This document shows, one piece after another, positions 1 to 64,000 of a stretch of DNA of 64,000 nucleotides; position 1 is the first letter of the stretch; the number at the start of each line of letters is the position of its first letter. The stretch is taken from the NCBI GenBank assembly GCA_017744605.1, contig JAGIAZ010000006.1:1-64000 (forward strand), read 5' to 3'. The DNA comes from Sphingobium sp. (GTDB lineage: Bacteria; Pseudomonadota; Alphaproteobacteria; Sphingomonadales; Sphingomonadaceae). The notes under the pieces are model-generated. The model saw only the letters and a list, made by a program, of their open reading frames with translations, had not been told where the DNA came from and did not search any database. A program made the position numbers and the translations under genes.

Positions 1-279
1 GTGCTGTTCTTCCCCATGCACTTCCTGGGCATGAGCATGATGCAGCGCCGCGTTCCGGATTATACGGACGCGCTGGCCTACTGGAACGGCGTTGCGAGCC
101 ATGGCTATGAGATCGCGATCGCCGGCATGGCCGTGTTCTTCGTGAACATCGGCTGGTCGCTGTTCGCCGGCAAGAAGGCCGAGGGCAATCCCTGGGGCGA
201 GGGTGCGACCACGCTCGAGTGGACGCTGTCCAGCCCGCCGCCCTACCACCAGTTCGAGACCCTGCCGGTCATCGACTGA
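1..279 (+). CDS. ctaD: cytochrome c oxidase subunit I, C-terminal part (5' truncated by window)
   Basis: Residues FFPMHFLGMSMMQRRVPDYTDALAYWN...NPWGEGATTLEWTLSSPPPYHQFETLPVI are typical of the COX1 C-terminus; followed by ctaB/ctaG/ctaE. Confidence 0.95.
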   Translation: MLFFPMHFLGMSMMQRRVPDYTDALAYWNGVASHGYEIAIAGMAVFFVNIGWSLFAGKKAEGNPWGEGATTLEWTLSSPPPYHQFETLPVID

Positions 280-420
280 GGCGGGTCGGCCGGACAGGCC
301 GAGAGGAAACAGGAAAGGCCGGGGGCGCAGACAATGTCGCCCCCGCGTCGTTAAAGGGGAACCGCATGCCTGCGGGTGCGGTTCGCAAAGAGTTGGATTG
401 GCGCAGTGACGAATTCGGCC

Positions 421-1353
421 ATGGCACTGGATAGCGAAGCTCGAGCGAACGCAGCATTGCTGCCCGCCGATTGGCGCGACTTCGTGGCGCTGACCAAGCC
501 GCGCGTCATGACGCTGGTCGTGTTCACCGGGCTTTGCGGGTTGCTCGTGGCGCCTGGCCATATCTCGCCCATTCTTGCCTTCACCGCGATCCTTTGCATC
601 GCGCTGGGCGCCGGTGCGGCGGGTGCGCTCAACCAATGGTATGAGGCGGATCGCGACGCGGCGATGAAGCGCACCGCCAAGCGGCCGCTTCCTGCCGGCC
701 GCATGGAGAAGCAGTCGGCCCTGCATTTCGGCGTCGGCCTCTCGGTCTTTTCGGTGCTGCTGATGGGCCTGGCGACCAACGTGCTGGCCGCCGCGATCCT
801 CGCCGTCTCGATCCTCTTCTACGTCTTCATCTACACGATCTGGCTCAAGCCTCGCACTGTCCAGAACATCGTCATCGGTGGTGCCGCTGGCGCCTTTCCG
901 CCGTTGATCGGCTGGGCGGCCGTGACCGGCGACGTTGCGCCGCTGCCCATCGCCCTGTTTGCGATCACCTTCTTCTGGACGCCGCCGCATTTCTGGGCGC
1001 TCGCCCTGTTCGTGCGCATGGATTATGCCAATGCCGGCATCCCGATGCTGCCCGTCGTCTCCGGGGAAGCGGTGACGCGGCGGCAGATCCTCTTCTATAC
1101 GGCGATCATGGGTGCTGCGGCGCTTGCGCCCGTGCTCCTGCAACTCACGGGCGTGATCTACGGTCTGACCGCGCTTGTTGCGACGGCGGTCTTTGCTGCC
1201 ATGGCCATGCAGGTCGCGCTGCGCCGCGAGAGCGATCCGGCGCAGATGCAGCCGGAGAAGCGCCTCTTCAAATATTCGCTGCTTTATCTCTTCCTCATCT
1301 ATGCCGCCGTGGTCGTCGATCACTGGGTCGGCTATGGAGTATCGTCGGTATGA
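421..1353 (+). CDS. ctaB: protoheme IX farnesyltransferase
   Basis: ORF 376-1353 with likely start at 421 ([10 protein letters not shown]); [19 protein letters not shown] and [24 protein letters not shown] prenyltransferase motifs; cox operon context. Confidence 0.95.
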
Positions 1354-1487
1354 CCCCTGAGCAGCAGCAGGAAATCCAGAAGCGTCAGCGCAGCCGTTCG
1401 ATCGTGATGGCGCTCGTCCTGGCCGCGATGGTCATCCTCTTCTTCGCCGTCGCCTGGGCCAAGATCGCGCAGGGGTCGATGCATTGA
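1350..1487 (+). CDS. small single-TM protein (45 aa) in the cox cluster, CoxF-like position
   Basis: ATG at 1350 overlaps the ctaB stop (ATGA) and the ORF overlaps the TTG start of cta[46 protein letters not shown] has one clear TM segment. Below the size cut of the supplied ORF track. Confidence 0.75.
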
Positions 1488-2062
1488 CGACCGCCGTACA
1501 GGGCAGGGGCAATCCGCGCCGGACCGCCATGATCGCGGCGCTGGCCGCGCTGTTCATGCTTGGTCTCGGCTTCGCCTCCGTTCCGCTCTATCGCATGTTC
1601 TGCGAGGCGACCGGCTGGGGCGGAACTACCCAGCGGGCCAGCGAAAAGCAGCTGGCTGCGCTCGCGAAGCCCGAAGCCGGCGCAGCGCGGACGGTCTCGA
1701 TCCGTTTCGATTCCAATGTGGCGCCGGGCATGCCCTGGAAGTTCTATCCCGAAAAGCGGGCTATGCCGGTCAAGGTCGGCGCCAAGAACATGGCGGTCTT
1801 CATCGCGAAGAACATGTCCGACAAGCCGGTGACCGGCCAGGCCACGTTCAACGTGACGCCGAGCCAGGCCGGCCCATACTTTACCAAGATCCAGTGCTTC
1901 TGTTTCACGGAGCAGACTCTCGCGCCGGGCCAGTCGGTCCGCATGCCGGTGCTCTTCTTCGTGGACAAGAAATTCCTAGACGATCCCGATGACAAGGATG
2001 TCCAGGAAATCACTTTGAGCTACACCTTCTATCCGGTTGAGAAGCCGGATCAGCAAGGCTAA
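1484..2062 (+). CDS. ctaG: cytochrome c oxidase assembly protein CtaG/Cox11
   Basis: [48 protein letters not shown] start. Confidence 0.95.
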
Positions 2063-2093
2063 AGCACCCGAGAGACTAGACAGGGAACATCAT

Positions 2094-2924
2094 ATGTCCG
2101 GCGCCAAGAACCACGATTACCACATCCTTCCACCCGACATCGTGCCGCTCCTCGGCGCCATGTCGGCGCTGGTGATGGCGCTCGGCGCTGTCGCCTGGAT
2201 GCATCCGGCGGAAATGGGCGGCTGGGGCGGCGCGACGTTCAGCCTGGGCATGATCGGCGTGCTCTTCACCATGTTCATGTGGTGGTCGAAGGTCGTGCGC
2301 GAAGCGCAGGTCGGCGACCATACGCCGGTGGTGCAGTTGCACCTGCGCTACGGCATGATCCTGTTCATCGCCTCGGAAGTCATGTTCTTCGTCGGCTGGT
2401 TCTGGTCGTTCTTCGATTTCTCGCTGTTCCCCACGGCGTTGCCGCCGATCGACGGGCTGTTCCCGTCGAAGGGCATCGAGGTCATGAACGCGTTCGAGCT
2501 TCCGCTGCTCAATACGCTGATCCTGCTCTGCTCGGGTACGACCGTGACCTGGGCGCATCATGCCCTCATTCACGGCGATCGTGACGGTCTCAAGAAGGGC
2601 CTGTGGTGCACCATCCTGCTCGGCATTCTGTTCACCAGCATCCAGGCCTATGAATATGCTCACGCGCCCTTCGCGTTCGGCAAGACGCCTTATGGCTCGG
2701 CCTTCTATATGGCGACCGGCTTCCATGGCTTTCACGTCATCGTCGGTACGATCTTCCTGATCGTGAACCTGGTGCGCGCCTATAAGGGCCACTTCACGCC
2801 CCGGCAGCATTTCGGCTTCGAAGCGGCGGCCTGGTATTGGCACTTCGTCGACGTGGTCTGGCTGTTCCTGTTCTGCGTGATCTATGTATGGGGCGGCTGG
2901 GGTGCGCCGGTCCACGGCGGCTGA
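2094..2924 (+). CDS. ctaE: cytochrome c oxidase subunit III
   Basis: [26 protein letters not shown]...[24 protein letters not shown]; in the cox cluster. Confidence 0.96.
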
Positions 2925-2943
2925 CGCGACGCAAAGGAAACGG

Positions 2944-2982
2944 AAGAGGCGCGTTCGGGAAGCCGGGCGCGCCTCTTGTTTT
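2944..2982 (+). terminator. Rho-independent terminator downstream of ctaE
   Basis: Stem AAGAGGCGCG (2944-2953) / CGCGCCTCTT (2968-2977) followed by GTTTT. Confidence 0.7.
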
Positions 2983-3010
2983 AGGGGTGCGGAAACATGA
3001 GCTTGAGACG

Positions 3011-3406
3011 ATGACCGCTAAGCCGCCCACGCCGCTTGTTCGTGCCGCCTTGCAGGCGCGCTGCCCGTCTTGCGAAGCCGCGCCACTGTTCGACGGCTGG
3101 GTCGGGTTCGCTTCGCATTGCCGTGCGTGCGGGCTCGATTATGGCAAGTTCAATGTCGGCGACGGGCCGGCGGCCTTCCTGATCCTCATCATCGGTGGGC
3201 TGGTCACGGCGCTCGCCCTGACGCTGCAGCTCAGTGCCCATCCGCCCTTCTGGGTGCACATCATTCTCTGGGTGCCGATCACCACCCTGTTGGTGATTCT
3301 GTGCCTGCGCGCGTCCAAGGCGGCGCTGCTGATCCTCGAATATCGGCATCAGGCGCGCGAAGGCCGGGTTGGCGGCACCACGCCGGACGCGAAGGAAGGC
3401 AGATGA
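3011..3406 (+). CDS. DUF983 family membrane protein
   Basis: LQARCPSCEAAPLFDGWVGFASHCRACGLDYGKFNVGDGPAAFLILIIGG: CxxC zinc-ribbon plus 2 TM, located between coxIII and SURF1. Confidence 0.9.
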   Translation: MTAKPPTPLVRAALQARCPSCEAAPLFDGWVGFASHCRACGLDYGKFNVGDGPAAFLILIIGGLVTALALTLQLSAHPPFWVHIILWVPITTLLVILCLRASKAALLILEYRHQAREGRVGGTTPDAKEGR

Positions 3407-4032
3407 ACCGCCGCCTCCCCATCATTGCCACGCTGGTCGTCGGCCTCGCCGTTGCGGCGATGATCGGCCTCGGCGTCTGGCAGCTTGCGCGCCTCAAGCA
3501 GAAGGAAGCCGCGCTCGCGGCCTATCAGGTCAATCTGACGCGGCCCGTCACGGCCTATCCCGCGATGAACCCGGCGGATGACCGCCTGCTCTTCCGAACG
3601 CTTGCCGCCAACTGCCTGCGCGTAACGGGCTGGCAGGTGATCGGCGGGCGTAGCCGTGATGGCGCACCGGGGTGGCGGCACATCGCGACCTGCGCAACCG
3701 GCGCGGAAGGGCCAGGGCTGCTGGTCGACATGGGTGTCGGCAGCGATCCCCATGGCAAGGCGAACTGGACGGGCGGGCCAGTCAAGGGACGCGTCACGCA
3801 TGAACCGGATCCCCACAGCTTCCTGCTGCGCATGCTGGGGCGCGCCCCGCCGCTTCGTCTCATGATCGTGAACGAGACCGCGGCGCCGGGCCTCAGTGCC
3901 TCGCCGCTGCCCGATCCCTCGTCTGTGCCGAACAATCACTTCTCATACGCGATGCAGTGGTTCTTCTTCGCCGCGGTGGCGCTGGTTATCTATGGTCTTG
4001 CGCTGCGCAAGCGCTGGCGAGAAGGCAATTAG
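3403..4032 (+). CDS. SURF1 family cytochrome oxidase biogenesis protein
   Basis: MNRRLPIIATLVVGLAVAAMIGLGVWQLARLKQKEAALAAY...NNHFSYAMQWFFFAAVALVIY. Confidence 0.92.
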   Translation: MNRRLPIIATLVVGLAVAAMIGLGVWQLARLKQKEAALAAYQVNLTRPVTAYPAMNPADDRLLFRTLAANCLRVTGWQVIGGRSRDGAPGWRHIATCATGAEGPGLLVDMGVGSDPHGKANWTGGPVKGRVTHEPDPHSFLLRMLGRAPPLRLMIVNETAAPGLSASPLPDPSSVPNNHFSYAMQWFFFAAVALVIYGLALRKRWREGN

Positions 4033-4195
4033 CCGTCACCCAACGGTCCTTCTCCCTTTCAGGGGAGAGGGGCTAGCGCCTGCCGGATATCGGCGATGAG
4101 AGAGCGTTCATCAGCGTCCCCCGATCCCCTTCACGGGCAAGCGAACAGGCACACCGTTGCACCCCCTGCAACTCGTCGCTAAGGCCGGGCGCGTC

Positions 4196-5596
4196 ATGCA
4201 GTATCAGAGCACCAGGGGAAGCGCTGCGGCGCTGGATTTCGAAGGCGCGACGCTTGCCGGCCTTGCGAGCGACGGCGGGCTTTATCTGCCGGAGCGCTGG
4301 CCGACCTTCACGGCGGACGCGTTCGCGGCGATGCGCGGCCTCTCTTATGTCGAGACGGCGGTACGGGTGATCGGGCCCTTCGTCGGCGACGCGCTGAGCG
4401 AAGCCGAGCTGCGCGATCTCTGCACCCAGGCTTATGCCCGCTTCGACCATGAGGCGGTGACGCCGCTCAAGCAGCTCGATCACCGGCACTGGCTGCTCGA
4501 ACTGTTTCACGGTCCCACGCTCGCGTTCAAGGACGTGGCGCTGCAGCTGCTTGGCCTGCTGTTCGAGACGTTCCTCAGCCGCCGCGACACGCACATCACC
4601 ATCGTCGGCGCAACCTCGGGCGACACCGGCTCGGCCGCCATCGATGCCGTGGCGGGTCGCGCCAAGATCGACATCTTCATGCTGCACCCGGTCGGCCGGG
4701 TCAGCGAGGTGCAGCGCAAGCAGATGACGACGGTGCTCGCGCCCAATGTCTACAACATCGCCGTCGAGGGCAGCTTCGACGATGCGCAGGCGCTGGTGAA
4801 GCGCATGTTCAACGATGCGGACTTCGCGGCGCGCTACGATCTCTCGGCGGTCAACAGCATCAACTGGGCCCGCCTCGTCGCCCAGGTCGTCTATTATGTC
4901 TATGTCGGCGTCCGCCTCGGTGCGCCCGAGCGCAGTGTCGCCTTCGCGGTTCCGACCGGCAATTTCGGCGATGTCTTCGCTGGCTATGTCGCCGCGCAAA
5001 TGGGCCTGCCGATCGAGAGGCTGATCGTCGCGACTAATGTCAACGACATCCTGCATCGTGCCTTGTCCTCGGGGGACTATAGCCAGGGCACGGTCACGCC
5101 GACCGCCACGCCAAGCATGGACATCCAGGTCTCGTCCAATTTCGAGCGGCTGCTGTTCGATCTCGGCGGGCGTAACGGTGGCGCGCTTGCCGAGCAGATG
5201 CGCGGCTTCGAGGCGACCAAGGCCATGCGCCTCACCAATGCGCAGCGCGAGGGCGCGGCCAGGCTGTTCGGATCGGCGCGTATCGACGAGATGGACATGA
5301 ATCGCGCGATGCGTTGGGCCTATGACGCGGCGGGCGAGATCATCGATCCGCACAGCGCCGTTGGCCTTGCCGCCGCGTTGGCGGCGGATATCGATCCGTC
5401 CGTGCCCGTGGTCACGCTGGCGACGGCGCATCCGGCCAAGTTCCGCGACGCGGTCGAGCGCGCTACCGGCGTGCGCCCCACGCTGCCCTCCCGCACCGGC
5501 GACCTGTTCGGCCGCGAAGAGCGCTATGTGACGCTGCCCGCCACCTTCGAAGCGGTGACCAGCTATATTGCCGAGCATGCAACGCCAAGGACCTGA
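4196..5596 (+). CDS. thrC: threonine synthase
   Basis: MQYQSTRGSAAALDFEGATLAGLASDGGLYLPE; LFHGPTLAFKDVALQLLG; GATSGDTGSAAI. Confidence 0.96.
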   Translation: MQYQSTRGSAAALDFEGATLAGLASDGGLYLPERWPTFTADAFAAMRGLSYVETAVRVIGPFVGDALSEAELRDLCTQAYARFDHEAVTPLKQLDHRHWLLELFHGPTLAFKDVALQLLGLLFETFLSRRDTHITIVGATSGDTGSAAIDAVAGRAKIDIFMLHPVGRVSEVQRKQMTTVLAPNVYNIAVEGSFDDAQALVKRMFNDADFAARYDLSAVNSINWARLVAQVVYYVYVGVRLGAPERSVAFAVPTGNFGDVFAGYVAAQMGLPIERLIVATNVNDILHRALSSGDYSQGTVTPTATPSMDIQVSSNFERLLFDLGGRNGGALAEQMRGFEATKAMRLTNAQREGAARLFGSARIDEMDMNRAMRWAYDAAGEIIDPHSAVGLAAALAADIDPSVPVVTLATAHPAKFRDAVERATGVRPTLPSRTGDLFGREERYVTLPATFEAVTSYIAEHATPRT

Positions 5597-5715
5597 CAGT
5601 TCCGTTCGTGTCGAGCGAAGTCGAGACACGCGTAGCGCCGTCCTGACGGTTCTCGACTTCGCCCGTCCTGAGCGCCTGCCGCAGGCTGGCAGTCGAAGGG
5701 CTCGAACCGAACGGA
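5597..5715. repeat. intergenic REP-like hairpin sequence
   Basis: CGTGTCgagcgaagtcGAGACACG (5607-5630), then TCGACTTCGCCCGTCCTGAGC...CTCGAACCGAACGG; the last motif recurs near 9498. Confidence 0.5.
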
Positions 5716-5719
5716 GGAG

Positions 5720-6595
5720 ATGATGGACCTTTCGACCCTCATCGCCGAGCCCTGGGCGGACTATGGCCTCATCGACAGCGGCGGCGGCGTGAAGCTTGAG
5801 CGCTACGGCCGGTATCGCTTCGTCCGCCCCGAGCCGCAGGCCATGTGGGACCCCGCCGGCACCAATTGGGACGCGCATGGCGAATTCGTGCCCGCATCGG
5901 ACGAGGACGGCGGCGGGCGCTGGCAGTTCGACAAACCCGTGCCGCGCGAAGGCTGGCCGCTCTCATGGCAGGACGTGCGCTTTCAGGCGAACTGCACGCC
6001 CTTCCGCCATCTCGGCTTTTTCCCGGACATGGCGCCGGTCTGGAGCTGGGGCCGGGCGCAGCTGGCCGGGCTCGAAAAGCCGCAATTCCTGAACCTGTTC
6101 GGTTATACCGGCGTCGGCACCCTGGCTTTCTCGGCCGCAGGCGCAGACTGCGTCCATGTCGACGCGTCGAAGAAATCGGTCGCGCAGGCCCGGGAGAATG
6201 CCGCGCTCTCCGGCATGAGCGATCGGCCCGTCCGCTGGATCATCGACGATGCCGCCAAGTTTGTCGCGCGCGAAGCCCGGCGCGGCCGCCGCTATGACGG
6301 CATCCTGCTCGATCCGCCCAAATTCGGCCGCGGTCCGGAGGGCGAGGTCTGGCGGCTGGAAGAGGACCTGCCGGGCGTCATCGCCGGCTGTCGCCAGCTG
6401 CTCGATGCGGACAGCCGCTTCCTGTTCCTCACCGTCTACGCCGTACGCATGTCCGCGCTGGCGATCGGCGAGCTCGTCCGCGCCCATTTCGCCGACCTGC
6501 CCGGCAAGGTCGAATGCGGTGAACTGGCCGTGCGCGAAGAGGCGCGTGGGTTGTTGCTGCCGACGGCGATCTGGGCGCGCTGGTCGCGGGGTTAG
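5720..6595 (+). CDS. class I SAM-dependent methyltransferase (RlmI/RlmK-like fold)
   Basis: FLNLFGYTGVGTLAFSAAGADCVHVDASKKSVAQARENAALSG; GILLDPPKFGRGPEGEVW. Confidence 0.88.
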   Translation: MMDLSTLIAEPWADYGLIDSGGGVKLERYGRYRFVRPEPQAMWDPAGTNWDAHGEFVPASDEDGGGRWQFDKPVPREGWPLSWQDVRFQANCTPFRHLGFFPDMAPVWSWGRAQLAGLEKPQFLNLFGYTGVGTLAFSAAGADCVHVDASKKSVAQARENAALSGMSDRPVRWIIDDAAKFVAREARRGRRYDGILLDPPKFGRGPEGEVWRLEEDLPGVIAGCRQLLDADSRFLFLTVYAVRMSALAIGELVRAHFADLPGKVECGELAVREEARGLLLPTAIWARWSRG

Positions 6596-7155
6596 CGTGC
6601 CAGAATATCGATAAATTTGAAATCGCCGGTCGAACAACCCAGCTCGATTTTACGTGCTCCGTTTAATTTCACATCCATCACGCGGGTCGTTCCGGCGAGC
6701 TTGATGGTGAGGTGTTCTCCGTCGAGCGCGATTTCGAAGGGCAGCGCTTGGCCCAAAGGCAAAGACCCGAGGGTCTCTTGAGACGGCGTGCCATCACCCG
6801 CTTTTCTGATGATCGCGATCGTCACCGATGCGCCTTCGCGAACGATCTTTTTTGTGGGCACAGATGCGGTCAACCCAATGCCGATCCAACGACGGCCCTC
6901 CGCCTCGGAAAGCCGCAGCTGGGCAGAGGGTGACCATTCGCCCTCGCGGTAAAGCATGTCAGCCTTAAGAGAACCGACAATGCTCCACTGCTCCGGACGA
7001 AGCATCACTTCCATTCTGGAAAAGTGCCCCGGCGTGGCATCGCAATCGAAATAGATTTGCCCGGCTTCAGCGGCCTTGCCGGGCATTGCTGAAACCAATG
7101 CGCACGCAGCTACGATTACCGCGCGCGAACGCCATACCGTCTGGTTTTCCCCCAC
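6592..7155 (-). CDS. hypothetical secreted protein
   Basis: N-terminal signal-peptide-like AVIVAACALVSAMPGKAAEA; no family recognised. Confidence 0.6.
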   Translation of the reverse strand: MGENQTVWRSRAVIVAACALVSAMPGKAAEAGQIYFDCDATPGHFSRMEVMLRPEQWSIVGSLKADMLYREGEWSPSAQLRLSEAEGRRWIGIGLTASVPTKKIVREGASVTIAIIRKAGDGTPSQETLGSLPLGQALPFEIALDGEHLTIKLAGTTRVMDVKLNGARKIELGCSTGDFKFIDILAR

Positions 7156-7727
7156 TACTTATCCTTCGACAGGTCATAGTCCTTGCGCGGCGTATGGCTC
7201 GCATCGCAGAAATCCGGGAGCCCCGAGTCCGCGATCACCACGCGCTTGGTGATGCGCCATTGGCCGTTCCGCTTGACCAGCCGGTCATATTCGCGGCCCT
7301 GTTCGACGAATCGGGGCGGCGCCTTCACCTGCTCATTGATGATGCCGGTCCAGATGAACTTGGCCGTCGCCGTATCGCCGGTCACGCTGATTTCCGGATT
7401 GGTCAGCAGCATGTGGAAGGTGCCCTTGGGCAGCGGCTGCGTCGCGCCCAGATCCTTGTAGGATTGGTCGATCCCCGCCTTGCCCATGTAGATCTTGCCG
7501 CACAGGTCGAACGTCGCGTCGTCGGTATAGTAATCCGAGAAGCTATGGCCGTTGCCGCCGAGATTGCCATAATAGCTGGTGATGAGGTCCTCGATCTGGA
7601 TCCGGTCGAGCAGCGTCGCCATCGTGGTCTGCGCCGGCTGTGTCGATCCCGGCGCGGCCAGGACCATTCCAACACCCATTGCCGACAAGCCAATGACGCG
7701 ACGTGCACCCTTTGCCAGGCTGTGCAT
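7155..7727 (-). CDS. SnoaL/NTF2-like domain protein, exported
   Basis: Within ORF 7155-8207; MHSLAKGARRVIGLSAMGVGMVLAAPGSTQ signal, then LLDRIQIEDLITSYYGNLGGNGHSFSDYYTDDATFD. Confidence 0.78.
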   Translation of the reverse strand: MHSLAKGARRVIGLSAMGVGMVLAAPGSTQPAQTTMATLLDRIQIEDLITSYYGNLGGNGHSFSDYYTDDATFDLCGKIYMGKAGIDQSYKDLGATQPLPKGTFHMLLTNPEISVTGDTATAKFIWTGIINEQVKAPPRFVEQGREYDRLVKRNGQWRITKRVVIADSGLPDFCDASHTPRKDYDLSKDK

Positions 7728-7858
7728 CCCTCTCTCCCTCATGCTCTGTTTGTGGAAGCTTAGGCGATTGCTCGGTTCAAACAAGGATAAGCTGTTCCCC
7801 GGCCTGCGTCGGGAAACGGCTCCTTGATACCGATTTTCGCGACGTCGCGGCCGATATT

Positions 7859-8500
7859 CTAATCCCGCCCGGCCCGTAGCGCCGCGCCGCCGACCAGCGG
7901 GCAGAGCACGACCAGCAGCAGCGAGCTTGCCGCAACCAGCTTGAGTGCGCCGATACCGGCGTCGCTCAGCGATCCGGCGCCGAAGATCAGGATCGGTATG
8001 GCGAGCGGCAACACGAGCAATCCCGCCAGCGCGCCGCTGCCCTTGAGGCCAGCCGTCAGCGCCGCCACCAGCAGCGTGAGCGCGGCGAGGCCGGGCGTTC
8101 CTAGGGCCAGACCGAGCTCGACCACCAGGATCGTCGAACCGTCGAGCTTGAGGAGCGCGGCCGAGGGCAGCGCGGCGATGAGCAGTGGCGGGCCGAAGCT
8201 CAGCCAATGCGCGATAAGCTTGGCGAGCAGGATGGTGCCTTCGCCGGTGCCGCGCACGACGAGCTGGTCGATGACGCCGGTGTCGCGGTCCGGCTCGATC
8301 AGCCGGTCGATGGGGAGGAGGCTCGCGAGCAGCGCCGCGATCCAGAGGAGGCCGCCGCCGGTCTTGCCGAGCAGGGCCGCATCCGGGCCGACGGCGAACG
8401 GGAAGAGCGCGGCGATCAGTAGCAGGAAGGCAAGCGGCAACCAGAGGCCGCCGCCCCGCAATGCACGCATGAGGTCGCGGGCGATGAGCGCGCCGATCAT
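7859..8500 (-). CDS. ccmB: heme exporter protein CcmB
   Basis: [36 protein letters not shown]; multi-TM; immediately downstream of ccmA with 4-bp overlap. Confidence 0.92.
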
Positions 8501-9096
8501 GCCGGAGCCTCTTCCGGCGCTGCGAGCGTCAGTTCGCCGTCGTGGCGCCAGCCGAGTGGCATGTGGGATGCAGCAAGGATGATGCCTCCTCTCGCGCGGT
8601 GATGTTCGACTGCCTGGGCCAGCGCCTGCGCGGACGCGACATCGAGGCCGTTGGCCGGCTCGTCGAGCAGCCAGATGTTCGCGCCCGACGCAATCGTCCG
8701 GGCGAGCGCGGCGCGCTTGCGCTGGCCGGTCGAGAGGATACGGACCGGGATGTCGGCAAGGTGGCCGATGCCGAGGTCGGCGAGCGCGGCATCGACGCGG
8801 TCGAGACCGACGCCGTCCAGCTTCGCCCAGAAACCGAGCGCGGCGCGGAGCGTTTTCTCGCGGTCGAGGGCGGCCGCTTCATCGGTGAGGGCGATCGTGC
8901 CATCGCCTTCTACGGTCCCGGCAATGGGCGAGAGCAGGCCCGCGACGATGCGCAGCAGGCTCGATTTGCCGATGCCGTTGGGCCCGGCGATGAGCGCGCT
9001 CTGACCGGCTGCGAGATCGAGGTCGAGGCCGGCGAAGAGCAGCCGCCCGCCACGACGGCAGGCGAGGCCCTTGATCGCAAGCCATGCCGCGCTCAT
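8497..9096 (-). CDS. ccmA: heme exporter ATP-binding protein CcmA
   Basis: Start at 9096 ([18 protein letters not shown]); Walker [10 protein letters not shown], signature [13 protein letters not shown], Walker B WLLDEP. Confidence 0.93.
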
Positions 9097-9120
9097 CCTA
9101 CGGCCTTGAGGAGAGAGACC

Positions 9121-9411
9121 ATGATTGCCCGCCTGACCGATGACGAGATCGCCGCCGCGCTGGCCGGCCTGCCGGGCTGGACGCTCGATGATGAGCGCAC
9201 CGGCATCACCCGCAGCGTCAAGTTCAAGGACTTCGTCGAGGCGTTCGGGTTCATGACGAAAGTCGCCCTGCTTGCCGAGAAGGCCGATCATCACCCGGAA
9301 TGGTCGAATGTCTATAATCGCGTCGAGATCCGGCTCTCGACGCATGACTGCGGTGGCCTGTCGAAGCGCGACATGGCGCTTGCGGGCAGGATCGACGTGC
9401 TGCTGGCGTAA
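9121..9411 (+). CDS. 4a-hydroxytetrahydrobiopterin dehydratase
   Basis: [84 protein letters not shown]. Confidence 0.95.
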
Positions 9412-9528
9412 CGGGTCGCCGTTCGCGTCGAGTGTGCCGCAGGCGCCCGAAGGCCAATGCGAGGCACATGTCGCGCGGTTGCGGTTCTTGACTGCGCTCG
9501 AACCGAACGGGAAAGGGAGGCAGGGCTC

Positions 9529-10143
9529 TCACAGCACTTTCGTGTTGTAATGGTGCCAGGCCATGATCGCCATGGCGCCGCGATGGGGCCGCCAGGCTTC
9601 GGCCATGTCGCGGATCGCTTTCTCGCTGGGCCGCTCGGGCAAGCCAAAAAGCGTGCCGATCGAAATCTGCACCGCAAGGTCCCCCGCCGGCCAGATGTCG
9701 GGCCGACCTTCCGCGAAGAGCAGGTAGATCTCCGCCGACCAGCGGCCGATGCCCTTGATTCGGACGAGTTGCGCAATCGCTTCCTCGTCGTCGATGGGGA
9801 GGGCGAACAGGTCGAGCGCGCCGCTCTCGACCAGCTCGGCGAGGCTGCGGGCATAGTCCTGCTTCTGCCGCGAGAGCCCACAGGCGCGCAGCGCGTCCAA
9901 ATCCTGCGCAAGCAGCGCCTTGGGCGTGCAGCCGGAACCGAGCGTCGCTTCCAGCTTCGTCCACATCGACGTCGCCGCGGCGACACTCACCTGCTGGCCC
10001 ACGATCGTGCGCAGCAGCGTCTCATAGCCGGGCGCACGCTTGCGCGGCGCGGGATAGCCGATGCGGCCCAGTGCCGCGGCGATCGCCGGCTCCCGTGCGG
10101 CCAGAACATCCATCGCGCTGCGCAGCGCGGCCTCGTCAAGCAT
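9529..10143 (-). CDS. DNA-3-methyladenine glycosylase II / HhH-GPD family
   Basis: YETLLRTIVGQQVSVAAATSMW; IKGIGRWSAEIYLLFAEGRPDIWPAGDLA HhH-GPD motif. Confidence 0.92.
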   Translation of the reverse strand: MLDEAALRSAMDVLAAREPAIAAALGRIGYPAPRKRAPGYETLLRTIVGQQVSVAAATSMWTKLEATLGSGCTPKALLAQDLDALRACGLSRQKQDYARSLAELVESGALDLFALPIDDEEAIAQLVRIKGIGRWSAEIYLLFAEGRPDIWPAGDLAVQISIGTLFGLPERPSEKAIRDMAEAWRPHRGAMAIMAWHHYNTKVL

Positions 10144-10237
10144 GTGATCCTACCCGCGTCGTCACGGCCCGTCGTGGCCGGTTGATTTCTGCCCAAGCAC
10201 CCCTCATAGCGTTGCCACCAACGGTTTGGAGATAAAA

Positions 10238-10555
10238 ATGCCGCAGCTGACGGTCGTGACACGCAATGGGTCGGAGCAGACATTCGAAGCCGAGAACGGC
10301 TTTTCCGTCATGGAAGCGATCCGCGATCACGGCGTTGACGAGTTGCTGGCGCTGTGCGGCGGGTGCTGTTCCTGCGCGACCTGTCATGTTTACGTGGACG
10401 ACGCTTTCTTCGACGAGCTGCCGCCGATGCGCGGCGATGAAAACGACCTGCTCGACAGCTCGGACCATCGCCAGGCCAATAGCCGGCTGTCATGCCAGAT
10501 CCAGATCAGCGGGAAGCTGGACGGGCTGCGGGTGACCATCGCGCCCGAAGACTGA
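10238..10555 (+). CDS. 2Fe-2S ferredoxin
   Basis: [45 protein letters not shown] cluster-binding motif. Confidence 0.95.
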
Positions 10556-10674
10556 GCGGGGCGAAGAATGTGCGGATGGCCCCCAATTCAGGCGTGGCGC
10601 CATAGCATACTGATTTTTATGAGGAAATGAATCGGAAAGTCAGCCGAACTGGAGGCAGATCCTCAATGTCGAAC

Positions 10675-10775
10675 TGCTCGTCATTGCGAGCCAGGCTTCA
10701 GCTGGGCGAAGCAATCCAGGGGCGGGCCAGATCGGCCTGGATCGCCGCGCGACTGCGTCGCTCGCCACGACGTTC
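10675..10775. repeat. dispersed intergenic repeat (GTCATTGCGAG...AATCCAGG type), inverted organisation
   Basis: CGTCATTGCGAG...GCAATCCAGG followed by GATCGGCCTGGATCGCCGCGCGACTGCGTCGCTCGC; the latter (10730-10765) is the reverse complement of 44776-44811 with 3 mismatches in 36 nt. Confidence 0.7.
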
Positions 10776-10837
10776 AGCTCCGCTGAAGCGGAGTCTGACG
10801 TTGGCGTCCAACGATTGCGAATATGTGTTTCAGGGGC

Positions 10838-11458
10838 TTAGGCCGCGTTCGACTCGTTGCGAATCGGCAGGATGACCACCGGATCGCCGTTGTTCATCAC
10901 GTCGAACAGCCGGCGCGCGAAGCCCGGCGGGACCCCGATGCAGCCATGGGTCGCGTAACCTTTTTCGACATCGCTTGCATGGATAGCGACACCGTCATTG
11001 GTGAGGCGGAGCATATAGCGCATCGGCGCATCATAGCTGCGCGACCAGTGATCCTTGTCCTTTTCCAGCACGCGGAAGTCCCCCGTGGGCGTGGCATGGC
11101 CATCGGTCCCGTAGAGGATGACTGCGGTGCCGATCTCATGGCCTGCGCGGAAGACGGAAATGGTTTGCGCGGCCAGGTCGACCCGCACCCAGGCCGGGCC
11201 GGTCGGCACGCTGTCATCGTTCCAGACGAACTCGCCATAATGCATGCGCCGATCGACGTTGAGGAGGCTGCGGATGCGCTCGTGGCGGCCGTCCGGCATG
11301 CGTATGTCCGCCTGCGGTCCGTCCGGAAAGTCGACGCGGACGGATTTTTCAGGGCTGGGCGCCGGCGTATTTCGACTGTCGCTGCGGGTCGCCGCGACCC
11401 AGCTTGCGGCCAATGACAGCGAGGCCGCAACGAGGAGGAGGGCGAGGAAGCGCTTCAC
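10838..11458 (-). CDS. L,D-transpeptidase (YkuD family)
   Basis: WVRVDLAAQTISVFRAGHEIGTAVILYGTDGHATPTGDFRVLEKDKDHWS...VAIHASDVEKGYATHGCIGVPPGFA (HxxxxxxxHGCI). Confidence 0.93.
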   Translation of the reverse strand: MKRFLALLLVAASLSLAASWVAATRSDSRNTPAPSPEKSVRVDFPDGPQADIRMPDGRHERIRSLLNVDRRMHYGEFVWNDDSVPTGPAWVRVDLAAQTISVFRAGHEIGTAVILYGTDGHATPTGDFRVLEKDKDHWSRSYDAPMRYMLRLTNDGVAIHASDVEKGYATHGCIGVPPGFARRLFDVMNNGDPVVILPIRNESNAA

Positions 11459-11471
11459 CGGCGCCTCAATC

Positions 11472-12158
11472 TCAGAATAGGCGCGGTGGGAGCGCGGCGT
11501 CGCCCGGCTTGGCGTGTGCTGACGCGGAGGCCTTGGGCAGCAGCTTGAAGCGCAGGAAGGCGCCGAGCGAGAAAAAGCCGGCGATGATCATGAGCCAGGT
11601 GCCGGGCTCCGGCACGCTGACCAGGATCGGTGGGTCAGGCTCTTTCCCCGGCGTTTCGCATTTGATCTTGTCGGTGCATTCATTGCCACCGCCACCGCCA
11701 CCGCCACCGCCAAGGATAGGGCCAACGCCCGGCACGATCTGGAAAAACCCGCCACCGCCGCGTGCGACGGTCGGCGTTGCGTCGGGCAGCCCTTCATGGG
11801 TGCCGGGCACGAAGTTACCGGCTTGAGCGGGCGGTTCGTTCTCCACGCCCAGAACCTCGGACGTGGGGCTAGCGGCTCCCGCCGGTGCGCCGGAAGGCTC
11901 CTTGTCGAGCAGCTTCTCGAATGCAGCAGGCATCGGCGCCGCATGCTTGAACTTGGTCTGACGCAGCGCGGCGCTGCCGCGTTCGCCCGGCGAGCGGGCC
12001 GCCAGAACCGACATGGGATCGCGCAGAACCTGGGCAATGGCGCTCCGCTGTTGATTGCTCATCAGAATGAAGGCCGAGACGAGCAACACGGCGACGAGCT
12101 GCGCGGCGATCTTCAGTCGCGATTTCCACTTCGGCTTATTCTCTTCGGTCATAGCCAT
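11472..12158 (-). CDS. PEP-CTERM sorting domain protein
   Basis: C-terminal SVPEPGTWLMIIAGFFSLGAFLRFKLLPKAS; internal poly-Gly GGGGGGGG tract. Confidence 0.75.
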   Translation of the reverse strand: MAMTEENKPKWKSRLKIAAQLVAVLLVSAFILMSNQQRSAIAQVLRDPMSVLAARSPGERGSAALRQTKFKHAAPMPAAFEKLLDKEPSGAPAGAASPTSEVLGVENEPPAQAGNFVPGTHEGLPDATPTVARGGGGFFQIVPGVGPILGGGGGGGGGNECTDKIKCETPGKEPDPPILVSVPEPGTWLMIIAGFFSLGAFLRFKLLPKASASAHAKPGDAALPPRLF

Positions 12159-12447
12159 GTGTTCCTACCATCAAAAGATTAATCGCCTCAAAACCTATAA
12201 CGGTTGGATGGCCGGATTTTTTCGTCTGCGGTGTTCTGAAATGGGACTTTTGCTTTGGCGCGACGTCCTGAAGGTAGCGAATTGAGTTGCGGGGCCGTGG
12301 GGGATGATTCCCGATCCTGGCCGATGGCGGCGGCTTTGCTCCTCAGGGCAAAGCTCGCCAGCGGCAAGGGCGCGACGGCGGCGGCGAGCCACCTGATCGG
12401 TCTGGTCATTCGAAAAATCCCCACAGGCTGGGCGCTGACGGGCGCGC

Positions 12448-13200
12448 TCAGCGAGTCAAACAAGCGTATAGCGCGATTGCGGCCGCATTGGAAACGTTGA
12501 GGCTCTCCATTTTTCGACTGATCGGCAACTTGGCCAGCATGTCGCAGTGATTGATGCTGTTGAGCCGGAGCCCTTCGCCCTCGGCGCCCAGAACAAGCGC
12601 GACACGGCTGGTGTTGTTGAGCGCCGTATCGAGCGTTTCGGTCGCTCCGCCGTCGAGCGCGATCCGCCAGTAACCGGCCTCGGCCATCTCATCGAGCGCT
12701 CGGGCGAGATTGACCACGCGCACCCACGGCACGAATTCGAGGGCGCCAGCGGCCGCGCGCGCGATCACGCCGGATTCCGGTGGCGCATGACGGTCCTGTG
12801 TCACGATGCCGAGCGCGTCGAAGGCCGCCGCGGAGCGCAGGATCGCGCCGACATTATGCGGATCGGTCACCTGGTCGAGCACGAGGATCGGCCGTCGCGC
12901 GGCCTCGTCAGGCTCGCCCTGTGCCAGCAGGTCGCCGAGCCAGATGTCCTCGAGCGCTTCGACTTCCGCGACGATGCCCTGGTGCGGCGCGTCGCGCGGC
13001 ACGTAGCGTGCCATGTCCGCCGCATCGGAATAGATGACCGGCAGACCTTGCGGCAACTCGAGCGCGGCGATCGCCTCCCGCGTCCCCCAGATCTTGCGAA
13101 TCACCCGCTCGGGATTGGCGAGCGCGGCGATGATGGCATGACGCCCATAAAAATGCGGATAGCCGCCCTTGGGCGTGCCGGTGCGATGACCTCTTTTCAT
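12448..13200 (-). CDS. rlmB: 23S rRNA (guanosine-2'-O-)-methyltransferase, SpoU/TrmH family
   Basis: YGRHAIIAALANPERVIRKIW; ILVLDQVTDPHNVGAILRSAAAFDALGIVTQDRHAP; VLGAEGEGLR. Confidence 0.93.
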   Translation of the reverse strand: MKRGHRTGTPKGGYPHFYGRHAIIAALANPERVIRKIWGTREAIAALELPQGLPVIYSDAADMARYVPRDAPHQGIVAEVEALEDIWLGDLLAQGEPDEAARRPILVLDQVTDPHNVGAILRSAAAFDALGIVTQDRHAPPESGVIARAAAGALEFVPWVRVVNLARALDEMAEAGYWRIALDGGATETLDTALNNTSRVALVLGAEGEGLRLNSINHCDMLAKLPISRKMESLNVSNAAAIALYACLTR

Positions 13201-13306
13201 GGGGACGCGCTTTTCCATGAGCGGCATTGACAGGCAAGGCCCCATTCGCCAAAGACGCCCGCTCCAATCCCCGTGCCTCATTGTCGGCGCAGGGATCAGG
13301 CGCCTT

Positions 13307-13392
13307 GGAAGGGTGGCCGAGTGGTTAATGGCAGCAGACTGTAAATCTGCCCGCGTGAGCGTACGCTGGTTCGAATCCAGCCCCTTCCACCA
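13307..13392 (+). tRNA. tRNA-Tyr (GTA anticodon)
   Basis: GGAAGGG...ctGTAaa anticodon loop...long variable arm...GGTTCGAATCCAGC...CCCTTCCACCA; 86 nt with encoded CCA. Confidence 0.95.
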
Positions 13393-13422
13393 TCCTTTGA
13401 AATCAGCGGGTTAGATGGATAT

Positions 13423-14330
13423 TCAAGCCGACTTGGCTTGAGGCTCGTTTTCGCCAGTGTGTAATTCGTGTGTAACGGCGTCAGAATTTCCTGTGTCCAG
13501 CGCACTGATGGCGTCGTCGATATGCTCGCCATGGATGTGCACATAATGCAGCACCATGGCCGGCGTCTTGTGGCCGCTAATCTTCTGGATCGTCGGAATA
13601 TCCGCCTTGGCCTTCACCAGTTGCGTGATGGCCGAGTGTCTCATGACGTGGGGAGTGCACTGCTTGGGGTCGAGGCCTGCGCGCTTCACGACCCGCTTGA
13701 ACGCCTCACGCATGTCCGGACGATGTTCCGACTTCGTATCGCTCCGAACAGCGGGGAATATCCAGCCGTTTCGATCGTCCTCCATCTCTCGTTGACGCTT
13801 CAGAGCGTCGCGCGGTGCTGGGGTGATTGGCTGCTCGCGCTCGCCGGCCTTGGCTTTGTCTATCCAGATGCGATTATGATCGAGGTCGCATTCATCATAG
13901 CGCCTGGCGACGATCTCGCTATGGCGCATCGCCGCGTTCAAGCCGAACATGACGAATAGCCATGCGCGCGGGTCCTGGTCGGCGATGGCAGCTTCCAGGA
14001 GGCGCTTGCGCTGGTCGGCGGAAAGGATGCGGATCTTCTGGCGCTGTTCCTTTTCCTTCGGGATCTCGGGGACGTCCTGTTTTGTGATCCAGCCCCACGC
14101 CTTAGACGAAGCGCAGTTCATGAGATGGGAAAAGGTGGCCATCTCTCGGTTGATGGTCGCTGCGGCTGCACCTGCTTCAGACGAAACTCGGTCACCTTGT
14201 CGAGCCGCTCGCTCCCCAGCCCAGGGACCAGCTGCTGGCGCAGATGCCGCTTCTTGTTGCCCAAGTCCTTGCCGCCCGTTTCCTCCAGACGAGTCAGATA
14301 GTCCTCAGCGGCTTCGGCTAATCGCAAAGC
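13423..14330 (-). pseudogene. tyrosine recombinase/phage integrase remnant
   Basis: Catalytic part 13423-14142 (LNAAMRHSEIVARR..., HVMRHSAITQL, GHKTPAMVLHYVH); core-binding part in another frame 14118-~14330 (EDYLTRLEETGGKDLGNKKRHLRQQLVPGLGSERLDKVTEFRLKQ); N-terminus missing. Confidence 0.85.
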
Positions 14331-14544
14331 CACCGCCGCTGCCGCTCGAGACAAAGACGTTCGGGTCGAGATAGTCGACCGGCTCCGCGAAGGCGCGCGG
14401 CATCTGCGCCATCTGGGCCGCGCCACCCTCGCCGCCCGGCCCCGCCATCATGTTGATCTGCGGATTGGCTCCGTCCCAGGTGCGGCCGCGATCGCGAGAG
14501 CGCACGGTGATCGTGCGGGGGGGGCGCGGCGGACTGAACCTCAT
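14320..14544 (-). pseudogene. truncated BNR/Asp-box (sialidase-like) protein fragment
   Basis: ITVRSRDRGRTWDGANPQINMMAGPGG... has an Asp-box (SxDxGxTW-like); YLDPNVFVSSGSGGGFAI ends at the junction with integrase remnant. Confidence 0.45.
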
Positions 14545-14630
14545 CGGCTTCGCTTCTCCAGCACAAGGGGCGGGCTTCGGCTGACGAGGTCTGGCAGCGT
14601 CCCGGCCGCCGCGCCGTCACAATCCGGCCC

Positions 14631-14669
14631 AAAAAAGGACGGCGTTGCGGACCAGGATGGGCCCGCAAC
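14631..14669 (-). terminator. possible terminator downstream of TBDR
   Basis: Minus strand stem GTTGCGG (14669-14663) / CCGCAAC (14650-14644), then GCCGTCC and T6 (14636-14631). Confidence 0.35.
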
Positions 14670-14671
14670 AC

Positions 14672-17503
14672 CTAGAGCTTGAAGCGCACGCCTGCGCGAT
14701 AGGCCCGTCCCACCACGTCGAAGATGCTCGCGCCCTCGCCGGTGATCGGGAAAGGCGGCGCCCGATCGAACAGATTGTTGACGCGCGCGAACAGCTCGAT
14801 CGCCTTGTCGCCCTTGGCCGAAAGGTCGGCCGTCACCGCGAGGTTGGTATAGAAGGTCGAGCGGGTGTGGTTGATGTTGACGCCGACGGCCGAGGCCTGA
14901 CCTTCGACGCGGGTGTTGTCGATCGTGCCGCCCTGATACCAGCGCATGTCGAGCGTCGTCGTCACGCGCTTCCCTTCGTAGGTGGCGAGACCGAAGATCG
15001 TCCAGTGCGGCTGGGTCACCTGCCCGGCGAGGTCGACGGTGGTCGCATTGACCGCAGCCGTGGTCGCCAGCTTGCCGGTGTAGTTCGCTAGCACGCGGCC
15101 CGAGAGTGCGCCGCTGGTGCCGAAGAGGGAGACCGGCGTGCGATAGGAGACCTCGATATCGACCCCTTCGGTCTTGAAGCGGTCCAGGTTCTGGAAGTTG
15201 ACGGTCACGCCGGTGATGGTCCCTGAGCCGTTCTGCGTCACCTGCGCGCAGAATTGCGGCAGATTGTCGAGGAAGCAGCGCTCCAGCACCTGGTTCGGCG
15301 TGATGGTACCGATCTGGCCGCTGATGTCGATGTTGTAATAGTCGATTGACGCGCGCAGCCCCGGGAACCAGCTCGGCTGGACGACGACGCCCCCGGTGAA
15401 CGTGTCAGCCCGCTCCGGCTTCAGGCTCGGATTGCCGATTGTCGTCACTGGCACCGGGATGACCGCAGCGGTGCGAGGATCGCGCACGTTGTTCGCCTGC
15501 ACGGCGGTCGGGGTGAACAGCTCGGAGAGGTTGCCGGCGCGGATGTCGCGGGACTGCGAGACCCGGAAGCGGATGTCGTCGTTCACGTCCCAGGTCGCGC
15601 CGATCTTCCAGGTCGTCACGCTGCCCGAGCTGCTATAGTCGGTGTATCGGATCGCGAGATTGAGATCGAGCGCCTTGGCGAAGGCCCAGTCGCGCGCGAG
15701 CGGCACGGCGATTTCGCCGAACACTTCCTTGACCGTGAAGCTGCCGACGATCGCCTTTCGGTTGGTCGACTGCCAGCCATTGGCCTGGGAAATCGGGTCC
15801 GCAACGGCGTCGATCGATTCCTTGCGCCATTCCGCCCCGAAGGCGGCGCCGATCGGTCCGGCCCAGGTCGAGAAGAGATTACCGCTCAAGCTTGCGGCGC
15901 CCACTTCCTGCTTGGTCACCATCTGGAACCAGGAGGTGCCCGACACATAAGCCTTCGCAGCTGCCGACGCGGCATCGGGGCCGAACAGATCGTAAGGCGC
16001 GCAGGCGGGATCGTCGTTCGTGGTGTTCGCGTCGGTGTTGATCCGGCAGGAGATGGTCGAGCCGAACTTCACCGCGTCGATCGCATTGCGGAACTTGGCG
16101 ACATTGATGTTGCCGATGCGGTTCTGCTGAAAGCGGTTGCGACCATATTGATAATAGGCTGAATATTTCCAGCCGCTGAAGATCTCGCCTTCCGCGCCGA
16201 CCACGCCGCGCCAGATCGAGGGCGAGCCGTCGGCGGTGCGTACGTCGCCTAGGCCATCCTCGCGGAACACCTTGCCCATGTTGAAACAGGTAACGCCCGC
16301 TGCCACGGCGGCATCGTGCACAGACGTCGGCAGGAAGGGATTGTTGATGTTGACGAGGAGCGAGCCCAGGCCCGATGCCGTCGTGGTCGTCGTGCAGGTG
16401 GGATTGCCAGTGATCGCGCCATTGTTGCGCGGCGGGAAGGTGAGCGCGTTCGAGAGATAATAGGCAAGCGAACCTTCCGCGAAGAGGTTCAGCGCGTTGC
16501 TGACCTCGAAGGACACGCGGCCCATCACGCTATAGCGCGTATAGGGATATTTGAGGTCGCCGCCCGGGGTCGGCGCATCGCCGAAATTGTCGGTGCCCCC
16601 GATCATATTATTGCCATAGACGGTGCCGTAGCCGAACTGGCGGGTCTGCCCATTGCCGAGGAAGGTGGTGCCACGCAGCGGACCGCTCGTGATGAGGCCG
16701 CCGGGCGACACGTCGGCGCGCCGGGTGTCGGTCGAGTAGATCGTGCCGGGCAGGCCGTTGGTCGCGAAGGCAGAATTGCCGACTGAGCCGGTGCCGGCCC
16801 ACGGCCGAGACAGATAGGGCTGCTGGAGGCTGCGAATGCCCTTGTCCTCGGAATATTCGCCGCCGACGAGCACATGGCCGCGCCCATCGGCAAAGCTGGT
16901 GCCGCCGGCAAGGGCGACCAGGAAGTTGCGGCTGTCGCCCCGCGAGGAGATGCCGGCCTGCGCCGTGCCCTCGATGCCCTCGAGGTCGTTCTTGAGGATG
17001 AGGTTGATGACGCCCGCGACGGCGCCCGAGCCCCAGGACGCCGACGCGCCGCCCGTCACGACCTCGCTGCGCTTGAGCAGGATGGCCGGAATGACGCCGA
17101 GGTCCACCGTGCCGTCCGAGAAGGTCGGCACATGACGGCGTCCGTTAACCAGCACGAGCGTGCGCTGCGAGCCAATGCCGCGCAGGTCGGGATAAAAGGA
17201 GGCCGTGGCGGACTGGCCGGTGGTGCGGAAGGACGGGACCTGCGCCAGCATGTCCTGCACCTGGAGCGGCGCCACGGACTTCAGCTGTGCCTCGGAGAGC
17301 ACCATGGTCGGCGTGGGCGCGCTGAACCCGCCGGTCTGGATGCGCGAGGCCGTGACGACGATCTCCTCGGTGCTGGTCGGCGTGGCAGCAGCGGTCTGCG
17401 CCCGGACGCCGCTTGCCAGCATCAGCGCAGTCGCACCGAGGCTGCCGGCGCTCAGCCAATAGCCCAGCGAGGCCCTGCTGGCCCCCGTCTTCTCCTTGCC
17501 CAT
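14672..17503 (-). CDS. TonB-dependent receptor
   Basis: EEIVVTASRIQTGGFSAPTP; plug domain ...DLRGIGSQRTLVLVNGRRHVPTFSDGTVDLGVIPAILLKRSEVVTGGASASWGSGAVAGVINL; 943 aa. Confidence 0.95.
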   Translation of the reverse strand: MGKEKTGASRASLGYWLSAGSLGATALMLASGVRAQTAAATPTSTEEIVVTASRIQTGGFSAPTPTMVLSEAQLKSVAPLQVQDMLAQVPSFRTTGQSATASFYPDLRGIGSQRTLVLVNGRRHVPTFSDGTVDLGVIPAILLKRSEVVTGGASASWGSGAVAGVINLILKNDLEGIEGTAQAGISSRGDSRNFLVALAGGTSFADGRGHVLVGGEYSEDKGIRSLQQPYLSRPWAGTGSVGNSAFATNGLPGTIYSTDTRRADVSPGGLITSGPLRGTTFLGNGQTRQFGYGTVYGNNMIGGTDNFGDAPTPGGDLKYPYTRYSVMGRVSFEVSNALNLFAEGSLAYYLSNALTFPPRNNGAITGNPTCTTTTTASGLGSLLVNINNPFLPTSVHDAAVAAGVTCFNMGKVFREDGLGDVRTADGSPSIWRGVVGAEGEIFSGWKYSAYYQYGRNRFQQNRIGNINVAKFRNAIDAVKFGSTISCRINTDANTTNDDPACAPYDLFGPDAASAAAKAYVSGTSWFQMVTKQEVGAASLSGNLFSTWAGPIGAAFGAEWRKESIDAVADPISQANGWQSTNRKAIVGSFTVKEVFGEIAVPLARDWAFAKALDLNLAIRYTDYSSSGSVTTWKIGATWDVNDDIRFRVSQSRDIRAGNLSELFTPTAVQANNVRDPRTAAVIPVPVTTIGNPSLKPERADTFTGGVVVQPSWFPGLRASIDYYNIDISGQIGTITPNQVLERCFLDNLPQFCAQVTQNGSGTITGVTVNFQNLDRFKTEGVDIEVSYRTPVSLFGTSGALSGRVLANYTGKLATTAAVNATTVDLAGQVTQPHWTIFGLATYEGKRVTTTLDMRWYQGGTIDNTRVEGQASAVGVNINHTRSTFYTNLAVTADLSAKGDKAIELFARVNNLFDRAPPFPITGEGASIFDVVGRAYRAGVRFKL

Positions 17504-17544
17504 GTCACTCTCCCCCCATTCGTCGTTTGTCCGATGACCCTCCC

Positions 17545-18309
17545 TCAGGGGCTTACCACCACGGTCACCCGGCGTGTCGTCCAGTCCCCCACCTGATATT
17601 TGTCCTTGGCCACCACGACGTAGGTGGGGCTGGTCAGGCCGACTCCCTTCAGCAAATCAGCGATCTGGTTGGCGCGCCGGGCGGCAATCGCCTCGTCCTC
17701 GATAGCGAGGGTCCCGTCGTCGAGCCTGGTCGCGCCGCGCAAGCCGGTGATCTCGATTTTGCGGGCGTTCACCTCGCGCGCATATTTTAGGACCGGCTGG
17801 ATGAGGCGCGGCGTCGAGAAGCCGACCGTGCCGTTGAAATCATAATGGATATCGAAGGACTGAGGCTTGAACGGCGGCTGCGGCGCCGGTGGCGGTGGCG
17901 CATAATCGAACGCGAGGCGCCCCGCGCTCGGCCCCGGCGGACGGGGCGGCGTGAACGTCAGGTCGTAGCGGTCATCGGCAGGAAGCAGCTGATTGCAGTC
18001 GTCCGCCCGCTCCTGCATGATCGAGACCTTGACGGGCTTGAGCACGATGCCGCCGCAGATGGTCGGCGCATCGGTCACCTGGCCCTCCACCAGTACCTTG
18101 TGGCCGAGCGACGGCGGATTGAACTCTGCGCTCACGTCGGTCTGGATGCCAAGATAATAGAGTTTGCCCTTATGCTCAGCGAGCCAGCAAGGCACCGTTT
18201 TGGTATCGCGCACGATCGGGCATTCGACGAAGGCGATATCCTTCGGAGGCGTGGCGGCGACGAGGAGCGTGGCGCACAGCGCGAGCCAGGGGAGACGGCC
18301 GTCCATCAC
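17545..18309 (-). CDS. exported protein with OmpA-like C-terminal region
   Basis: Signal peptide WLALCATLLVAATP; C-terminal YAREVNARKIEITGLRG...EAIAARRANQIADLLKGVGL...TTRRVTVVVSP. Confidence 0.6.
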   Translation of the reverse strand: MMDGRLPWLALCATLLVAATPPKDIAFVECPIVRDTKTVPCWLAEHKGKLYYLGIQTDVSAEFNPPSLGHKVLVEGQVTDAPTICGGIVLKPVKVSIMQERADDCNQLLPADDRYDLTFTPPRPPGPSAGRLAFDYAPPPPAPQPPFKPQSFDIHYDFNGTVGFSTPRLIQPVLKYAREVNARKIEITGLRGATRLDDGTLAIEDEAIAARRANQIADLLKGVGLTSPTYVVVAKDKYQVGDWTTRRVTVVVSP

Positions 18310-19904
18310 AGGCTCCCCAGGAAATGCTCGAGGTCGTTCTTCTCCTGCTCGCTATACTGAATGTTGTAGCGCCGATCGTAGAAGTCGATCAGCTCGCGGA
18401 TGCTGCCTGCAGAACCGTTGGAGAAATAAGGCGCACGGGCTGCCAGCCCTCGGAATTGCTGCATGACGATCGTCCCCACATCGTTGCATTTGCCGGAGAT
18501 CAGCGCGCGGCCCGGATCCTGCGTGTAGATCACCCGGCCGAGATAGGGGTGCGGCGGCACGCTCTTGCGGCAGGTGACCTTGAAAAGCGGCATCTCGGGC
18601 TGCTCGTTGTTCCAGGGGTTGCGCGGCGTTTCCTTGGCCCAAGGCAGATTGGTGGTGCCGAGGTCCATCCAGCCATTCGCTGTATCCATGCCCATCATGT
18701 GCATCCCGTGGCAGGTCGAGCAGGTCCGCTTGGTCGGATTGCCAAGGCCGACCGAGTTGAGATGCATCGAATCCTTGATCCAGAAGGTGCGGAACATGAA
18801 GATGTCGTGCCCGCGCTTGATCGAGGCGCGCATCTCCGCCTCTTCAGGCTTTTGGGGGCCCTTCCACGCCTCCCCCATCGGGAAGACCCAGCGCGTCGTG
18901 TTATTGCCGAGCACGCCGACCTGGCCTGCCTCGAGAGCCCGCGGTCCGAAGGCGGTGGGGCCGTTGTCCGTGAGGCTGCCCGCGCCGGTCCGCCAGACCT
19001 GTGCGCCATAGATCTGGCTCTCGAAGGCCACGATCTTGGCGAGCTGGTCGGCCGTCGGTTTCTGCGCCGCCTGGAGATGGTTCAGCGCCGCGTCGATCGC
19101 CTGAGCCTTCAGGGTCGGAGCCCGCGCATCGGACATGAGGTTCATGCTGACGGGTCGCCCAGTGTCCGGATCGCGTGACGCCGGCATACCGGTCTTGCCG
19201 ACGAACTCGCCGGCCCCGAAGCGGTCCTGCGTCACATATTTCATGTTCATGACCGGACGCGGCCGCCGATAGACCGAGATGGTCGGGTTCGCGCTCTTCA
19301 GGCCATAAACCGGGCTCGTGTTGCAGCCGCCGGGATCACGCACCACCTCGATGTCGAATTCTGGCTCGATTGGTTTGCCCTCGGCATTCCTGGGCGGCCA
19401 GGGCAGGAACACCCTGATGAGCCCCCGCTTCAGCAGCAGCGAGTGCGAGGCGGGGTCGTCATGCGGCAGATTGGGGCAATTCTGGCCATCGATCGGCGAG
19501 AATAACGGGTCCCTGCCGCCCGTTTCCTGCCAGCGCTTCTGGATCGTCGCGACCGAGAGGCCCATCGCATCGGAGGGCTGGTGGCAGGTGACGCAGGCGC
19601 GGCCATTGGTGCCGATCGGCTCGAAAAAGGGATGCCCTTTCGTCTCGAAGCGGCCGCCGCTGTTGTAAAGGCCGAGGCGCCCTGTGGAATCTTCGTAGTC
19701 CACGGCCTCGGGGAAGGAGCGGCCGTCACCCGGGGACCACCAGCTGTTGATCGCCTTAGCTGCAGCCGCGATCGGTGTCGCCGTCTGGGCCCGCATCGCG
19801 ACAGAGCCCGCCGTAACCGAAGCCAAGCCTGCTGCGCAGAACAGCCAAGTCCGTGCCCCCACGTCCTCTTCCCCTTCATGCCACGATCCGGCGCGCCGAA
19901 TCAT
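18306..19904 (-). CDS. di-heme c-type cytochrome (cytochrome c peroxidase-like)
   Basis: Two CXXCH sites: ACVTCHQPSDAMG and TCSTCHGMHMMGMD; 4-bp overlap with downstream gene. Confidence 0.82.
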   Translation of the reverse strand: MIRRAGSWHEGEEDVGARTWLFCAAGLASVTAGSVAMRAQTATPIAAAAKAINSWWSPGDGRSFPEAVDYEDSTGRLGLYNSGGRFETKGHPFFEPIGTNGRACVTCHQPSDAMGLSVATIQKRWQETGGRDPLFSPIDGQNCPNLPHDDPASHSLLLKRGLIRVFLPWPPRNAEGKPIEPEFDIEVVRDPGGCNTSPVYGLKSANPTISVYRRPRPVMNMKYVTQDRFGAGEFVGKTGMPASRDPDTGRPVSMNLMSDARAPTLKAQAIDAALNHLQAAQKPTADQLAKIVAFESQIYGAQVWRTGAGSLTDNGPTAFGPRALEAGQVGVLGNNTTRWVFPMGEAWKGPQKPEEAEMRASIKRGHDIFMFRTFWIKDSMHLNSVGLGNPTKRTCSTCHGMHMMGMDTANGWMDLGTTNLPWAKETPRNPWNNEQPEMPLFKVTCRKSVPPHPYLGRVIYTQDPGRALISGKCNDVGTIVMQQFRGLAARAPYFSNGSAGSIRELIDFYDRRYNIQYSEQEKNDLEHFLGSL

Positions 19905-19916
19905 GATGTTTTTCTA

Positions 19917-19935
19917 TAATAGGTTTTTCCTATTA
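19917..19935. promoter_or_regulatory. candidate MarR-type operator (inverted repeat)
   Basis: TAATAGG-N5-CCTATTA between the divergent cytochrome operon and marR. Confidence 0.5.
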
Positions 19936-20019
19936 ATTGACATCCGAGAGTCAAGTGTTTCTAAACCTGCCTTCACGGGGAACAGCGGCTAATGAAGCGA
20001 GAGCGCAGGAGAGCTTCGC

Positions 20020-20490
20020 ATGAGCGACACCGACGATTCGGGACTGGATTTCGACATTCTCGCGCTAGACGTCGGCGTGCAGATCCACCTCACCCGGCGG
20101 GCCTTGTGGCTCGGACTCGACCGGTCGAAGATGTTCAGGGGCAGTCGCCAGCCGGGCGGCTTCGTCTCGGCCTTCATCATGATTGATGCTAATCCCGGCA
20201 TTACGCAGAAGAGGCTAGCGGAGGCACTGTTCCTCGATGCCGGCGCGATCGGCGACATCGTCGATCTGCTGGAAAAGGACGAACTCGTCGAACGCCGCCG
20301 CGACCCCGCCGATCGGCGCCGCATGAACCTCTTCGTTACACCGGCTGGCGTGGAGCAGCTGAGGCAGATCAAGATGTGGGCCCAGCTCCGCAGCGAGAAG
20401 ATTGCTGCCTGCCTCACGGAAGAGGAGCGGACGCTCTTGATTGAACTGCTCCAAAGGCTTCGCGACCAGGCCCGACAGCAGACTGACTAG
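20020..20490 (+). CDS. MarR family transcriptional regulator
   Basis: NPGITQKRLAEALFLDAGAIGDIVDLLEKDELVERRRDPADRRRMNLFVTPAGVEQL. Confidence 0.92.
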   Translation: MSDTDDSGLDFDILALDVGVQIHLTRRALWLGLDRSKMFRGSRQPGGFVSAFIMIDANPGITQKRLAEALFLDAGAIGDIVDLLEKDELVERRRDPADRRRMNLFVTPAGVEQLRQIKMWAQLRSEKIAACLTEEERTLLIELLQRLRDQARQQTD

Positions 20491-20545
20491 CCGCCTGGAC
20501 CTGGGTTTGTCTGCACGGATGGCGAGGGATCTGGTGGACCGCCCA

Positions 20546-21328
20546 CTAGCTGGTATAGTCCGCACCGGTCCGGTCGATCATACGCTTGAGCGCGTCCCAT
20601 TCGCGCGCGATGACCTGCTTGCCGCCCTGGAATGCCCTCGACATGAACGTGCAGTCGGCCTCGCTGGGCAAGATCAGCTCGCGCGCCGGATCCCGGCAAG
20701 CAGAAAGGCTCGAAATCTGCATTCGACACGCCCGCTCGAGATAATAGAGACGGGAGAAACATTCGGGCACGCTCGTACCGATCACGAGCGGGCCATGATT
20801 GCGCAGCATCAGCACGTCGCCCTCACCGAGCGCTTGCGGCAAGGCGGCTCGCTTCGCCTCGCTGTCGAAGGCGCCGCAATAATCGAGATAGCCCATCCGG
20901 CCGTAAAAACGCAGGGCGTGCTGGCTGAGCGGCAACAGGCCGTCTCGATAGTTGCTGACCGCAATCGTCGCCTCGGTATGTGCATGCATTACGCAAGCCG
21001 CGCGCGGTGTGCCCGTGTGGATTGCGCTGTGAATGCAGAAGCCGCCAACGCTGATACCCAGGCCAGTCGGATCGGAAATGATTCCGCCGTCGATATCGCA
21101 CTTCACCATGGCAGAGGCGCGCGCCTCGCTGAACAGATGACCATAGGGAAGCTGAAGAAAATGCCCCTCTTCGTCCGGTACGCGCACAGAGATGTGCGTG
21201 TGGATGAGATCCGTCATACCGAAATGATCCACCAGCCGGTAGGCCAGCGCGAGTTCCACGCGCACCTCCCACTCTGCCTCCGAGCAGGAGTCTGCTGCGG
21301 TGATGCTCGAGGCCATGATGTTGGTCAA
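20546..21328 (-). CDS. class II aldolase/adducin family protein
   Basis: ALAYRLVDHFGMTDLIHTHISVRVPDEEGHFLQLPYGHLFSEARASAMVKCD; VMHAHTEATIAVSN; LRNHGPLVIG. Confidence 0.93.
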   Translation of the reverse strand: MTNIMASSITAADSCSEAEWEVRVELALAYRLVDHFGMTDLIHTHISVRVPDEEGHFLQLPYGHLFSEARASAMVKCDIDGGIISDPTGLGISVGGFCIHSAIHTGTPRAACVMHAHTEATIAVSNYRDGLLPLSQHALRFYGRMGYLDYCGAFDSEAKRAALPQALGEGDVLMLRNHGPLVIGTSVPECFSRLYYLERACRMQISSLSACRDPARELILPSEADCTFMSRAFQGGKQVIAREWDALKRMIDRTGADYTS

Positions 21329-21699
21329 AGCCTCGGCTTCTCGCCTGCTTGCGTCCGTTTAAGAATCGCCATCGCCTGCAGTGCTTTCGGCAGCCCGGCA
21401 TAGGGGATGACCTGGAGGATGATCTCCTTAAGCTCCTCGGGCGTAAAGCCCAGTTCATGCGCGTGCTTGAAGTGGAGCGCGACGCCGTGCGCGCCGATCG
21501 CGATCAGCACAGACAGGCAGATGAGTTCGCGCTCCCGCAGGCTGAGACCCGGCCGAGCCCAGATCGTCCCGAAATTCGTCTCCGTGACGATCCGCCAGAG
21601 ATCCTCGTCCAGTTCGCGGACGCCCTCATTTTCGCCCCATCCCAGTTGCGCGAGCACGGCGAGGCCAGCTGCCTCGCGCGGATCCTTCCCATCCGCCAT
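21325..21699 (-). CDS. carboxymuconolactone decarboxylase family protein
   Basis: RPGLSLRERELICLSVLIAIGAHGVALHFKHAHELGFTPEELKEIILQVIPYAGLPKALQA. Confidence 0.92.
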   Translation of the reverse strand: MADGKDPREAAGLAVLAQLGWGENEGVRELDEDLWRIVTETNFGTIWARPGLSLRERELICLSVLIAIGAHGVALHFKHAHELGFTPEELKEIILQVIPYAGLPKALQAMAILKRTQAGEKPRL

Positions 21700-23954
21700 C
21701 AGAACTTGACCTGGGCGCGCAGGCCATAGGTACGCGGCGGGAGCAGCCGAACGCCGAAGGCTTGGTTCACGGGGTAGCTGGTGCTCATCGTGGTCGCCGT
21801 GATGCTGTTCACGTCCGTAACGTTGTCAATATAGGCGCGGATCGAGAAGATGTCGTCGGCGGCCTCGTACCCCATGCTGAGATTGACCCGCGCCGTCGCG
21901 TTCGCCACCGCTTCCGGCAGATAGGACACGTCGGTCTGATAGTCGCCTTCGTAGCGGACATTCGCCTCGCCGATGAAGCGGCTGCCGTTCGCGAGGCGGA
22001 TGGTCTGTTCGACGTTCCCCACCAGGGTCCATTTGGGCGAACGTAGCGTCGTCTGCCCCGAGCAATTGACGGCGGAGTTGGGCGGTGAGCCGGCAGAGAC
22101 GATACAACTCGTCCGCGCCGCAGGCGGCGCGCCGAGCGTCAGATAGGTGAAGTCGTCATATTTGGATCGCAGATATTGCGCCTGGAAGCTTAGCCTCGTT
22201 GTTGGCGTGACCAGGAACTGGCTGTCGAGATCGCCGCCATAGGCATGGGATTTCGCGGCATTCTCGGTCACCAATGTAGAGGAGCCGTTGATCAGCTTCA
22301 CGAAGCTGACCTGCTGGTTGGAATATTCCAGGTAGAACAGCTCGACGTTCAGCTGAAGCTTGTTGTCGAGAAAGCGGTTCTTGGAGCCGACCACATAGGA
22401 GGTCACCTCTTCCGGCTCATAAGTCGTGAAGCCCGGCGGCCCATAGTAAAATCCGCCTGCCTTGAACCCGGTGCTGACGTTCGCATAAAGCAGGCTGCGC
22501 GGTCCCGCGTCCAGTTCTACCCCGGCTTTCCAGTTGACCTTGTTCCACTCGCGCGACCCAATGATCGAATTCAGCACGGGACCGGTCGGACCGGGCGGTA
22601 TGACCGGATCAGGTCCCACGACCGAAAGGCGGTATCGGTTGCTGTTCGAGTTTTTCTTCTCGTAGGTGTAGCGCGCGCCGCCGACGAGACGCAGAGTATC
22701 GGTCAGGCCATAGCTCAATTGTGAGAAGACCGCGCCGGTCCAGCCCGAAAGGTTCGTGAACTGATCGCTGTAGTTCCGCCCTGTTCCACTTTCGCCGTTC
22801 GCACGGGCGTGCATCTCGGTGTCGAGATAATAGGCGCCAAGCACGTAGCCGAAGCGGCTGTTACTCGGTGAGGCGAGGCGAAGCTCGAGAGATTTCTGTT
22901 CAGGATGCTGGTCTTCAATGATCTGCCAGCTTGTCGCAGTGCTGTTGTAACGGACGTTGGACTTGCGATAGCCGCCAACGAGCGAAACCGTGCCGATGCC
23001 GGTCGTCCAGTCGATGTTGAGACCGCCCCCATAATAGTCATTGTCGAGATAGGGGTTGCGTGTCTGAACGGCGATGCCGGCAGAAGTGTAGTAGCTCGGC
23101 AGATCGCCGACGTCCGTCCGGGGATCGGCGACAAAGCAGCTGGTGCCAGGCTGACCCAGCGCCGCACAGGCTTTGCGCAGCGTCGCGCCGGGGCCCTTTC
23201 CGCCTTCATGCGCCCAATCGCCCCAAAGGAGGATGGAGACGTCGTCCGTCGGCTGGAACAGCAGCGATCCGCGCACCGCGTCGATGAGTTCATCGTTCGT
23301 CCCGAGGCTCATATAGCCGGCGTGCTCGGCATGTTGTCCCGCGATGCGAACGGCGACTTTCTGCGAAATCGGAAGGTTCAGGGCGGCGTTGAAGTCGATG
23401 TGGCCGTAGTTGCCAGCCGTCATTCCAACGGTTCCGCCGAAGTCGAACTTGGGTTTCGCTGCGATGAGGTTGATCGCGCCGCCCGTGGCATTGCGACCAT
23501 AAAGCGTGCCTTGAGGCCCCTTCAAGACCTCGACCCGATCGAGGTCGTAGAAAAGGCCGCGAAACGTCGTGGGCGTCGCGAGATAGACGCCGTTGATATT
23601 CACCGCGATTGATGGATCGGAAAAGGCGTTGCCGCTGAGGTTGCTGACCGAACGGACCGTAAAAGTCGTGTAGGGACCACCGCTTGGCTGGATTTCGACG
23701 CCCGCGGTCTGCCGGGCGAGCGCGTCGATGTTATTGACGCCGCGGTTTGCCAGCGTGTCGCCAGAGATGGCAACGATGGAGAGTGCAGCCTTTTGCACAT
23801 TCTCCGAGCGACGCTGCGCGGTTACAACGATATCGGCGAGGCCAGTCTCCTCGCTCGTGGCACTGCTCGCTGGCGAAGCATTTTGCGCCATTGCCGGCGC
23901 CGCGTGAAAAGCGGCAAGTGCCGCCATCGAAATGCCCCCAATAAGTCCTTTCAC
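21699..23954 (-). CDS. TonB-dependent receptor
   Basis: GLADIVVTAQRRSENVQKAALSIVAISGDTLANRGVNNIDALARQ...FYDLDRVEVLKGPQGTLYGRNATGGAINLI; GTG start at 23954 gives a signal peptide. Confidence 0.95.
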   Translation of the reverse strand: MKGLIGGISMAALAAFHAAPAMAQNASPASSATSEETGLADIVVTAQRRSENVQKAALSIVAISGDTLANRGVNNIDALARQTAGVEIQPSGGPYTTFTVRSVSNLSGNAFSDPSIAVNINGVYLATPTTFRGLFYDLDRVEVLKGPQGTLYGRNATGGAINLIAAKPKFDFGGTVGMTAGNYGHIDFNAALNLPISQKVAVRIAGQHAEHAGYMSLGTNDELIDAVRGSLLFQPTDDVSILLWGDWAHEGGKGPGATLRKACAALGQPGTSCFVADPRTDVGDLPSYYTSAGIAVQTRNPYLDNDYYGGGLNIDWTTGIGTVSLVGGYRKSNVRYNSTATSWQIIEDQHPEQKSLELRLASPSNSRFGYVLGAYYLDTEMHARANGESGTGRNYSDQFTNLSGWTGAVFSQLSYGLTDTLRLVGGARYTYEKKNSNSNRYRLSVVGPDPVIPPGPTGPVLNSIIGSREWNKVNWKAGVELDAGPRSLLYANVSTGFKAGGFYYGPPGFTTYEPEEVTSYVVGSKNRFLDNKLQLNVELFYLEYSNQQVSFVKLINGSSTLVTENAAKSHAYGGDLDSQFLVTPTTRLSFQAQYLRSKYDDFTYLTLGAPPAARTSCIVSAGSPPNSAVNCSGQTTLRSPKWTLVGNVEQTIRLANGSRFIGEANVRYEGDYQTDVSYLPEAVANATARVNLSMGYEAADDIFSIRAYIDNVTDVNSITATTMSTSYPVNQAFGVRLLPPRTYGLRAQVKF

Positions 23955-24061
23955 CGAATCCTCCCGATTTTTCTTGTGCGCCGGCACGGGAGGTAGGGGG
24001 GCAATCGGTTTCCGTCTGTCCTTCAACGAGAGGACAAATTGGCGAAAGCAATAAATATCGC

Positions 24062-24844
24062 TCAGTGGCTTACCAGCGAGCAGAGCTGATTGGGACTGGA
24101 GACACGCAGGCGCTGGTAGGCTCGCTTCCGGTAGGTCAGTACGGACGTCCTGGCTATGGCCAGATCGAGCGCCGTCGCCTCGACGGTCATGCCCATCGCG
24201 GCACGCGCACAAACCTGTCGTTCGCGGAGCGTCAGGCTCGTATAACGCGACGCGAAGCGCGCTTCGATCTGGTGGACATTAAGCTGGCGGACGGCGCCGT
24301 CTGCCTTCTCCCTGTTGACTGTCAACATCGGCAGGGTGAGGCAGGCGAGGTCGATCAGCGCGTTCAGCTCTCCTTCCGAGAAATACCCATCGCTGGCATG
24401 GCGCGCGATGTTCATGCCCCGCCAGCGCTCTGTCCCGCGCTGCACGATGGAGATGCGCTCGATAATGCCTGGCTCATCGAAAAAGCGCCGCCGGAAACCG
24501 GCCGAAGAAATATCGGAAGGAAGGATTCGCTGGAAGACGAGGTCGCTGCAGGCAGGCGCGGCGCGATAGGCATCTTGCAGAGGGTCCAAGGGCAGATAGC
24601 TTTTTTCATAGAGCGGGAAAAGGTCGGCAAGGCCCGGCTCGCAGCAGCTGTAGATAAGACAGTTATCGATCCTGTTTGCGGCCTCGAACAGATAGAGGCG
24701 CCGGGCTCCGGAGGTGACCGAAAGCACCGAGTCCCGCACGGTTGAGCCGAATTCCTGGGTCCCCATGGCGGCAAGCAGCTTCTCATAGGTCGCGCAAGCT
24801 GTGGTAGGGGCGCGCCAGTCCCGGATCTGCTGGATATGGGTCAC
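24062..24844 (-). CDS. LuxR family transcriptional regulator
   Basis: C-terminal HTH: SLTLRERQVCARAAMGMTVEATALDLAIARTSVLTYRKRAYQRLRVSSPNQL. Confidence 0.88.
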   Translation of the reverse strand: MTHIQQIRDWRAPTTACATYEKLLAAMGTQEFGSTVRDSVLSVTSGARRLYLFEAANRIDNCLIYSCCEPGLADLFPLYEKSYLPLDPLQDAYRAAPACSDLVFQRILPSDISSAGFRRRFFDEPGIIERISIVQRGTERWRGMNIARHASDGYFSEGELNALIDLACLTLPMLTVNREKADGAVRQLNVHQIEARFASRYTSLTLRERQVCARAAMGMTVEATALDLAIARTSVLTYRKRAYQRLRVSSPNQLCSLVSH

Positions 24845-26124
24845 GATCTCTCCTCCGGCCCTGTTCGGCTCACGCCCGCGGTTCTATCATGCTTCGGCGC
24901 TGCAATCAGCATCAAGGCGAGGGCGGCAAGCGCAGCCGGTAGAGCGAACAGCGACATGACCTTTGTCTCCACGACGCCGGCATTCAGCGCCAATCCGATC
25001 ATGATCGGTGCAAGCACCGTTCCGACCCGCCCGACACTCTTGGTGACGCCGATCCCGAGGGCGCGCATCTGCGGCGCATAGAAGCCGGCGAGCACGACGT
25101 TGACGCCCCCATAGGCACCAAGGGCGAAGAACCCGCAAGTGGCGAGGAGGGCGAGGAGCAGTGCGGTCGAAGCGGTGGCGAGCAGCTGCCCGATGGCGAA
25201 CAGCAGCACAGCGGCGAGCGCAAGGAAGCTGCCCAGCACGGGCCTGGCGCCAAAGCGATCGATAAGCAGGCCCACGCCTAGCGCCGCGACGATCCCGCCG
25301 AAGGAGAAGATCGATACCGACATTGCTGCCAACGCTGGGTCGCGGCCGACCTGCACAAGCATGATCGGCAACCAACTGTTGAGGCAGTAGCTCAGCGTCA
25401 GCATGGAGATGAACAAGACCCAAAGCCCGATCGTCCCAAGCAGATAGGGCGGACGGAAGAGTGCGATGACACCCCGCAGGGCACCGTGCGGTGCGGCGAT
25501 GCCAGTCGGGAATTCCGTTTGCGGGTCCCGCAGCCATGGCCAGGCGATGAGCGCAAAAAGGAGGCAGGCGGCGCCTATAGCCGCCATGGCCACCCGCCAT
25601 CCCCCAAGGTTGGCAAAAAGGGCGGGCACGAGACCGGCAGCAGTCGAGCCGATCGCATAGCCCGTGAAGAGAATGGTGATCGCGAGGCCGCGGCGGTGGG
25701 CAGGGGCGGCCGCAGCGGTCATGGCGAGACAACTTGGCAGAGATCCCCCGAGGAAGAAGCCGGTGATAAGTCGCAGCCAGAAGAGTTGCCCGGCGCCCGC
25801 TGCCAGGCCGCTGGCTGCCTGAAAAATCCCGAAGCCGACCAGTGTGCCGAGGACAATGGGCCGATGGCCCGTGCGGTGGCTAATCAACGGGAAGAGCACG
25901 AGGCCAAGGCATTGCCCGATCAGATTGGCCGAGAAAATCGGTCCGAGTTGGACATTGCTGAGCGAGAGAGCGCGCGCCACCTCTGGCGCCATCGGTCCCA
26001 TGATTGTGAAGACGATGCCGTCGAGCAGATAAGCAAACGAACAGATGCCGATGACGGCCAGGTCCATTGCATCTCTCTCTCCGGGACCGCCTTTCGTCTG
26101 CGCCGCGCTGTCGATTGCATTCAT
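24841..26124 (-). CDS. MFS transporter (aromatic acid:H+ symporter-like)
   Basis: DLAVIGICSFAYLLDGIVFTIMGPMAPEVARALSLS; FPLISHRTGHRPIVLGTLVGFG; 12-TM pattern; internal start at 26124 of the longer ORF. Confidence 0.9.
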   Translation of the reverse strand: MNAIDSAAQTKGGPGERDAMDLAVIGICSFAYLLDGIVFTIMGPMAPEVARALSLSNVQLGPIFSANLIGQCLGLVLFPLISHRTGHRPIVLGTLVGFGIFQAASGLAAGAGQLFWLRLITGFFLGGSLPSCLAMTAAAAPAHRRGLAITILFTGYAIGSTAAGLVPALFANLGGWRVAMAAIGAACLLFALIAWPWLRDPQTEFPTGIAAPHGALRGVIALFRPPYLLGTIGLWVLFISMLTLSYCLNSWLPIMLVQVGRDPALAAMSVSIFSFGGIVAALGVGLLIDRFGARPVLGSFLALAAVLLFAIGQLLATASTALLLALLATCGFFALGAYGGVNVVLAGFYAPQMRALGIGVTKSVGRVGTVLAPIMIGLALNAGVVETKVMSLFALPAALAALALMLIAAPKHDRTAGVSRTGPEERS

Positions 26125-26229
26125 GGCTCGTCTCTCCAGCGCGAGTGTCTCGCATGTCTGAGCGGACGACGTTGTCATCTCGCCAGAGGACAGACGCGCG
26201 AGCAGCGAGCCGCCATCGATGGCGGGCAC

Positions 26230-27153
26230 ATGGAGGATGCGATGCTCGAAGGAAACAAGGTCATTATCACTGTCGCGATCAATGGCGGCATGCAGCAGGA
26301 TCGGGAGGGCGCGATCGTGCCGAAACAGCCGGACGAGATCGGCGAGGAAGCGGCGCGCTGTTGGGAGGCGGGGGCGGCCATGGTGCATGTCCACGCCCGC
26401 GACAAGGACGGCAAGAACAGCGGCGACCCCGAAATCTATGCGCAGATCATTCGCGAGATTCGAGCCCGCTCGCCGATCCTGATCCAGACCACCAACGGCA
26501 TTGGCGTTAGGCGCGACCCCAAGACGGGACAGCTTTATTGGCCCGACGATACCGAGCGGCTCGGTCTCCTCAACATTCAGCCGCAGCAGGACCTGTTCGG
26601 CATCGCGGCCGGCTCGGCCGACTTCCACAATCCGGAGGGTGGCTATCCCGGTGAGACGCCCTATGTGAATTCGCCCGAACTGCTGCGCGCGACGATCAAG
26701 GCGGTTTATGAAAAGGGCTCGGCGCTCGAATATGAGGTGATCGAGACGAGTTCGCTGCACCGCCTGGTGCGCTATGCCGAGGAAGGACTGTTCGACCGCC
26801 ACCGCAAGAATATGTGGTTGCTGCACGGTGGTGGCTTCGGTTCGACTCCGCCCTATCCGCGCAACATCATTTTCTCGATCGATGAGGGGCAGAGACTGTT
26901 CCCGCAGGCGATCGTCGGTGTGACCGGCACTGGGCGCCACATGTTTCCGCTCGTCACCCTCGGGCTGGCGATGAAGTGCGATCTGGTGCGCGTCGGCTTC
27001 GAGGACGGCATTCACCTACCTAATGGCAAGGTCGCCACATATAATCGCGACATGGTCCATGCAGCCGCCAGCATCGCCGCCTTCTATGGCCTCGCGCCCG
27101 CAACGGTCGAGGAGGCGCGCGAGCGCTTCGGCATCGCCCAGGCGAGGGCATGA
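26230..27153 (+). CDS. BKACE family 3-keto-5-aminohexanoate cleavage protein-like enzyme
   Basis: KVIITVAINGGMQQDREGAIVPKQPDEIGEEAARCWEAGAAMVHVHARDKDGKNSGDPEIYAQIIREIR; VRVGFEDGIHLPNGK. Confidence 0.92.
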   Translation: MEDAMLEGNKVIITVAINGGMQQDREGAIVPKQPDEIGEEAARCWEAGAAMVHVHARDKDGKNSGDPEIYAQIIREIRARSPILIQTTNGIGVRRDPKTGQLYWPDDTERLGLLNIQPQQDLFGIAAGSADFHNPEGGYPGETPYVNSPELLRATIKAVYEKGSALEYEVIETSSLHRLVRYAEEGLFDRHRKNMWLLHGGGFGSTPPYPRNIIFSIDEGQRLFPQAIVGVTGTGRHMFPLVTLGLAMKCDLVRVGFEDGIHLPNGKVATYNRDMVHAAASIAAFYGLAPATVEEARERFGIAQARA

Positions 27154-28085
27154 ATCAGCCGGGCATCCTCATCCAAAGCCGCTTCCTCGTGGACCGGCTC
27201 GGGCCGCTCGACGTGCCGGCGCAGGTCTTCACGCCGGACGACATAGCCCACGGCGTGCAGCCGGAAGTCGCCAGGTCCGTCGAAGTTCTCGTCAGCGGTG
27301 GCGAGGTGCCGAATGCGCTGATCGATGCGTTGCCCAGACTGCGCCTCGTCGCTTGCTTCTCAACCGGCTACGCCGGCATTGACATCGCGCTTCTGCGCGC
27401 TCGCGGGATTGCACTTACTACGGCGGCGGGTGTCAACGCGCACGACGTCGCGGATCATGCCGTGGCTCTCCTGCTCGCCCTCTGGAACGGCATTCCAGTT
27501 GCAGATCACCTTGTGCGCGAGGGCGGCTGGCGAGAATCGCTGATACCGCGCCGCTCGCTGCGCGGGCGGTCGGCTGGTGTGGTCGGTCTTGGGCGCACCG
27601 GCCTCGCTATTGCGCGCCGCCTGGCCGCGCATGAGCTTGATGTCAGTTGGTATGGGCCGCGCGAAAAACCGGGAATCGGCTTTGACCGCGCGCCCAGCGT
27701 GGTGGCGTTGGCGGCGCAGAGCGATATCCTGATCATCTCCAGCCTCGCCGTGCCTGAGAATGCCGGACAGATCGATGCTGCAGTGCTCGACGCTCTTGGG
27801 CCGCAAGGCGTGCTGGTTAACGTCTCGCGCGGTTTTTTGGTTGATGAAGTGGCTTTACTCGCCGCGCTGCGCTCGGGAGGCATTGCCGGCGCCGCGCTGG
27901 ACGTCTTCGGGCAGGAGCCGTTGGATCCGGCGGTATGGCGAGACCTCCCCAATGTCGTCCTCAGCCCGCATCTTGCGGGCTATACAAAGGAGGCAGGAAC
28001 GGACATGCTAACCCAGCTGCGCGAGAATATTCGCCGCTATTTTCATAGCGAACCGCTTCTCAGTCCGGTTGATGGCCTAATGTAA
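27150..28085 (+). CDS. D-isomer specific 2-hydroxyacid dehydrogenase (hydroxypyruvate reductase-like)
   Basis: RLVACFSTGYAGIDIALLRARGIALTTAAGVNAHDVADHAVALLLAL; GRSAGVVGLGRTGLAIARRL; GVLVNVSRGFLVDEVALLAAL; NVVLSPHLAGYT. Confidence 0.95.
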   Translation: MNQPGILIQSRFLVDRLGPLDVPAQVFTPDDIAHGVQPEVARSVEVLVSGGEVPNALIDALPRLRLVACFSTGYAGIDIALLRARGIALTTAAGVNAHDVADHAVALLLALWNGIPVADHLVREGGWRESLIPRRSLRGRSAGVVGLGRTGLAIARRLAAHELDVSWYGPREKPGIGFDRAPSVVALAAQSDILIISSLAVPENAGQIDAAVLDALGPQGVLVNVSRGFLVDEVALLAALRSGGIAGAALDVFGQEPLDPAVWRDLPNVVLSPHLAGYTKEAGTDMLTQLRENIRRYFHSEPLLSPVDGLM

Positions 28086-28317
28086 TTCCGCAGCCCGGCA
28101 GGAACCATCATCCACAGTATCGAGCGCGACGACCTCCAAGCGGGCCACGATTGGCGCGTCTCGGATATTCTCGCTGCCCTGTAAGCAGGTTCGTTGCCAA
28201 GGGCACGAAGATAAATGCTGCAGAACGTGGGATAGAAACAAGATTTTCGAAGGCTGAATGGACGTGGTCACAAGGCCATTCTTGACGTGGCGCATTTCGC
28301 CTTCAAAGCGGCCGTCC

Positions 28318-28340
28318 AGCCCGCCGTGTGGCGGCTTTTT
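28318..28340 (+). terminator. Rho-independent terminator
   Basis: CCGCC-GTGT-GGCGG hairpin (28321-28334) followed by CTTTTT. Confidence 0.45.
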
Positions 28341-28476
28341 AGCTGCCTTTTGTTCATCTGAGGCATGGTTGGACTAAGCTATTCGACCGCTTGGCAAAGA
28401 AGGTCGTTCTTTGCATAATACTTCGCAAAGCAAGAATGAGCGGCACGTGCCGTCTGAGGGAGAGGGGATTAACGTC

Positions 28477-31143
28477 ATGTGCATTTGCTCGCGCCGGTTT
28501 TCATTGTCTTTGTTGCTTTCTGCGTCCGCGCTCTTTGGTCTGGGCGCCCCGGCAAGCGCCCAGATGGATCATGCCGATATGGCCACGCCGGTCCCGGCGC
28601 CGGCCGGGCCCATGAAGTCGTCGCGCTGGTCCGATCCCAAGTCCTGGCCCGATGGCAAGGTTCCGGCTGCCGGCGCCGCCGTCACGATCCCGCGCGGCCA
28701 GGATATCATTCTCGACGTGAGCCCGCCGGCGCTGCACAGCCTGACCATCAACGGCAAATTGAGCTTTGCGACCGATCGCGACATCAGCCTCACCACCGAC
28801 TGGATCTATGTGCCCGGTGGCGAGTTGGAGATCGGCAGCGAGGCCAGGCCCTACACGCGCAAGGCGACGATCACCCTCACCGACAATGTCCCCAACGAGG
28901 ACATCAATACCATGGGCGACCGAGGCATCATGATGCTCGGCGGCACCCTGAGCCTGCATGGCGACCGCACCAACACTTGGACCAAGCTGGCCAAGACCGC
29001 CAAGGCGGGCACCGCGAGCATCCAGGTCCTCAATGCCGCCGGCTGGCGCAAGGGCGATGTCATCGTCCTGGCTTCCACTGACTTCAATCCCCGCCAGGCC
29101 GAGCAACGCACGATCACCGCGATCAGCGGCAACGTGCTCACCCTCGACAAGCCGCTGCAATATATGCACTTTGGGGAAATCACCTTCGGTGTCGACGAGC
29201 GCGGCGAGGTCGCCATGCTCAGCCGCAACATCAAGATCCAGGCGTCCGAAGACGCGGCCAAGAGCTATTTCGGCGGCCACATCATGGCGATGGCCGGCTC
29301 GAAAATGTTCATCGAGGGCATCGAGCTCAATCGCATGGGTCAGCACATGCACCTCGCGCGCTATCCTATCCACTGGCATATCGGCGGCGAGGGCAAGGGC
29401 CAGTATATCAAGAATGCCTCGATCCACGATACGTTCAACCGCTGCGTGACGATCCACGGCACCAACGACCTGCGCGTTGAGAACAACGTGACCTATAACA
29501 CCGTGGGCCACTGCTTCTTCATGGAAGACGGCATCGAGCATGGCAACGAGCTCATCAAGAACCTCGCCATCCAGACCAAATGCCACCCGACACTCGAATG
29601 CGTGCCCACCAACATCGCGCCGAACGGCGAGATGCCCCCGTTGTATTTTGACCGAGCAGCCTATCGAAACGAGAGCTTCCACGGTGGCAAGACCTTGCTC
29701 CCTTCGGATAACACGGTCTCTTCGTTCTGGATCACCAATCCGGACAACAGCTACATCGACAACGTGGCGGCTGGCTCGGATCAGGCCGGTTTCTGGCTGT
29801 CTCTCCCTCACCACCCCAATGGCGCGTTCCTCGGCTCCGCAATCGCAGAGAAGACCTTTCCGCGCCGGCTACTTCTACGCGCCTTCCGCAACAACACTGC
29901 CCACTCGAACTTTGACGGGTTCATGTTCGATCGGAACATCGCCGAAGACAATACCTTCGCCCTCGCTGGCAACGCATACATGCCACTGAAGGACCCCTTC
30001 GATGTCAAAAGCGAGATGCTCGAAACGGTCTTCGCGGATCTGACATCCTATAAGAACCGGAACCAGGGTTTCTGGGGCCGTGGTGAGCTTTTCACGATTC
30101 GCAACGCAAAGTTTGCCGACAACGCCATCGGCATGACGATGTCGTCTGGCGCCTTCGGTACCGAGAAGTACACCTCGTTGGTGACAGACTCCCTGTTCGT
30201 GGGTGAAACCGACAATATCGGCAACCCTGCGACGCGCGAAGAGATGTCGATCGGCCGCAGCATTCCAAAGCGCCTCATTCCGGATTACCCGATCCGCGCC
30301 TACGAATATTACGATTATCGTAATGAAGTGCAGAACACGACATTCGTCAATTACAAGGACAATGCCCTGCGTAAGACGGGCGCCTTGTCGTGGCTGATGT
30401 TCAACAGCTCCGGCGTTACGACCGCAAGCACAATCAAAACCGCAACCTACATAAACGCGAAGCCAGTGTACTTTCCGCCGATGGATAAGCGGTTCGACAA
30501 CGACAACCGCGGGGGCAACTCGTGGAGAACCCTGTCGATCCTCGATCTGGACGGAACCACGGGCGGCATTCCGATGGCACACATCAACCTGCATGATGGC
30601 GTAAACAACAGCGTCGTCACCGATGATAGCTGCGTGATCAAGCCAGACTGGAACGCCTCTGTCTGCAAGGGTGATGTTGGACGCCTGTATTTCAACATGC
30701 GCCCGGGTGGACCAGCTATGGGGCGTGCAGGCATCAACGGCCCGAGACCGGCTGGATTCGGCCCCAGTCCCCTGCTGTCTGTCTCCCCGCCCGCACCGGA
30801 AGCGCCCATCATGCTCGTCCACAAGGGCAAGACCTTCAAGGTCCCCGGCAGCGCGAGCAATGTGCGTGCCGGCACCGAGATCCAGGTGCAGACCGAACGC
30901 CAGGAACTCAATCTCGGCGTGGCCGAAATGGACAAGGGCTCGTGGGTCATATTCGAACTGCCCGGCTTCACTAAGGCAACCTCCGGAACGGCACAGGGCA
31001 GCATGGACGCGTTGCGCAAGGCGAGCGAGACGTCCTATTTTAAGGCCGGAGACGCCCTCTGGGTCAAACTGGTCGTGGCCGACCCGCCTGTCATGCCGAT
31101 CCGTCCCTTGGACTTACAGGCCAGCATAGCGGTCAGCAGGTAA
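28477..31143 (+). CDS. secreted G8-domain / right-handed beta-helix protein (CEMIP/PKHD1L1-like architecture)
   Basis: Signal peptide at start 28477 (MCICSRRFSLSLLLSASALFGLGAPASAQ); SRWSDPKSWPDGKVPAAGAAVTIPRGQDIILDVSPPALHSLTINGKLSF...TDWIYVPGGELEIGSEARPYTRKATITLTDN resembles G8; IHWHIGGEGKGQYIKNASIHDTFNRCVTIHGTNDLRVENNVTYNTVGHCFFMEDG beta-helix repeats. Confidence 0.85.
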   Translation: MCICSRRFSLSLLLSASALFGLGAPASAQMDHADMATPVPAPAGPMKSSRWSDPKSWPDGKVPAAGAAVTIPRGQDIILDVSPPALHSLTINGKLSFATDRDISLTTDWIYVPGGELEIGSEARPYTRKATITLTDNVPNEDINTMGDRGIMMLGGTLSLHGDRTNTWTKLAKTAKAGTASIQVLNAAGWRKGDVIVLASTDFNPRQAEQRTITAISGNVLTLDKPLQYMHFGEITFGVDERGEVAMLSRNIKIQASEDAAKSYFGGHIMAMAGSKMFIEGIELNRMGQHMHLARYPIHWHIGGEGKGQYIKNASIHDTFNRCVTIHGTNDLRVENNVTYNTVGHCFFMEDGIEHGNELIKNLAIQTKCHPTLECVPTNIAPNGEMPPLYFDRAAYRNESFHGGKTLLPSDNTVSSFWITNPDNSYIDNVAAGSDQAGFWLSLPHHPNGAFLGSAIAEKTFPRRLLLRAFRNNTAHSNFDGFMFDRNIAEDNTFALAGNAYMPLKDPFDVKSEMLETVFADLTSYKNRNQGFWGRGELFTIRNAKFADNAIGMTMSSGAFGTEKYTSLVTDSLFVGETDNIGNPATREEMSIGRSIPKRLIPDYPIRAYEYYDYRNEVQNTTFVNYKDNALRKTGALSWLMFNSSGVTTASTIKTATYINAKPVYFPPMDKRFDNDNRGGNSWRTLSILDLDGTTGGIPMAHINLHDGVNNSVVTDDSCVIKPDWNASVCKGDVGRLYFNMRPGGPAMGRAGINGPRPAGFGPSPLLSVSPPAPEAPIMLVHKGKTFKVPGSASNVRAGTEIQVQTERQELNLGVAEMDKGSWVIFELPGFTKATSGTAQGSMDALRKASETSYFKAGDALWVKLVVADPPVMPIRPLDLQASIAVSR

Positions 31144-31248
31144 GTCCCGGGCCCCACCCTAGAGCATTTTCATGATGGGCGGAATCGTGAGGGATTCCCA
31201 TTTGGCGGATCGTGTGCGTCATAGGTTGCCGTCACGAGGGAGGCGGCG

Positions 31249-31698
31249 ATGGGTTGGCGGTCGGGTCAGAGCTATTCACAGGATCTGCGGGATCGGGTGA
31301 TCGCAGCGGTTGATGGCGGGTCGGCGGCCCGGCAGGTTGCAGCCACGTTCGGGGTGAGCGTCGCCTACATCTACAAAGCGCTGATGCGGCGGCGTCTGAC
31401 CGGCGACAGCGGTCCCAACCCGAACCGTGGTCATCCGGCACGCAGGCTCACGGCCGGTCAGGAGGCGGCGTTGGCGGCGCACATCCGCTCACGGCCGGGC
31501 ATTACGCTTGCGCAGGCGCAGGGCTGGCTGCTGACCGAGCAGGGTGTGTCGCTCAGCGTCGGCGCGATCTGGAACACGGCCAGGCGGCTCGGCCTGTCGT
31601 TCAAAAAAAGCCGTGCGCGCGACCGAGCAGGACAGGCCCGACGTGGCGGCGCGGCGCACGCTGTGGAAAGCGGCACAGCCGTTCATCGATCCGCATAG
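31249..31698 (+). CDS. IS630-family transposase, N-terminal (HTH) frame
   Basis: YSQDLRDRVIAAVDGGSAARQVAATFGVSVAYIYKALMRRRLTGD. Confidence 0.93.
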   Translation: MGWRSGQSYSQDLRDRVIAAVDGGSAARQVAATFGVSVAYIYKALMRRRLTGDSGPNPNRGHPARRLTAGQEAALAAHIRSRPGITLAQAQGWLLTEQGVSLSVGAIWNTARRLGLSFKKSRARDRAGQARRGGAAHAVESGTAVHRSA

Positions 31699-32212
31699 CC
31701 TCGTCTTCCTCGACGAGACCGGCGTCAACACGAAGATGGCGCGGCTCTATGGCTGGGCGCCGGTCGGCGAACGGTGCCGCGACAGCGTGCCCTTCGGCCA
31801 CTGGAAGACGATGACCTTCATCGCCGGCCTGCGCCTGTCGGGCCTGACCGCGCCGTGGGTGCTCGACGGCCCGATGGATGGCGACGCCTTCCGCGTCTAT
31901 ATCGACCAGGTGCTCGCCCCAACGCTCAAGCGCGGCGACGTTGTGGTGCTCGACAACCTTCCGGCCCACAAGGTCGCCGGCATCCGGGAGGCCATCACCC
32001 GCCGTCACGCTCAGCTCTTCTACCTGCCACCCTACAGCCCCGATCTCAACCCGATCGAGATGGCGTTCGCAAAACTCAAGGCGCTCTTGCGGCAGGAGCC
32101 CGCCCGCACCGTCGACGCCCTGATCGACCGCATCGGAAACCTCCTCGACCGCTTCATACCCGCCGAATGCGCCAACTTCTTCCAGGCTGCCGGCTATCAA
32201 CGCTCAATCTGA
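31544..32212 (+). CDS. IS630-family transposase, C-terminal (DDE) frame
   Basis: LVFLDETGVNTKMARLYGWAPVGERC; VVVLDNLPAHKVAGIREAI; YLPPYSPDLNPIEMAFAKLKALLR. Confidence 0.95.
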   Translation: MCRSASARSGTRPGGSACRSKKAVRATEQDRPDVAARRTLWKAAQPFIDPHSLVFLDETGVNTKMARLYGWAPVGERCRDSVPFGHWKTMTFIAGLRLSGLTAPWVLDGPMDGDAFRVYIDQVLAPTLKRGDVVVLDNLPAHKVAGIREAITRRHAQLFYLPPYSPDLNPIEMAFAKLKALLRQEPARTVDALIDRIGNLLDRFIPAECANFFQAAGYQRSI

Positions 32213-32435
32213 AAATGCTCTAGATCAGCCGGCTTTTCAATGCGCGCCGGTTTCGCTGGCGTATTCGCAGAAGAACCGCTTATGCGAGAAAGGTTGACTC
32301 GCCCGCCCGAGGAAGTGCCCTCAGAAGTGGCGGATTTTCATTCAGGAGTTCACCTCTTAAGGGCAATGCGACATGAGCAGGCAACTTCGGCAATTCATCG
32401 ATATCGACTGTCTCGCCTTTTCAGAATGCTGCAAG

Positions 32436-33809
32436 TCATGCAGAGGCAGGCAGCCATTCCGCTGGATGGGAGCGATGGCCTGCCAGTAACTCGGCGGCAA
32501 AATTCTTGGCCCGGGAGGGTGCGACCGGAGTGCGCGCCTTGCTTGCGCAATGCACGAACTTGTCCGCCAATGCCTCGTCGCTCAGCGGCCTGTCGAGGCC
32601 ACCGGCAGCATGGGTCACCGCAAATTCAAGCGAAGCGCCATCGGTCAGGACGATCCGCAACCCTCCGCTGGCGGCCTCTGTGCGTCCCCATGCCGCATTG
32701 AATGAGGGCCGGACCTTCCGGGCGAGCGCGAGCATCGCGGGGTCGGCAAGCTTGCCGGGCAGGAAGCTGTCGAGGGTAACAGCCCCGTCTTCAAGCGCTG
32801 CCGCGACTGTGTAAGGGATGCTGAAGCGGGCTTCTATTGCGCTGACCGGCGCTGCCTTCGCCGCCAAAGGCTCGATCAGCATTGTCTGGACGGGACCGAT
32901 CTCGGCTTCGATGAAGGCAATCTCACGGCCACCGATCCGGTCGCGCAGGGCAAGGGCCGCTTCGATATAGGCATGAGTGCCACGGCAGGCCGGCCAAGGC
33001 TTGAAGCTGACCTCATCGCCGAGGAACCGTTCGCCGAGGCCCTCCAGCAGGATCGGCCGGGGTGGGCCACCGCCATAGACGGCAAAGAAGCCGGCCTGAC
33101 CGCCAAGCGGATCGGCAAAGGCTCGCGCTCCGGCGCTGGCCAGCAGAGCAGCCTCCACCGCGCCCCGTGCCGCGAAAGCCTCCCTGACGCCGCGCATCGG
33201 CGAGGCTGCATCATATTTGATTTCCGCGGGGAACGCGCCCTGCATCATCGCAAGGCCCATTGCGGCGCAGATGCCACCGGCGGTCAGTCCGAGCAGCTTG
33301 GCCGACGCCGCAGCCCCGGCGATCAGATTGAAGAGCGGCGGCTGATACCATCCGCCCTCCTCATATGGCCTGGCCGGGGCCAGCGAGAGGCGGCAGGCAA
33401 GATCGCTCCCAGCCACCATAGCCGTGAGAAACTGCCGGGCATCTATCCCGGGATTGGCATCGGCGATCGCCAGGAGCGCCGGAACAAGCGCGGCATTGGG
33501 ATGGGCCGGGCCGGCATCGAACGTGTCACCGAAATCCAGCGCATGGGCCAATGATCCATTGGCAAGGGCCGCACCGGACAAGCTCGTTCGCGCTGATGAT
33601 CCGATCAGGCGGCATGGGCCGGTCTCTCCCGCGGCAAAGCCGCCATAGGGCCTGACATCCTCCGCGAGGCCGCTTGCGGCCAGCATCACACCCAATGCGT
33701 CGAGCAAGGACCGTCGCGCGGCGTGGCGCGTCTGTTCGGTCAGGTCGTCATAGGACAACCGCGCGATGAATTTCGCGATGATCCGCGAAGGATTGGAGCG
33801 ATCAGACAT
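32436..33809 (-). CDS. MmgE/PrpD family protein
   Basis: AKFIARLSYDDLTEQTRHAARRSLLDALGVMLAASGL; GSLAHALDFGDTFDAGPAHPNAALVPALLAIAD. Confidence 0.92.
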   Translation of the reverse strand: MSDRSNPSRIIAKFIARLSYDDLTEQTRHAARRSLLDALGVMLAASGLAEDVRPYGGFAAGETGPCRLIGSSARTSLSGAALANGSLAHALDFGDTFDAGPAHPNAALVPALLAIADANPGIDARQFLTAMVAGSDLACRLSLAPARPYEEGGWYQPPLFNLIAGAAASAKLLGLTAGGICAAMGLAMMQGAFPAEIKYDAASPMRGVREAFAARGAVEAALLASAGARAFADPLGGQAGFFAVYGGGPPRPILLEGLGERFLGDEVSFKPWPACRGTHAYIEAALALRDRIGGREIAFIEAEIGPVQTMLIEPLAAKAAPVSAIEARFSIPYTVAAALEDGAVTLDSFLPGKLADPAMLALARKVRPSFNAAWGRTEAASGGLRIVLTDGASLEFAVTHAAGGLDRPLSDEALADKFVHCASKARTPVAPSRAKNFAAELLAGHRSHPAEWLPASA

Positions 33810-33812
33810 TCT

Positions 33813-33829
33813 ATGCAAACGCTTTCATT
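33813..33829. promoter_or_regulatory. candidate LacI-family operator
   Basis: ATGCAAACGCTTTCATT between divergent MmgE/PrpD and hydrolase genes. Confidence 0.6.
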
Positions 33830-33861
33830 GGCGCTATCCCACCGAAAAATCGGAGAGTCAA

Positions 33862-35127
33862 ATGAGGTTTATCCCGCAGCTTCCCGTTGCGCTCATGCTG
33901 GCCGGAATGGCGCAATTGTCGATTGCCCAGACCAGGAGCGAGACGGCAGTCCTCAAGGGTGGGGCCGAATGGCGCGCGGATGTTCCTCGGAACTGGAATG
34001 GCACATTGCTGCTTTACAGCCGCGGATACTCACCGGTCGCCGGCAAGGCAGAGAGCGCCCCGCGGCAGATGGCGCAGCAACTGCTGGACGCCGGCTATGC
34101 GTTGGCCGGTTCCAACTATGGGGCAGGGGGCTGGTCGCTGGCCGAGGCCATCCCAGCACAGACGGCCACCCTTGCTGCCTTTGCCGCCAAATATGGCAAG
34201 CCCAAGCGGACCATCGCCTGGGGCTCGTCAATGGGTGGGCTAGTCACGACTGCCCTCGCCGAAAAGCGGGGGGCAGGCATCGATGGTGCTTTGGCCATGT
34301 GCGCCTCGATCGGCGGCGCCGTGGGCATGATGAACATGGCGCTGGATGGCGCCTACGCCTTCAAGACGTTGGTAGCGCCGGACAGCGCTATCCGGCTTGT
34401 CGGCATCGATGATGATCGCACCAACGCACAGAGAGTTGTGGCTGCTCTCGATGCGGCCATGAAAACACCGGAAGGCCGCGCGCGCGTTGCTCTTGCAGGC
34501 GTACTGGCCGGCATTCCGGGATGGACGAGCCGCGATCACGCGGAGCCAGCGGCGAACGACTTCAACGCACAAGCCGATGAAATCGGCCGAGCCTTCGCAA
34601 TGGGGGTCTTTCTGCCGCGCACGGATCAGGAGGCACGCGCGGGCGGGATCTTTTCCTGGAACAGCGGGATCGACTATCGCGCGCAACTCGAAAAATCCGG
34701 ACGCCGCCCGTTGGTCGAAGCGCTGTACCACTCTGCCGGACTGGATCTCGAGGCCGATCTCTCGCGGCTCAATTCCGGCACGCGCGTCACGGCCTCGTCT
34801 CAGGCGACGGATTATATGCTCGCCAACTACACACCCAATGCCCGGCCACTCGTCCCGATCATTGCGGTGCAGATGATCGGGGACGGCGCCACGAGTCCGG
34901 CATTGCAGCGCGGCTATATGGAGGCGGCACCGGCGAATATGGCGCACGGCCTCTATGTGCGCGGCGCGGGCCATTGCACATTCGATGCAGCCACCACAAT
35001 TGCGGCACTCGGCATGCTCGAGCGGCGTATAACGAAGCGGGGCTGGAGCCAGGCTCCGGCCCCCTTCATCAGCTATGTGCCGCAGCCCATGATGAGGCCC
35101 TGCGTGCGTGGGAAAATCTGCAAATAG
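33862..35127 (+). CDS. secreted alpha/beta hydrolase
   Basis: Signal MRFIPQLPVALMLAGMAQLSIAQ; nucleophile elbow WGSSMGGLVTT; GAGHCTFD near C-terminus. Confidence 0.75.
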   Translation: MRFIPQLPVALMLAGMAQLSIAQTRSETAVLKGGAEWRADVPRNWNGTLLLYSRGYSPVAGKAESAPRQMAQQLLDAGYALAGSNYGAGGWSLAEAIPAQTATLAAFAAKYGKPKRTIAWGSSMGGLVTTALAEKRGAGIDGALAMCASIGGAVGMMNMALDGAYAFKTLVAPDSAIRLVGIDDDRTNAQRVVAALDAAMKTPEGRARVALAGVLAGIPGWTSRDHAEPAANDFNAQADEIGRAFAMGVFLPRTDQEARAGGIFSWNSGIDYRAQLEKSGRRPLVEALYHSAGLDLEADLSRLNSGTRVTASSQATDYMLANYTPNARPLVPIIAVQMIGDGATSPALQRGYMEAAPANMAHGLYVRGAGHCTFDAATTIAALGMLERRITKRGWSQAPAPFISYVPQPMMRPCVRGKICK

Positions 35128-35145
35128 CCGACGGCGTAGCGTCGC

Positions 35146-36090
35146 CTACTGGACCTTCTTCCGCTGGATCGTCCACGCGGGATCGGAGCAGAGGCGGCAA
35201 TCCGCGCCCACGAACGTCTTGGCGGCATTCTTGTCGCCGCGAAGCTGCCAATCGAGCCAATTGACCGCAAGCTGGGCCACCTTTCCGCCATTGGCCTCCC
35301 GGAAGGTGCCGCCATGCCCGACATCGCTCTCGACCAAAACCGCCGGTACATGGTCGATCTTCGCGAAATCATCGGTCCCGTTCGGGTAAGCGACATCGCT
35401 CTTGCCGCCGATGAAGTAGATGATCGGTGTGTGAACGGTCTTCAGAAGCGACTTGTCGACATGGATGCCCTGGATAGGATTGGTGCCGTCCGTGAACACG
35501 CCGCTATTGTGGATCAGGACCGTGCGAATGCGCGGATCCCTGGCAATCTCAAGAGCCTGGAGGCCGCCGCAGCTATGGCCGCCGACTGCGATTTCCCTGG
35601 AAGCGATCAGCCCGCGATAGCGGCTGCCGGCACGTCCATTTTCGGCAAGAGCCCAGTCTATTCCGGCGGCGACATCCTTGGAGGTCGTGGCGACGGGCGG
35701 AAGCAGCACCGCGCCGGCCTGACTGGCATTGGGTATGGGCGCGCGCGTTTCGCGTGGTAGGCCGGTCATGTCCTTACCCGGCGCTATCACCACATATCCA
35801 TGCGATGCGATCTCGAGAAGGTGGAAGCGCGCGCTTGCGCCGTCCGCGGCGCAGCCGCCATTGCCCCAGACCAGGACGCCGAGTTTCTTGTGGCCGAGCT
35901 TCTTAAGATCGGCCGGTCGATAGACGACATGGTCGGGCAACGTCGGATCGACTTCCTTGAGTGCCGGATAGGGGCCTGTGCCGGGCGTATCGGGCCGCGT
36001 ATCTACCGGAGGATCCGCCGGGACTTGCGCCAAAGCGGCCGTGCCGACCATGAGAAGACCAAACAAGACGGCCGCATTCCGGATACGCAT
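35146..36090 (-). CDS. secreted alpha/beta hydrolase (chlorophyllase/dienelactone hydrolase-like)
   Basis: DHVVYRPADLKKLGHKKLGVLVWGNGGCAADGASARFHLLEIASHGYVVIAPG; VGGHSCGGLQALEIA; paralog of 54406-55353. Confidence 0.8.
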   Translation of the reverse strand: MRIRNAAVLFGLLMVGTAALAQVPADPPVDTRPDTPGTGPYPALKEVDPTLPDHVVYRPADLKKLGHKKLGVLVWGNGGCAADGASARFHLLEIASHGYVVIAPGKDMTGLPRETRAPIPNASQAGAVLLPPVATTSKDVAAGIDWALAENGRAGSRYRGLIASREIAVGGHSCGGLQALEIARDPRIRTVLIHNSGVFTDGTNPIQGIHVDKSLLKTVHTPIIYFIGGKSDVAYPNGTDDFAKIDHVPAVLVESDVGHGGTFREANGGKVAQLAVNWLDWQLRGDKNAAKTFVGADCRLCSDPAWTIQRKKVQ

Positions 36091-36138
36091 CCTAACCTCC
36101 CTCGATTCGTTGCGGGGAGGCTATGCCATCGAAAATGT

Positions 36139-36155
36139 TATGCAAGCGCTTTCAT
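36139..36155. promoter_or_regulatory. candidate LacI-family operator
   Basis: ATGCAAGCGCTTTCATG upstream of the 36090 hydrolase start (minus strand). Confidence 0.62.
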
Positions 36156-37144
36156 GCGCTTTCCCGAGCGATCACCCGGAAGCCGACATCGATGAGAGGT
36201 TCGACCTTTTCGTCGAGCGCCCGCGCGCGCAGGACGCGCATCACTTCCCGGGCGACATGGGCGCCGTCGATATCGACGGAGGTGATTGTCGGTCGCATGT
36301 CTCCAGCGAGGCGCAGATTGCCGAAGCCTGTGACGGCCAATTGGTCCGGTACGCGAATTCCTGCGGCCTGCGCTTCAACGATCAAGCCTTGAGCGATCCA
36401 GTCGGAGCCGCAGACGACGACATCCGGCTGCTCCGGCAGGTCGGCCAGGGCCCGGTAGCTCAAGCGCCCCTGCCCGAAATGGCTGGGAACATTGACCTCC
36501 AACCGGGTCGGCTCCTGTCCGCCGTCATGGGTCCAGCGCGAAATGAAGCCGCCTGCGCGGCGTTCCGCGCGAGGCGAGCGGGGAACGACGAGATGAGGGC
36601 GGCGATAGCCCCGGGAGCGCAGAAAACGGGCCAGTTCTTCGCCTGCAGCCGTGTGGGAGAAGCCGACCGAGACGTCAATCGGGTCCTCGGCGAGGCCCCA
36701 TGTCTCGATCACGGTGACCTTGGCGGCGCGCAGCTTTTGGCGCGTTTCCTCATCCGACACGATGCCGGTGAGGACGATGGCGTCCACGCGATGCGCAAGC
36801 GCCATGTTAATCTCGCGCACCAGCCGCGAATTATCCGATCCGGTCAGAGCCAGCATCACGCTGTTCCGATCCCGCGACAGCGCTTCGATCATGGCTTCGA
36901 CCGTGTCGTTGAAGATCGATTGCGCGATGTCCGGCACCAGGACAGCGATCAGGCGTGAGCGATTGCCGGCCAGCGCACCTGCCGCAAGATTTTGAACATA
37001 TCCTGTTTTTTCAATTGCTTCACTAATTTTCGTCGCCGTGGCCGACGCGACGATTTCGGGCATGTTCAAATAACGGGACACAGTGGCGGGCGAAACGCCC
37101 GCCATTGCCGCGACCTCATCGATTCTGGGTGTTCTGGCTGCCAT
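36152..37144 (-). CDS. LacI family transcriptional regulator
   Basis: PRIDEVAAMAGVSPATVSRYLNMPEIVASATATKISEAIEKTGYVQNLAAGALAGNRSRLIAVLVPDIA. Confidence 0.95.
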   Translation of the reverse strand: MAARTPRIDEVAAMAGVSPATVSRYLNMPEIVASATATKISEAIEKTGYVQNLAAGALAGNRSRLIAVLVPDIAQSIFNDTVEAMIEALSRDRNSVMLALTGSDNSRLVREINMALAHRVDAIVLTGIVSDEETRQKLRAAKVTVIETWGLAEDPIDVSVGFSHTAAGEELARFLRSRGYRRPHLVVPRSPRAERRAGGFISRWTHDGGQEPTRLEVNVPSHFGQGRLSYRALADLPEQPDVVVCGSDWIAQGLIVEAQAAGIRVPDQLAVTGFGNLRLAGDMRPTITSVDIDGAHVAREVMRVLRARALDEKVEPLIDVGFRVIARESA

Positions 37145-37187
37145 GCCCCCTTTTGGGGCGAAAGGCCGCGAAATGCAAAATCTGCTT

Positions 37188-37201
37188 TGAAAGCGCTTTC
37201 A
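37188..37201. promoter_or_regulatory. candidate LacI-family operator (perfect palindrome)
   Basis: TGAAAGCGCTTTCA between lacI and the P450 gene. Confidence 0.75.
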
Positions 37202-37221
37202 TTTGCGATTATGACGCCCGC

Positions 37222-38403
37222 ATGACTGCTGACTTCGATCCCCTCGTCCCGGAAACCTTCGACAGCCCCAATGCGGTCTATGCGGATTTGCGCGGGCGCT
37301 GCCCTGTTGCCCATAGCGATGCGTGGGGCGGCTTCTGGGCTCTCATGAAGCATGAGGACGTCGCGGCGGCGGCGGCCGATTGGCAGACGTTCCTGACCTC
37401 GCGGCAGAATGTCATTCCCAAAGTGGCGTTTACGGGTCGCCGTCCGCCCCTGCATCTCGATCCGCCCGAGCACACGCCTTATCGCCGTGCACTGTCGCCG
37501 CTCTTCTCGGAGGCGCGCATTGCCCGGCTGGAACCGGTCATCCGGAATATCTGCCGGGATTTGCTCCCGCCTTTGGTCGCGCAAGGCGCTTGCGACATCG
37601 TCTCCGATTTCTCGGCGCCCATGCCGATCGCAGCGTTCGCGCACTGGATGAACCTGCCGCCGGACGCGGTCGCCGAACTGACGCGCGTCGGGCGCCTTTA
37701 CAATATCGCCGTCCAGTCCAACGACATGGACGCGACCCGCGAGAACAGCCTGTTTCTTTATGACATGGCGCGCAACATCGTCGCCGAGCGTCGCGAAAGG
37801 CCGCTGCCGGTGGAGGAAGATGCTGCCAGCGCATTGCTCGCCGCACGGATGAACGGCGAGCCTTTGCCGGAAGAGCTCATCATCGGCACCATCCGGCAAG
37901 TCCTGGTGGTCGGCATCATCGCGCCCAGCGTGACGATCGGCGCGATGGTCGTCCATCTGTGCCGCGACCAGGCGCTTCAGAGTCAATTGCGCGCGGACCG
38001 CTCGCTCCTGCCGGCTGCCGTGGACGAATTGTTGCGCCTCTACACGCCCTATCGCGGCTTCGCGCGCACGGCCGTTTGCGATGTGACAATCCGCGGTCGA
38101 ACTATCCCGGCCGACGAACCCATCGCGCTGGTCTATGCGTCCGCGAACCGGGACGCGGACGTTTTCGAAGATCCCGACAGCTTCCGTCTCGACAGGCCGA
38201 ACATGAAGGATTCCCTTGCGTTCGGCCGCGGTCCCCATATGTGCGTCGGCGCATCGATGGGGCGTCTGGAGTTGCGGGTGGCGCTCGACGAGCTGCTCTC
38301 CGCGGCGCCTGGTTTCGAGCTTGCGGGTGAACCGGTGCAAACCCGCTTCCCCGAAATCGGTGCGCTCTCCGTGCCCATCCGCTTCACCGGGGCCACGAGA
38401 TGA
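37222..38403 (+). CDS. cytochrome P450
   Basis: LAFGRGPHMCVGASMGRLELRVAL heme-binding motif; AVDELLRLYTPYRGFARTAV ExxR-type region. Confidence 0.93.
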   Translation: MTADFDPLVPETFDSPNAVYADLRGRCPVAHSDAWGGFWALMKHEDVAAAAADWQTFLTSRQNVIPKVAFTGRRPPLHLDPPEHTPYRRALSPLFSEARIARLEPVIRNICRDLLPPLVAQGACDIVSDFSAPMPIAAFAHWMNLPPDAVAELTRVGRLYNIAVQSNDMDATRENSLFLYDMARNIVAERRERPLPVEEDAASALLAARMNGEPLPEELIIGTIRQVLVVGIIAPSVTIGAMVVHLCRDQALQSQLRADRSLLPAAVDELLRLYTPYRGFARTAVCDVTIRGRTIPADEPIALVYASANRDADVFEDPDSFRLDRPNMKDSLAFGRGPHMCVGASMGRLELRVALDELLSAAPGFELAGEPVQTRFPEIGALSVPIRFTGATR

Positions 38404-39521
38404 GCCATGTGATCCTGGCCGCCGGCGACCTGGCGCCGGACCGCGACAATTATGACGAGAGCTATGTCGCAACGCGCGACGCGCTTCTGCAGGCCGACAT
38501 CAGTTTCGCTCAGCTCGAGACGAGTTTCGCGGGCAAGGGCGTGCGCCTTCCGCAAGCGCGCCATGCGGTGCTGGCTCGCCCGGATGGCGCCGACGCCTTG
38601 GCACGCGCCGGCTTCGACGTCATCTCGATGGCCGGCAATCACGTCATGGACTGGGGCAGCGAAGCCTTCTTTGAGACGCGCGGCAACCTCGAGCGCGTTG
38701 GGATGAAGGTCGTTGGCGCGGGCAAGAACATCGCCGAAGCGCGGCAGCCTGCGATCTTCACGCTCGGCGACGGCACGAAGGTCGCTTTCCTCGCTTATTC
38801 GAGCATTCTGCCGCACAGTTATTGGGCCGACGAGCGCCGGCCGGGCTGCACGCCCATGCGCGCCTTCACCGTCTATGAGCAGATCGAGCACGACCAGCCC
38901 GGCACCCCGGCGCGAATTCATACCTATCCGCATCGTGCAGACCTCGCCGCGCTCGAAGCCGATATCCGGTCCGCCAAGGCGCAAGCCGATCTCGTCTTCG
39001 TCTCGCTGCATTGGGGTATCCATTTCGTTCGCGCCGTGATCGCCGATTATCAGCGCGACGTGGCCCGCGCTGCCGTCGCCGCCGGCGCGGACGCGATTCT
39101 GGGCGGTCATGCCCATATCCTCAAGGGTTGCGAGGTGATCGAGGGGAAGCCCGTCTTCTACTCATTGTGCAATTTTGCGACCGACCTCCGCATGGATCCG
39201 GCGCACGCCGCTTCCAAGAGCTTCAACGAGATCCGGGTTCTGGCCGAGAATTGGGAGCCGGACTTCGAAAGCCTCTACAATTTCCCCCCGGCCGCGCGCC
39301 TATCGATCGTCGCTCGCTTCGAAGTGGCGAATGGCAAGCTGCTGCGCGCGGGATTCCTGCCGGTCCATATCGGCCGTGACGCGGTGCCGCGCTTCGCCGA
39401 TCCGGGGAGCGAGGATCACGCAGCGGTCGTCGACTACATGCAGGCCGTCACGGGCGAAGCGGGCCTGAATGCCGGCTATCGGATATCGGACGAGATGGTC
39501 CTGGTGGAGGTAGCGGCATGA
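38400..39521 (+). CDS. CapA family protein (PGA_cap metallophosphatase-like)
   Basis: VILAAGDLAPDRDNYDESYVATRDALLQADISFAQLET; LVFVSLHWGIHF; ADAILGGHAHILKGCEVIEGKPVFYSLCNFA. Confidence 0.9.
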   Translation: MSHVILAAGDLAPDRDNYDESYVATRDALLQADISFAQLETSFAGKGVRLPQARHAVLARPDGADALARAGFDVISMAGNHVMDWGSEAFFETRGNLERVGMKVVGAGKNIAEARQPAIFTLGDGTKVAFLAYSSILPHSYWADERRPGCTPMRAFTVYEQIEHDQPGTPARIHTYPHRADLAALEADIRSAKAQADLVFVSLHWGIHFVRAVIADYQRDVARAAVAAGADAILGGHAHILKGCEVIEGKPVFYSLCNFATDLRMDPAHAASKSFNEIRVLAENWEPDFESLYNFPPAARLSIVARFEVANGKLLRAGFLPVHIGRDAVPRFADPGSEDHAAVVDYMQAVTGEAGLNAGYRISDEMVLVEVAA

Positions 39522-40531
39522 AGAGGCGCGCTTTCCCGCTCGAGGGCTATGTGTTCCTCTATTTCCTGGCCTATCTGCCAAACGTCATCATCACCAAGCT
39601 GATTTCGAGCACGCCGCATGCGGGGCTTGGCCGTCCGCTCAGCGGCCTCGAGATACTGCCCTCCTCGCTCATCATCAGCACCATCCTCACCTATCTGTTC
39701 ATCTGGTTCTCGGGCTGGCACCGCGACGCGCATGGCCACATGATCGGCAGCGTCCGTGTCCCGGTGCCGACCCGCTACACGCTGCTTTCGGGCTTTGGCA
39801 CCGCCCTGGTGCTGTTCACCGTGCCGCTCTCCTTCACGTTCGAGGGCGTCAGCATTCCATTCATTCAGCTTCTGATGCGCGGCGATATTCTCATCATCGC
39901 GCCACTCGTCGACATCATGTTCGGCCGCAAGGTGCGCTGGTGGAGCTGGACGGCGCTGCTCATGGTGCTCGTGGCGCTCGGCATCACGCTGTCGGACCGA
40001 GGCGGTCTCTATCTGCCGCCGCTCGCGATCCTGACCATCATCCTCTATACGATCGGCTATTTCGTCCGCCTTGCAGTCATGACGAAAGTCTCGAAGAGCG
40101 GGGACAGCGCCTCGATCCGGCAGTATTTTGTCGAAGAGAAGATTTTCGCGCTCCCGCTCTCGGTCGCGATCCTCGCCGCGATATCGGCCTCCGGCATCGG
40201 CGCGCAGTCGGGCGCGCTTGGCTGGGGTTTCCTGGCGGTATGGACCGATCCGGTCATCTGGCCGCTCTTCTGGATCGGCCTTACGCTCACCATCGTTTCG
40301 GTCTTCGCCGCCATCATTCTGCTGGACGAACGGGAAAACGCTTACTGCGTGCCCCTCGAGCGCGCCGCCAGCCTCATTGCAGGCGTCGGAGGCGCGATCC
40401 TTCTGGCCTGGTTCTGGGCCCAGCCGATGCCACGCCCGGCCGAGTTGGTCGGCGCATCGATCCTCATCGCGGCCATCGTCCTCCTGTCACTTGCACCGCG
40501 CTGGTCGGGCAGGAGCCGGAGCGCCGCCTAA
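39518..40531 (+). CDS. multi-pass membrane protein (DMT/EamA-like, tentative)
   Basis: About 10 hydrophobic segments; 4-bp overlap with CapA gene. Confidence 0.6.
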   Translation: MKRRAFPLEGYVFLYFLAYLPNVIITKLISSTPHAGLGRPLSGLEILPSSLIISTILTYLFIWFSGWHRDAHGHMIGSVRVPVPTRYTLLSGFGTALVLFTVPLSFTFEGVSIPFIQLLMRGDILIIAPLVDIMFGRKVRWWSWTALLMVLVALGITLSDRGGLYLPPLAILTIILYTIGYFVRLAVMTKVSKSGDSASIRQYFVEEKIFALPLSVAILAAISASGIGAQSGALGWGFLAVWTDPVIWPLFWIGLTLTIVSVFAAIILLDERENAYCVPLERAASLIAGVGGAILLAWFWAQPMPRPAELVGASILIAAIVLLSLAPRWSGRSRSAA

Positions 40532-40588
40532 TCCAGATTGCCGTCATCAAGTCCGCAAGACGAGCGGAGAGAATTGGGGAGAGAGACT

Positions 40589-43231
40589 ATGAACGTCATC
40601 AATGTGCAGGGATATTCCAGGCTTCTGAGCTGTTCGGCCCTGGGCGTGCTTTCGCTTTGCCTTGGTCAGCCGGCCGCCGCGCAGGACAGTACGGACGCGC
40701 CAGGTGCTTCGGCAGCGAAGGACGAGGCAATCATCGTGACCGGCAGCCGTATTCGCGGCATCGCGCCGGTCGGGTCCAACGTCATCTCGATTGGTTCGGA
40801 AAAAATCCTCGAGGAACCGGTCATCTCGACCAACGACCTGCTGCGGCGCGTGCCGCAAGTGGTGTCGCTCGGCGCCAATCGGGCCGGCGGCACCGCGCAA
40901 AACGGCGCGGCCAATGCAACGCGCGGCGCGGGCATCAATTTGCGCGGCCTGTCCACCAACGCGACGCTGCTGCTCTATGACGGTCGGCGCTTCCCGCCGC
41001 AGGGTACGCAAGGTCAGTTTACCGATCCTTCGGTCATCCCTTCCATCGCGCTCGGGCGAATCGAAGTCGTGGCCGATGGCGCATCGGCCATCTACGGCTC
41101 GGACGCCGTCGCAGGCGTCGTCAACTTCATCCTGCGCAAGGACTTCAACGGCATCGAAGGCCGCGCCCGCTATGGCTTTGCGGACGGTACGAGCTTCAAC
41201 GAGCAGCAATATGCATTGTTGGGCGGTCACAAATGGGATGGTGGCTGGATCATGGCGGCCGGCGAATATTCGAAGAACACGCCGCTCTACGGTGCCGACC
41301 TTTCCTGGTACCAGGCCGACAACCGCTATCGTGGCGGCCGTGACCTGCGCTCGATGAACTGCGCTCCCGGGACCATCACAGCCGGTGGCCGCACTTACGC
41401 CATCCCCACCGGCGGGGTCACGTCGGCCAATGTCGGCTCACTCGTTCCCGGCACCAGCAACCGCTGCTTCTACGGCGCGCTCGATCCGGTCATTGCGTCG
41501 CAGGAGCGCACCAGCTTCGTGGCGGCCGCCAGCCAGAATATCGGTGACGAATTCCGCGTCTTCGCGGACGGCTTTTACTCCTATCGCAAGGGCGTGCTGA
41601 CGATCGCCCCGACCATCAATGCAACGGTTCCTTCGACCAATCCGTTTTTCGTGACGCCGGTGACCGGCGGAACCTCGGTCACTGTCACCACGTCACTCGT
41701 GCCGACGCTCGGCCTGCTACCCAATCCATATCATACCAAGAGCTGGAACTACACGGTTGGCGCCGAAGCCAAGCCGTTCGGTGATTTCCGCGCCACGCTC
41801 TATTATGCACGGGGCCAATCGGAAGAAGTGGCCGATCGCTATAGGTCGGGGATCAACGCGGCTGCGCTCGCGGCCGCGTTGGCAGACACCAACCCGGCGA
41901 CGGCGCTCAACCTCTTCGGCGGCGCCAACAATCCGGCAACGCTGGCCAAGATCACCGACAATCTGTTCGTGATTACCGGCCGGACCCGTCTCGAAGTCCT
42001 GAACGGCCAGGTAGATGGCTCGCTGTTCGCGTTGCCGGGCGGCAATGTCCGCATCGCCTTCGGCGCGGAGCACAGGGTCGAATATACGTTCACTGACCTG
42101 CTGACCGGGCAGGCTGCCAAATCCACCAGCGTTCACGATGGCGGCAGCCGCGACGTCGACGCGTTGTTCGGCGAGCTTTTCATCCCGATCGTCGGGGCAT
42201 CGAATGCCACAAGCGGCATCGAACAGCTGTCACTGTCGCTTGCCTTGCGCCGGGAGGTCTACAGCGACTTCGGCAAGACGACCAATCCGAAGATCGGCGT
42301 CACCTGGAAACCCGTCAACGGGCTTACGCTGAAGGGCACATATGGCACGTCCTTCCGTGCGCCGACCTTCACCGAGGTCTCGACCATCGCGGGCGGCGCG
42401 GGTCTCTATTTCGATACCCTCGTAGGACCGAGCGGCAACCAGATCGGTATCGGAATCGCCGGCGGCAACCCGGGCCTGAAGCCGGAGACCGCAACGACCT
42501 GGTCGTTCACGGCCGAAGCGGCGCCCGTCCAGATCCCCGGGCTGTTGGCTTCGCTCAGCTATTTCAGGATCGATTACAGCAACCAGATCCAGGCGCTTCG
42601 CGGCACGCCGGATCTGCTGGTCAGCCCGCTCTACGCCTCGTTCGTGAAATTCAATCCCACGCCGGCTGAGGTCGCGGCTCTCGTCAATTCGGGCCTGCCG
42701 CTCAATGCGGCGATCAACCAGTCCCAGGTGACGTTCATCGCGGACGGCCGCAGGCAGAATCTCGGCACCTCGCGCATGCGAGGCCTCGATTTCGCCCTTG
42801 GCTATCAGTGGGCATGGGGCGCCGTGAAGCTCGATGCAGGCGTCCAGGGCACGTATCTGCTCGATTATATGTTCGAATCGGTCCCGGGCGCAGGTTTTGT
42901 CAATGTGAACAACAAGATCGGCTTCCCTCCGCGCTTCCGTAGCCAGGCTGACCTCGGCGCCAGGATCGGCGGCTTTCGGGGGCGGGCCGTCTGGAACTAC
43001 GTCAACAGCTACGACAATACGAGCGTGGCCCCCACGCAGCGTGTCAGGCGCTACAATACGGTCGATCTGTCGCTCGGCTATGAGATCAACTCCCATTTCT
43101 CGATCTCGGGCGACGTCAGGAACATCTTCAACCAGAAGCCGCCCTTCGTCGACGCAGCCACCGGCTGGGACGCGCAAGCCGCCAGTCCTTTCCCGCGCAT
43201 GTTCTCGGTCACGGCGTCGGCGAAGTTCTGA
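40589..43231 (+). CDS. TonB-dependent receptor
   Basis: EAIIVTGSRIRGIAPVGSNVISIGSEKI; GINLRGLSTNATLLLYDGRRFPPQGTQGQFTDPSVIPSIALGRIEVVADGASAIYGSDAVAGVVNFILRKDF. Confidence 0.95.
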   Translation: MNVINVQGYSRLLSCSALGVLSLCLGQPAAAQDSTDAPGASAAKDEAIIVTGSRIRGIAPVGSNVISIGSEKILEEPVISTNDLLRRVPQVVSLGANRAGGTAQNGAANATRGAGINLRGLSTNATLLLYDGRRFPPQGTQGQFTDPSVIPSIALGRIEVVADGASAIYGSDAVAGVVNFILRKDFNGIEGRARYGFADGTSFNEQQYALLGGHKWDGGWIMAAGEYSKNTPLYGADLSWYQADNRYRGGRDLRSMNCAPGTITAGGRTYAIPTGGVTSANVGSLVPGTSNRCFYGALDPVIASQERTSFVAAASQNIGDEFRVFADGFYSYRKGVLTIAPTINATVPSTNPFFVTPVTGGTSVTVTTSLVPTLGLLPNPYHTKSWNYTVGAEAKPFGDFRATLYYARGQSEEVADRYRSGINAAALAAALADTNPATALNLFGGANNPATLAKITDNLFVITGRTRLEVLNGQVDGSLFALPGGNVRIAFGAEHRVEYTFTDLLTGQAAKSTSVHDGGSRDVDALFGELFIPIVGASNATSGIEQLSLSLALRREVYSDFGKTTNPKIGVTWKPVNGLTLKGTYGTSFRAPTFTEVSTIAGGAGLYFDTLVGPSGNQIGIGIAGGNPGLKPETATTWSFTAEAAPVQIPGLLASLSYFRIDYSNQIQALRGTPDLLVSPLYASFVKFNPTPAEVAALVNSGLPLNAAINQSQVTFIADGRRQNLGTSRMRGLDFALGYQWAWGAVKLDAGVQGTYLLDYMFESVPGAGFVNVNNKIGFPPRFRSQADLGARIGGFRGRAVWNYVNSYDNTSVAPTQRVRRYNTVDLSLGYEINSHFSISGDVRNIFNQKPPFVDAATGWDAQAASPFPRMFSVTASAKF

Positions 43232-44745
43232 TGCCGGCGCTGATCGCCGCCGCGCTGGCCGGATGCGCTGCCCTGCTGGGCGCGCATCCGGACGGCGTGG
43301 TCGTGACGCGGGCAACGCCCATCGAACCGGCGCCGGAATGGCGCGCCGAAGGCGCGGGCACCTATCGCGCGCTCCCGGTGCGTACGTCCCTGTGCCGCGT
43401 CGAAGGGACGATCGAGGGCAATATCGGCTTCGAGCTCTGGCTTCCTGCCAAATGGAATCGCCGGCTGCTGGGCGCGGGCGTCGGCGGCGATGCAGGCGTA
43501 TATAATTATGGCGACATGAGCCGGCGCGTGAGCGAAGGCTTTGCCACCGTGACCACGGATAGTGGGCATAAACAGGCGCAAGCACGGTGGATGGCCGATC
43601 CCAAGGCCCGCACCGACTATGAACACCGCGCCGTCCACCTGACCGCACAGGCCGCAAAGAGGCTCGTCGCCGCATTTTACGCGCGGCCCGCCGATCATTC
43701 CTACTTTCTGGGTTGCTCGGGCGGCGGTCGACAGGCGCTCAAGGAGATGCAGGTCTATCCTGGCGACTATGATGGTGTCGTGGCGGGGGCGCCCGGACCT
43801 TATATGCCGCTGCAGTCCGTCCGGATGATGTGGTTCGCGCTACAGCAGAAATGGCATCCCGAGGCGGCTCTCAGCGACGCCGACTGGGCATTGTACGAAC
43901 GCCGCGCGACGGCGCATTGCGATGCCGCTGACGGTGTGAAGGATGGCGTTATCGGCAATCCGCTCAAATGCAGGTTCGAGACACGCGCACTGCTCTGCAA
44001 GTCGGGCGAGACGGAGCAATGCCTGACCGCGCCCAAGCTCGCGATGCTGGATTCCATAATCGCGCCGATGACCGATGAGGACGGCAAGCCGATGGACGGC
44101 GGGTTGTTCGCCGGCGTCCGCACACGCCCGGGGCCGCCTTCGCCGCTCCTGCGCGCGATGTGGGCGGATGGAGTCTATAACGATGCCGGCTGGAACGAAG
44201 ACGGGTTTCGACGCACGGGCGATCTGGAAGCCGCAAACCGCATCATGCCGGAACTGCGCGCCGACCGGGTGACGGTCGACGCCTTCATCAAGCGCGGCGG
44301 AAAGGCCATTCTCTACCAGGGCTGGGCCGATCCGTCGACCAATGCCGGCCCGACAATCGACTATTATGCCGCGCTCGCCGACGCCAATGGCGGTATCGAG
44401 AAGACGCGGGAGAGCGCGCGCCTTTTCCTCGTGCCCGGCATGTATCATTGTGCCGGCGGCCCTGGCGCGGACGCCTTTGGCGGATCAAATCATCCAAGCT
44501 GGCCAAGCGACCCCAAGCGCGATGTTCTGTGGTCGCTGATCGAATGGGTCGAGAAGGGCAAGGCGCCCGAGCGGCTGACCGCCACGAAGATGAGCAACGG
44601 CGCGGAGCAATGGACCCGAACGCTTTGCCCGTTTCCGGAAGCTGCCCGATACGACGGCAAGGGCGATCCTGACTCCGCCGCCTCTTACCGATGCATCCCG
44701 GATCCCGATCTGCAGCAGCGCCTTGCCGAGCGTCCTAGCCGCTAG
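43231..44745 (+). CDS. tannase/feruloyl esterase family alpha/beta hydrolase
   Basis: SYFLGCSGGGRQALKEMQVYPGDYDGVVAGAPGPYM; ILYQGWADPSTNAGPTIDYY; FLVPGMYHCAGGPGADAF. Confidence 0.93.
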   Translation: MPALIAAALAGCAALLGAHPDGVVVTRATPIEPAPEWRAEGAGTYRALPVRTSLCRVEGTIEGNIGFELWLPAKWNRRLLGAGVGGDAGVYNYGDMSRRVSEGFATVTTDSGHKQAQARWMADPKARTDYEHRAVHLTAQAAKRLVAAFYARPADHSYFLGCSGGGRQALKEMQVYPGDYDGVVAGAPGPYMPLQSVRMMWFALQQKWHPEAALSDADWALYERRATAHCDAADGVKDGVIGNPLKCRFETRALLCKSGETEQCLTAPKLAMLDSIIAPMTDEDGKPMDGGLFAGVRTRPGPPSPLLRAMWADGVYNDAGWNEDGFRRTGDLEAANRIMPELRADRVTVDAFIKRGGKAILYQGWADPSTNAGPTIDYYAALADANGGIEKTRESARLFLVPGMYHCAGGPGADAFGGSNHPSWPSDPKRDVLWSLIEWVEKGKAPERLTATKMSNGAEQWTRTLCPFPEAARYDGKGDPDSAASYRCIPDPDLQQRLAERPSR

Positions 44746-44767
44746 ACTCAGATTCAGCAGGTTGGCA

Positions 44768-44850
44768 TCGTCATTGCGAGCGACGCAGTTGCGCGACAAT
44801 CCAGGCCGATCTTGCCCGTCCCTGCTTTGCGAGTCCTGGTGCCTCATCGT
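44768..44850. repeat. dispersed intergenic repeat, second copy (inverted relative to 10.7 kb copy)
   Basis: ATCGTCATTGCGAGCGACGCAGTTGCGCGACAATCCAGGCCGATC...; see 10675-10775. Confidence 0.7.
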
Positions 44851-45635
44851 CTTCGCCCAGCGGATGAGGCCACTTGTCGAACGTGGCCCAACATCCGCGA
44901 GAGTTCTTCCGCGGCAGCCATGACCGTGTCGGCAATCTCGCTGACCCTGTCCGCGGTCAGTCGCCTGGCGGGCGCTGTCACGCCCAGACTCCCCAATATC
45001 GTTCCGTCCGCCCGGAAGACCGGCGCTGCGACGCCGGCTGCGTCGATGGTCTCGTCGCGATAATGAGCGAAGCCCCAGGTTCGAATGTCCTGGACGATCG
45101 TCTCCATGTCCTCCGGCGGCGGCAGGCCGCTGAGCGGTCCCGGGCCGATACGGCGCAGGGCGCTTGTCGCGTCGTCAGGCGGGAGAAATGCCAGGATGGA
45201 GCGACCGAGGGAGCCCCAGCTGAGCGATAATTCGGAGAAGGGTTCGATCACGAAGCGGAGAGGATGGGGCGTCTGGATCGTTTCGACGACGATCGCCCGT
45301 TGAGTGTCGGGCTTATAGAGGCACAGCGAAGATGTTTCTTCCCACTGCTCCCAAAGGCGTTGAAGGATGGGCCGCGCGAGCCGGCCAACGTCGACATGGC
45401 GTATGACGAGCGACGCGATCCGGAGAAACTCGCTTCCCGCTTGATAGCTCTGCCCGGCCGCGCGCTCGACGAGCCCTTCGCGGACGAGGGGCTGGAGCAG
45501 GCGATGGACGCTGCTGGGCGGCAAAAGAGCCTTCGAAGCCAGCTCGCCCAGTGTGAACGGCCCTTCGCATTCCGCGACGAGCTTCAGCAAGGCAATCGTC
45601 CGTAAACCCGAGCCTCGGTCGCGACCTTCGCTCAC
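44844..45635 (-). CDS. IclR family transcriptional regulator
   Basis: GLRTIALLKLVAECEGPFTLGELASKALLPPSSVHRLLQPLVREGLVERAAGQSYQAGSEFLRIASL. Confidence 0.93.
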   Translation of the reverse strand: MSEGRDRGSGLRTIALLKLVAECEGPFTLGELASKALLPPSSVHRLLQPLVREGLVERAAGQSYQAGSEFLRIASLVIRHVDVGRLARPILQRLWEQWEETSSLCLYKPDTQRAIVVETIQTPHPLRFVIEPFSELSLSWGSLGRSILAFLPPDDATSALRRIGPGPLSGLPPPEDMETIVQDIRTWGFAHYRDETIDAAGVAAPVFRADGTILGSLGVTAPARRLTADRVSEIADTVMAAAEELSRMLGHVRQVASSAGRRR

Positions 45636-45696
45636 CTTCTGCGTTCCTCGTCACCAGCGCTACGCCCATTCTCGCGACATCGCTCGAAACGGGTTT

Positions 45697-45739
45697 CAAT
45701 TCCGTATATCGAAATTGTGATTACATATAGTGGAATTTG
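45697..45739. promoter_or_regulatory. candidate IclR-type operator pair
   Basis: CAATTCCGTATATCGAAATTG and inverted copy TTACATATAGTGGAATTTG between divergent iclR and dioxygenase genes. Confidence 0.5.
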
Positions 45740-45872
45740 TGTTTGACCCGTCGAGGTTGGCGACGTACTTTCCGTCTGTCATTGGTCGGTCATCGGGACC
45801 GTAAGATGTCAAAGGAGAGGGGTCGTGGCCGAGCAATTGGTCTCGAAGGCGTGGGACCAGATGGACTGCTAG

Positions 45873-46823
45873 ATGGCAATGGTCGCGTCCGACATTTCAA
45901 GATCAGCTGCGCGTCCGACAGTCGCAGGTCGCGCCTTGGCGACCTATAAGCTGATCGGCGTCGAGCCGATCAGCGGCGCCTGCGGTTGCGAGATTTCCGG
46001 CGTCGATCTGCGTCAGCCGCTCGCTGCGGACATGATCGCCGAAATCATGACGGCCTTTGAACATTTCGCGGTCATCGTCTTTCGCGATCAGGATCTCACG
46101 CCTGAGGAGCATAAAGCCTTTTCGCGCTATTTCGGCGAAATCATGGAACTGCCCCAGGCGCCGACCTATGGCGACCATCGGGACATGCAAGAGGTTCGCC
46201 GCGAAGCGGACGAGCCGGAAAATGTGGTTCCCTCGTTCGAGAATTTCCACACGGACAGCCCCTTCCTCCTGCGACCGCCGAAATGTATCGTCATGCGAGC
46301 GCTCGACGTGCCCCGTTGGGGCGGGGACACCGCCTTCTCCAACGCCTATCTCGTCTACGAAAACCTGTCCGACGGTTTGAAGCAGCTGCTCGATGGGCTG
46401 GAGGTCGTCTATTCCGGCGCGGACATCTGGTCGAAAAACGAGAAACTACCGCCCGAAAAGCGCCTGCGCTTACGCGAAAGTCACGACCTCACCCCGGATC
46501 AGCTCACCAGCGTCCACCCGGCTGTTCGCGTTCATCCGATCACCGGTCGGAAGGCGCTCTATGTCACCACGGCCTATTTCAAGCATTTCGTGGGGTGGAG
46601 CGAGGCTGAGAGTCGGGCGCTCCTTGCCTATCTGCAGTCGCTCGCCCAGCAGCTTCATTATCACTGCCGCGTCAAATGGCAGAAAAATACCCTGATCGTC
46701 TGGGACAATCGTTTCACTCTCCATCGCGGCGTGCATGATTTCAAGTTCGAGCGGCGGCACCTTGTTCGCACCACGGTGCTGGGTGAACGACCGCTGGGAC
46801 CGACGGATTTAAGAGCCCAATGA
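45873..46823 (+). CDS. TauD/TfdA family Fe(II)/2-oxoglutarate dioxygenase
   Basis: EHFAVIVFRDQDLTPEEHKAFSRYFGEI; FHTDSPFLLRPPKCIVMRALDVPRWGGDTAFSNAYLVYENLS; WDNRFTLHRGVHDF. Confidence 0.94.
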   Translation: MAMVASDISRSAARPTVAGRALATYKLIGVEPISGACGCEISGVDLRQPLAADMIAEIMTAFEHFAVIVFRDQDLTPEEHKAFSRYFGEIMELPQAPTYGDHRDMQEVRREADEPENVVPSFENFHTDSPFLLRPPKCIVMRALDVPRWGGDTAFSNAYLVYENLSDGLKQLLDGLEVVYSGADIWSKNEKLPPEKRLRLRESHDLTPDQLTSVHPAVRVHPITGRKALYVTTAYFKHFVGWSEAESRALLAYLQSLAQQLHYHCRVKWQKNTLIVWDNRFTLHRGVHDFKFERRHLVRTTVLGERPLGPTDLRAQ

Positions 46824-48265
46824 CGGGAGACGCGAAAGAGTTGGATGCGAGCCTTTCGGCGCGAATGCGCCAAGGCGCGGCTCCGTCGATCGCGCGGGAT
46901 GCGTTCGCGCCGATTGCCGACGCCGAGGCAATGTCCCAGGCCGTCGGGCGCCGTCACTCGGACTGGAACGTCACCTCGGTTTATGGCCTCGGGTTCCTCA
47001 CGCTGATTTCGGCCTTCAACTATTTCGACCGGTCGATCCTCGGCCTCGCCATGCCGCAGATCAAGGCGGAGATGCACCTCTCCGACACGGCCATGGGCCT
47101 CGTATCGGGCCTCGCATTCATCTTGTTCTACTCCATCATGAGCGTGCCGATCGCCTGGGCTGCGGACCGCTGGAACAGGCGAAACATCATCGCGGCGGGT
47201 CTGGCTTTCTGGAGCCTGATGACTCTCGCGACCGGCTGGGTGACCAATATCGTCCAGCTCGCAATCGCGCGCTTTCTGATGGGGGCGGGAGAAGCCTGCG
47301 GGCTCGCGCCTTCCAACAGTATGACGGCCGATCTGTTCCGGCCCGAGCGCCGACCGTTGGCCTATTCGATTTTCGCGACCGCGACCGCGATTTCCTCGAT
47401 CCTGTTCTTCCCGATCGCGGGCTGGATCGGACAGCAATATGGCTGGCGCCAGATGTTCGTCGCGGCGGGTATTCCCGGCATCGGCCTCGCCATCCTTTTC
47501 CTCCTCACCGTGCAAGAGCCTGCCCGCGGCGCCGCCGACACGCGTAAGGACAGCTGCGGGTTTCGGGATGAGCATGGTCCCTCATTCCGGCAAAGCGCGC
47601 GCTATCTCGTCGGCGTGCGCGCCTATCTCGCGTTGGTCGCCGGCGCGACGCTGATGGGATTGAACATTTTCGCGTCGTCCGTTTGGACGCCGACGTTCCT
47701 CACCCGCGTCCATCATCTCTCGCTTGCCGAGGTCGCTGCGACAATCGGACCGGTTCGCGGATTTTGCGGGCTGGCCGGGATCCTTCTCGGGGGAATGCTG
47801 ATCGACCGGCTCGGACGGCGCGCTGCCTCTTGGCGCATGACCATCCCGGCCATGGCCTGCATCTGTCTCGGACCCGCGGAAGCCTTGTTCGCGCTTTCCG
47901 ACACGGAGTCGGTCTGGCTCGGCGCTTTCGCCGTCAGCGCGTTCCTGCTCCTCATTCACCAAGGACCTGTTTTTGCCGGAGTCATGGCCATCGCGCCGCT
48001 TGGCGGCCGGGCGGTCGCAACCTCGATCCTGCTCTTCTGTTCGGCGATGTTCGGACAAGCAGTGGGCCCATTTGCGGTCGGACTGATGAACGATGTTCTG
48101 GAGCCGGCGCTGGGCACTGAGGCGATCCGCTACTCGATGCTGATCATCGCGGTTACTGCCGTCCTCGCGGGATTCTCGTTTCTGCTGGCCGGACGCTGGA
48201 TGGCGAGGGATGTTCAGGCGCCAATTCGAGCGGTCTCGTGGCCGGCGGCAAATCAAACGACATGA
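46820..48265 (+). CDS. MFS transporter
   Basis: YGLGFLTLISAFNYFDRSILGLAMPQIKAEMHLSDTAMGLVSGLAFILFYSIMSVPIAWAADRWNRRNI. Confidence 0.94.
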   Translation: MTGDAKELDASLSARMRQGAAPSIARDAFAPIADAEAMSQAVGRRHSDWNVTSVYGLGFLTLISAFNYFDRSILGLAMPQIKAEMHLSDTAMGLVSGLAFILFYSIMSVPIAWAADRWNRRNIIAAGLAFWSLMTLATGWVTNIVQLAIARFLMGAGEACGLAPSNSMTADLFRPERRPLAYSIFATATAISSILFFPIAGWIGQQYGWRQMFVAAGIPGIGLAILFLLTVQEPARGAADTRKDSCGFRDEHGPSFRQSARYLVGVRAYLALVAGATLMGLNIFASSVWTPTFLTRVHHLSLAEVAATIGPVRGFCGLAGILLGGMLIDRLGRRAASWRMTIPAMACICLGPAEALFALSDTESVWLGAFAVSAFLLLIHQGPVFAGVMAIAPLGGRAVATSILLFCSAMFGQAVGPFAVGLMNDVLEPALGTEAIRYSMLIIAVTAVLAGFSFLLAGRWMARDVQAPIRAVSWPAANQTT

Positions 48266-48285
48266 AATCAAGGGGAGATACTACC

Positions 48286-50847
48286 ATGAGATTCAAGACT
48301 ACGATCCTTTGTTCGACGGCCTTTGCCTTATCGCTGCCGGGGGCGGCAATGGCTCAGTCCCAGCCGCCGGCGAATGCGCCGGCCGATGCCTCGCAGACCG
48401 GCAATGATGTGGACACGATTGTCGTGACCGCGCAGTTCCGCGAGCAAAATCTTCAGGACACGCCCCTTGCCATCACGGCGATCAATGCCGCCATGCTGGA
48501 ATCGCGCAGCCAGACGGACATCAGCCAGGTCGCAAATCAGGCGCCTTCGGTCACCCTCAAACCCCAGGGCGCCGCTTATGGCCCATCGCTCGGGGCCAAT
48601 ATCCGAGGCGTCGGGCAGTTCGACTTCAATCCGGCTCTCGAGCCCGGCGTGGGCTTCTATGTCGACGATGTCTATTATGCGACCCTGACCGGCTCGATCC
48701 TCGATCTTCTCGACCTGGACCGTGTCGAGGTGCTGCGCGGCCCGCAAGGCACGCTCGCCGGCCGCAATTCGATCGGTGGCGCGGTCAAGCTCTACTCGAA
48801 GAAGCCGGCCGGGACCAACACCGGCACGATCTCGGCGGCCTATGGCAGCCGCAATCGCGTCGACCTGCGCGCCAGCGCCGACTTCAACCTCGCGCCCGGG
48901 ATCGACGCGCGCATCGCGGGCGTCGTCAAGAAGCAGGAGGGCTATGTCGACCGCCTGGACTTCGGATGCCTCTACCCGGCCGGCGGGCCGGCCACGTTCA
49001 CGCCGGCCTTCGCCACCGCCTCCAACCCGACGCGCGCGCCCATGCTCATGAATCCGGTCGGCGGCGTGCCCGCCCAGACCAATGACAAGAACTGCCTCGT
49101 GGCCAAGGAGGGCGAGGTCGGATTCGTCGCGTTGCGGAGCCAGCTGCGCCTGCGGCCCAGTGACACGATCGATATCAATATCGTCGCGGACTACACCGAC
49201 GACGATCGCACGGCCGCCGGGTCGGTTTTGCTGCTCCGCAACTATCCTGATGGTTCCGTCGCCAGCCCGCGCTTCCCGCTGCCGACGATCCCGGCGCCGG
49301 GCTCCTCGCCCGCGCAAAATTATGCCGCTAATACGCCCGCCGGGCGGGACATCAATCCCTTTGCCGCGCCCGACACGTTGTTGTCCTACGACAACAGGTT
49401 CGTCTGCGGACAATATTGCAACTTCGCGACCTACAACAACCCGGCCGACGGCAACTTCCGAGCGTCCTCGGCCGACGGGCGCGTACGCTTCAAGGGTTGG
49501 GGCATCTCGGGCCAGCTCGAGTGGGAACTGGGCGATCACCTGCAGCTCAATTCGATCACGGCCTATCGCCGCTACAAGTCCATATTCTCGAACGACAATG
49601 ACGTCTCGCCCATGTCGCATAGCTTGGGCTATGGGCCACTGACCTTCCGCTTCTTCAGCCAGGAACTGCGGCTCAATGGCAAGATTGGCGAGCAGATCCA
49701 GTATACGCTGGGCGGCTATTACAGCGACCAGAAGTCGGTCTACACCTCGTTCCAGGACCTGCGGTCTTCCAATCTGCAATTCCAGCAGAGCGATCCGGTC
49801 AAAGCCGACAGCAAGGCGCTCTTCGCACATGTCGCCTGGAACCCGATCGAGCCGCTGACGCTCACGGGCGGCATCCGCTACACCAAGGAATCCAAGACCT
49901 ATCAGTATATCCGCCAGCGGCCCTATAACGATCCGACCTCGGTCACGGCCAACAGCGTGCTGCCGCTCAACGGCACCATCGGGTCCTATAGCGGCGAACG
50001 CGTCGATTACCGCGCCAACATCCAATATGCCTTCACCAAGGACATCATGGCCTATGCGCAGTTCTCGACGGGCTTCAAGGGCGGCGGCGTGAACCCCCGG
50101 CCCTTCTTCGTCCAACAGGCGCTTTCCTTCGGCCCCGAGACGCTCAACAGTTACGAACTGGGTCTCAAGACGGATTTGTTCGACCGGAAGCTGCGCTTCA
50201 ACGTCGCGGCTTTCCTCAGCAAGTATAAGGGCATCCAGCTCTCGCTCGGCAACTGCTCGGCGATCACGGGCGCCGGCTTCGGCGCGCCTTGCGCTCTGCC
50301 CGTCAATGCAGGCGACGCCGACATCAAGGGTATCGAAATCGAGACGACGATCCGGCCTGTGCGTGGCATGAGCATCGATGGGTCGCTCAGCTATATCGAT
50401 TTCGAATATAAGCGCTTCGGCACTTATACTTCGGGACCGGTCACCGTGGCCGTGGGCGGTCCGACCAATCTCAACGGTCCGCAATATGGCGACTATGCGC
50501 CGTTTACGCCGAAGTGGAAGTGGAGCATCGGCGCTCAGTATGAGATCGAGCTGGGCAAGGGCGCGGGTTCGCTGACGCCGCGGATCGACGCCTCCTACCA
50601 GAGCAAGATCTACACCGTCTCGGCCAACCGCCAGAGCAACCGCATCGATCACTATGCGGTGGCGAATGCGCGGCTGACCTGGCGCAATGCGGGCGAGGAT
50701 CTCGACGTCTCGCTCGAGGTGACCAACCTGTTCGACAAATACTATCTGCTGACGATCTATGACCAGACCGTTGGCGGGCAGGGCTATGCGAGCGGCCAGC
50801 CGGGCCGGCCGCGCGAATGGGCCGTCAACGTGAAGAAGAAGTTCTGA
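48286..50847 (+). CDS. TonB-dependent receptor
   Basis: DTIVVTAQFREQNLQDTPLAITAINAAMLESRSQTDISQVANQAPSV; LDLDRVEVLRGPQGTLAGRNSIGGAVKLYSKKP. Confidence 0.95.
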   Translation: MRFKTTILCSTAFALSLPGAAMAQSQPPANAPADASQTGNDVDTIVVTAQFREQNLQDTPLAITAINAAMLESRSQTDISQVANQAPSVTLKPQGAAYGPSLGANIRGVGQFDFNPALEPGVGFYVDDVYYATLTGSILDLLDLDRVEVLRGPQGTLAGRNSIGGAVKLYSKKPAGTNTGTISAAYGSRNRVDLRASADFNLAPGIDARIAGVVKKQEGYVDRLDFGCLYPAGGPATFTPAFATASNPTRAPMLMNPVGGVPAQTNDKNCLVAKEGEVGFVALRSQLRLRPSDTIDINIVADYTDDDRTAAGSVLLLRNYPDGSVASPRFPLPTIPAPGSSPAQNYAANTPAGRDINPFAAPDTLLSYDNRFVCGQYCNFATYNNPADGNFRASSADGRVRFKGWGISGQLEWELGDHLQLNSITAYRRYKSIFSNDNDVSPMSHSLGYGPLTFRFFSQELRLNGKIGEQIQYTLGGYYSDQKSVYTSFQDLRSSNLQFQQSDPVKADSKALFAHVAWNPIEPLTLTGGIRYTKESKTYQYIRQRPYNDPTSVTANSVLPLNGTIGSYSGERVDYRANIQYAFTKDIMAYAQFSTGFKGGGVNPRPFFVQQALSFGPETLNSYELGLKTDLFDRKLRFNVAAFLSKYKGIQLSLGNCSAITGAGFGAPCALPVNAGDADIKGIEIETTIRPVRGMSIDGSLSYIDFEYKRFGTYTSGPVTVAVGGPTNLNGPQYGDYAPFTPKWKWSIGAQYEIELGKGAGSLTPRIDASYQSKIYTVSANRQSNRIDHYAVANARLTWRNAGEDLDVSLEVTNLFDKYYLLTIYDQTVGGQGYASGQPGRPREWAVNVKKKF

Positions 50848-50950
50848 GGATAACCAGGGGGAAGGGGAGCCGGGCCGGGAAAGTCCGCCTCCCCAATCCC
50901 GCCCGGGAGGCAGCGAAGTGGTGCCTCAAAGCCCTGAGCAAGGAGTGAAC

Positions 50951-51349
50951 ATGTTCCGTTTTCCGACATATGCTGCGGCCGCTCTCCTTGGCCTGGCCTG
51001 GTCGCCCGCCGAGGCGCATCACAGCTTCGCGGCTTTCTTTGAAGGGAGCCAAACGATCAAGCTCACCGGCAAGGTGACCGCGTTCCGCTTCACCAATCCG
51101 CATGGCATTATCGCCTTCGACGTGACCGGTCCGGATGGCAAGGTGAAGCAATGGGCGGCCGAGACCAACTCCCCGGCCGTGCTGATGCGGCGAGGCTGGA
51201 CGAGGATGAGCGTCAAGCCGGGCGACACGATAACCGTCGAGGGCTGGCCGTCCCGGGATGGCAAGCCTTATCTGCGCTTGCGGCAGGCCAGCGATGCAGG
51301 TGGGAAGCCCATCGGGTCCGCGCCCTTTGGCCAGGCGGACGAGAAGTGA
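50951..51349 (+). CDS. DUF6152 family secreted protein
   Basis: SPAEAHHSFAAFFEGSQTIKLTGKVTAFRFTNPHGIIAFDVTGPDGKVKQWAAETNSPAVLMRRGWTRMSVKPGDTITVEGWPSRDG. Confidence 0.8.
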   Translation: MFRFPTYAAAALLGLAWSPAEAHHSFAAFFEGSQTIKLTGKVTAFRFTNPHGIIAFDVTGPDGKVKQWAAETNSPAVLMRRGWTRMSVKPGDTITVEGWPSRDGKPYLRLRQASDAGGKPIGSAPFGQADEK

Positions 51350-52116
51350 AGGGCGTTGCCTGTCTAGCCGCGCTGCTGATTGCAGCGGCCCCGGCATCGG
51401 CTGCCGATCGCCCGGATCTTTCCGGCTTCTGGAACCTCAATATGGATCCGGGCTTCAACGATCCCAAACAGGCCGACCCCGCTCTTATCGCGAAGCTGCC
51501 CCCTGATACCGTTCTGCTCGCCGATTCAGGCGTCGCCGAATATCCCAAAGGCGAATTTGGCGGACTGAAGCTCAAGCCCGAGGCTCGCGCGGCTGCCGAA
51601 AAATGGCAGCCTGAGGACGAAATGACCCTTTCGCGGGTCTGTGCAGCACCCTCGACCATCTACACCGAGCAGGGGCCGTTCCCGTTCGAGATCGTCCAGA
51701 CCCCGACGCTCATCGTGTTCCGATATGAATATTTCGATCAGGTGCGGCTCATCTTCATGGACGGACGCAAGCACCTCCCTTCCGACGCGCCGCACAGCAA
51801 GGTCGGAGACAGTATCGGACATTGGGAGGGAGACGAACTGGTCATCGACACGACCAACTTCGCTCCGGCAACCATCACCAACAATGGCCTCGACCACAGC
51901 GAAAACGTCCATCTGGTCGAGCGCTACAAATTGTCGCCGGATGGAAAGACATTGATGGCAACGCAATGGTTCGAGGATCCGGATGTCCTCGAAAATCGCG
52001 GCGCGCGCTTCATCAAGTGGAAGAAATTCCCCGGCCAGCACGTCTATCCCTATGACTGCGATCCGAGCCTGGCGACCGAATATCGGCAGATCGGCAATCC
52101 AGCGCCCGCCAAATAA
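51346..52116 (+). CDS. hypothetical secreted protein
   Basis: GTG start overlapping the upstream stop; signal VKGVACLAALLIAAAPASAADRPDLSGFWNLNMDPGF. Confidence 0.75.
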   Translation: MKGVACLAALLIAAAPASAADRPDLSGFWNLNMDPGFNDPKQADPALIAKLPPDTVLLADSGVAEYPKGEFGGLKLKPEARAAAEKWQPEDEMTLSRVCAAPSTIYTEQGPFPFEIVQTPTLIVFRYEYFDQVRLIFMDGRKHLPSDAPHSKVGDSIGHWEGDELVIDTTNFAPATITNNGLDHSENVHLVERYKLSPDGKTLMATQWFEDPDVLENRGARFIKWKKFPGQHVYPYDCDPSLATEYRQIGNPAPAK

Positions 52117-52200
52117 TATGCGCCGTGGGCGGGAACAGCCCGGCGGGCCGCGTCGACGGCCCGCCGGTTCATGCGGAATTTGCCGGGACGCTCCGCCCGA

Positions 52201-52449
52201 TCACGGCTCGCAGCGGAAACTCTCCGCGTCATCCGGGTTCCGCGCCACGGATGCCGCAAGGCCCAGGTTGAACAGCGCCCAGCCCTTGGTGGCGCCGATC
52301 TCGTTCATCATCGTCTCGACAAATGCGTCGACCCGCGCCGCTCTCGCAGCAATCGCCGCCATCTCCTCCGCCCCCATCGCAGGTGCCGACGACGCAACCT
52401 CCCCCGTCAGCGGATTTCTACGCTCAAACTCCGCGGGGCTTCCTCTCAC
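52201..52449 (-). pseudogene. aldehyde dehydrogenase N-terminal remnant (internally deleted, truncated)
   Basis: RNPLTGEVASSAPAMGAEEMAAIAARAARVDAFVETMMNEIGATKGWALFNLGLAAS resembles an ALDH N-terminus with middle missing; no catalytic domain follows. Confidence 0.45.
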
Positions 52450-52985
52450 ATCGCCTTATAGAAGCGGATCTTCACCGCCGGTTCGCCGTTCGGGCCTTTG
52501 GCGCCTTCGAGTGTCCCGATGAACGCTGTTTGCCCCAGCCATTCATATTTGCCTAAAGGCGCTTCGAAGCGTGGCGACGTGCGCACCGGCTTCGGGGCCT
52601 CTCCCGCCTTGGGCCTGCAAAGCGCGCCGGTGTTCACGACATTGATGATCACGCCATCATCGGTCTTGAGCATATAGTCGGCCTTGACGTCGGTGCATCC
52701 GTCGGCGCGCGCAAGCTGCCAGTCCCAGCCGCCGGGAACGATCGTTCCCTTGATGCCCGGCCCTTCGAACGTGCCGCCCGTGATCGGGATCATGTTGCGG
52801 CTGCCATAGGGCGTCTTGCCGGGCACGAGCGCGGGCGACAGCATCACCAACTCCTCGAACGCGAACTCGAGGCGCGGCGTAGAGGATGCGGGCGGCTGAG
52901 CGGCGGCCGGGCTCCAAATGGTAAAACTGCCGAGAATGGCGAGCGCCAGTCGCCCTGCCTGGCGTGAGACCCATCCATGTTTCAT
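52446..52985 (-). CDS. DUF3237 family protein, exported (alternative start 53021)
   Basis: Signal MKHGWVSRQAGRLALAILGSFTIWSPAAAQ; GSRNMIPITGGTFEGPGIKGTIVPGGWDWQLARADGCTDVKADYMLKTDDGVIINVVNTG. Confidence 0.85.
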   Translation of the reverse strand: MKHGWVSRQAGRLALAILGSFTIWSPAAAQPPASSTPRLEFAFEELVMLSPALVPGKTPYGSRNMIPITGGTFEGPGIKGTIVPGGWDWQLARADGCTDVKADYMLKTDDGVIINVVNTGALCRPKAGEAPKPVRTSPRFEAPLGKYEWLGQTAFIGTLEGAKGPNGEPAVKIRFYKAM

Positions 52986-53017
52986 TTCTGTCCCCCTCCG
53001 ATTGGAATGTCCGGCCA

Positions 53018-54202
53018 TCACAATGGCAGCCCGACATAATTTTCGGCGATGGCGCGGCGCGCCGTTTCCGACTGTGCGATATAGTCGAGCTCCGCGAGCT
53101 GCATGCGGCGCTCGAAGGCCCCGTCCGATGGAAACCGGTGCATGAGCTTCGTCAGCGACCAGCTGAAGCGCTCGCTCTTCCAGACCCGCGCGAGGGCCCT
53201 GGATGAATAGCCGGCGATCCCGTCATGGTCCGCGGCCTTGAAGTAGCCGATGAGCGCGCTCGAAAGATAATGGACGTCGCTTGCGGCGAGGTTGAGCCCT
53301 TTGGCGCCCGTCGGCGGGACGATATGGGCGCTGTCGCCGGCCAGGAACAGGCTGCCGTGGCGCATCGGCTCAAAGACGAAACTGCGCAAGGGAGCGATGG
53401 ATTTCTCGATCGAGGGACCGCGCGTCATGTGCGCGGCTGCCTCCGGGCCGAGACGTGTCGCCAGTTCGTCCCAAATGCGTTCGTCCGGCCAGTCCTCGAC
53501 CTTCTCGGTCACCGGCACATCGACATAATAGCGGCTCCGCGTCTCGCTGCGCATTGAGGCGAGCGCAAAGCCCCGCTCGTGATTGGCGTAGATCAGCTCA
53601 TGATTGCAGGGCGGCACGTCTGCCAGGATGCCCAGCCAGCCAAAGGGATAGACCAGTTCGAATGCCGAGCCGACAGCTGCTGGAACAGCTTTTCGGGAGG
53701 GCCCGTGAAATCCGTCGCAACCGCAGATGAACCGCGCATCGATCCGATGTGACGCGCCATCCTTGGCATAGGTGATGGAAGGGCTGTCGCTGTCCACATC
53801 GTGGAGCGTCACGTCGCTGGCGTCGTAAACGACCTGGAGACCGCGCTCCTCGCAAGCCGCCATGAGATCGCGGGTCAACTCGGTCTGGCCATAGACCATG
53901 ACCCGCTTGCCGGTAAGCGCGTGAATGTCGATGCGGATGAGACGATCGCCATCAGCCAGATTGAAGCCGTCATGAGGAAGGCCCTCGGCCTTCATCCGCG
54001 CATCGAGACCGATACGCTCCATGAGTTGGACCGTAATCTGTTCAAGGACGCCTGCACGAATTCGTCCGAGCACATAGTCGGCCGAAGCCCGCTCGACGAT
54101 GACGCAATCAATGCCCTCGGCCCGAAGGAGATGACCGAGAAGCAGACCTGCCGGCCCGGCACCCACAATTGCAACCTGCGTCTTCAATTTTGCCTCATTC
54201 AC
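53018..54202 (-). CDS. pobA: 4-hydroxybenzoate 3-monooxygenase
   Basis: QVAIVGAGPAGLLLGHLLRAEGIDCVIVERASADYVLGRIRAGVLEQ; CGCDGFHGPSRKAVP; LFLAGDSAHIVPPTGAKGLNLAASDVHYLS. Confidence 0.93.
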   Translation of the reverse strand: MNEAKLKTQVAIVGAGPAGLLLGHLLRAEGIDCVIVERASADYVLGRIRAGVLEQITVQLMERIGLDARMKAEGLPHDGFNLADGDRLIRIDIHALTGKRVMVYGQTELTRDLMAACEERGLQVVYDASDVTLHDVDSDSPSITYAKDGASHRIDARFICGCDGFHGPSRKAVPAAVGSAFELVYPFGWLGILADVPPCNHELIYANHERGFALASMRSETRSRYYVDVPVTEKVEDWPDERIWDELATRLGPEAAAHMTRGPSIEKSIAPLRSFVFEPMRHGSLFLAGDSAHIVPPTGAKGLNLAASDVHYLSSALIGYFKAADHDGIAGYSSRALARVWKSERFSWSLTKLMHRFPSDGAFERRMQLAELDYIAQSETARRAIAENYVGLPL

Positions 54203-54313
54203 CAGGAGTCGCTCGAAGCGGGTTCAATGCTTGCGCGGATGTTCGTTTGCGGCACGACATTGTCCTTATCCCCTTGCGTGATCATGAGCCGGTGCAGGCT
54301 TGGCCGGCCCGTC

Positions 54314-54338
54314 ATATAGTTATATGAGCTAACTATAT
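54314..54338. promoter_or_regulatory. candidate MarR-type operator (inverted repeat)
   Basis: ATATAGTTA-N7-TAACTATAT between pobA and the divergent hydrolase gene. Confidence 0.6.
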
Positions 54339-54405
54339 AGAGGAGCCGCTCTGCCTGCAATCGGAAGGCGAGCGATCGGAACTCTGGTCGAGGAGGGAGA
54401 GAGAA

Positions 54406-55353
54406 ATGGCAAAGAAGGTTGGTCTGGCAATGCTGCTCGCGGCGAGCACGCCCCTATTGGCTCAACCGCAAATGACGTCCGCGCCGATGAATGACGGCAA
54501 CGGCGCCTACCCCGCCATGTTCGAGGAAGACTCATCCCTTCCGGCGCATGTGGTTTATCGCCCGCGCAATCTCTCGTCTCTGAAAGGCCGGAAGCTTCCC
54601 GTCTATATCTGGGGCAATGGGGGTTGCAGCGCCGATGGCACTAGTTCGCGCAACCACCTCGTCGAGATCGCGTCGCATGGCTATCTGGTCGTGGCGGCCG
54701 GCACCATCCCGAAAGGGCCGCCGCACGCTGCGCCGGCCGCCCCCCCGCCGCCCGCTGCGGATACGCCGTCCCGACCAGCCGGTCCTTTGCCGGCTGCGAC
54801 TCCGACCGCGTCCCTCCGCGAAGCGCTCGACTGGGTCGTCCGCGAAAACGCCCGAAGGGGCAGCCAGTATCAAGGTCGCATCGCCACGGACCGGATCGCC
54901 GTGTCGGGATGGAGCTGTGGCGGGCTGCAGGCTCTCAATGTTGCTTCCGATCCGCGCGTCAAAACAGCCGTGATCATGAACAGCGGCTTCTTCAACGGAG
55001 GCGGGAGCCAGATCAGCGGTATCGAGAGTGACAAGGCTTCGCTCGCCAGGCTCCACACTCCGATCCTCTACATTCTGGGTGGCCCCACGGACATTGCCTA
55101 TGAAAACGGGATGGACGATTTCAAGCGGATCAGCGCCGTTCCGACGGCCGTCGTCAATATCCCGGTGGGCCATGGCGGGACTTATTTCGAGGCAAATGGC
55201 GGATTGGCCGCGCAGATCGCGATCTCCTGGCTCGATTGGCAGTTGAAAGGCGACCGGGCGGCAGCGTCCAGGTTTATCGGGCCGAACTGCGCCTACTGCT
55301 CCGATTCCCGGTTCACCATGGAACGCAAGAATCTGAAAGTGGCTTCAAAGTGA
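54406..55353 (+). CDS. secreted alpha/beta hydrolase (chlorophyllase/dienelactone hydrolase-like)
   Basis: AHVVYRPRNLSSLKGRKLPVYIWGNGGCSADGTSSRNHLVEIASHGYLVVAAG; VSGWSCGGLQALNVA; paralog of 35146-36090. Confidence 0.82.
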   Translation: MAKKVGLAMLLAASTPLLAQPQMTSAPMNDGNGAYPAMFEEDSSLPAHVVYRPRNLSSLKGRKLPVYIWGNGGCSADGTSSRNHLVEIASHGYLVVAAGTIPKGPPHAAPAAPPPPAADTPSRPAGPLPAATPTASLREALDWVVRENARRGSQYQGRIATDRIAVSGWSCGGLQALNVASDPRVKTAVIMNSGFFNGGGSQISGIESDKASLARLHTPILYILGGPTDIAYENGMDDFKRISAVPTAVVNIPVGHGGTYFEANGGLAAQIAISWLDWQLKGDRAAASRFIGPNCAYCSDSRFTMERKNLKVASK

Positions 55354-55375
55354 TCGGAGATGGTCGCGATCCATT

Positions 55376-55894
55376 TTGCGTCTTGGCGGGATACGGCATT
55401 TTGCCCCGCAACTGTCCGGAGGTTTCATCATCGCAAGCCGATCCGATACCGACGCGCCGGTAAAATTGGGTCCTCTCGGCGGACTGGTGGGATATCATCT
55501 GCGCAGGGCTTCAGCGGCGACTGGAAGCGACTATTTCCGGTCCGTCGAGCCCGCAGCCATGCGGCAGGTCCTGTTCGGCGTGCTCTCGGTGGTTTCCGCC
55601 AATCCGGGCATCAACCAGGCGAATGTCGGTCGTGTTCTGGGCATTGCGCGCCCGAACATGGTGGCGCTGGTCACCGAGCTTACCGGCCATGGTTGGGTGG
55701 AACGACACGCCGACAATGTCGATCGCCGGGCATTTGCCCTCAATTTGACGGCAGCCGGCGAACAGGCTCTAACCCGCGCGCTCGATCTCATAAAAGAGCA
55801 TGAAGAGCATATGCTTCGGGGCCTCAACGCCTCGGATCGCCGAACGCTCATCAAGCTTCTCGCCAGGATCGAAACCAGGGCCGACGGAACCTGA
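55376..55894 (+). CDS. MarR family transcriptional regulator
   Basis: VSANPGINQANVGRVLGIARPNMVALVTELTGHGWVERHADNVDRRAFALNLTAAGEQAL. Confidence 0.92.
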   Translation: MRLGGIRHFAPQLSGGFIIASRSDTDAPVKLGPLGGLVGYHLRRASAATGSDYFRSVEPAAMRQVLFGVLSVVSANPGINQANVGRVLGIARPNMVALVTELTGHGWVERHADNVDRRAFALNLTAAGEQALTRALDLIKEHEEHMLRGLNASDRRTLIKLLARIETRADGT

Positions 55895-56048
55895 CCACCG
55901 CATGCCGACGCATTCATCCTGCCGATGTCGAGGCGAGCGGACGCGCGCCGAGCTGACTCCCGGATTGCCTCTGACGATGAGCCTCGATAGACCCTCGCAG
56001 GCAGGGCTCCGACCTGCAGATGAATTGAAATTGGGGGTCGCAGTCGGA

Positions 56049-57341
56049 ATGTCCGAAGCTCATGTGCTTATTGCCGGCGGCGGCATCGGCGGGCTGGCGC
56101 TTGCCCTCACGCTTCACGAGATCGGCGTCGGCTGCACGGTCTTCGAAAGCGTGCGCGAGCTCAAGCCGCTCGGGGTAGGCATCAATCTTCAGCCGAACGC
56201 CGTGCGCGAACTCGAAGATCTCGGCATCGGCGAACAGGCGCTCGACCAGGTCGGCATTCCTGCGCGCGAATGGGCGCTCGTCGGGCTCAATGGCCGCGAA
56301 ATATATTCAGAGCCGCGCGGCAAGCTCGCGGGCTACCACTGGCATCAATATGCGGTGCATCGCGGCAAATTCCACCTGATGCTCTACCGCAAGGTCGTCG
56401 AGCGGCTCGGCGCCGACGCGGTCAAGCTGGGCCATCGTGTGACCGGTTATCGCATTGCGAATGACGGGTCGGTCATCGCCACTGCCGAGACAGCTGAGCG
56501 CGGCGTGCAAGAATTCCAGGGATCGCTCCTGTTCGGCGCGGACGGGATTCATTCGGCAGTGCGGGCGCAAATGCATCCCGATCAGCCGCCGATCCGCTGG
56601 GGCGGGACGATCATGTGGCGCGGCACGGCGCGCGGCGTGCCGATTCGAACGGGCTCCTCGTTCATCGGTCTGGGGACGAGCAAGCATCGCGTCGTTCTCT
56701 ATCCGATCTCCCATCCCGATGAGCATGGTTTGGCAGACATAAACTGGATCGCGGAGCAGACCTATGACACCGATCATGACTGGTCGAAATCCGGCTGGTT
56801 CCGGTCGGTCCAGCTCTCCGAATTCGCGCATCAGTTCGATGGCTTCGTTTATGATTGGCTCGATCTTCCGGCGCTGCTGGCCAAATCCGAAGTGGCCTAT
56901 GAAAACCCGATGATCGACCGCGATCCGCTGTCAACCTGGGTCGATGGCCCTGTCGCGTTGATCGGAGATGCTGCCCATCCGATGTATCCCACGGGTTCGA
57001 ACGGCGCATCCCAGGCCATTATCGACGCGCGCGTCATTGGCCGGCTGATGCTCGATCACGGCGTTTCCGCCGCGGCCCTGCGCGCCTTCGACGAGCAAAT
57101 GTGCGAACCGATCGGCGCCGTTGCGATGCGCAATCGCGGCGCCGGCCCGTTCGGTCTGCTCAATATGGTCGAAGAGCGCAGTGGCGGTCAGTTCGACAAT
57201 ATCGACGATGTCGTTCCGGCAGCCGAGCGGTCTGCTTTCATGCTCGCCTATCAGCAGGCCGCGGGCTTCGCGAAGGATCGTCTGCACAGTGCGGAGCGGA
57301 CGATCCCGAAGGGCGCCGTGGTGAGCGACATGGCGGCATGA
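56049..57341 (+). CDS. FAD-dependent monooxygenase (flavin-dependent aromatic hydroxylase)
   Basis: EAHVLIAGGGIGGLALALTLHEIGVGCTVFESVRELKPLGVGINLQPNAVRELEDLGIG; ALIGDAAHPMYPTGSNGASQAIIDA. Confidence 0.93.
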   Translation: MSEAHVLIAGGGIGGLALALTLHEIGVGCTVFESVRELKPLGVGINLQPNAVRELEDLGIGEQALDQVGIPAREWALVGLNGREIYSEPRGKLAGYHWHQYAVHRGKFHLMLYRKVVERLGADAVKLGHRVTGYRIANDGSVIATAETAERGVQEFQGSLLFGADGIHSAVRAQMHPDQPPIRWGGTIMWRGTARGVPIRTGSSFIGLGTSKHRVVLYPISHPDEHGLADINWIAEQTYDTDHDWSKSGWFRSVQLSEFAHQFDGFVYDWLDLPALLAKSEVAYENPMIDRDPLSTWVDGPVALIGDAAHPMYPTGSNGASQAIIDARVIGRLMLDHGVSAAALRAFDEQMCEPIGAVAMRNRGAGPFGLLNMVEERSGGQFDNIDDVVPAAERSAFMLAYQQAAGFAKDRLHSAERTIPKGAVVSDMAA

Positions 57342-57793
57342 CGCCACATTTGGAACCTGTCTGCGACCTTGTCGTCGAGCTGGCGAGGCCGCATGAAATG
57401 GGCTCTGCGCCGGCAGGGGTGCGACGCATCATCCCGATCATCGGTGGAAGGGCGAGCGGGCCGCTCATTGAGGGAAAGATTTTGGGCGTCGGTGCCGACT
57501 GGCAGACCGTCTTCGAAAGCGGCGTGGCCGATCTGGATGCCCGCTATGCCATCGAGACGCCGGAGGGCGCCGTGATTGAGGTGATCAGTCAAGGCATCCG
57601 CCACGCGTCGGCTGAGGTCGCGGCGCGCATCGCCGCCGGAGAGACTGTCGCGCCCGCCGAATATTATATGCGCACGGCGATCCGGCTCGAGAGCGGCCAT
57701 CCCTCTTATTCGTGGGTGAACCGCGCCATCTTCCTCGCCGCAGGCGGAAAGATCGGTTCAACAGTTCAGCTATCCGTCTTCCGCGTGGACTGA
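57338..57793 (+). CDS. DUF3237 family protein
   Basis: GVRRIIPIIGGRASGPLIEGKILGVGADWQTVFESGVADLDARYAIETPEGAVIEVISQGIR. Confidence 0.9.
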   Translation: MTPHLEPVCDLVVELARPHEMGSAPAGVRRIIPIIGGRASGPLIEGKILGVGADWQTVFESGVADLDARYAIETPEGAVIEVISQGIRHASAEVAARIAAGETVAPAEYYMRTAIRLESGHPSYSWVNRAIFLAAGGKIGSTVQLSVFRVD

Positions 57794-58948
57794 ACGCCCG
57801 AGCCAACCCAGAATTTCCGCGTGGTGTTCGTCGAGATGTGGCGGCGCTTCGGCAACAGGGGGCACGCCGCCGGGTGTCATCCGGAAGCCGACATTGGGGA
57901 TGGCCACTGTCGACTGGCCTTCAGGCAGCCCGGAAATGTTCAGCGAGACCAAAGCGCCTTCGCCGGCCATCGCAGCTGCCTCGTCGACGCGGCGCACCAT
58001 GCCGCAAGGGATGCCGGCTTCGCTGAGCAGCCGCTCCCATTCCATTGCCCCTTTGGCGGAGAAGACATCGGCGAGCTCGCTTTTCAGCGCATCGAAGTTC
58101 GCGCGGCGCGCATCGGGTGTGGAAAAGCGCTTGTCTTCGAGCCAGGCGCCGCGACCGATTATTCTTGCCAGCGCCTCGAACTGATTTTGCTGCACGACCC
58201 CCAGCGAGATTTCCCGGCCATCGCCCGCGACGAACAGCGAAGCCGTGGGAAGGCCGCTATAGCCGGTGTTGCCCATCCGCGCCATCGGCTGGCCGGTGAC
58301 CAGGAATGGGGTCAGTGCCGATGTCATGAACGCAAGGCTCGCATCGAACATCGAGACATCGATATAGGTGCCTTCACCGCTCTGCTGCCGGCGAAGCAGC
58401 GCTGCGAGAATGGCCAGGGCAGCGGTATGGCCGGTGAGCGTGTCTACGACCGGGAAACCCACCCGGACCGGCGGTTCGCCTTCTCCGCCGCTCAGCATCA
58501 TCATGCCGCTGGTGGCCTGGACGATGTTGTCGATGGCAGGCCAATCGCGCTGGGGGCTGTCCTGACCATAGCCGGAGACCGAGCAGAAGATGATGTCGTG
58601 GCGCAGGCTTCGAACTTGATCGTAGCCCAGTCCCAGCCGGGCAATCACGCCAGGCCGAAAATTCTCCACCATGACATCGCTGCGCGCGACGATCTCGCGC
58701 GCGATCGAAAGGTCTCCCTCGTCCTTGAGGTCGAGCGCGATCGATTTCTTGCCGGCATTGGCCGCGATGAACGCCGGCGCCATGCCATCGTAACGTCGGT
58801 CCGCGCCGTAGTTTCTGAACCCGTCCCCCTGTTTCGGTTCGATCTTGATGACCTCGGCGCCCAGCAGGCCCATGAGATGGGTCGCGTAGGGGCCCGCCAT
58901 GACATGGCTGAAATCGGCGACCCGGATGCCGGCGAGAGGCTGAGTCAT
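57770..58948 (-). CDS. CaiB/BaiF family (class III) CoA transferase
   Basis: LAGIRVADFSHVMAGPYATHLMGLLGAEVIKIEPKQGDGFRNYG; GTYIDVSMFDASLAFM retains the catalytic-Asp position. Confidence 0.95.
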   Translation of the reverse strand: MTQPLAGIRVADFSHVMAGPYATHLMGLLGAEVIKIEPKQGDGFRNYGADRRYDGMAPAFIAANAGKKSIALDLKDEGDLSIAREIVARSDVMVENFRPGVIARLGLGYDQVRSLRHDIIFCSVSGYGQDSPQRDWPAIDNIVQATSGMMMLSGGEGEPPVRVGFPVVDTLTGHTAALAILAALLRRQQSGEGTYIDVSMFDASLAFMTSALTPFLVTGQPMARMGNTGYSGLPTASLFVAGDGREISLGVVQQNQFEALARIIGRGAWLEDKRFSTPDARRANFDALKSELADVFSAKGAMEWERLLSEAGIPCGMVRRVDEAAAMAGEGALVSLNISGLPEGQSTVAIPNVGFRMTPGGVPPVAEAPPHLDEHHAEILGWLGRSVHAEDG

Positions 58949-59976
58949 GAGCGGCCCCCGCAGGACACCGCATCCGGGCCGGTCAGGCTCGTCCGAGCCG
59001 ATTTGAACGCCGCCATGCCATCTATGCCCCATTTTTCCAGCCCGCGCGCATTTCGGACCGCGTCCTCGAGATAAAGCGAGTCGAAACGGTTCTCGTCGGA
59101 TTTCGACATGCTGCTGATCCTGACGCCACGCTTCCTCGCTTCATCGAAGCCGGTGCCCAGTGCCGTTCGAACTTCCCGCGCCAACGCCGCTTCCCAGACC
59201 GGGGTGCTTTCATCGAGGATCGCACGCAGGTCCGGGCTCAAGCTTTTCCAGCGCTTCGCATTCATGGCGCGCGCGGGATAAGCGCCGCGCGGAATCGGCA
59301 GGTCGGTAAAATAATGGGCGACCTCGGCAAAATGGAGTGCTTTGAAGGTATCGGCGGGCGCGACCACCCCGTCGATTTCGCCCTTTGCCATCGCCGAATA
59401 GACGTCCGCCATGGGCATATTGACGGCATCGACCCCGAGTTTCCCAAGCACGGGCAGCAACTCGGTAGGCGCCCGAAGCCGCAGGCCTTTGAGATCGGCC
59501 AACGAGCGGACTGGCCTGTCACGCGTGACGATCCCGGGCAGCGAGCCGCCCTGGACGGCCAACACCTTCAAGCCATCGAGCTCGCGCGCCACTTGCGGAT
59601 TTGCCTCGGCGATGCAGCGATACAGGGCCACCTGAGATTCGACCGTGCGCGCACCGCTGTAGAAGCCGGACTGAATCCGGATGAGATGTGTGCCGCCCCT
59701 GACGTAGATCGGCGTTATAAGGCCGATGTCGGCGACGCCGTGGCGCAGTTCTTCCATCGACATGTCCGAGGAGAGGAGCGTGCCGGACCAGAATGTGCGG
59801 ATACGCAATTTGCCGCCGGAGCGTTTCTCGACAAAATCGATCCAGCTCTTGTCGGCTCGGCTAAATGGATGCTGCGGCGAATATTGCGTCGCATAGACAA
59901 GCTCGGTGACGCCGGCGGGCACGACGCGACTGCAGCCGGCCAGCAGAAGGGCAAGAAGGATCGCGCTTCCTCTCAC
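58945..59976 (-). CDS. TRAP transporter substrate-binding protein DctP-type, putative lipoprotein
   Basis: LLALLLAGCSRVVPAG lipobox; YATQYSPQHPFSRADKSWIDFVEKRSGGKLRIRTFWSGTLLSSDMSMEELRHGVADIGLI; DLKGLRLRAPTELLPVLGKLGVDAVNMPMADVYSAMAKGEIDGV. Confidence 0.93.
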   Translation of the reverse strand: MRGSAILLALLLAGCSRVVPAGVTELVYATQYSPQHPFSRADKSWIDFVEKRSGGKLRIRTFWSGTLLSSDMSMEELRHGVADIGLITPIYVRGGTHLIRIQSGFYSGARTVESQVALYRCIAEANPQVARELDGLKVLAVQGGSLPGIVTRDRPVRSLADLKGLRLRAPTELLPVLGKLGVDAVNMPMADVYSAMAKGEIDGVVAPADTFKALHFAEVAHYFTDLPIPRGAYPARAMNAKRWKSLSPDLRAILDESTPVWEAALAREVRTALGTGFDEARKRGVRISSMSKSDENRFDSLYLEDAVRNARGLEKWGIDGMAAFKSARTSLTGPDAVSCGGRS

Positions 59977-61259
59977 GCGACGGCTCGCTCTGCGAGGAAA
60001 TCGGCGACCATCCTGACCATCCTGTCATGATCCCAGTTCTTGGCGTCGACCATATCTGCGTCGATCATGAGCACCGGGAAGCCCGCTGCCTCCAAAGCCT
60101 GCGCGGTGAGCTTCGTGCCGGACTGCGAGAGACGGTTGTCAGGCGGCAGGAGAATGACCACCGCATCGATCCCGCATCGCTGCGCTTCGGACGTCATCCA
60201 GCCATTCATCCAGGGAGGCAGGTGCAGGACCTCGTTCATCGAGCAGATCCGGCTTGCCAGGGCCTCCATCGGTTTGCCCTTGAGGTCACGAATATATTGA
60301 GGGCCGGCAAATGGCATGTACATCGACCATACGAAGACCGCGCCGATCGTTTCCTCAAGGGCCTGGTAGAAGCCCGGGTCGTGCCATAAGCCGGCGCCGA
60401 TCCACATGAGGCGGATGCGTTCGTTTGAACTCGCGCCTTCCCCGTTCGCTATGCGCTCCATGACCTCGTCCCGGAACTTGCGGGCGTGTGCCACAGCCCA
60501 TTCCGAACCGCGATGCCACTGCGGGATCATGACATTGGGCATTTGTTCGGCAATCGAGACGGGGCAGGGGCGTGCGGTGCCGATCGCCGCCGCCGCCTCC
60601 CAGATGTAGCTCTCCTGTTCGTTGGTGCGCTCCATGAGCAGCCGGAACTTTTCCTCATCGAAGCTTCGACCGGTCCGCTTTTCAAGCGCCGTGATGAGAT
60701 CGCGCATCTCCTCGACCAGCAGAGCGATGCGTTCCGGGCCGTAAATCTCTTCCCAGTCCGTGCGGCTGTGCGAGAACCAGCGAGCATCCTTATGCTCCCA
60801 GGCCGGCGCCTCGATCGGAAAAAACTCCGTGTCGAGAGCCTCCGCCCACTGCCCGAAGACGTGCTGGATGCAGTCGCAGGTCAGGCGGGCGACCAACATC
60901 GTCGGACGCGGGAGTCCACCCCAGGGCGCTGTTGCGGGGTCGTTCGCGAGCGTGCAGGCAAGACCGAGCGAGCAATATTTGCAGCTGTTCGCGGGGTAGC
61001 CCTTTTCGACCATCGCGTCGAAATAGCGGCCCGAAAGCTGCTTCGCCGAGATATAGGCCGACCACCATTGGTTCGCGATGACCGGGATATCCATCGCGTG
61101 GAAAATCTCGTGCGGCGTATCGGCCTGCGCGATCACGAAGGGCTCGCCGTCGTCGATGACACGGCGTTTCAACTGCTGCCCGAACGCCTTTTGATAGGCA
61201 TTGGCTTCCGCCGTGCAGGCGAGGAGCTTGCGGCTGCGCTGACCGGTTGCGGTGGTCAT
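59973..61259 (-). CDS. 2-hydroxyacyl-CoA dehydratase / benzoyl-CoA reductase D-subunit-like protein
   Basis: KLLACTAEANAYQKAFGQQLKRRVIDDGEPFVIAQADTPHEIFHAMDIPVIANQWWSAYISAKQ; NSCKYCSLGLACT; RLMWIGAGLWHDPGFYQALEETIGAVFVW. Confidence 0.88.
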   Translation of the reverse strand: MTTATGQRSRKLLACTAEANAYQKAFGQQLKRRVIDDGEPFVIAQADTPHEIFHAMDIPVIANQWWSAYISAKQLSGRYFDAMVEKGYPANSCKYCSLGLACTLANDPATAPWGGLPRPTMLVARLTCDCIQHVFGQWAEALDTEFFPIEAPAWEHKDARWFSHSRTDWEEIYGPERIALLVEEMRDLITALEKRTGRSFDEEKFRLLMERTNEQESYIWEAAAAIGTARPCPVSIAEQMPNVMIPQWHRGSEWAVAHARKFRDEVMERIANGEGASSNERIRLMWIGAGLWHDPGFYQALEETIGAVFVWSMYMPFAGPQYIRDLKGKPMEALASRICSMNEVLHLPPWMNGWMTSEAQRCGIDAVVILLPPDNRLSQSGTKLTAQALEAAGFPVLMIDADMVDAKNWDHDRMVRMVADFLAERAVA

Positions 61260-63343
61260 TGGAAAACTCCTGCCGTCGCGAGTTCGTCGATCCGGCCGTC
61301 CTGCAGGCCGCACAATGTGCGCGCGATTTCCCGATAGTGCTCGCCCATGCCAGGCGCACGAAATGGCTGGAAAACGTCCCGGGAGAAGCGGATCGGCGTG
61401 GCGATATGGCCGAAGGGGCCCAGAAGCGGGTGATCGAGCGTGACCAGTGCGCCGCGCGATGAAAGCTGGGGGTCATGCTCGATCATGTCTTCGCAGTCCT
61501 GAAGAACGCCGGCCGCAATCCCGGCCTCTTGCAGGAGCTCGACGGCAGCATGATCGGCTCGTGCCCGCGTCCATGCGGAGACGTCGTCACCGGTGATGGC
61601 TTTCAATTTGGCCTCGTCATTTTCATCGAAAAGCGTGATGGCAATCCAGCGGTCTTCGTCGGCGGATTGAAAGACATTCTGGAAATAAATTCCGGCGTCC
61701 GAGTTGCCCATGCGGTGCGGGCGTTCTCCGCGGCGCGCTGCGGCCAGGCTCTCCCGCATCTGTTGGACGCAGATTTCGTACATCGACGCATCGATGTGGC
61801 AGCCTCGTCCCGTCTCCCTGCGATGCTGCAAGGCCGCGGAAACGCTGGCCGCCATCACATAAGGGACGATGACGTCGCCATAGGGGACCGCCCCGGGGAT
61901 GACCGGGTCGCGATCGGGATAGCCGGTCAGGAAGGTTCGTCCGGAAAGGGCGCCGCCGGTTCCATCGACGCCCCATTCCCGTGCGAGCGGGCCGGTCTGG
62001 CCGAACACGCTGCCCGACACCATGACAATCGGGGGATTGCGCTTCGAGAGATCTTCATATGAGAGGCCGAGCTTCTTCATGGTGCCGGGCGAAAAATTCT
62101 CCACGACCACGTCGGCCCAGTCGATGAGCGGATCGAGCACCTCGCGCGAGCGCGGATTCTTCATGTCGAGCGACAGGCTGCGCTTGGAGCTGTTCAGATG
62201 GGCGAACCACGGCTTATCGTCCCAGTTGCCGGCCGTGGATGCGCTCACCTGGACGTCCAACCGAGCGAGGTCCGGGCGAGTGCGGCTCTCGATCTTGACG
62301 ATCTCCGCGCCCAGGTCGCCCAACGTCTTGGTGGTGATGGAACCCACCAGAGCCCAGGCGAAGTCGAGCACGCGAACGCCGGACAGGGGACCAGGGCGTG
62401 TCCCGGCGTGAATGGCGGGGGCTGGGAGGGGATTGATGCCCTCGCGGATGACCGCAAAGCGGTCCGGCAGTCCCGAAGGCGTCGTGAAAAATGCGCGCGC
62501 TTGCAGGTGCGGATCGGCGAGCACGTCGGCCGGTTCGTTGGCGACACAGGCGTTGATGCCGCGCCGCAGTCCCTCTTCTGCAATATCCGCCTTCGTCCGG
62601 GTCGCGAAGAAATCCGCAATGGCCGCTTCCCAGATGGCGCGTGTCGCGGCCGGCAGAGTCGATCGATTATAGGTCAGCCAGTCGGTCCCCCGAAGCGGGT
62701 TGTCTATCCCGGCCTCGTCCATCCAATCGGACAGCGCCTGGTTGGCGGGCGCTCCCAGGCGGCCCGTCATCAGCGAGTGGAAGCACCAGCCGTCCTTCAA
62801 GCGCCAGATCGCGCGCACCGTGGCCTTGCCATAAGCGAGTGATCCGCCCGCCCGTCGCAACTTCTGCCTGTCGAATTGCCAGACCAGCACGCCGTTCGTG
62901 TTCCGGCTGAAGGCGACCTGTTGAACGGATATGTCGACATGTTGGCCCTTGCCATGCGTGCCGCGCGCGAAATGCGCAGCCATGGCCCCGGCTGCCGCCA
63001 CCATGTCCGCATGAAAGGTGCAGGCATCGGCGGCTTCCTTGACGGGCGGCAATCCCGGCTCCCCCGTCACGCGAAGAGCGCCTCCCATCGCGGACGCGAC
63101 AAGTTCACCCCCGCGCCAATGGGAGCGCGGTCCGCCTGAGCCGAATGTGGTGACGGAGACGTGGATGGCATCCTCTGGAACCGCGATGTCGCCGAGCCGG
63201 TCGAGGCCGAGATCATCGATGACGAAGGACGCGCCTTTGACAGGTCCGCCGACTTCCGCGCCGAGTGACACCAAAAAACGAGCGAGAGGTCTCTCCGCCA
63301 TGCCGCCGAGCGCAGCGATGCGATGCCCTGCAAGCGGCTTCAT
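61256..63343 (-). CDS. tandem (two-domain) CaiB/BaiF family CoA transferase, 695 aa
   Basis: N-half ...GKGQHVDISVQQVAFSRNT; C-half LSGVRVLDFAWALVGSITTKTLGDLGAEIVKIESRTRPDLARLD...GRGCHIDASMYEICVQQM. Confidence 0.92.
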   Translation of the reverse strand: MKPLAGHRIAALGGMAERPLARFLVSLGAEVGGPVKGASFVIDDLGLDRLGDIAVPEDAIHVSVTTFGSGGPRSHWRGGELVASAMGGALRVTGEPGLPPVKEAADACTFHADMVAAAGAMAAHFARGTHGKGQHVDISVQQVAFSRNTNGVLVWQFDRQKLRRAGGSLAYGKATVRAIWRLKDGWCFHSLMTGRLGAPANQALSDWMDEAGIDNPLRGTDWLTYNRSTLPAATRAIWEAAIADFFATRTKADIAEEGLRRGINACVANEPADVLADPHLQARAFFTTPSGLPDRFAVIREGINPLPAPAIHAGTRPGPLSGVRVLDFAWALVGSITTKTLGDLGAEIVKIESRTRPDLARLDVQVSASTAGNWDDKPWFAHLNSSKRSLSLDMKNPRSREVLDPLIDWADVVVENFSPGTMKKLGLSYEDLSKRNPPIVMVSGSVFGQTGPLAREWGVDGTGGALSGRTFLTGYPDRDPVIPGAVPYGDVIVPYVMAASVSAALQHRRETGRGCHIDASMYEICVQQMRESLAAARRGERPHRMGNSDAGIYFQNVFQSADEDRWIAITLFDENDEAKLKAITGDDVSAWTRARADHAAVELLQEAGIAAGVLQDCEDMIEHDPQLSSRGALVTLDHPLLGPFGHIATPIRFSRDVFQPFRAPGMGEHYREIARTLCGLQDGRIDELATAGVFQ

Positions 63344-64000
63344 GCGTTCAGATCCTCCAGAAAATTCATGATCTCTTCGGCGGCGCCATCGCGCGCGGCC
63401 CAGTCACGCCGGGTCAGCGTCAAGACCGCTACGCCCGCCTGCTCCAGTGCCCGGCGCTGCGCCGGCAAGTGCCAGACCAGTGCTTCTTCTTCTTCGGTAT
63501 ACCAAAGGACGGCCGCGCTTGCGTCGATGTCCGTCGCGTGCTGGCGAATGCGCGCCGCAGAGTCGTAAAATCCGCGCGGACCAACCTGCGTCGCATGAAG
63601 CTGGCTGGCGATCGCCTCTACCGGATGGCCAGTGCCTTCTTCCACGATTGGGCCGGCATCGCGCCATAGATCTGCGAGCGTCGCCCCGGATGGGCTCCAT
63701 CCCGCCATTTCCACGGCCTTGTGAAGTCGGCGGTCGGGCGGTGCCGTTCCTGCGAGCAGGCAAACCTGATCGTTGGCGTGCTTCTCTCCCTTCGCAGCCA
63801 GAATTCGCCGATCGGCATTGGTGGCGGCGATGCCCCGCTCGAGGTCCTTGTCGTCAAGGCCAAGGCGGTCGGCGAGCTTGCGGACCTGGGCGGCCAGGTG
63901 GTCGCGGCTGCTTGTGCGCTGAAGCCGGGCGACATCGAAAATGAGAGGCTCCGGGCCGCTCACAAGCCCGCGCGCGCGCAACTCGCATATATAATAATAG
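63340..64000 (-). CDS. second 2-hydroxyacyl-CoA dehydratase-like subunit (5' end beyond window)
   Basis: C-terminal AAVLWYTEEEEALVWHLPAQRRALEQAGVAVLTLTRRDWAARDGAAEEIMNFL; frame stays open to the window edge, so TTG at 63981 is probably not the real start. Confidence 0.6.
   Translation of the reverse strand, partial: YYYICELRARGLVSGPEPLIFDVARLQRTSSRDHLAAQVRKLADRLGLDDKDLERGIAATNADRRILAAKGEKHANDQVCLLAGTAPPDRRLHKAVEMAGWSPSGATLADLWRDAGPIVEEGTGHPVEAIASQLHATQVGPRGFYDSAARIRQHATDIDASAAVLWYTEEEEALVWHLPAQRRALEQAGVAVLTLTRRDWAARDGAAEEIMNFLEDLNA

Follow-up and report, generated by a model that had tools for sequence, protein, structure and literature searches.

A decayed tRNA-Tyr-targeting integrase beside accessory catabolic genes in Sphingobium sp.: a probable relic of a small element rather than the edge of one large island

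Introduction

In Islander genomic islands, the far endpoint is defined by a displaced fragment of the target tRNA gene (PMC4383910), and in the opd element of pPDL2 from Sphingobium fuliginis, which has degradation genes aboard, the integrase uses a tRNA 3′ end (PMC3516476). The window described here, i.e. the whole stretch of 64,000 nucleotides covering positions 1-64000 of contig C66 (170,597 bp) from Sphingobium sp., resembles the former type in having an integrase directly beside a tRNA 3′ end and convergent on it. Islander-type endpoints consist of the tRNA gene and its displaced fragment (PMC4383910), which is also the case in the intact relatives of the window's integrase, whereas in the window the integrase is present only as a pseudogene and there is no displaced fragment by which an island could be delimited. 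The pPDL2 element shares with the window a sphingomonad host, an integrase at a tRNA 3′ end and degradation genes, but it differs in using tRNA-Ser, in being active and in carrying its catabolic genes on a transposon inside the element (PMC3516476).

Sequence data

The source genome is a draft assembly of 3.37 Mb in 86 contigs with a completeness of 81% and a contamination of 5.3%. Integrase relatives were searched for in 94 congeners and in 401 genomes of the order. The homologues of the window's integrase and those on plasmids indicate the Sphingomonadales. Genome G081, hereafter the closest sister, has the most similar RlmB (90% identity over the 194 residues available). The features of the locus are listed in Table 1.

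Table 1 Features of the window around and to the right of tRNA-Tyr, with the evidence for each
Feature	Position	Strand	Evidence and remarks
Left flank with ctaB, ccm, YkuD and rlmB	1..13227	.	Pfam, tblastn
tRNA-Tyr(GTA), chromosomal attachment site	13307..13392	+	ARAGORN, Rfam RF00005; CCA encoded
tRNA 3′ end, candidate surviving att copy	13369..13392	+	Single copy in the assembly
Integrase remnant, catalytic domain	13423..14172	-	Pfam PF00589; 70% identity to residues 152-390 of the L063 integrase
Frameshift interval in the integrase	14157..14172	-	tblastn with the L063 integrase switches frame there
Core-binding-domain fragment of the integrase, other frame	14157..14306	-	60% identity to residues 99-148 of the L063 integrase
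Sialidase-like (Asp-box) gene fragment, truncated and internally deleted	14305..14544	-	Abuts the integrase remnant
TonB receptor opening the catabolic region	14672..17503	-	Pfam; homologue in G082:C10 and G081:C74, there too with the two genes that follow
Two conserved genes (254 and 532 aa) of the TonB module	17545..19904	-	Genus counts, megaplasmid homologues
LacI, P450, CapA/PGA_cap, 337-aa gene, TonB receptor, tannase module	36152..44745	.	Pfam
Catabolic block, running to about 72 kb on the contig	57770..64000	.	Collinear in G082:C10 (tblastn)

Results

The tRNA-Tyr gene and its left flank

The tRNA-Tyr gene with an encoded CCA was found by ARAGORN where the original prediction had placed it, and its acceptor stem (GGAAGGG/CCCTTCC) is common to the window and close relatives. 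The preceding genes have housekeeping functions according to their Pfam matches (CtaB-type UbiA, CcmB and its ABC ATPase, YkuD and RlmB-type SpoU) and occur in contig C29 of G084 in an identical order up to tRNA-Tyr, with 62-85% amino acid identity (tblastn). Due to this collinearity, and since the tRNA including its acceptor stem is common to close relatives, the left flank and tRNA-Tyr are native. An origin of the flank from a wrong organism was ruled out, rlmB being 82-90% identical to close relatives and tRNA-Tyr near-identical. The sharp change of content at tRNA-Tyr that had been noticed earlier is also real, with housekeeping genes to its left and TonB receptors and catabolic genes recognised by Pfam to its right.

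In the closest sister, the tRNA-Tyr gene at the end of contig C346 (locus L197) starts with ACAGG at the contig end and ends with CCCTTCC, leaving the acceptor stem unpaired as assembled, which is probably a contig-end artefact.

The integrase remnant and its junction

The reverse-strand frame 13423-14142 codes for 239 aa corresponding to a Phage_integrase domain (Pfam E-value 4.9e-28), is convergent on tRNA-Tyr and stops 31 bp short of the tRNA 3′ end. Thus, the tyrosine recombinase proposed at this place was recovered as to its family, end and orientation, but not as an intact gene, since what is present is a frameshifted, 5′-truncated pseudogene. A full-length frame of about 390 aa is absent at the locus, and comparison by tblastn with the intact 393-aa integrase of locus L063 leaves about 100 N-terminal residues missing. 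All four candidate catalytic residues, recognised by motif, are kept, namely R (MRHSE), HxxR (HVMR), H (GHKTP) and Y (LHYVH). Because the N-terminal part is missing, recombination of DNA by this protein would be unlikely despite the motifs kept, and judging from its sequence the integrase is a dead pseudogene, a relic rather than an active member of its family. A relationship of the integrase to phages was considered and rejected, the phage matches being weak (about 26% identity in the records with the best coverage).

At about 14315 the remnant meets the sialidase-like fragment, in which the stretch 14322-14514 shows about 79% DNA identity to genes elsewhere in G081, G061 and G072. Compared with a 389-aa frame in contig C222 of G081, this fragment is deleted internally and lacks the 3′ part.

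A family of tRNA-targeting integrases

The first relatives, obtained from a contig scan, were L063 (69%) at tRNA-Tyr and L064 (53%) at tRNA-Leu. Altogether, about two dozen homologues were found among the 94 congeners and the 401 genomes of the order, with only five in the genus, the window's included. At 24 of the 26 family loci a tRNA 3′ end lies just past the integrase 3′ end, the tRNA being Tyr, Leu(TAA), Cys or Phe. The five tRNA-Tyr rows, that of the window among them, form one clade in the maximum-likelihood tree (support 100/99) and the four tRNA-Cys rows form another (98/92), so the integrase phylogeny tracks the identity of the target tRNA, which makes the family a clean small case of such tracking. 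Two intact homologues, 70% identical, adjoin tRNA-Tyr in the same arrangement as in the window, and the predicted product of the window's gene is assigned to the tRNA-Tyr-targeting clade of this family. One of the relatives, L063 (JAFEEY010000081.1), shares with the window an amino acid identity of about 70%, tRNA-Tyr as the neighbouring gene, the same orientation and similar spacing; unlike the window's integrase, that of L063 is intact.

Attachment repeats

Direct repeats taking in 40 bp or more of the tRNA 3′ half delimit elements of 34.7 kb in G392, 12.3 kb in G317 and 3.2 kb in G428, all at tRNA-Tyr (the last with a shortened integrase), and of 11.4 kb in G472 at tRNA-Leu. In G438, at tRNA-Cys, a 16-bp repeat lies at a distance of about 14 kb, and none was detected in the 60 kb read in G043. 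The measured elements of related integrases thus span 3-35 kb. The G392 element at tRNA-Tyr agrees with the window locus in orientation and has a similar spacing, but in contrast to it possesses an intact integrase and has kept the far att copy.

As the repeats of the relatives are at least 40 bp long, the distal att copy of the window's element would be expected to be a long, easily found repeat. No second copy of the tRNA 3′ end, GTTCGAATCCAGCCCCTTCCACCA, was found in the window, in contig C66 or in the 3.37-Mb assembly with up to 3 mismatches allowed, which agrees with the earlier inspection of the window and extends it to the whole draft; the assembly being 81% complete, a distal copy could sit in the missing sequence. 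The tRNA-Leu(GAG) gene at 139705-139791 was tried as a second boundary and rejected, as there is no second copy of its 3′ end on C66. Core genes resume at this tRNA and ftsE near 140 kb on the contig, and since this tRNA also neighbours ftsE and catabolic genes in the closest sister, tRNA-Leu(GAG) marks the resumption of core genes and is not a proven att site.

The catabolic region and its whereabouts in relatives

The 532-aa gene at 18306 is present in 6 of the 94 genus genomes and the CapA gene at 38400 in 4 of the 94. Judging from these two tested genes, the catabolic DNA is accessory and not core; conservation of the 14-64 kb region as core genome of the genus, which would have contradicted the original prediction, was not found.

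In the closest sister, the genes corresponding to those at 20020, 18306, 17545 and 14672 are found at a distance of some 10-14 kb from tRNA-Leu(GAG) and ftsE, and their order and orientation with respect to these two agree with C66. The tRNA-Tyr of this sister is located on a separate contig, where it is followed by an antiporter-like and a TonB-type frame (read by eye), with no integrase of the family after the tRNA. In G082, contig C10 has the 14672-19904 module next to the 57770-72358 block, and neither tRNA-Tyr nor an integrase of the family was detected in the 160 kb read. The module at 36152..44745 is partly collinear in G084, where the CapA-TonB-tannase genes are some 130 kb downstream of tRNA-Tyr and shared modules are found 93-136 kb downstream of it; the modules may thus be part of a more extensive variable zone on that side of tRNA-Tyr.

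Homologues of the CapA gene and of the 532-aa gene are also located near each other on two Novosphingobium megaplasmids, pNL2 of N. aromaticivorans (82% amino acid identity for CapA) and pABRDHK22 of strain EMRT-2, where the homologues of the 532-aa gene adjoin a second hypothetical gene. Both megaplasmids share TonB receptors with the window as well, and pABRDHK22 also LacI and P450, but they differ from it in their megaplasmid location, in gene order and in possessing neither the integrase nor tRNA-Tyr in the stretches read. No relaxase, conjugation or phage genes were recognised by Pfam among the scanned window proteins.

The window also contains a 910-aa protein with G8 and CEMIP beta-helix domains (28411-31143), families better known from animal hyaluronan-binding proteins. 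Between this gene and the next module there are IS630-type transposase frames at 31249-32212, one of 149 aa with an HTH match followed by one of 199 aa.

Variability of the tRNA-Tyr site

Over the first 16 kb past tRNA-Tyr, the window has no genes in common with any of 29 relatives. The arrangement after this tRNA is common to G058, G059, G084, G094 and G107, and G061, G072 and G082 each differ. In the window's genome, most of the common arrangement is located on contig C3, from about 3.5 kb past tRNA-Tyr in G084, and no tRNA was detected in the 65 kb of C3 scanned. This contig was considered as the reciprocal half of a rearrangement and rejected, there being no integrase and no significant sialidase fragment on it.

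Where congeners carry rlmB and ftsE together in a single sequence, the distance to ftsE is mostly 0.24-0.55 Mb, on the rlmB side of tRNA-Tyr, with the orientation worked out by hand and circularity assumed for two congeners. In C66 ftsE lies 128 kb away on the opposite side, so C66 is either rearranged relative to the congeners or misjoined.

Loci L036 (G019), L047 (G008), L053 (G017), L162 (G082) and L167 (G089) have 1-2 kb in common soon after tRNA-Tyr, and frames weakly similar to tyrosine recombinases are present in L036, L162 and L053; other element lineages may use the same tRNA-Tyr.

Eight congener loci (L033, L034, L035, L038, L041, L043, L044 and L056) possess, just after tRNA-Tyr, a common leader GGCGCGCCGCCTCTTTCGGGTTTCCGG ... 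GCGCGCC ... GAGCCCG, which precedes a frame starting with MAWL(V/I)LGI and resembling a small multidrug-resistance transporter. The leader segments CGGGTT and GAGCCCG could pair, there is no meaningful Rfam match in the leader, and a possible uncatalogued regulatory RNA is suggested.

Discussion

It is quite likely that tRNA-Tyr is a genuine attachment site with the eroded relic of a small element, later joined by deletion or rearrangement to unrelated catabolic DNA. An integrase of this family would have recombined the tRNA-Tyr gene with an attP in which the tRNA 3′ half was duplicated, so that the tRNA was restored and a displaced copy came to lie at the far end. A deletion or rearrangement would later have taken away the 5′ portion of the integrase together with the remainder of the element and its distal att copy, as well as the 3′ portion of the sialidase-like gene, and would have placed the relic beside accessory catabolic modules with a history of their own, as found near tRNA-Leu and ftsE in the closest sister and on Novosphingobium megaplasmids. 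In no relative was the intermediate state seen, with the element still intact at this locus within the clade.

Of the island originally proposed, the attachment site at the tRNA 3′ end is upheld by the tRNA-Tyr integrase clade and by the att repeats of intact relatives at this tRNA. The boundary of a large catabolic island is not supported, given the lack of a distal repeat, the dead integrase, the 3-35 kb span of related elements and the presence of the modules elsewhere in sisters and on megaplasmids. Parts of the region are found at other loci in G081, G082 and G084 and on plasmids, which is not the distribution of one insertion. On this reading, the content change at 13.4 kb marks where a collinear block ends at a variable site and not the limit of one mobile island. 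The window looks like an island, yet its integrase is a dead one from a family of small elements and its modules lie elsewhere in relatives.

An assembly or binning error joining the tRNA-Tyr side to the catabolic side at about 14.3 kb would fit a draft with this level of contamination and an adjacency seen in no relative, each side being backed separately (the left by G084 and the right by G081), but we consider such a chimera improbable, since the joint consists of two decayed gene fragments, resembling natural erosion rather than a repeat-driven misjoin, the G+C content is alike on both sides, and the left and right sides have their close relatives in one and the same genus. One large integrative catabolic island at tRNA-Tyr (up to about 125 kb, 13.4-139 kb), whose integrase would since have become inactive and whose distal att copy would have disappeared, could account for the right integrase at the right tRNA, the rare downstream genes (6/94 and 4/94) and the core genes resuming near 140 kb, but it is highly improbable in view of the missing att repeat in the assembly, the 3-35 kb measured for related elements, the occurrence of parts of the block on their own in G081 and G082, with neither integrase nor tRNA-Tyr, the failure to recognise conjugation or phage genes among the scanned window proteins, and the position of ftsE on the opposite side of tRNA-Tyr in congeners, which does not agree with a simple insertion into the ancestral order.

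Beyond the small-element relic itself, a recurrent breakpoint can be suggested with low confidence: short-lived small elements of several integrase lineages would insert and decay at tRNA-Tyr in this clade, and their remnants would seed deletions and rearrangements by which unrelated catabolic modules, of chromosomal or plasmid origin, come to lie beside the tRNA. The locus calls for caution in island calling, as a tRNA gene, an integrase frame and a sharp content change together can mimic a genomic island. If the recurrent-breakpoint suggestion is true, apparent tRNA-bounded catabolic islands would arise by juxtaposition and not by integration.
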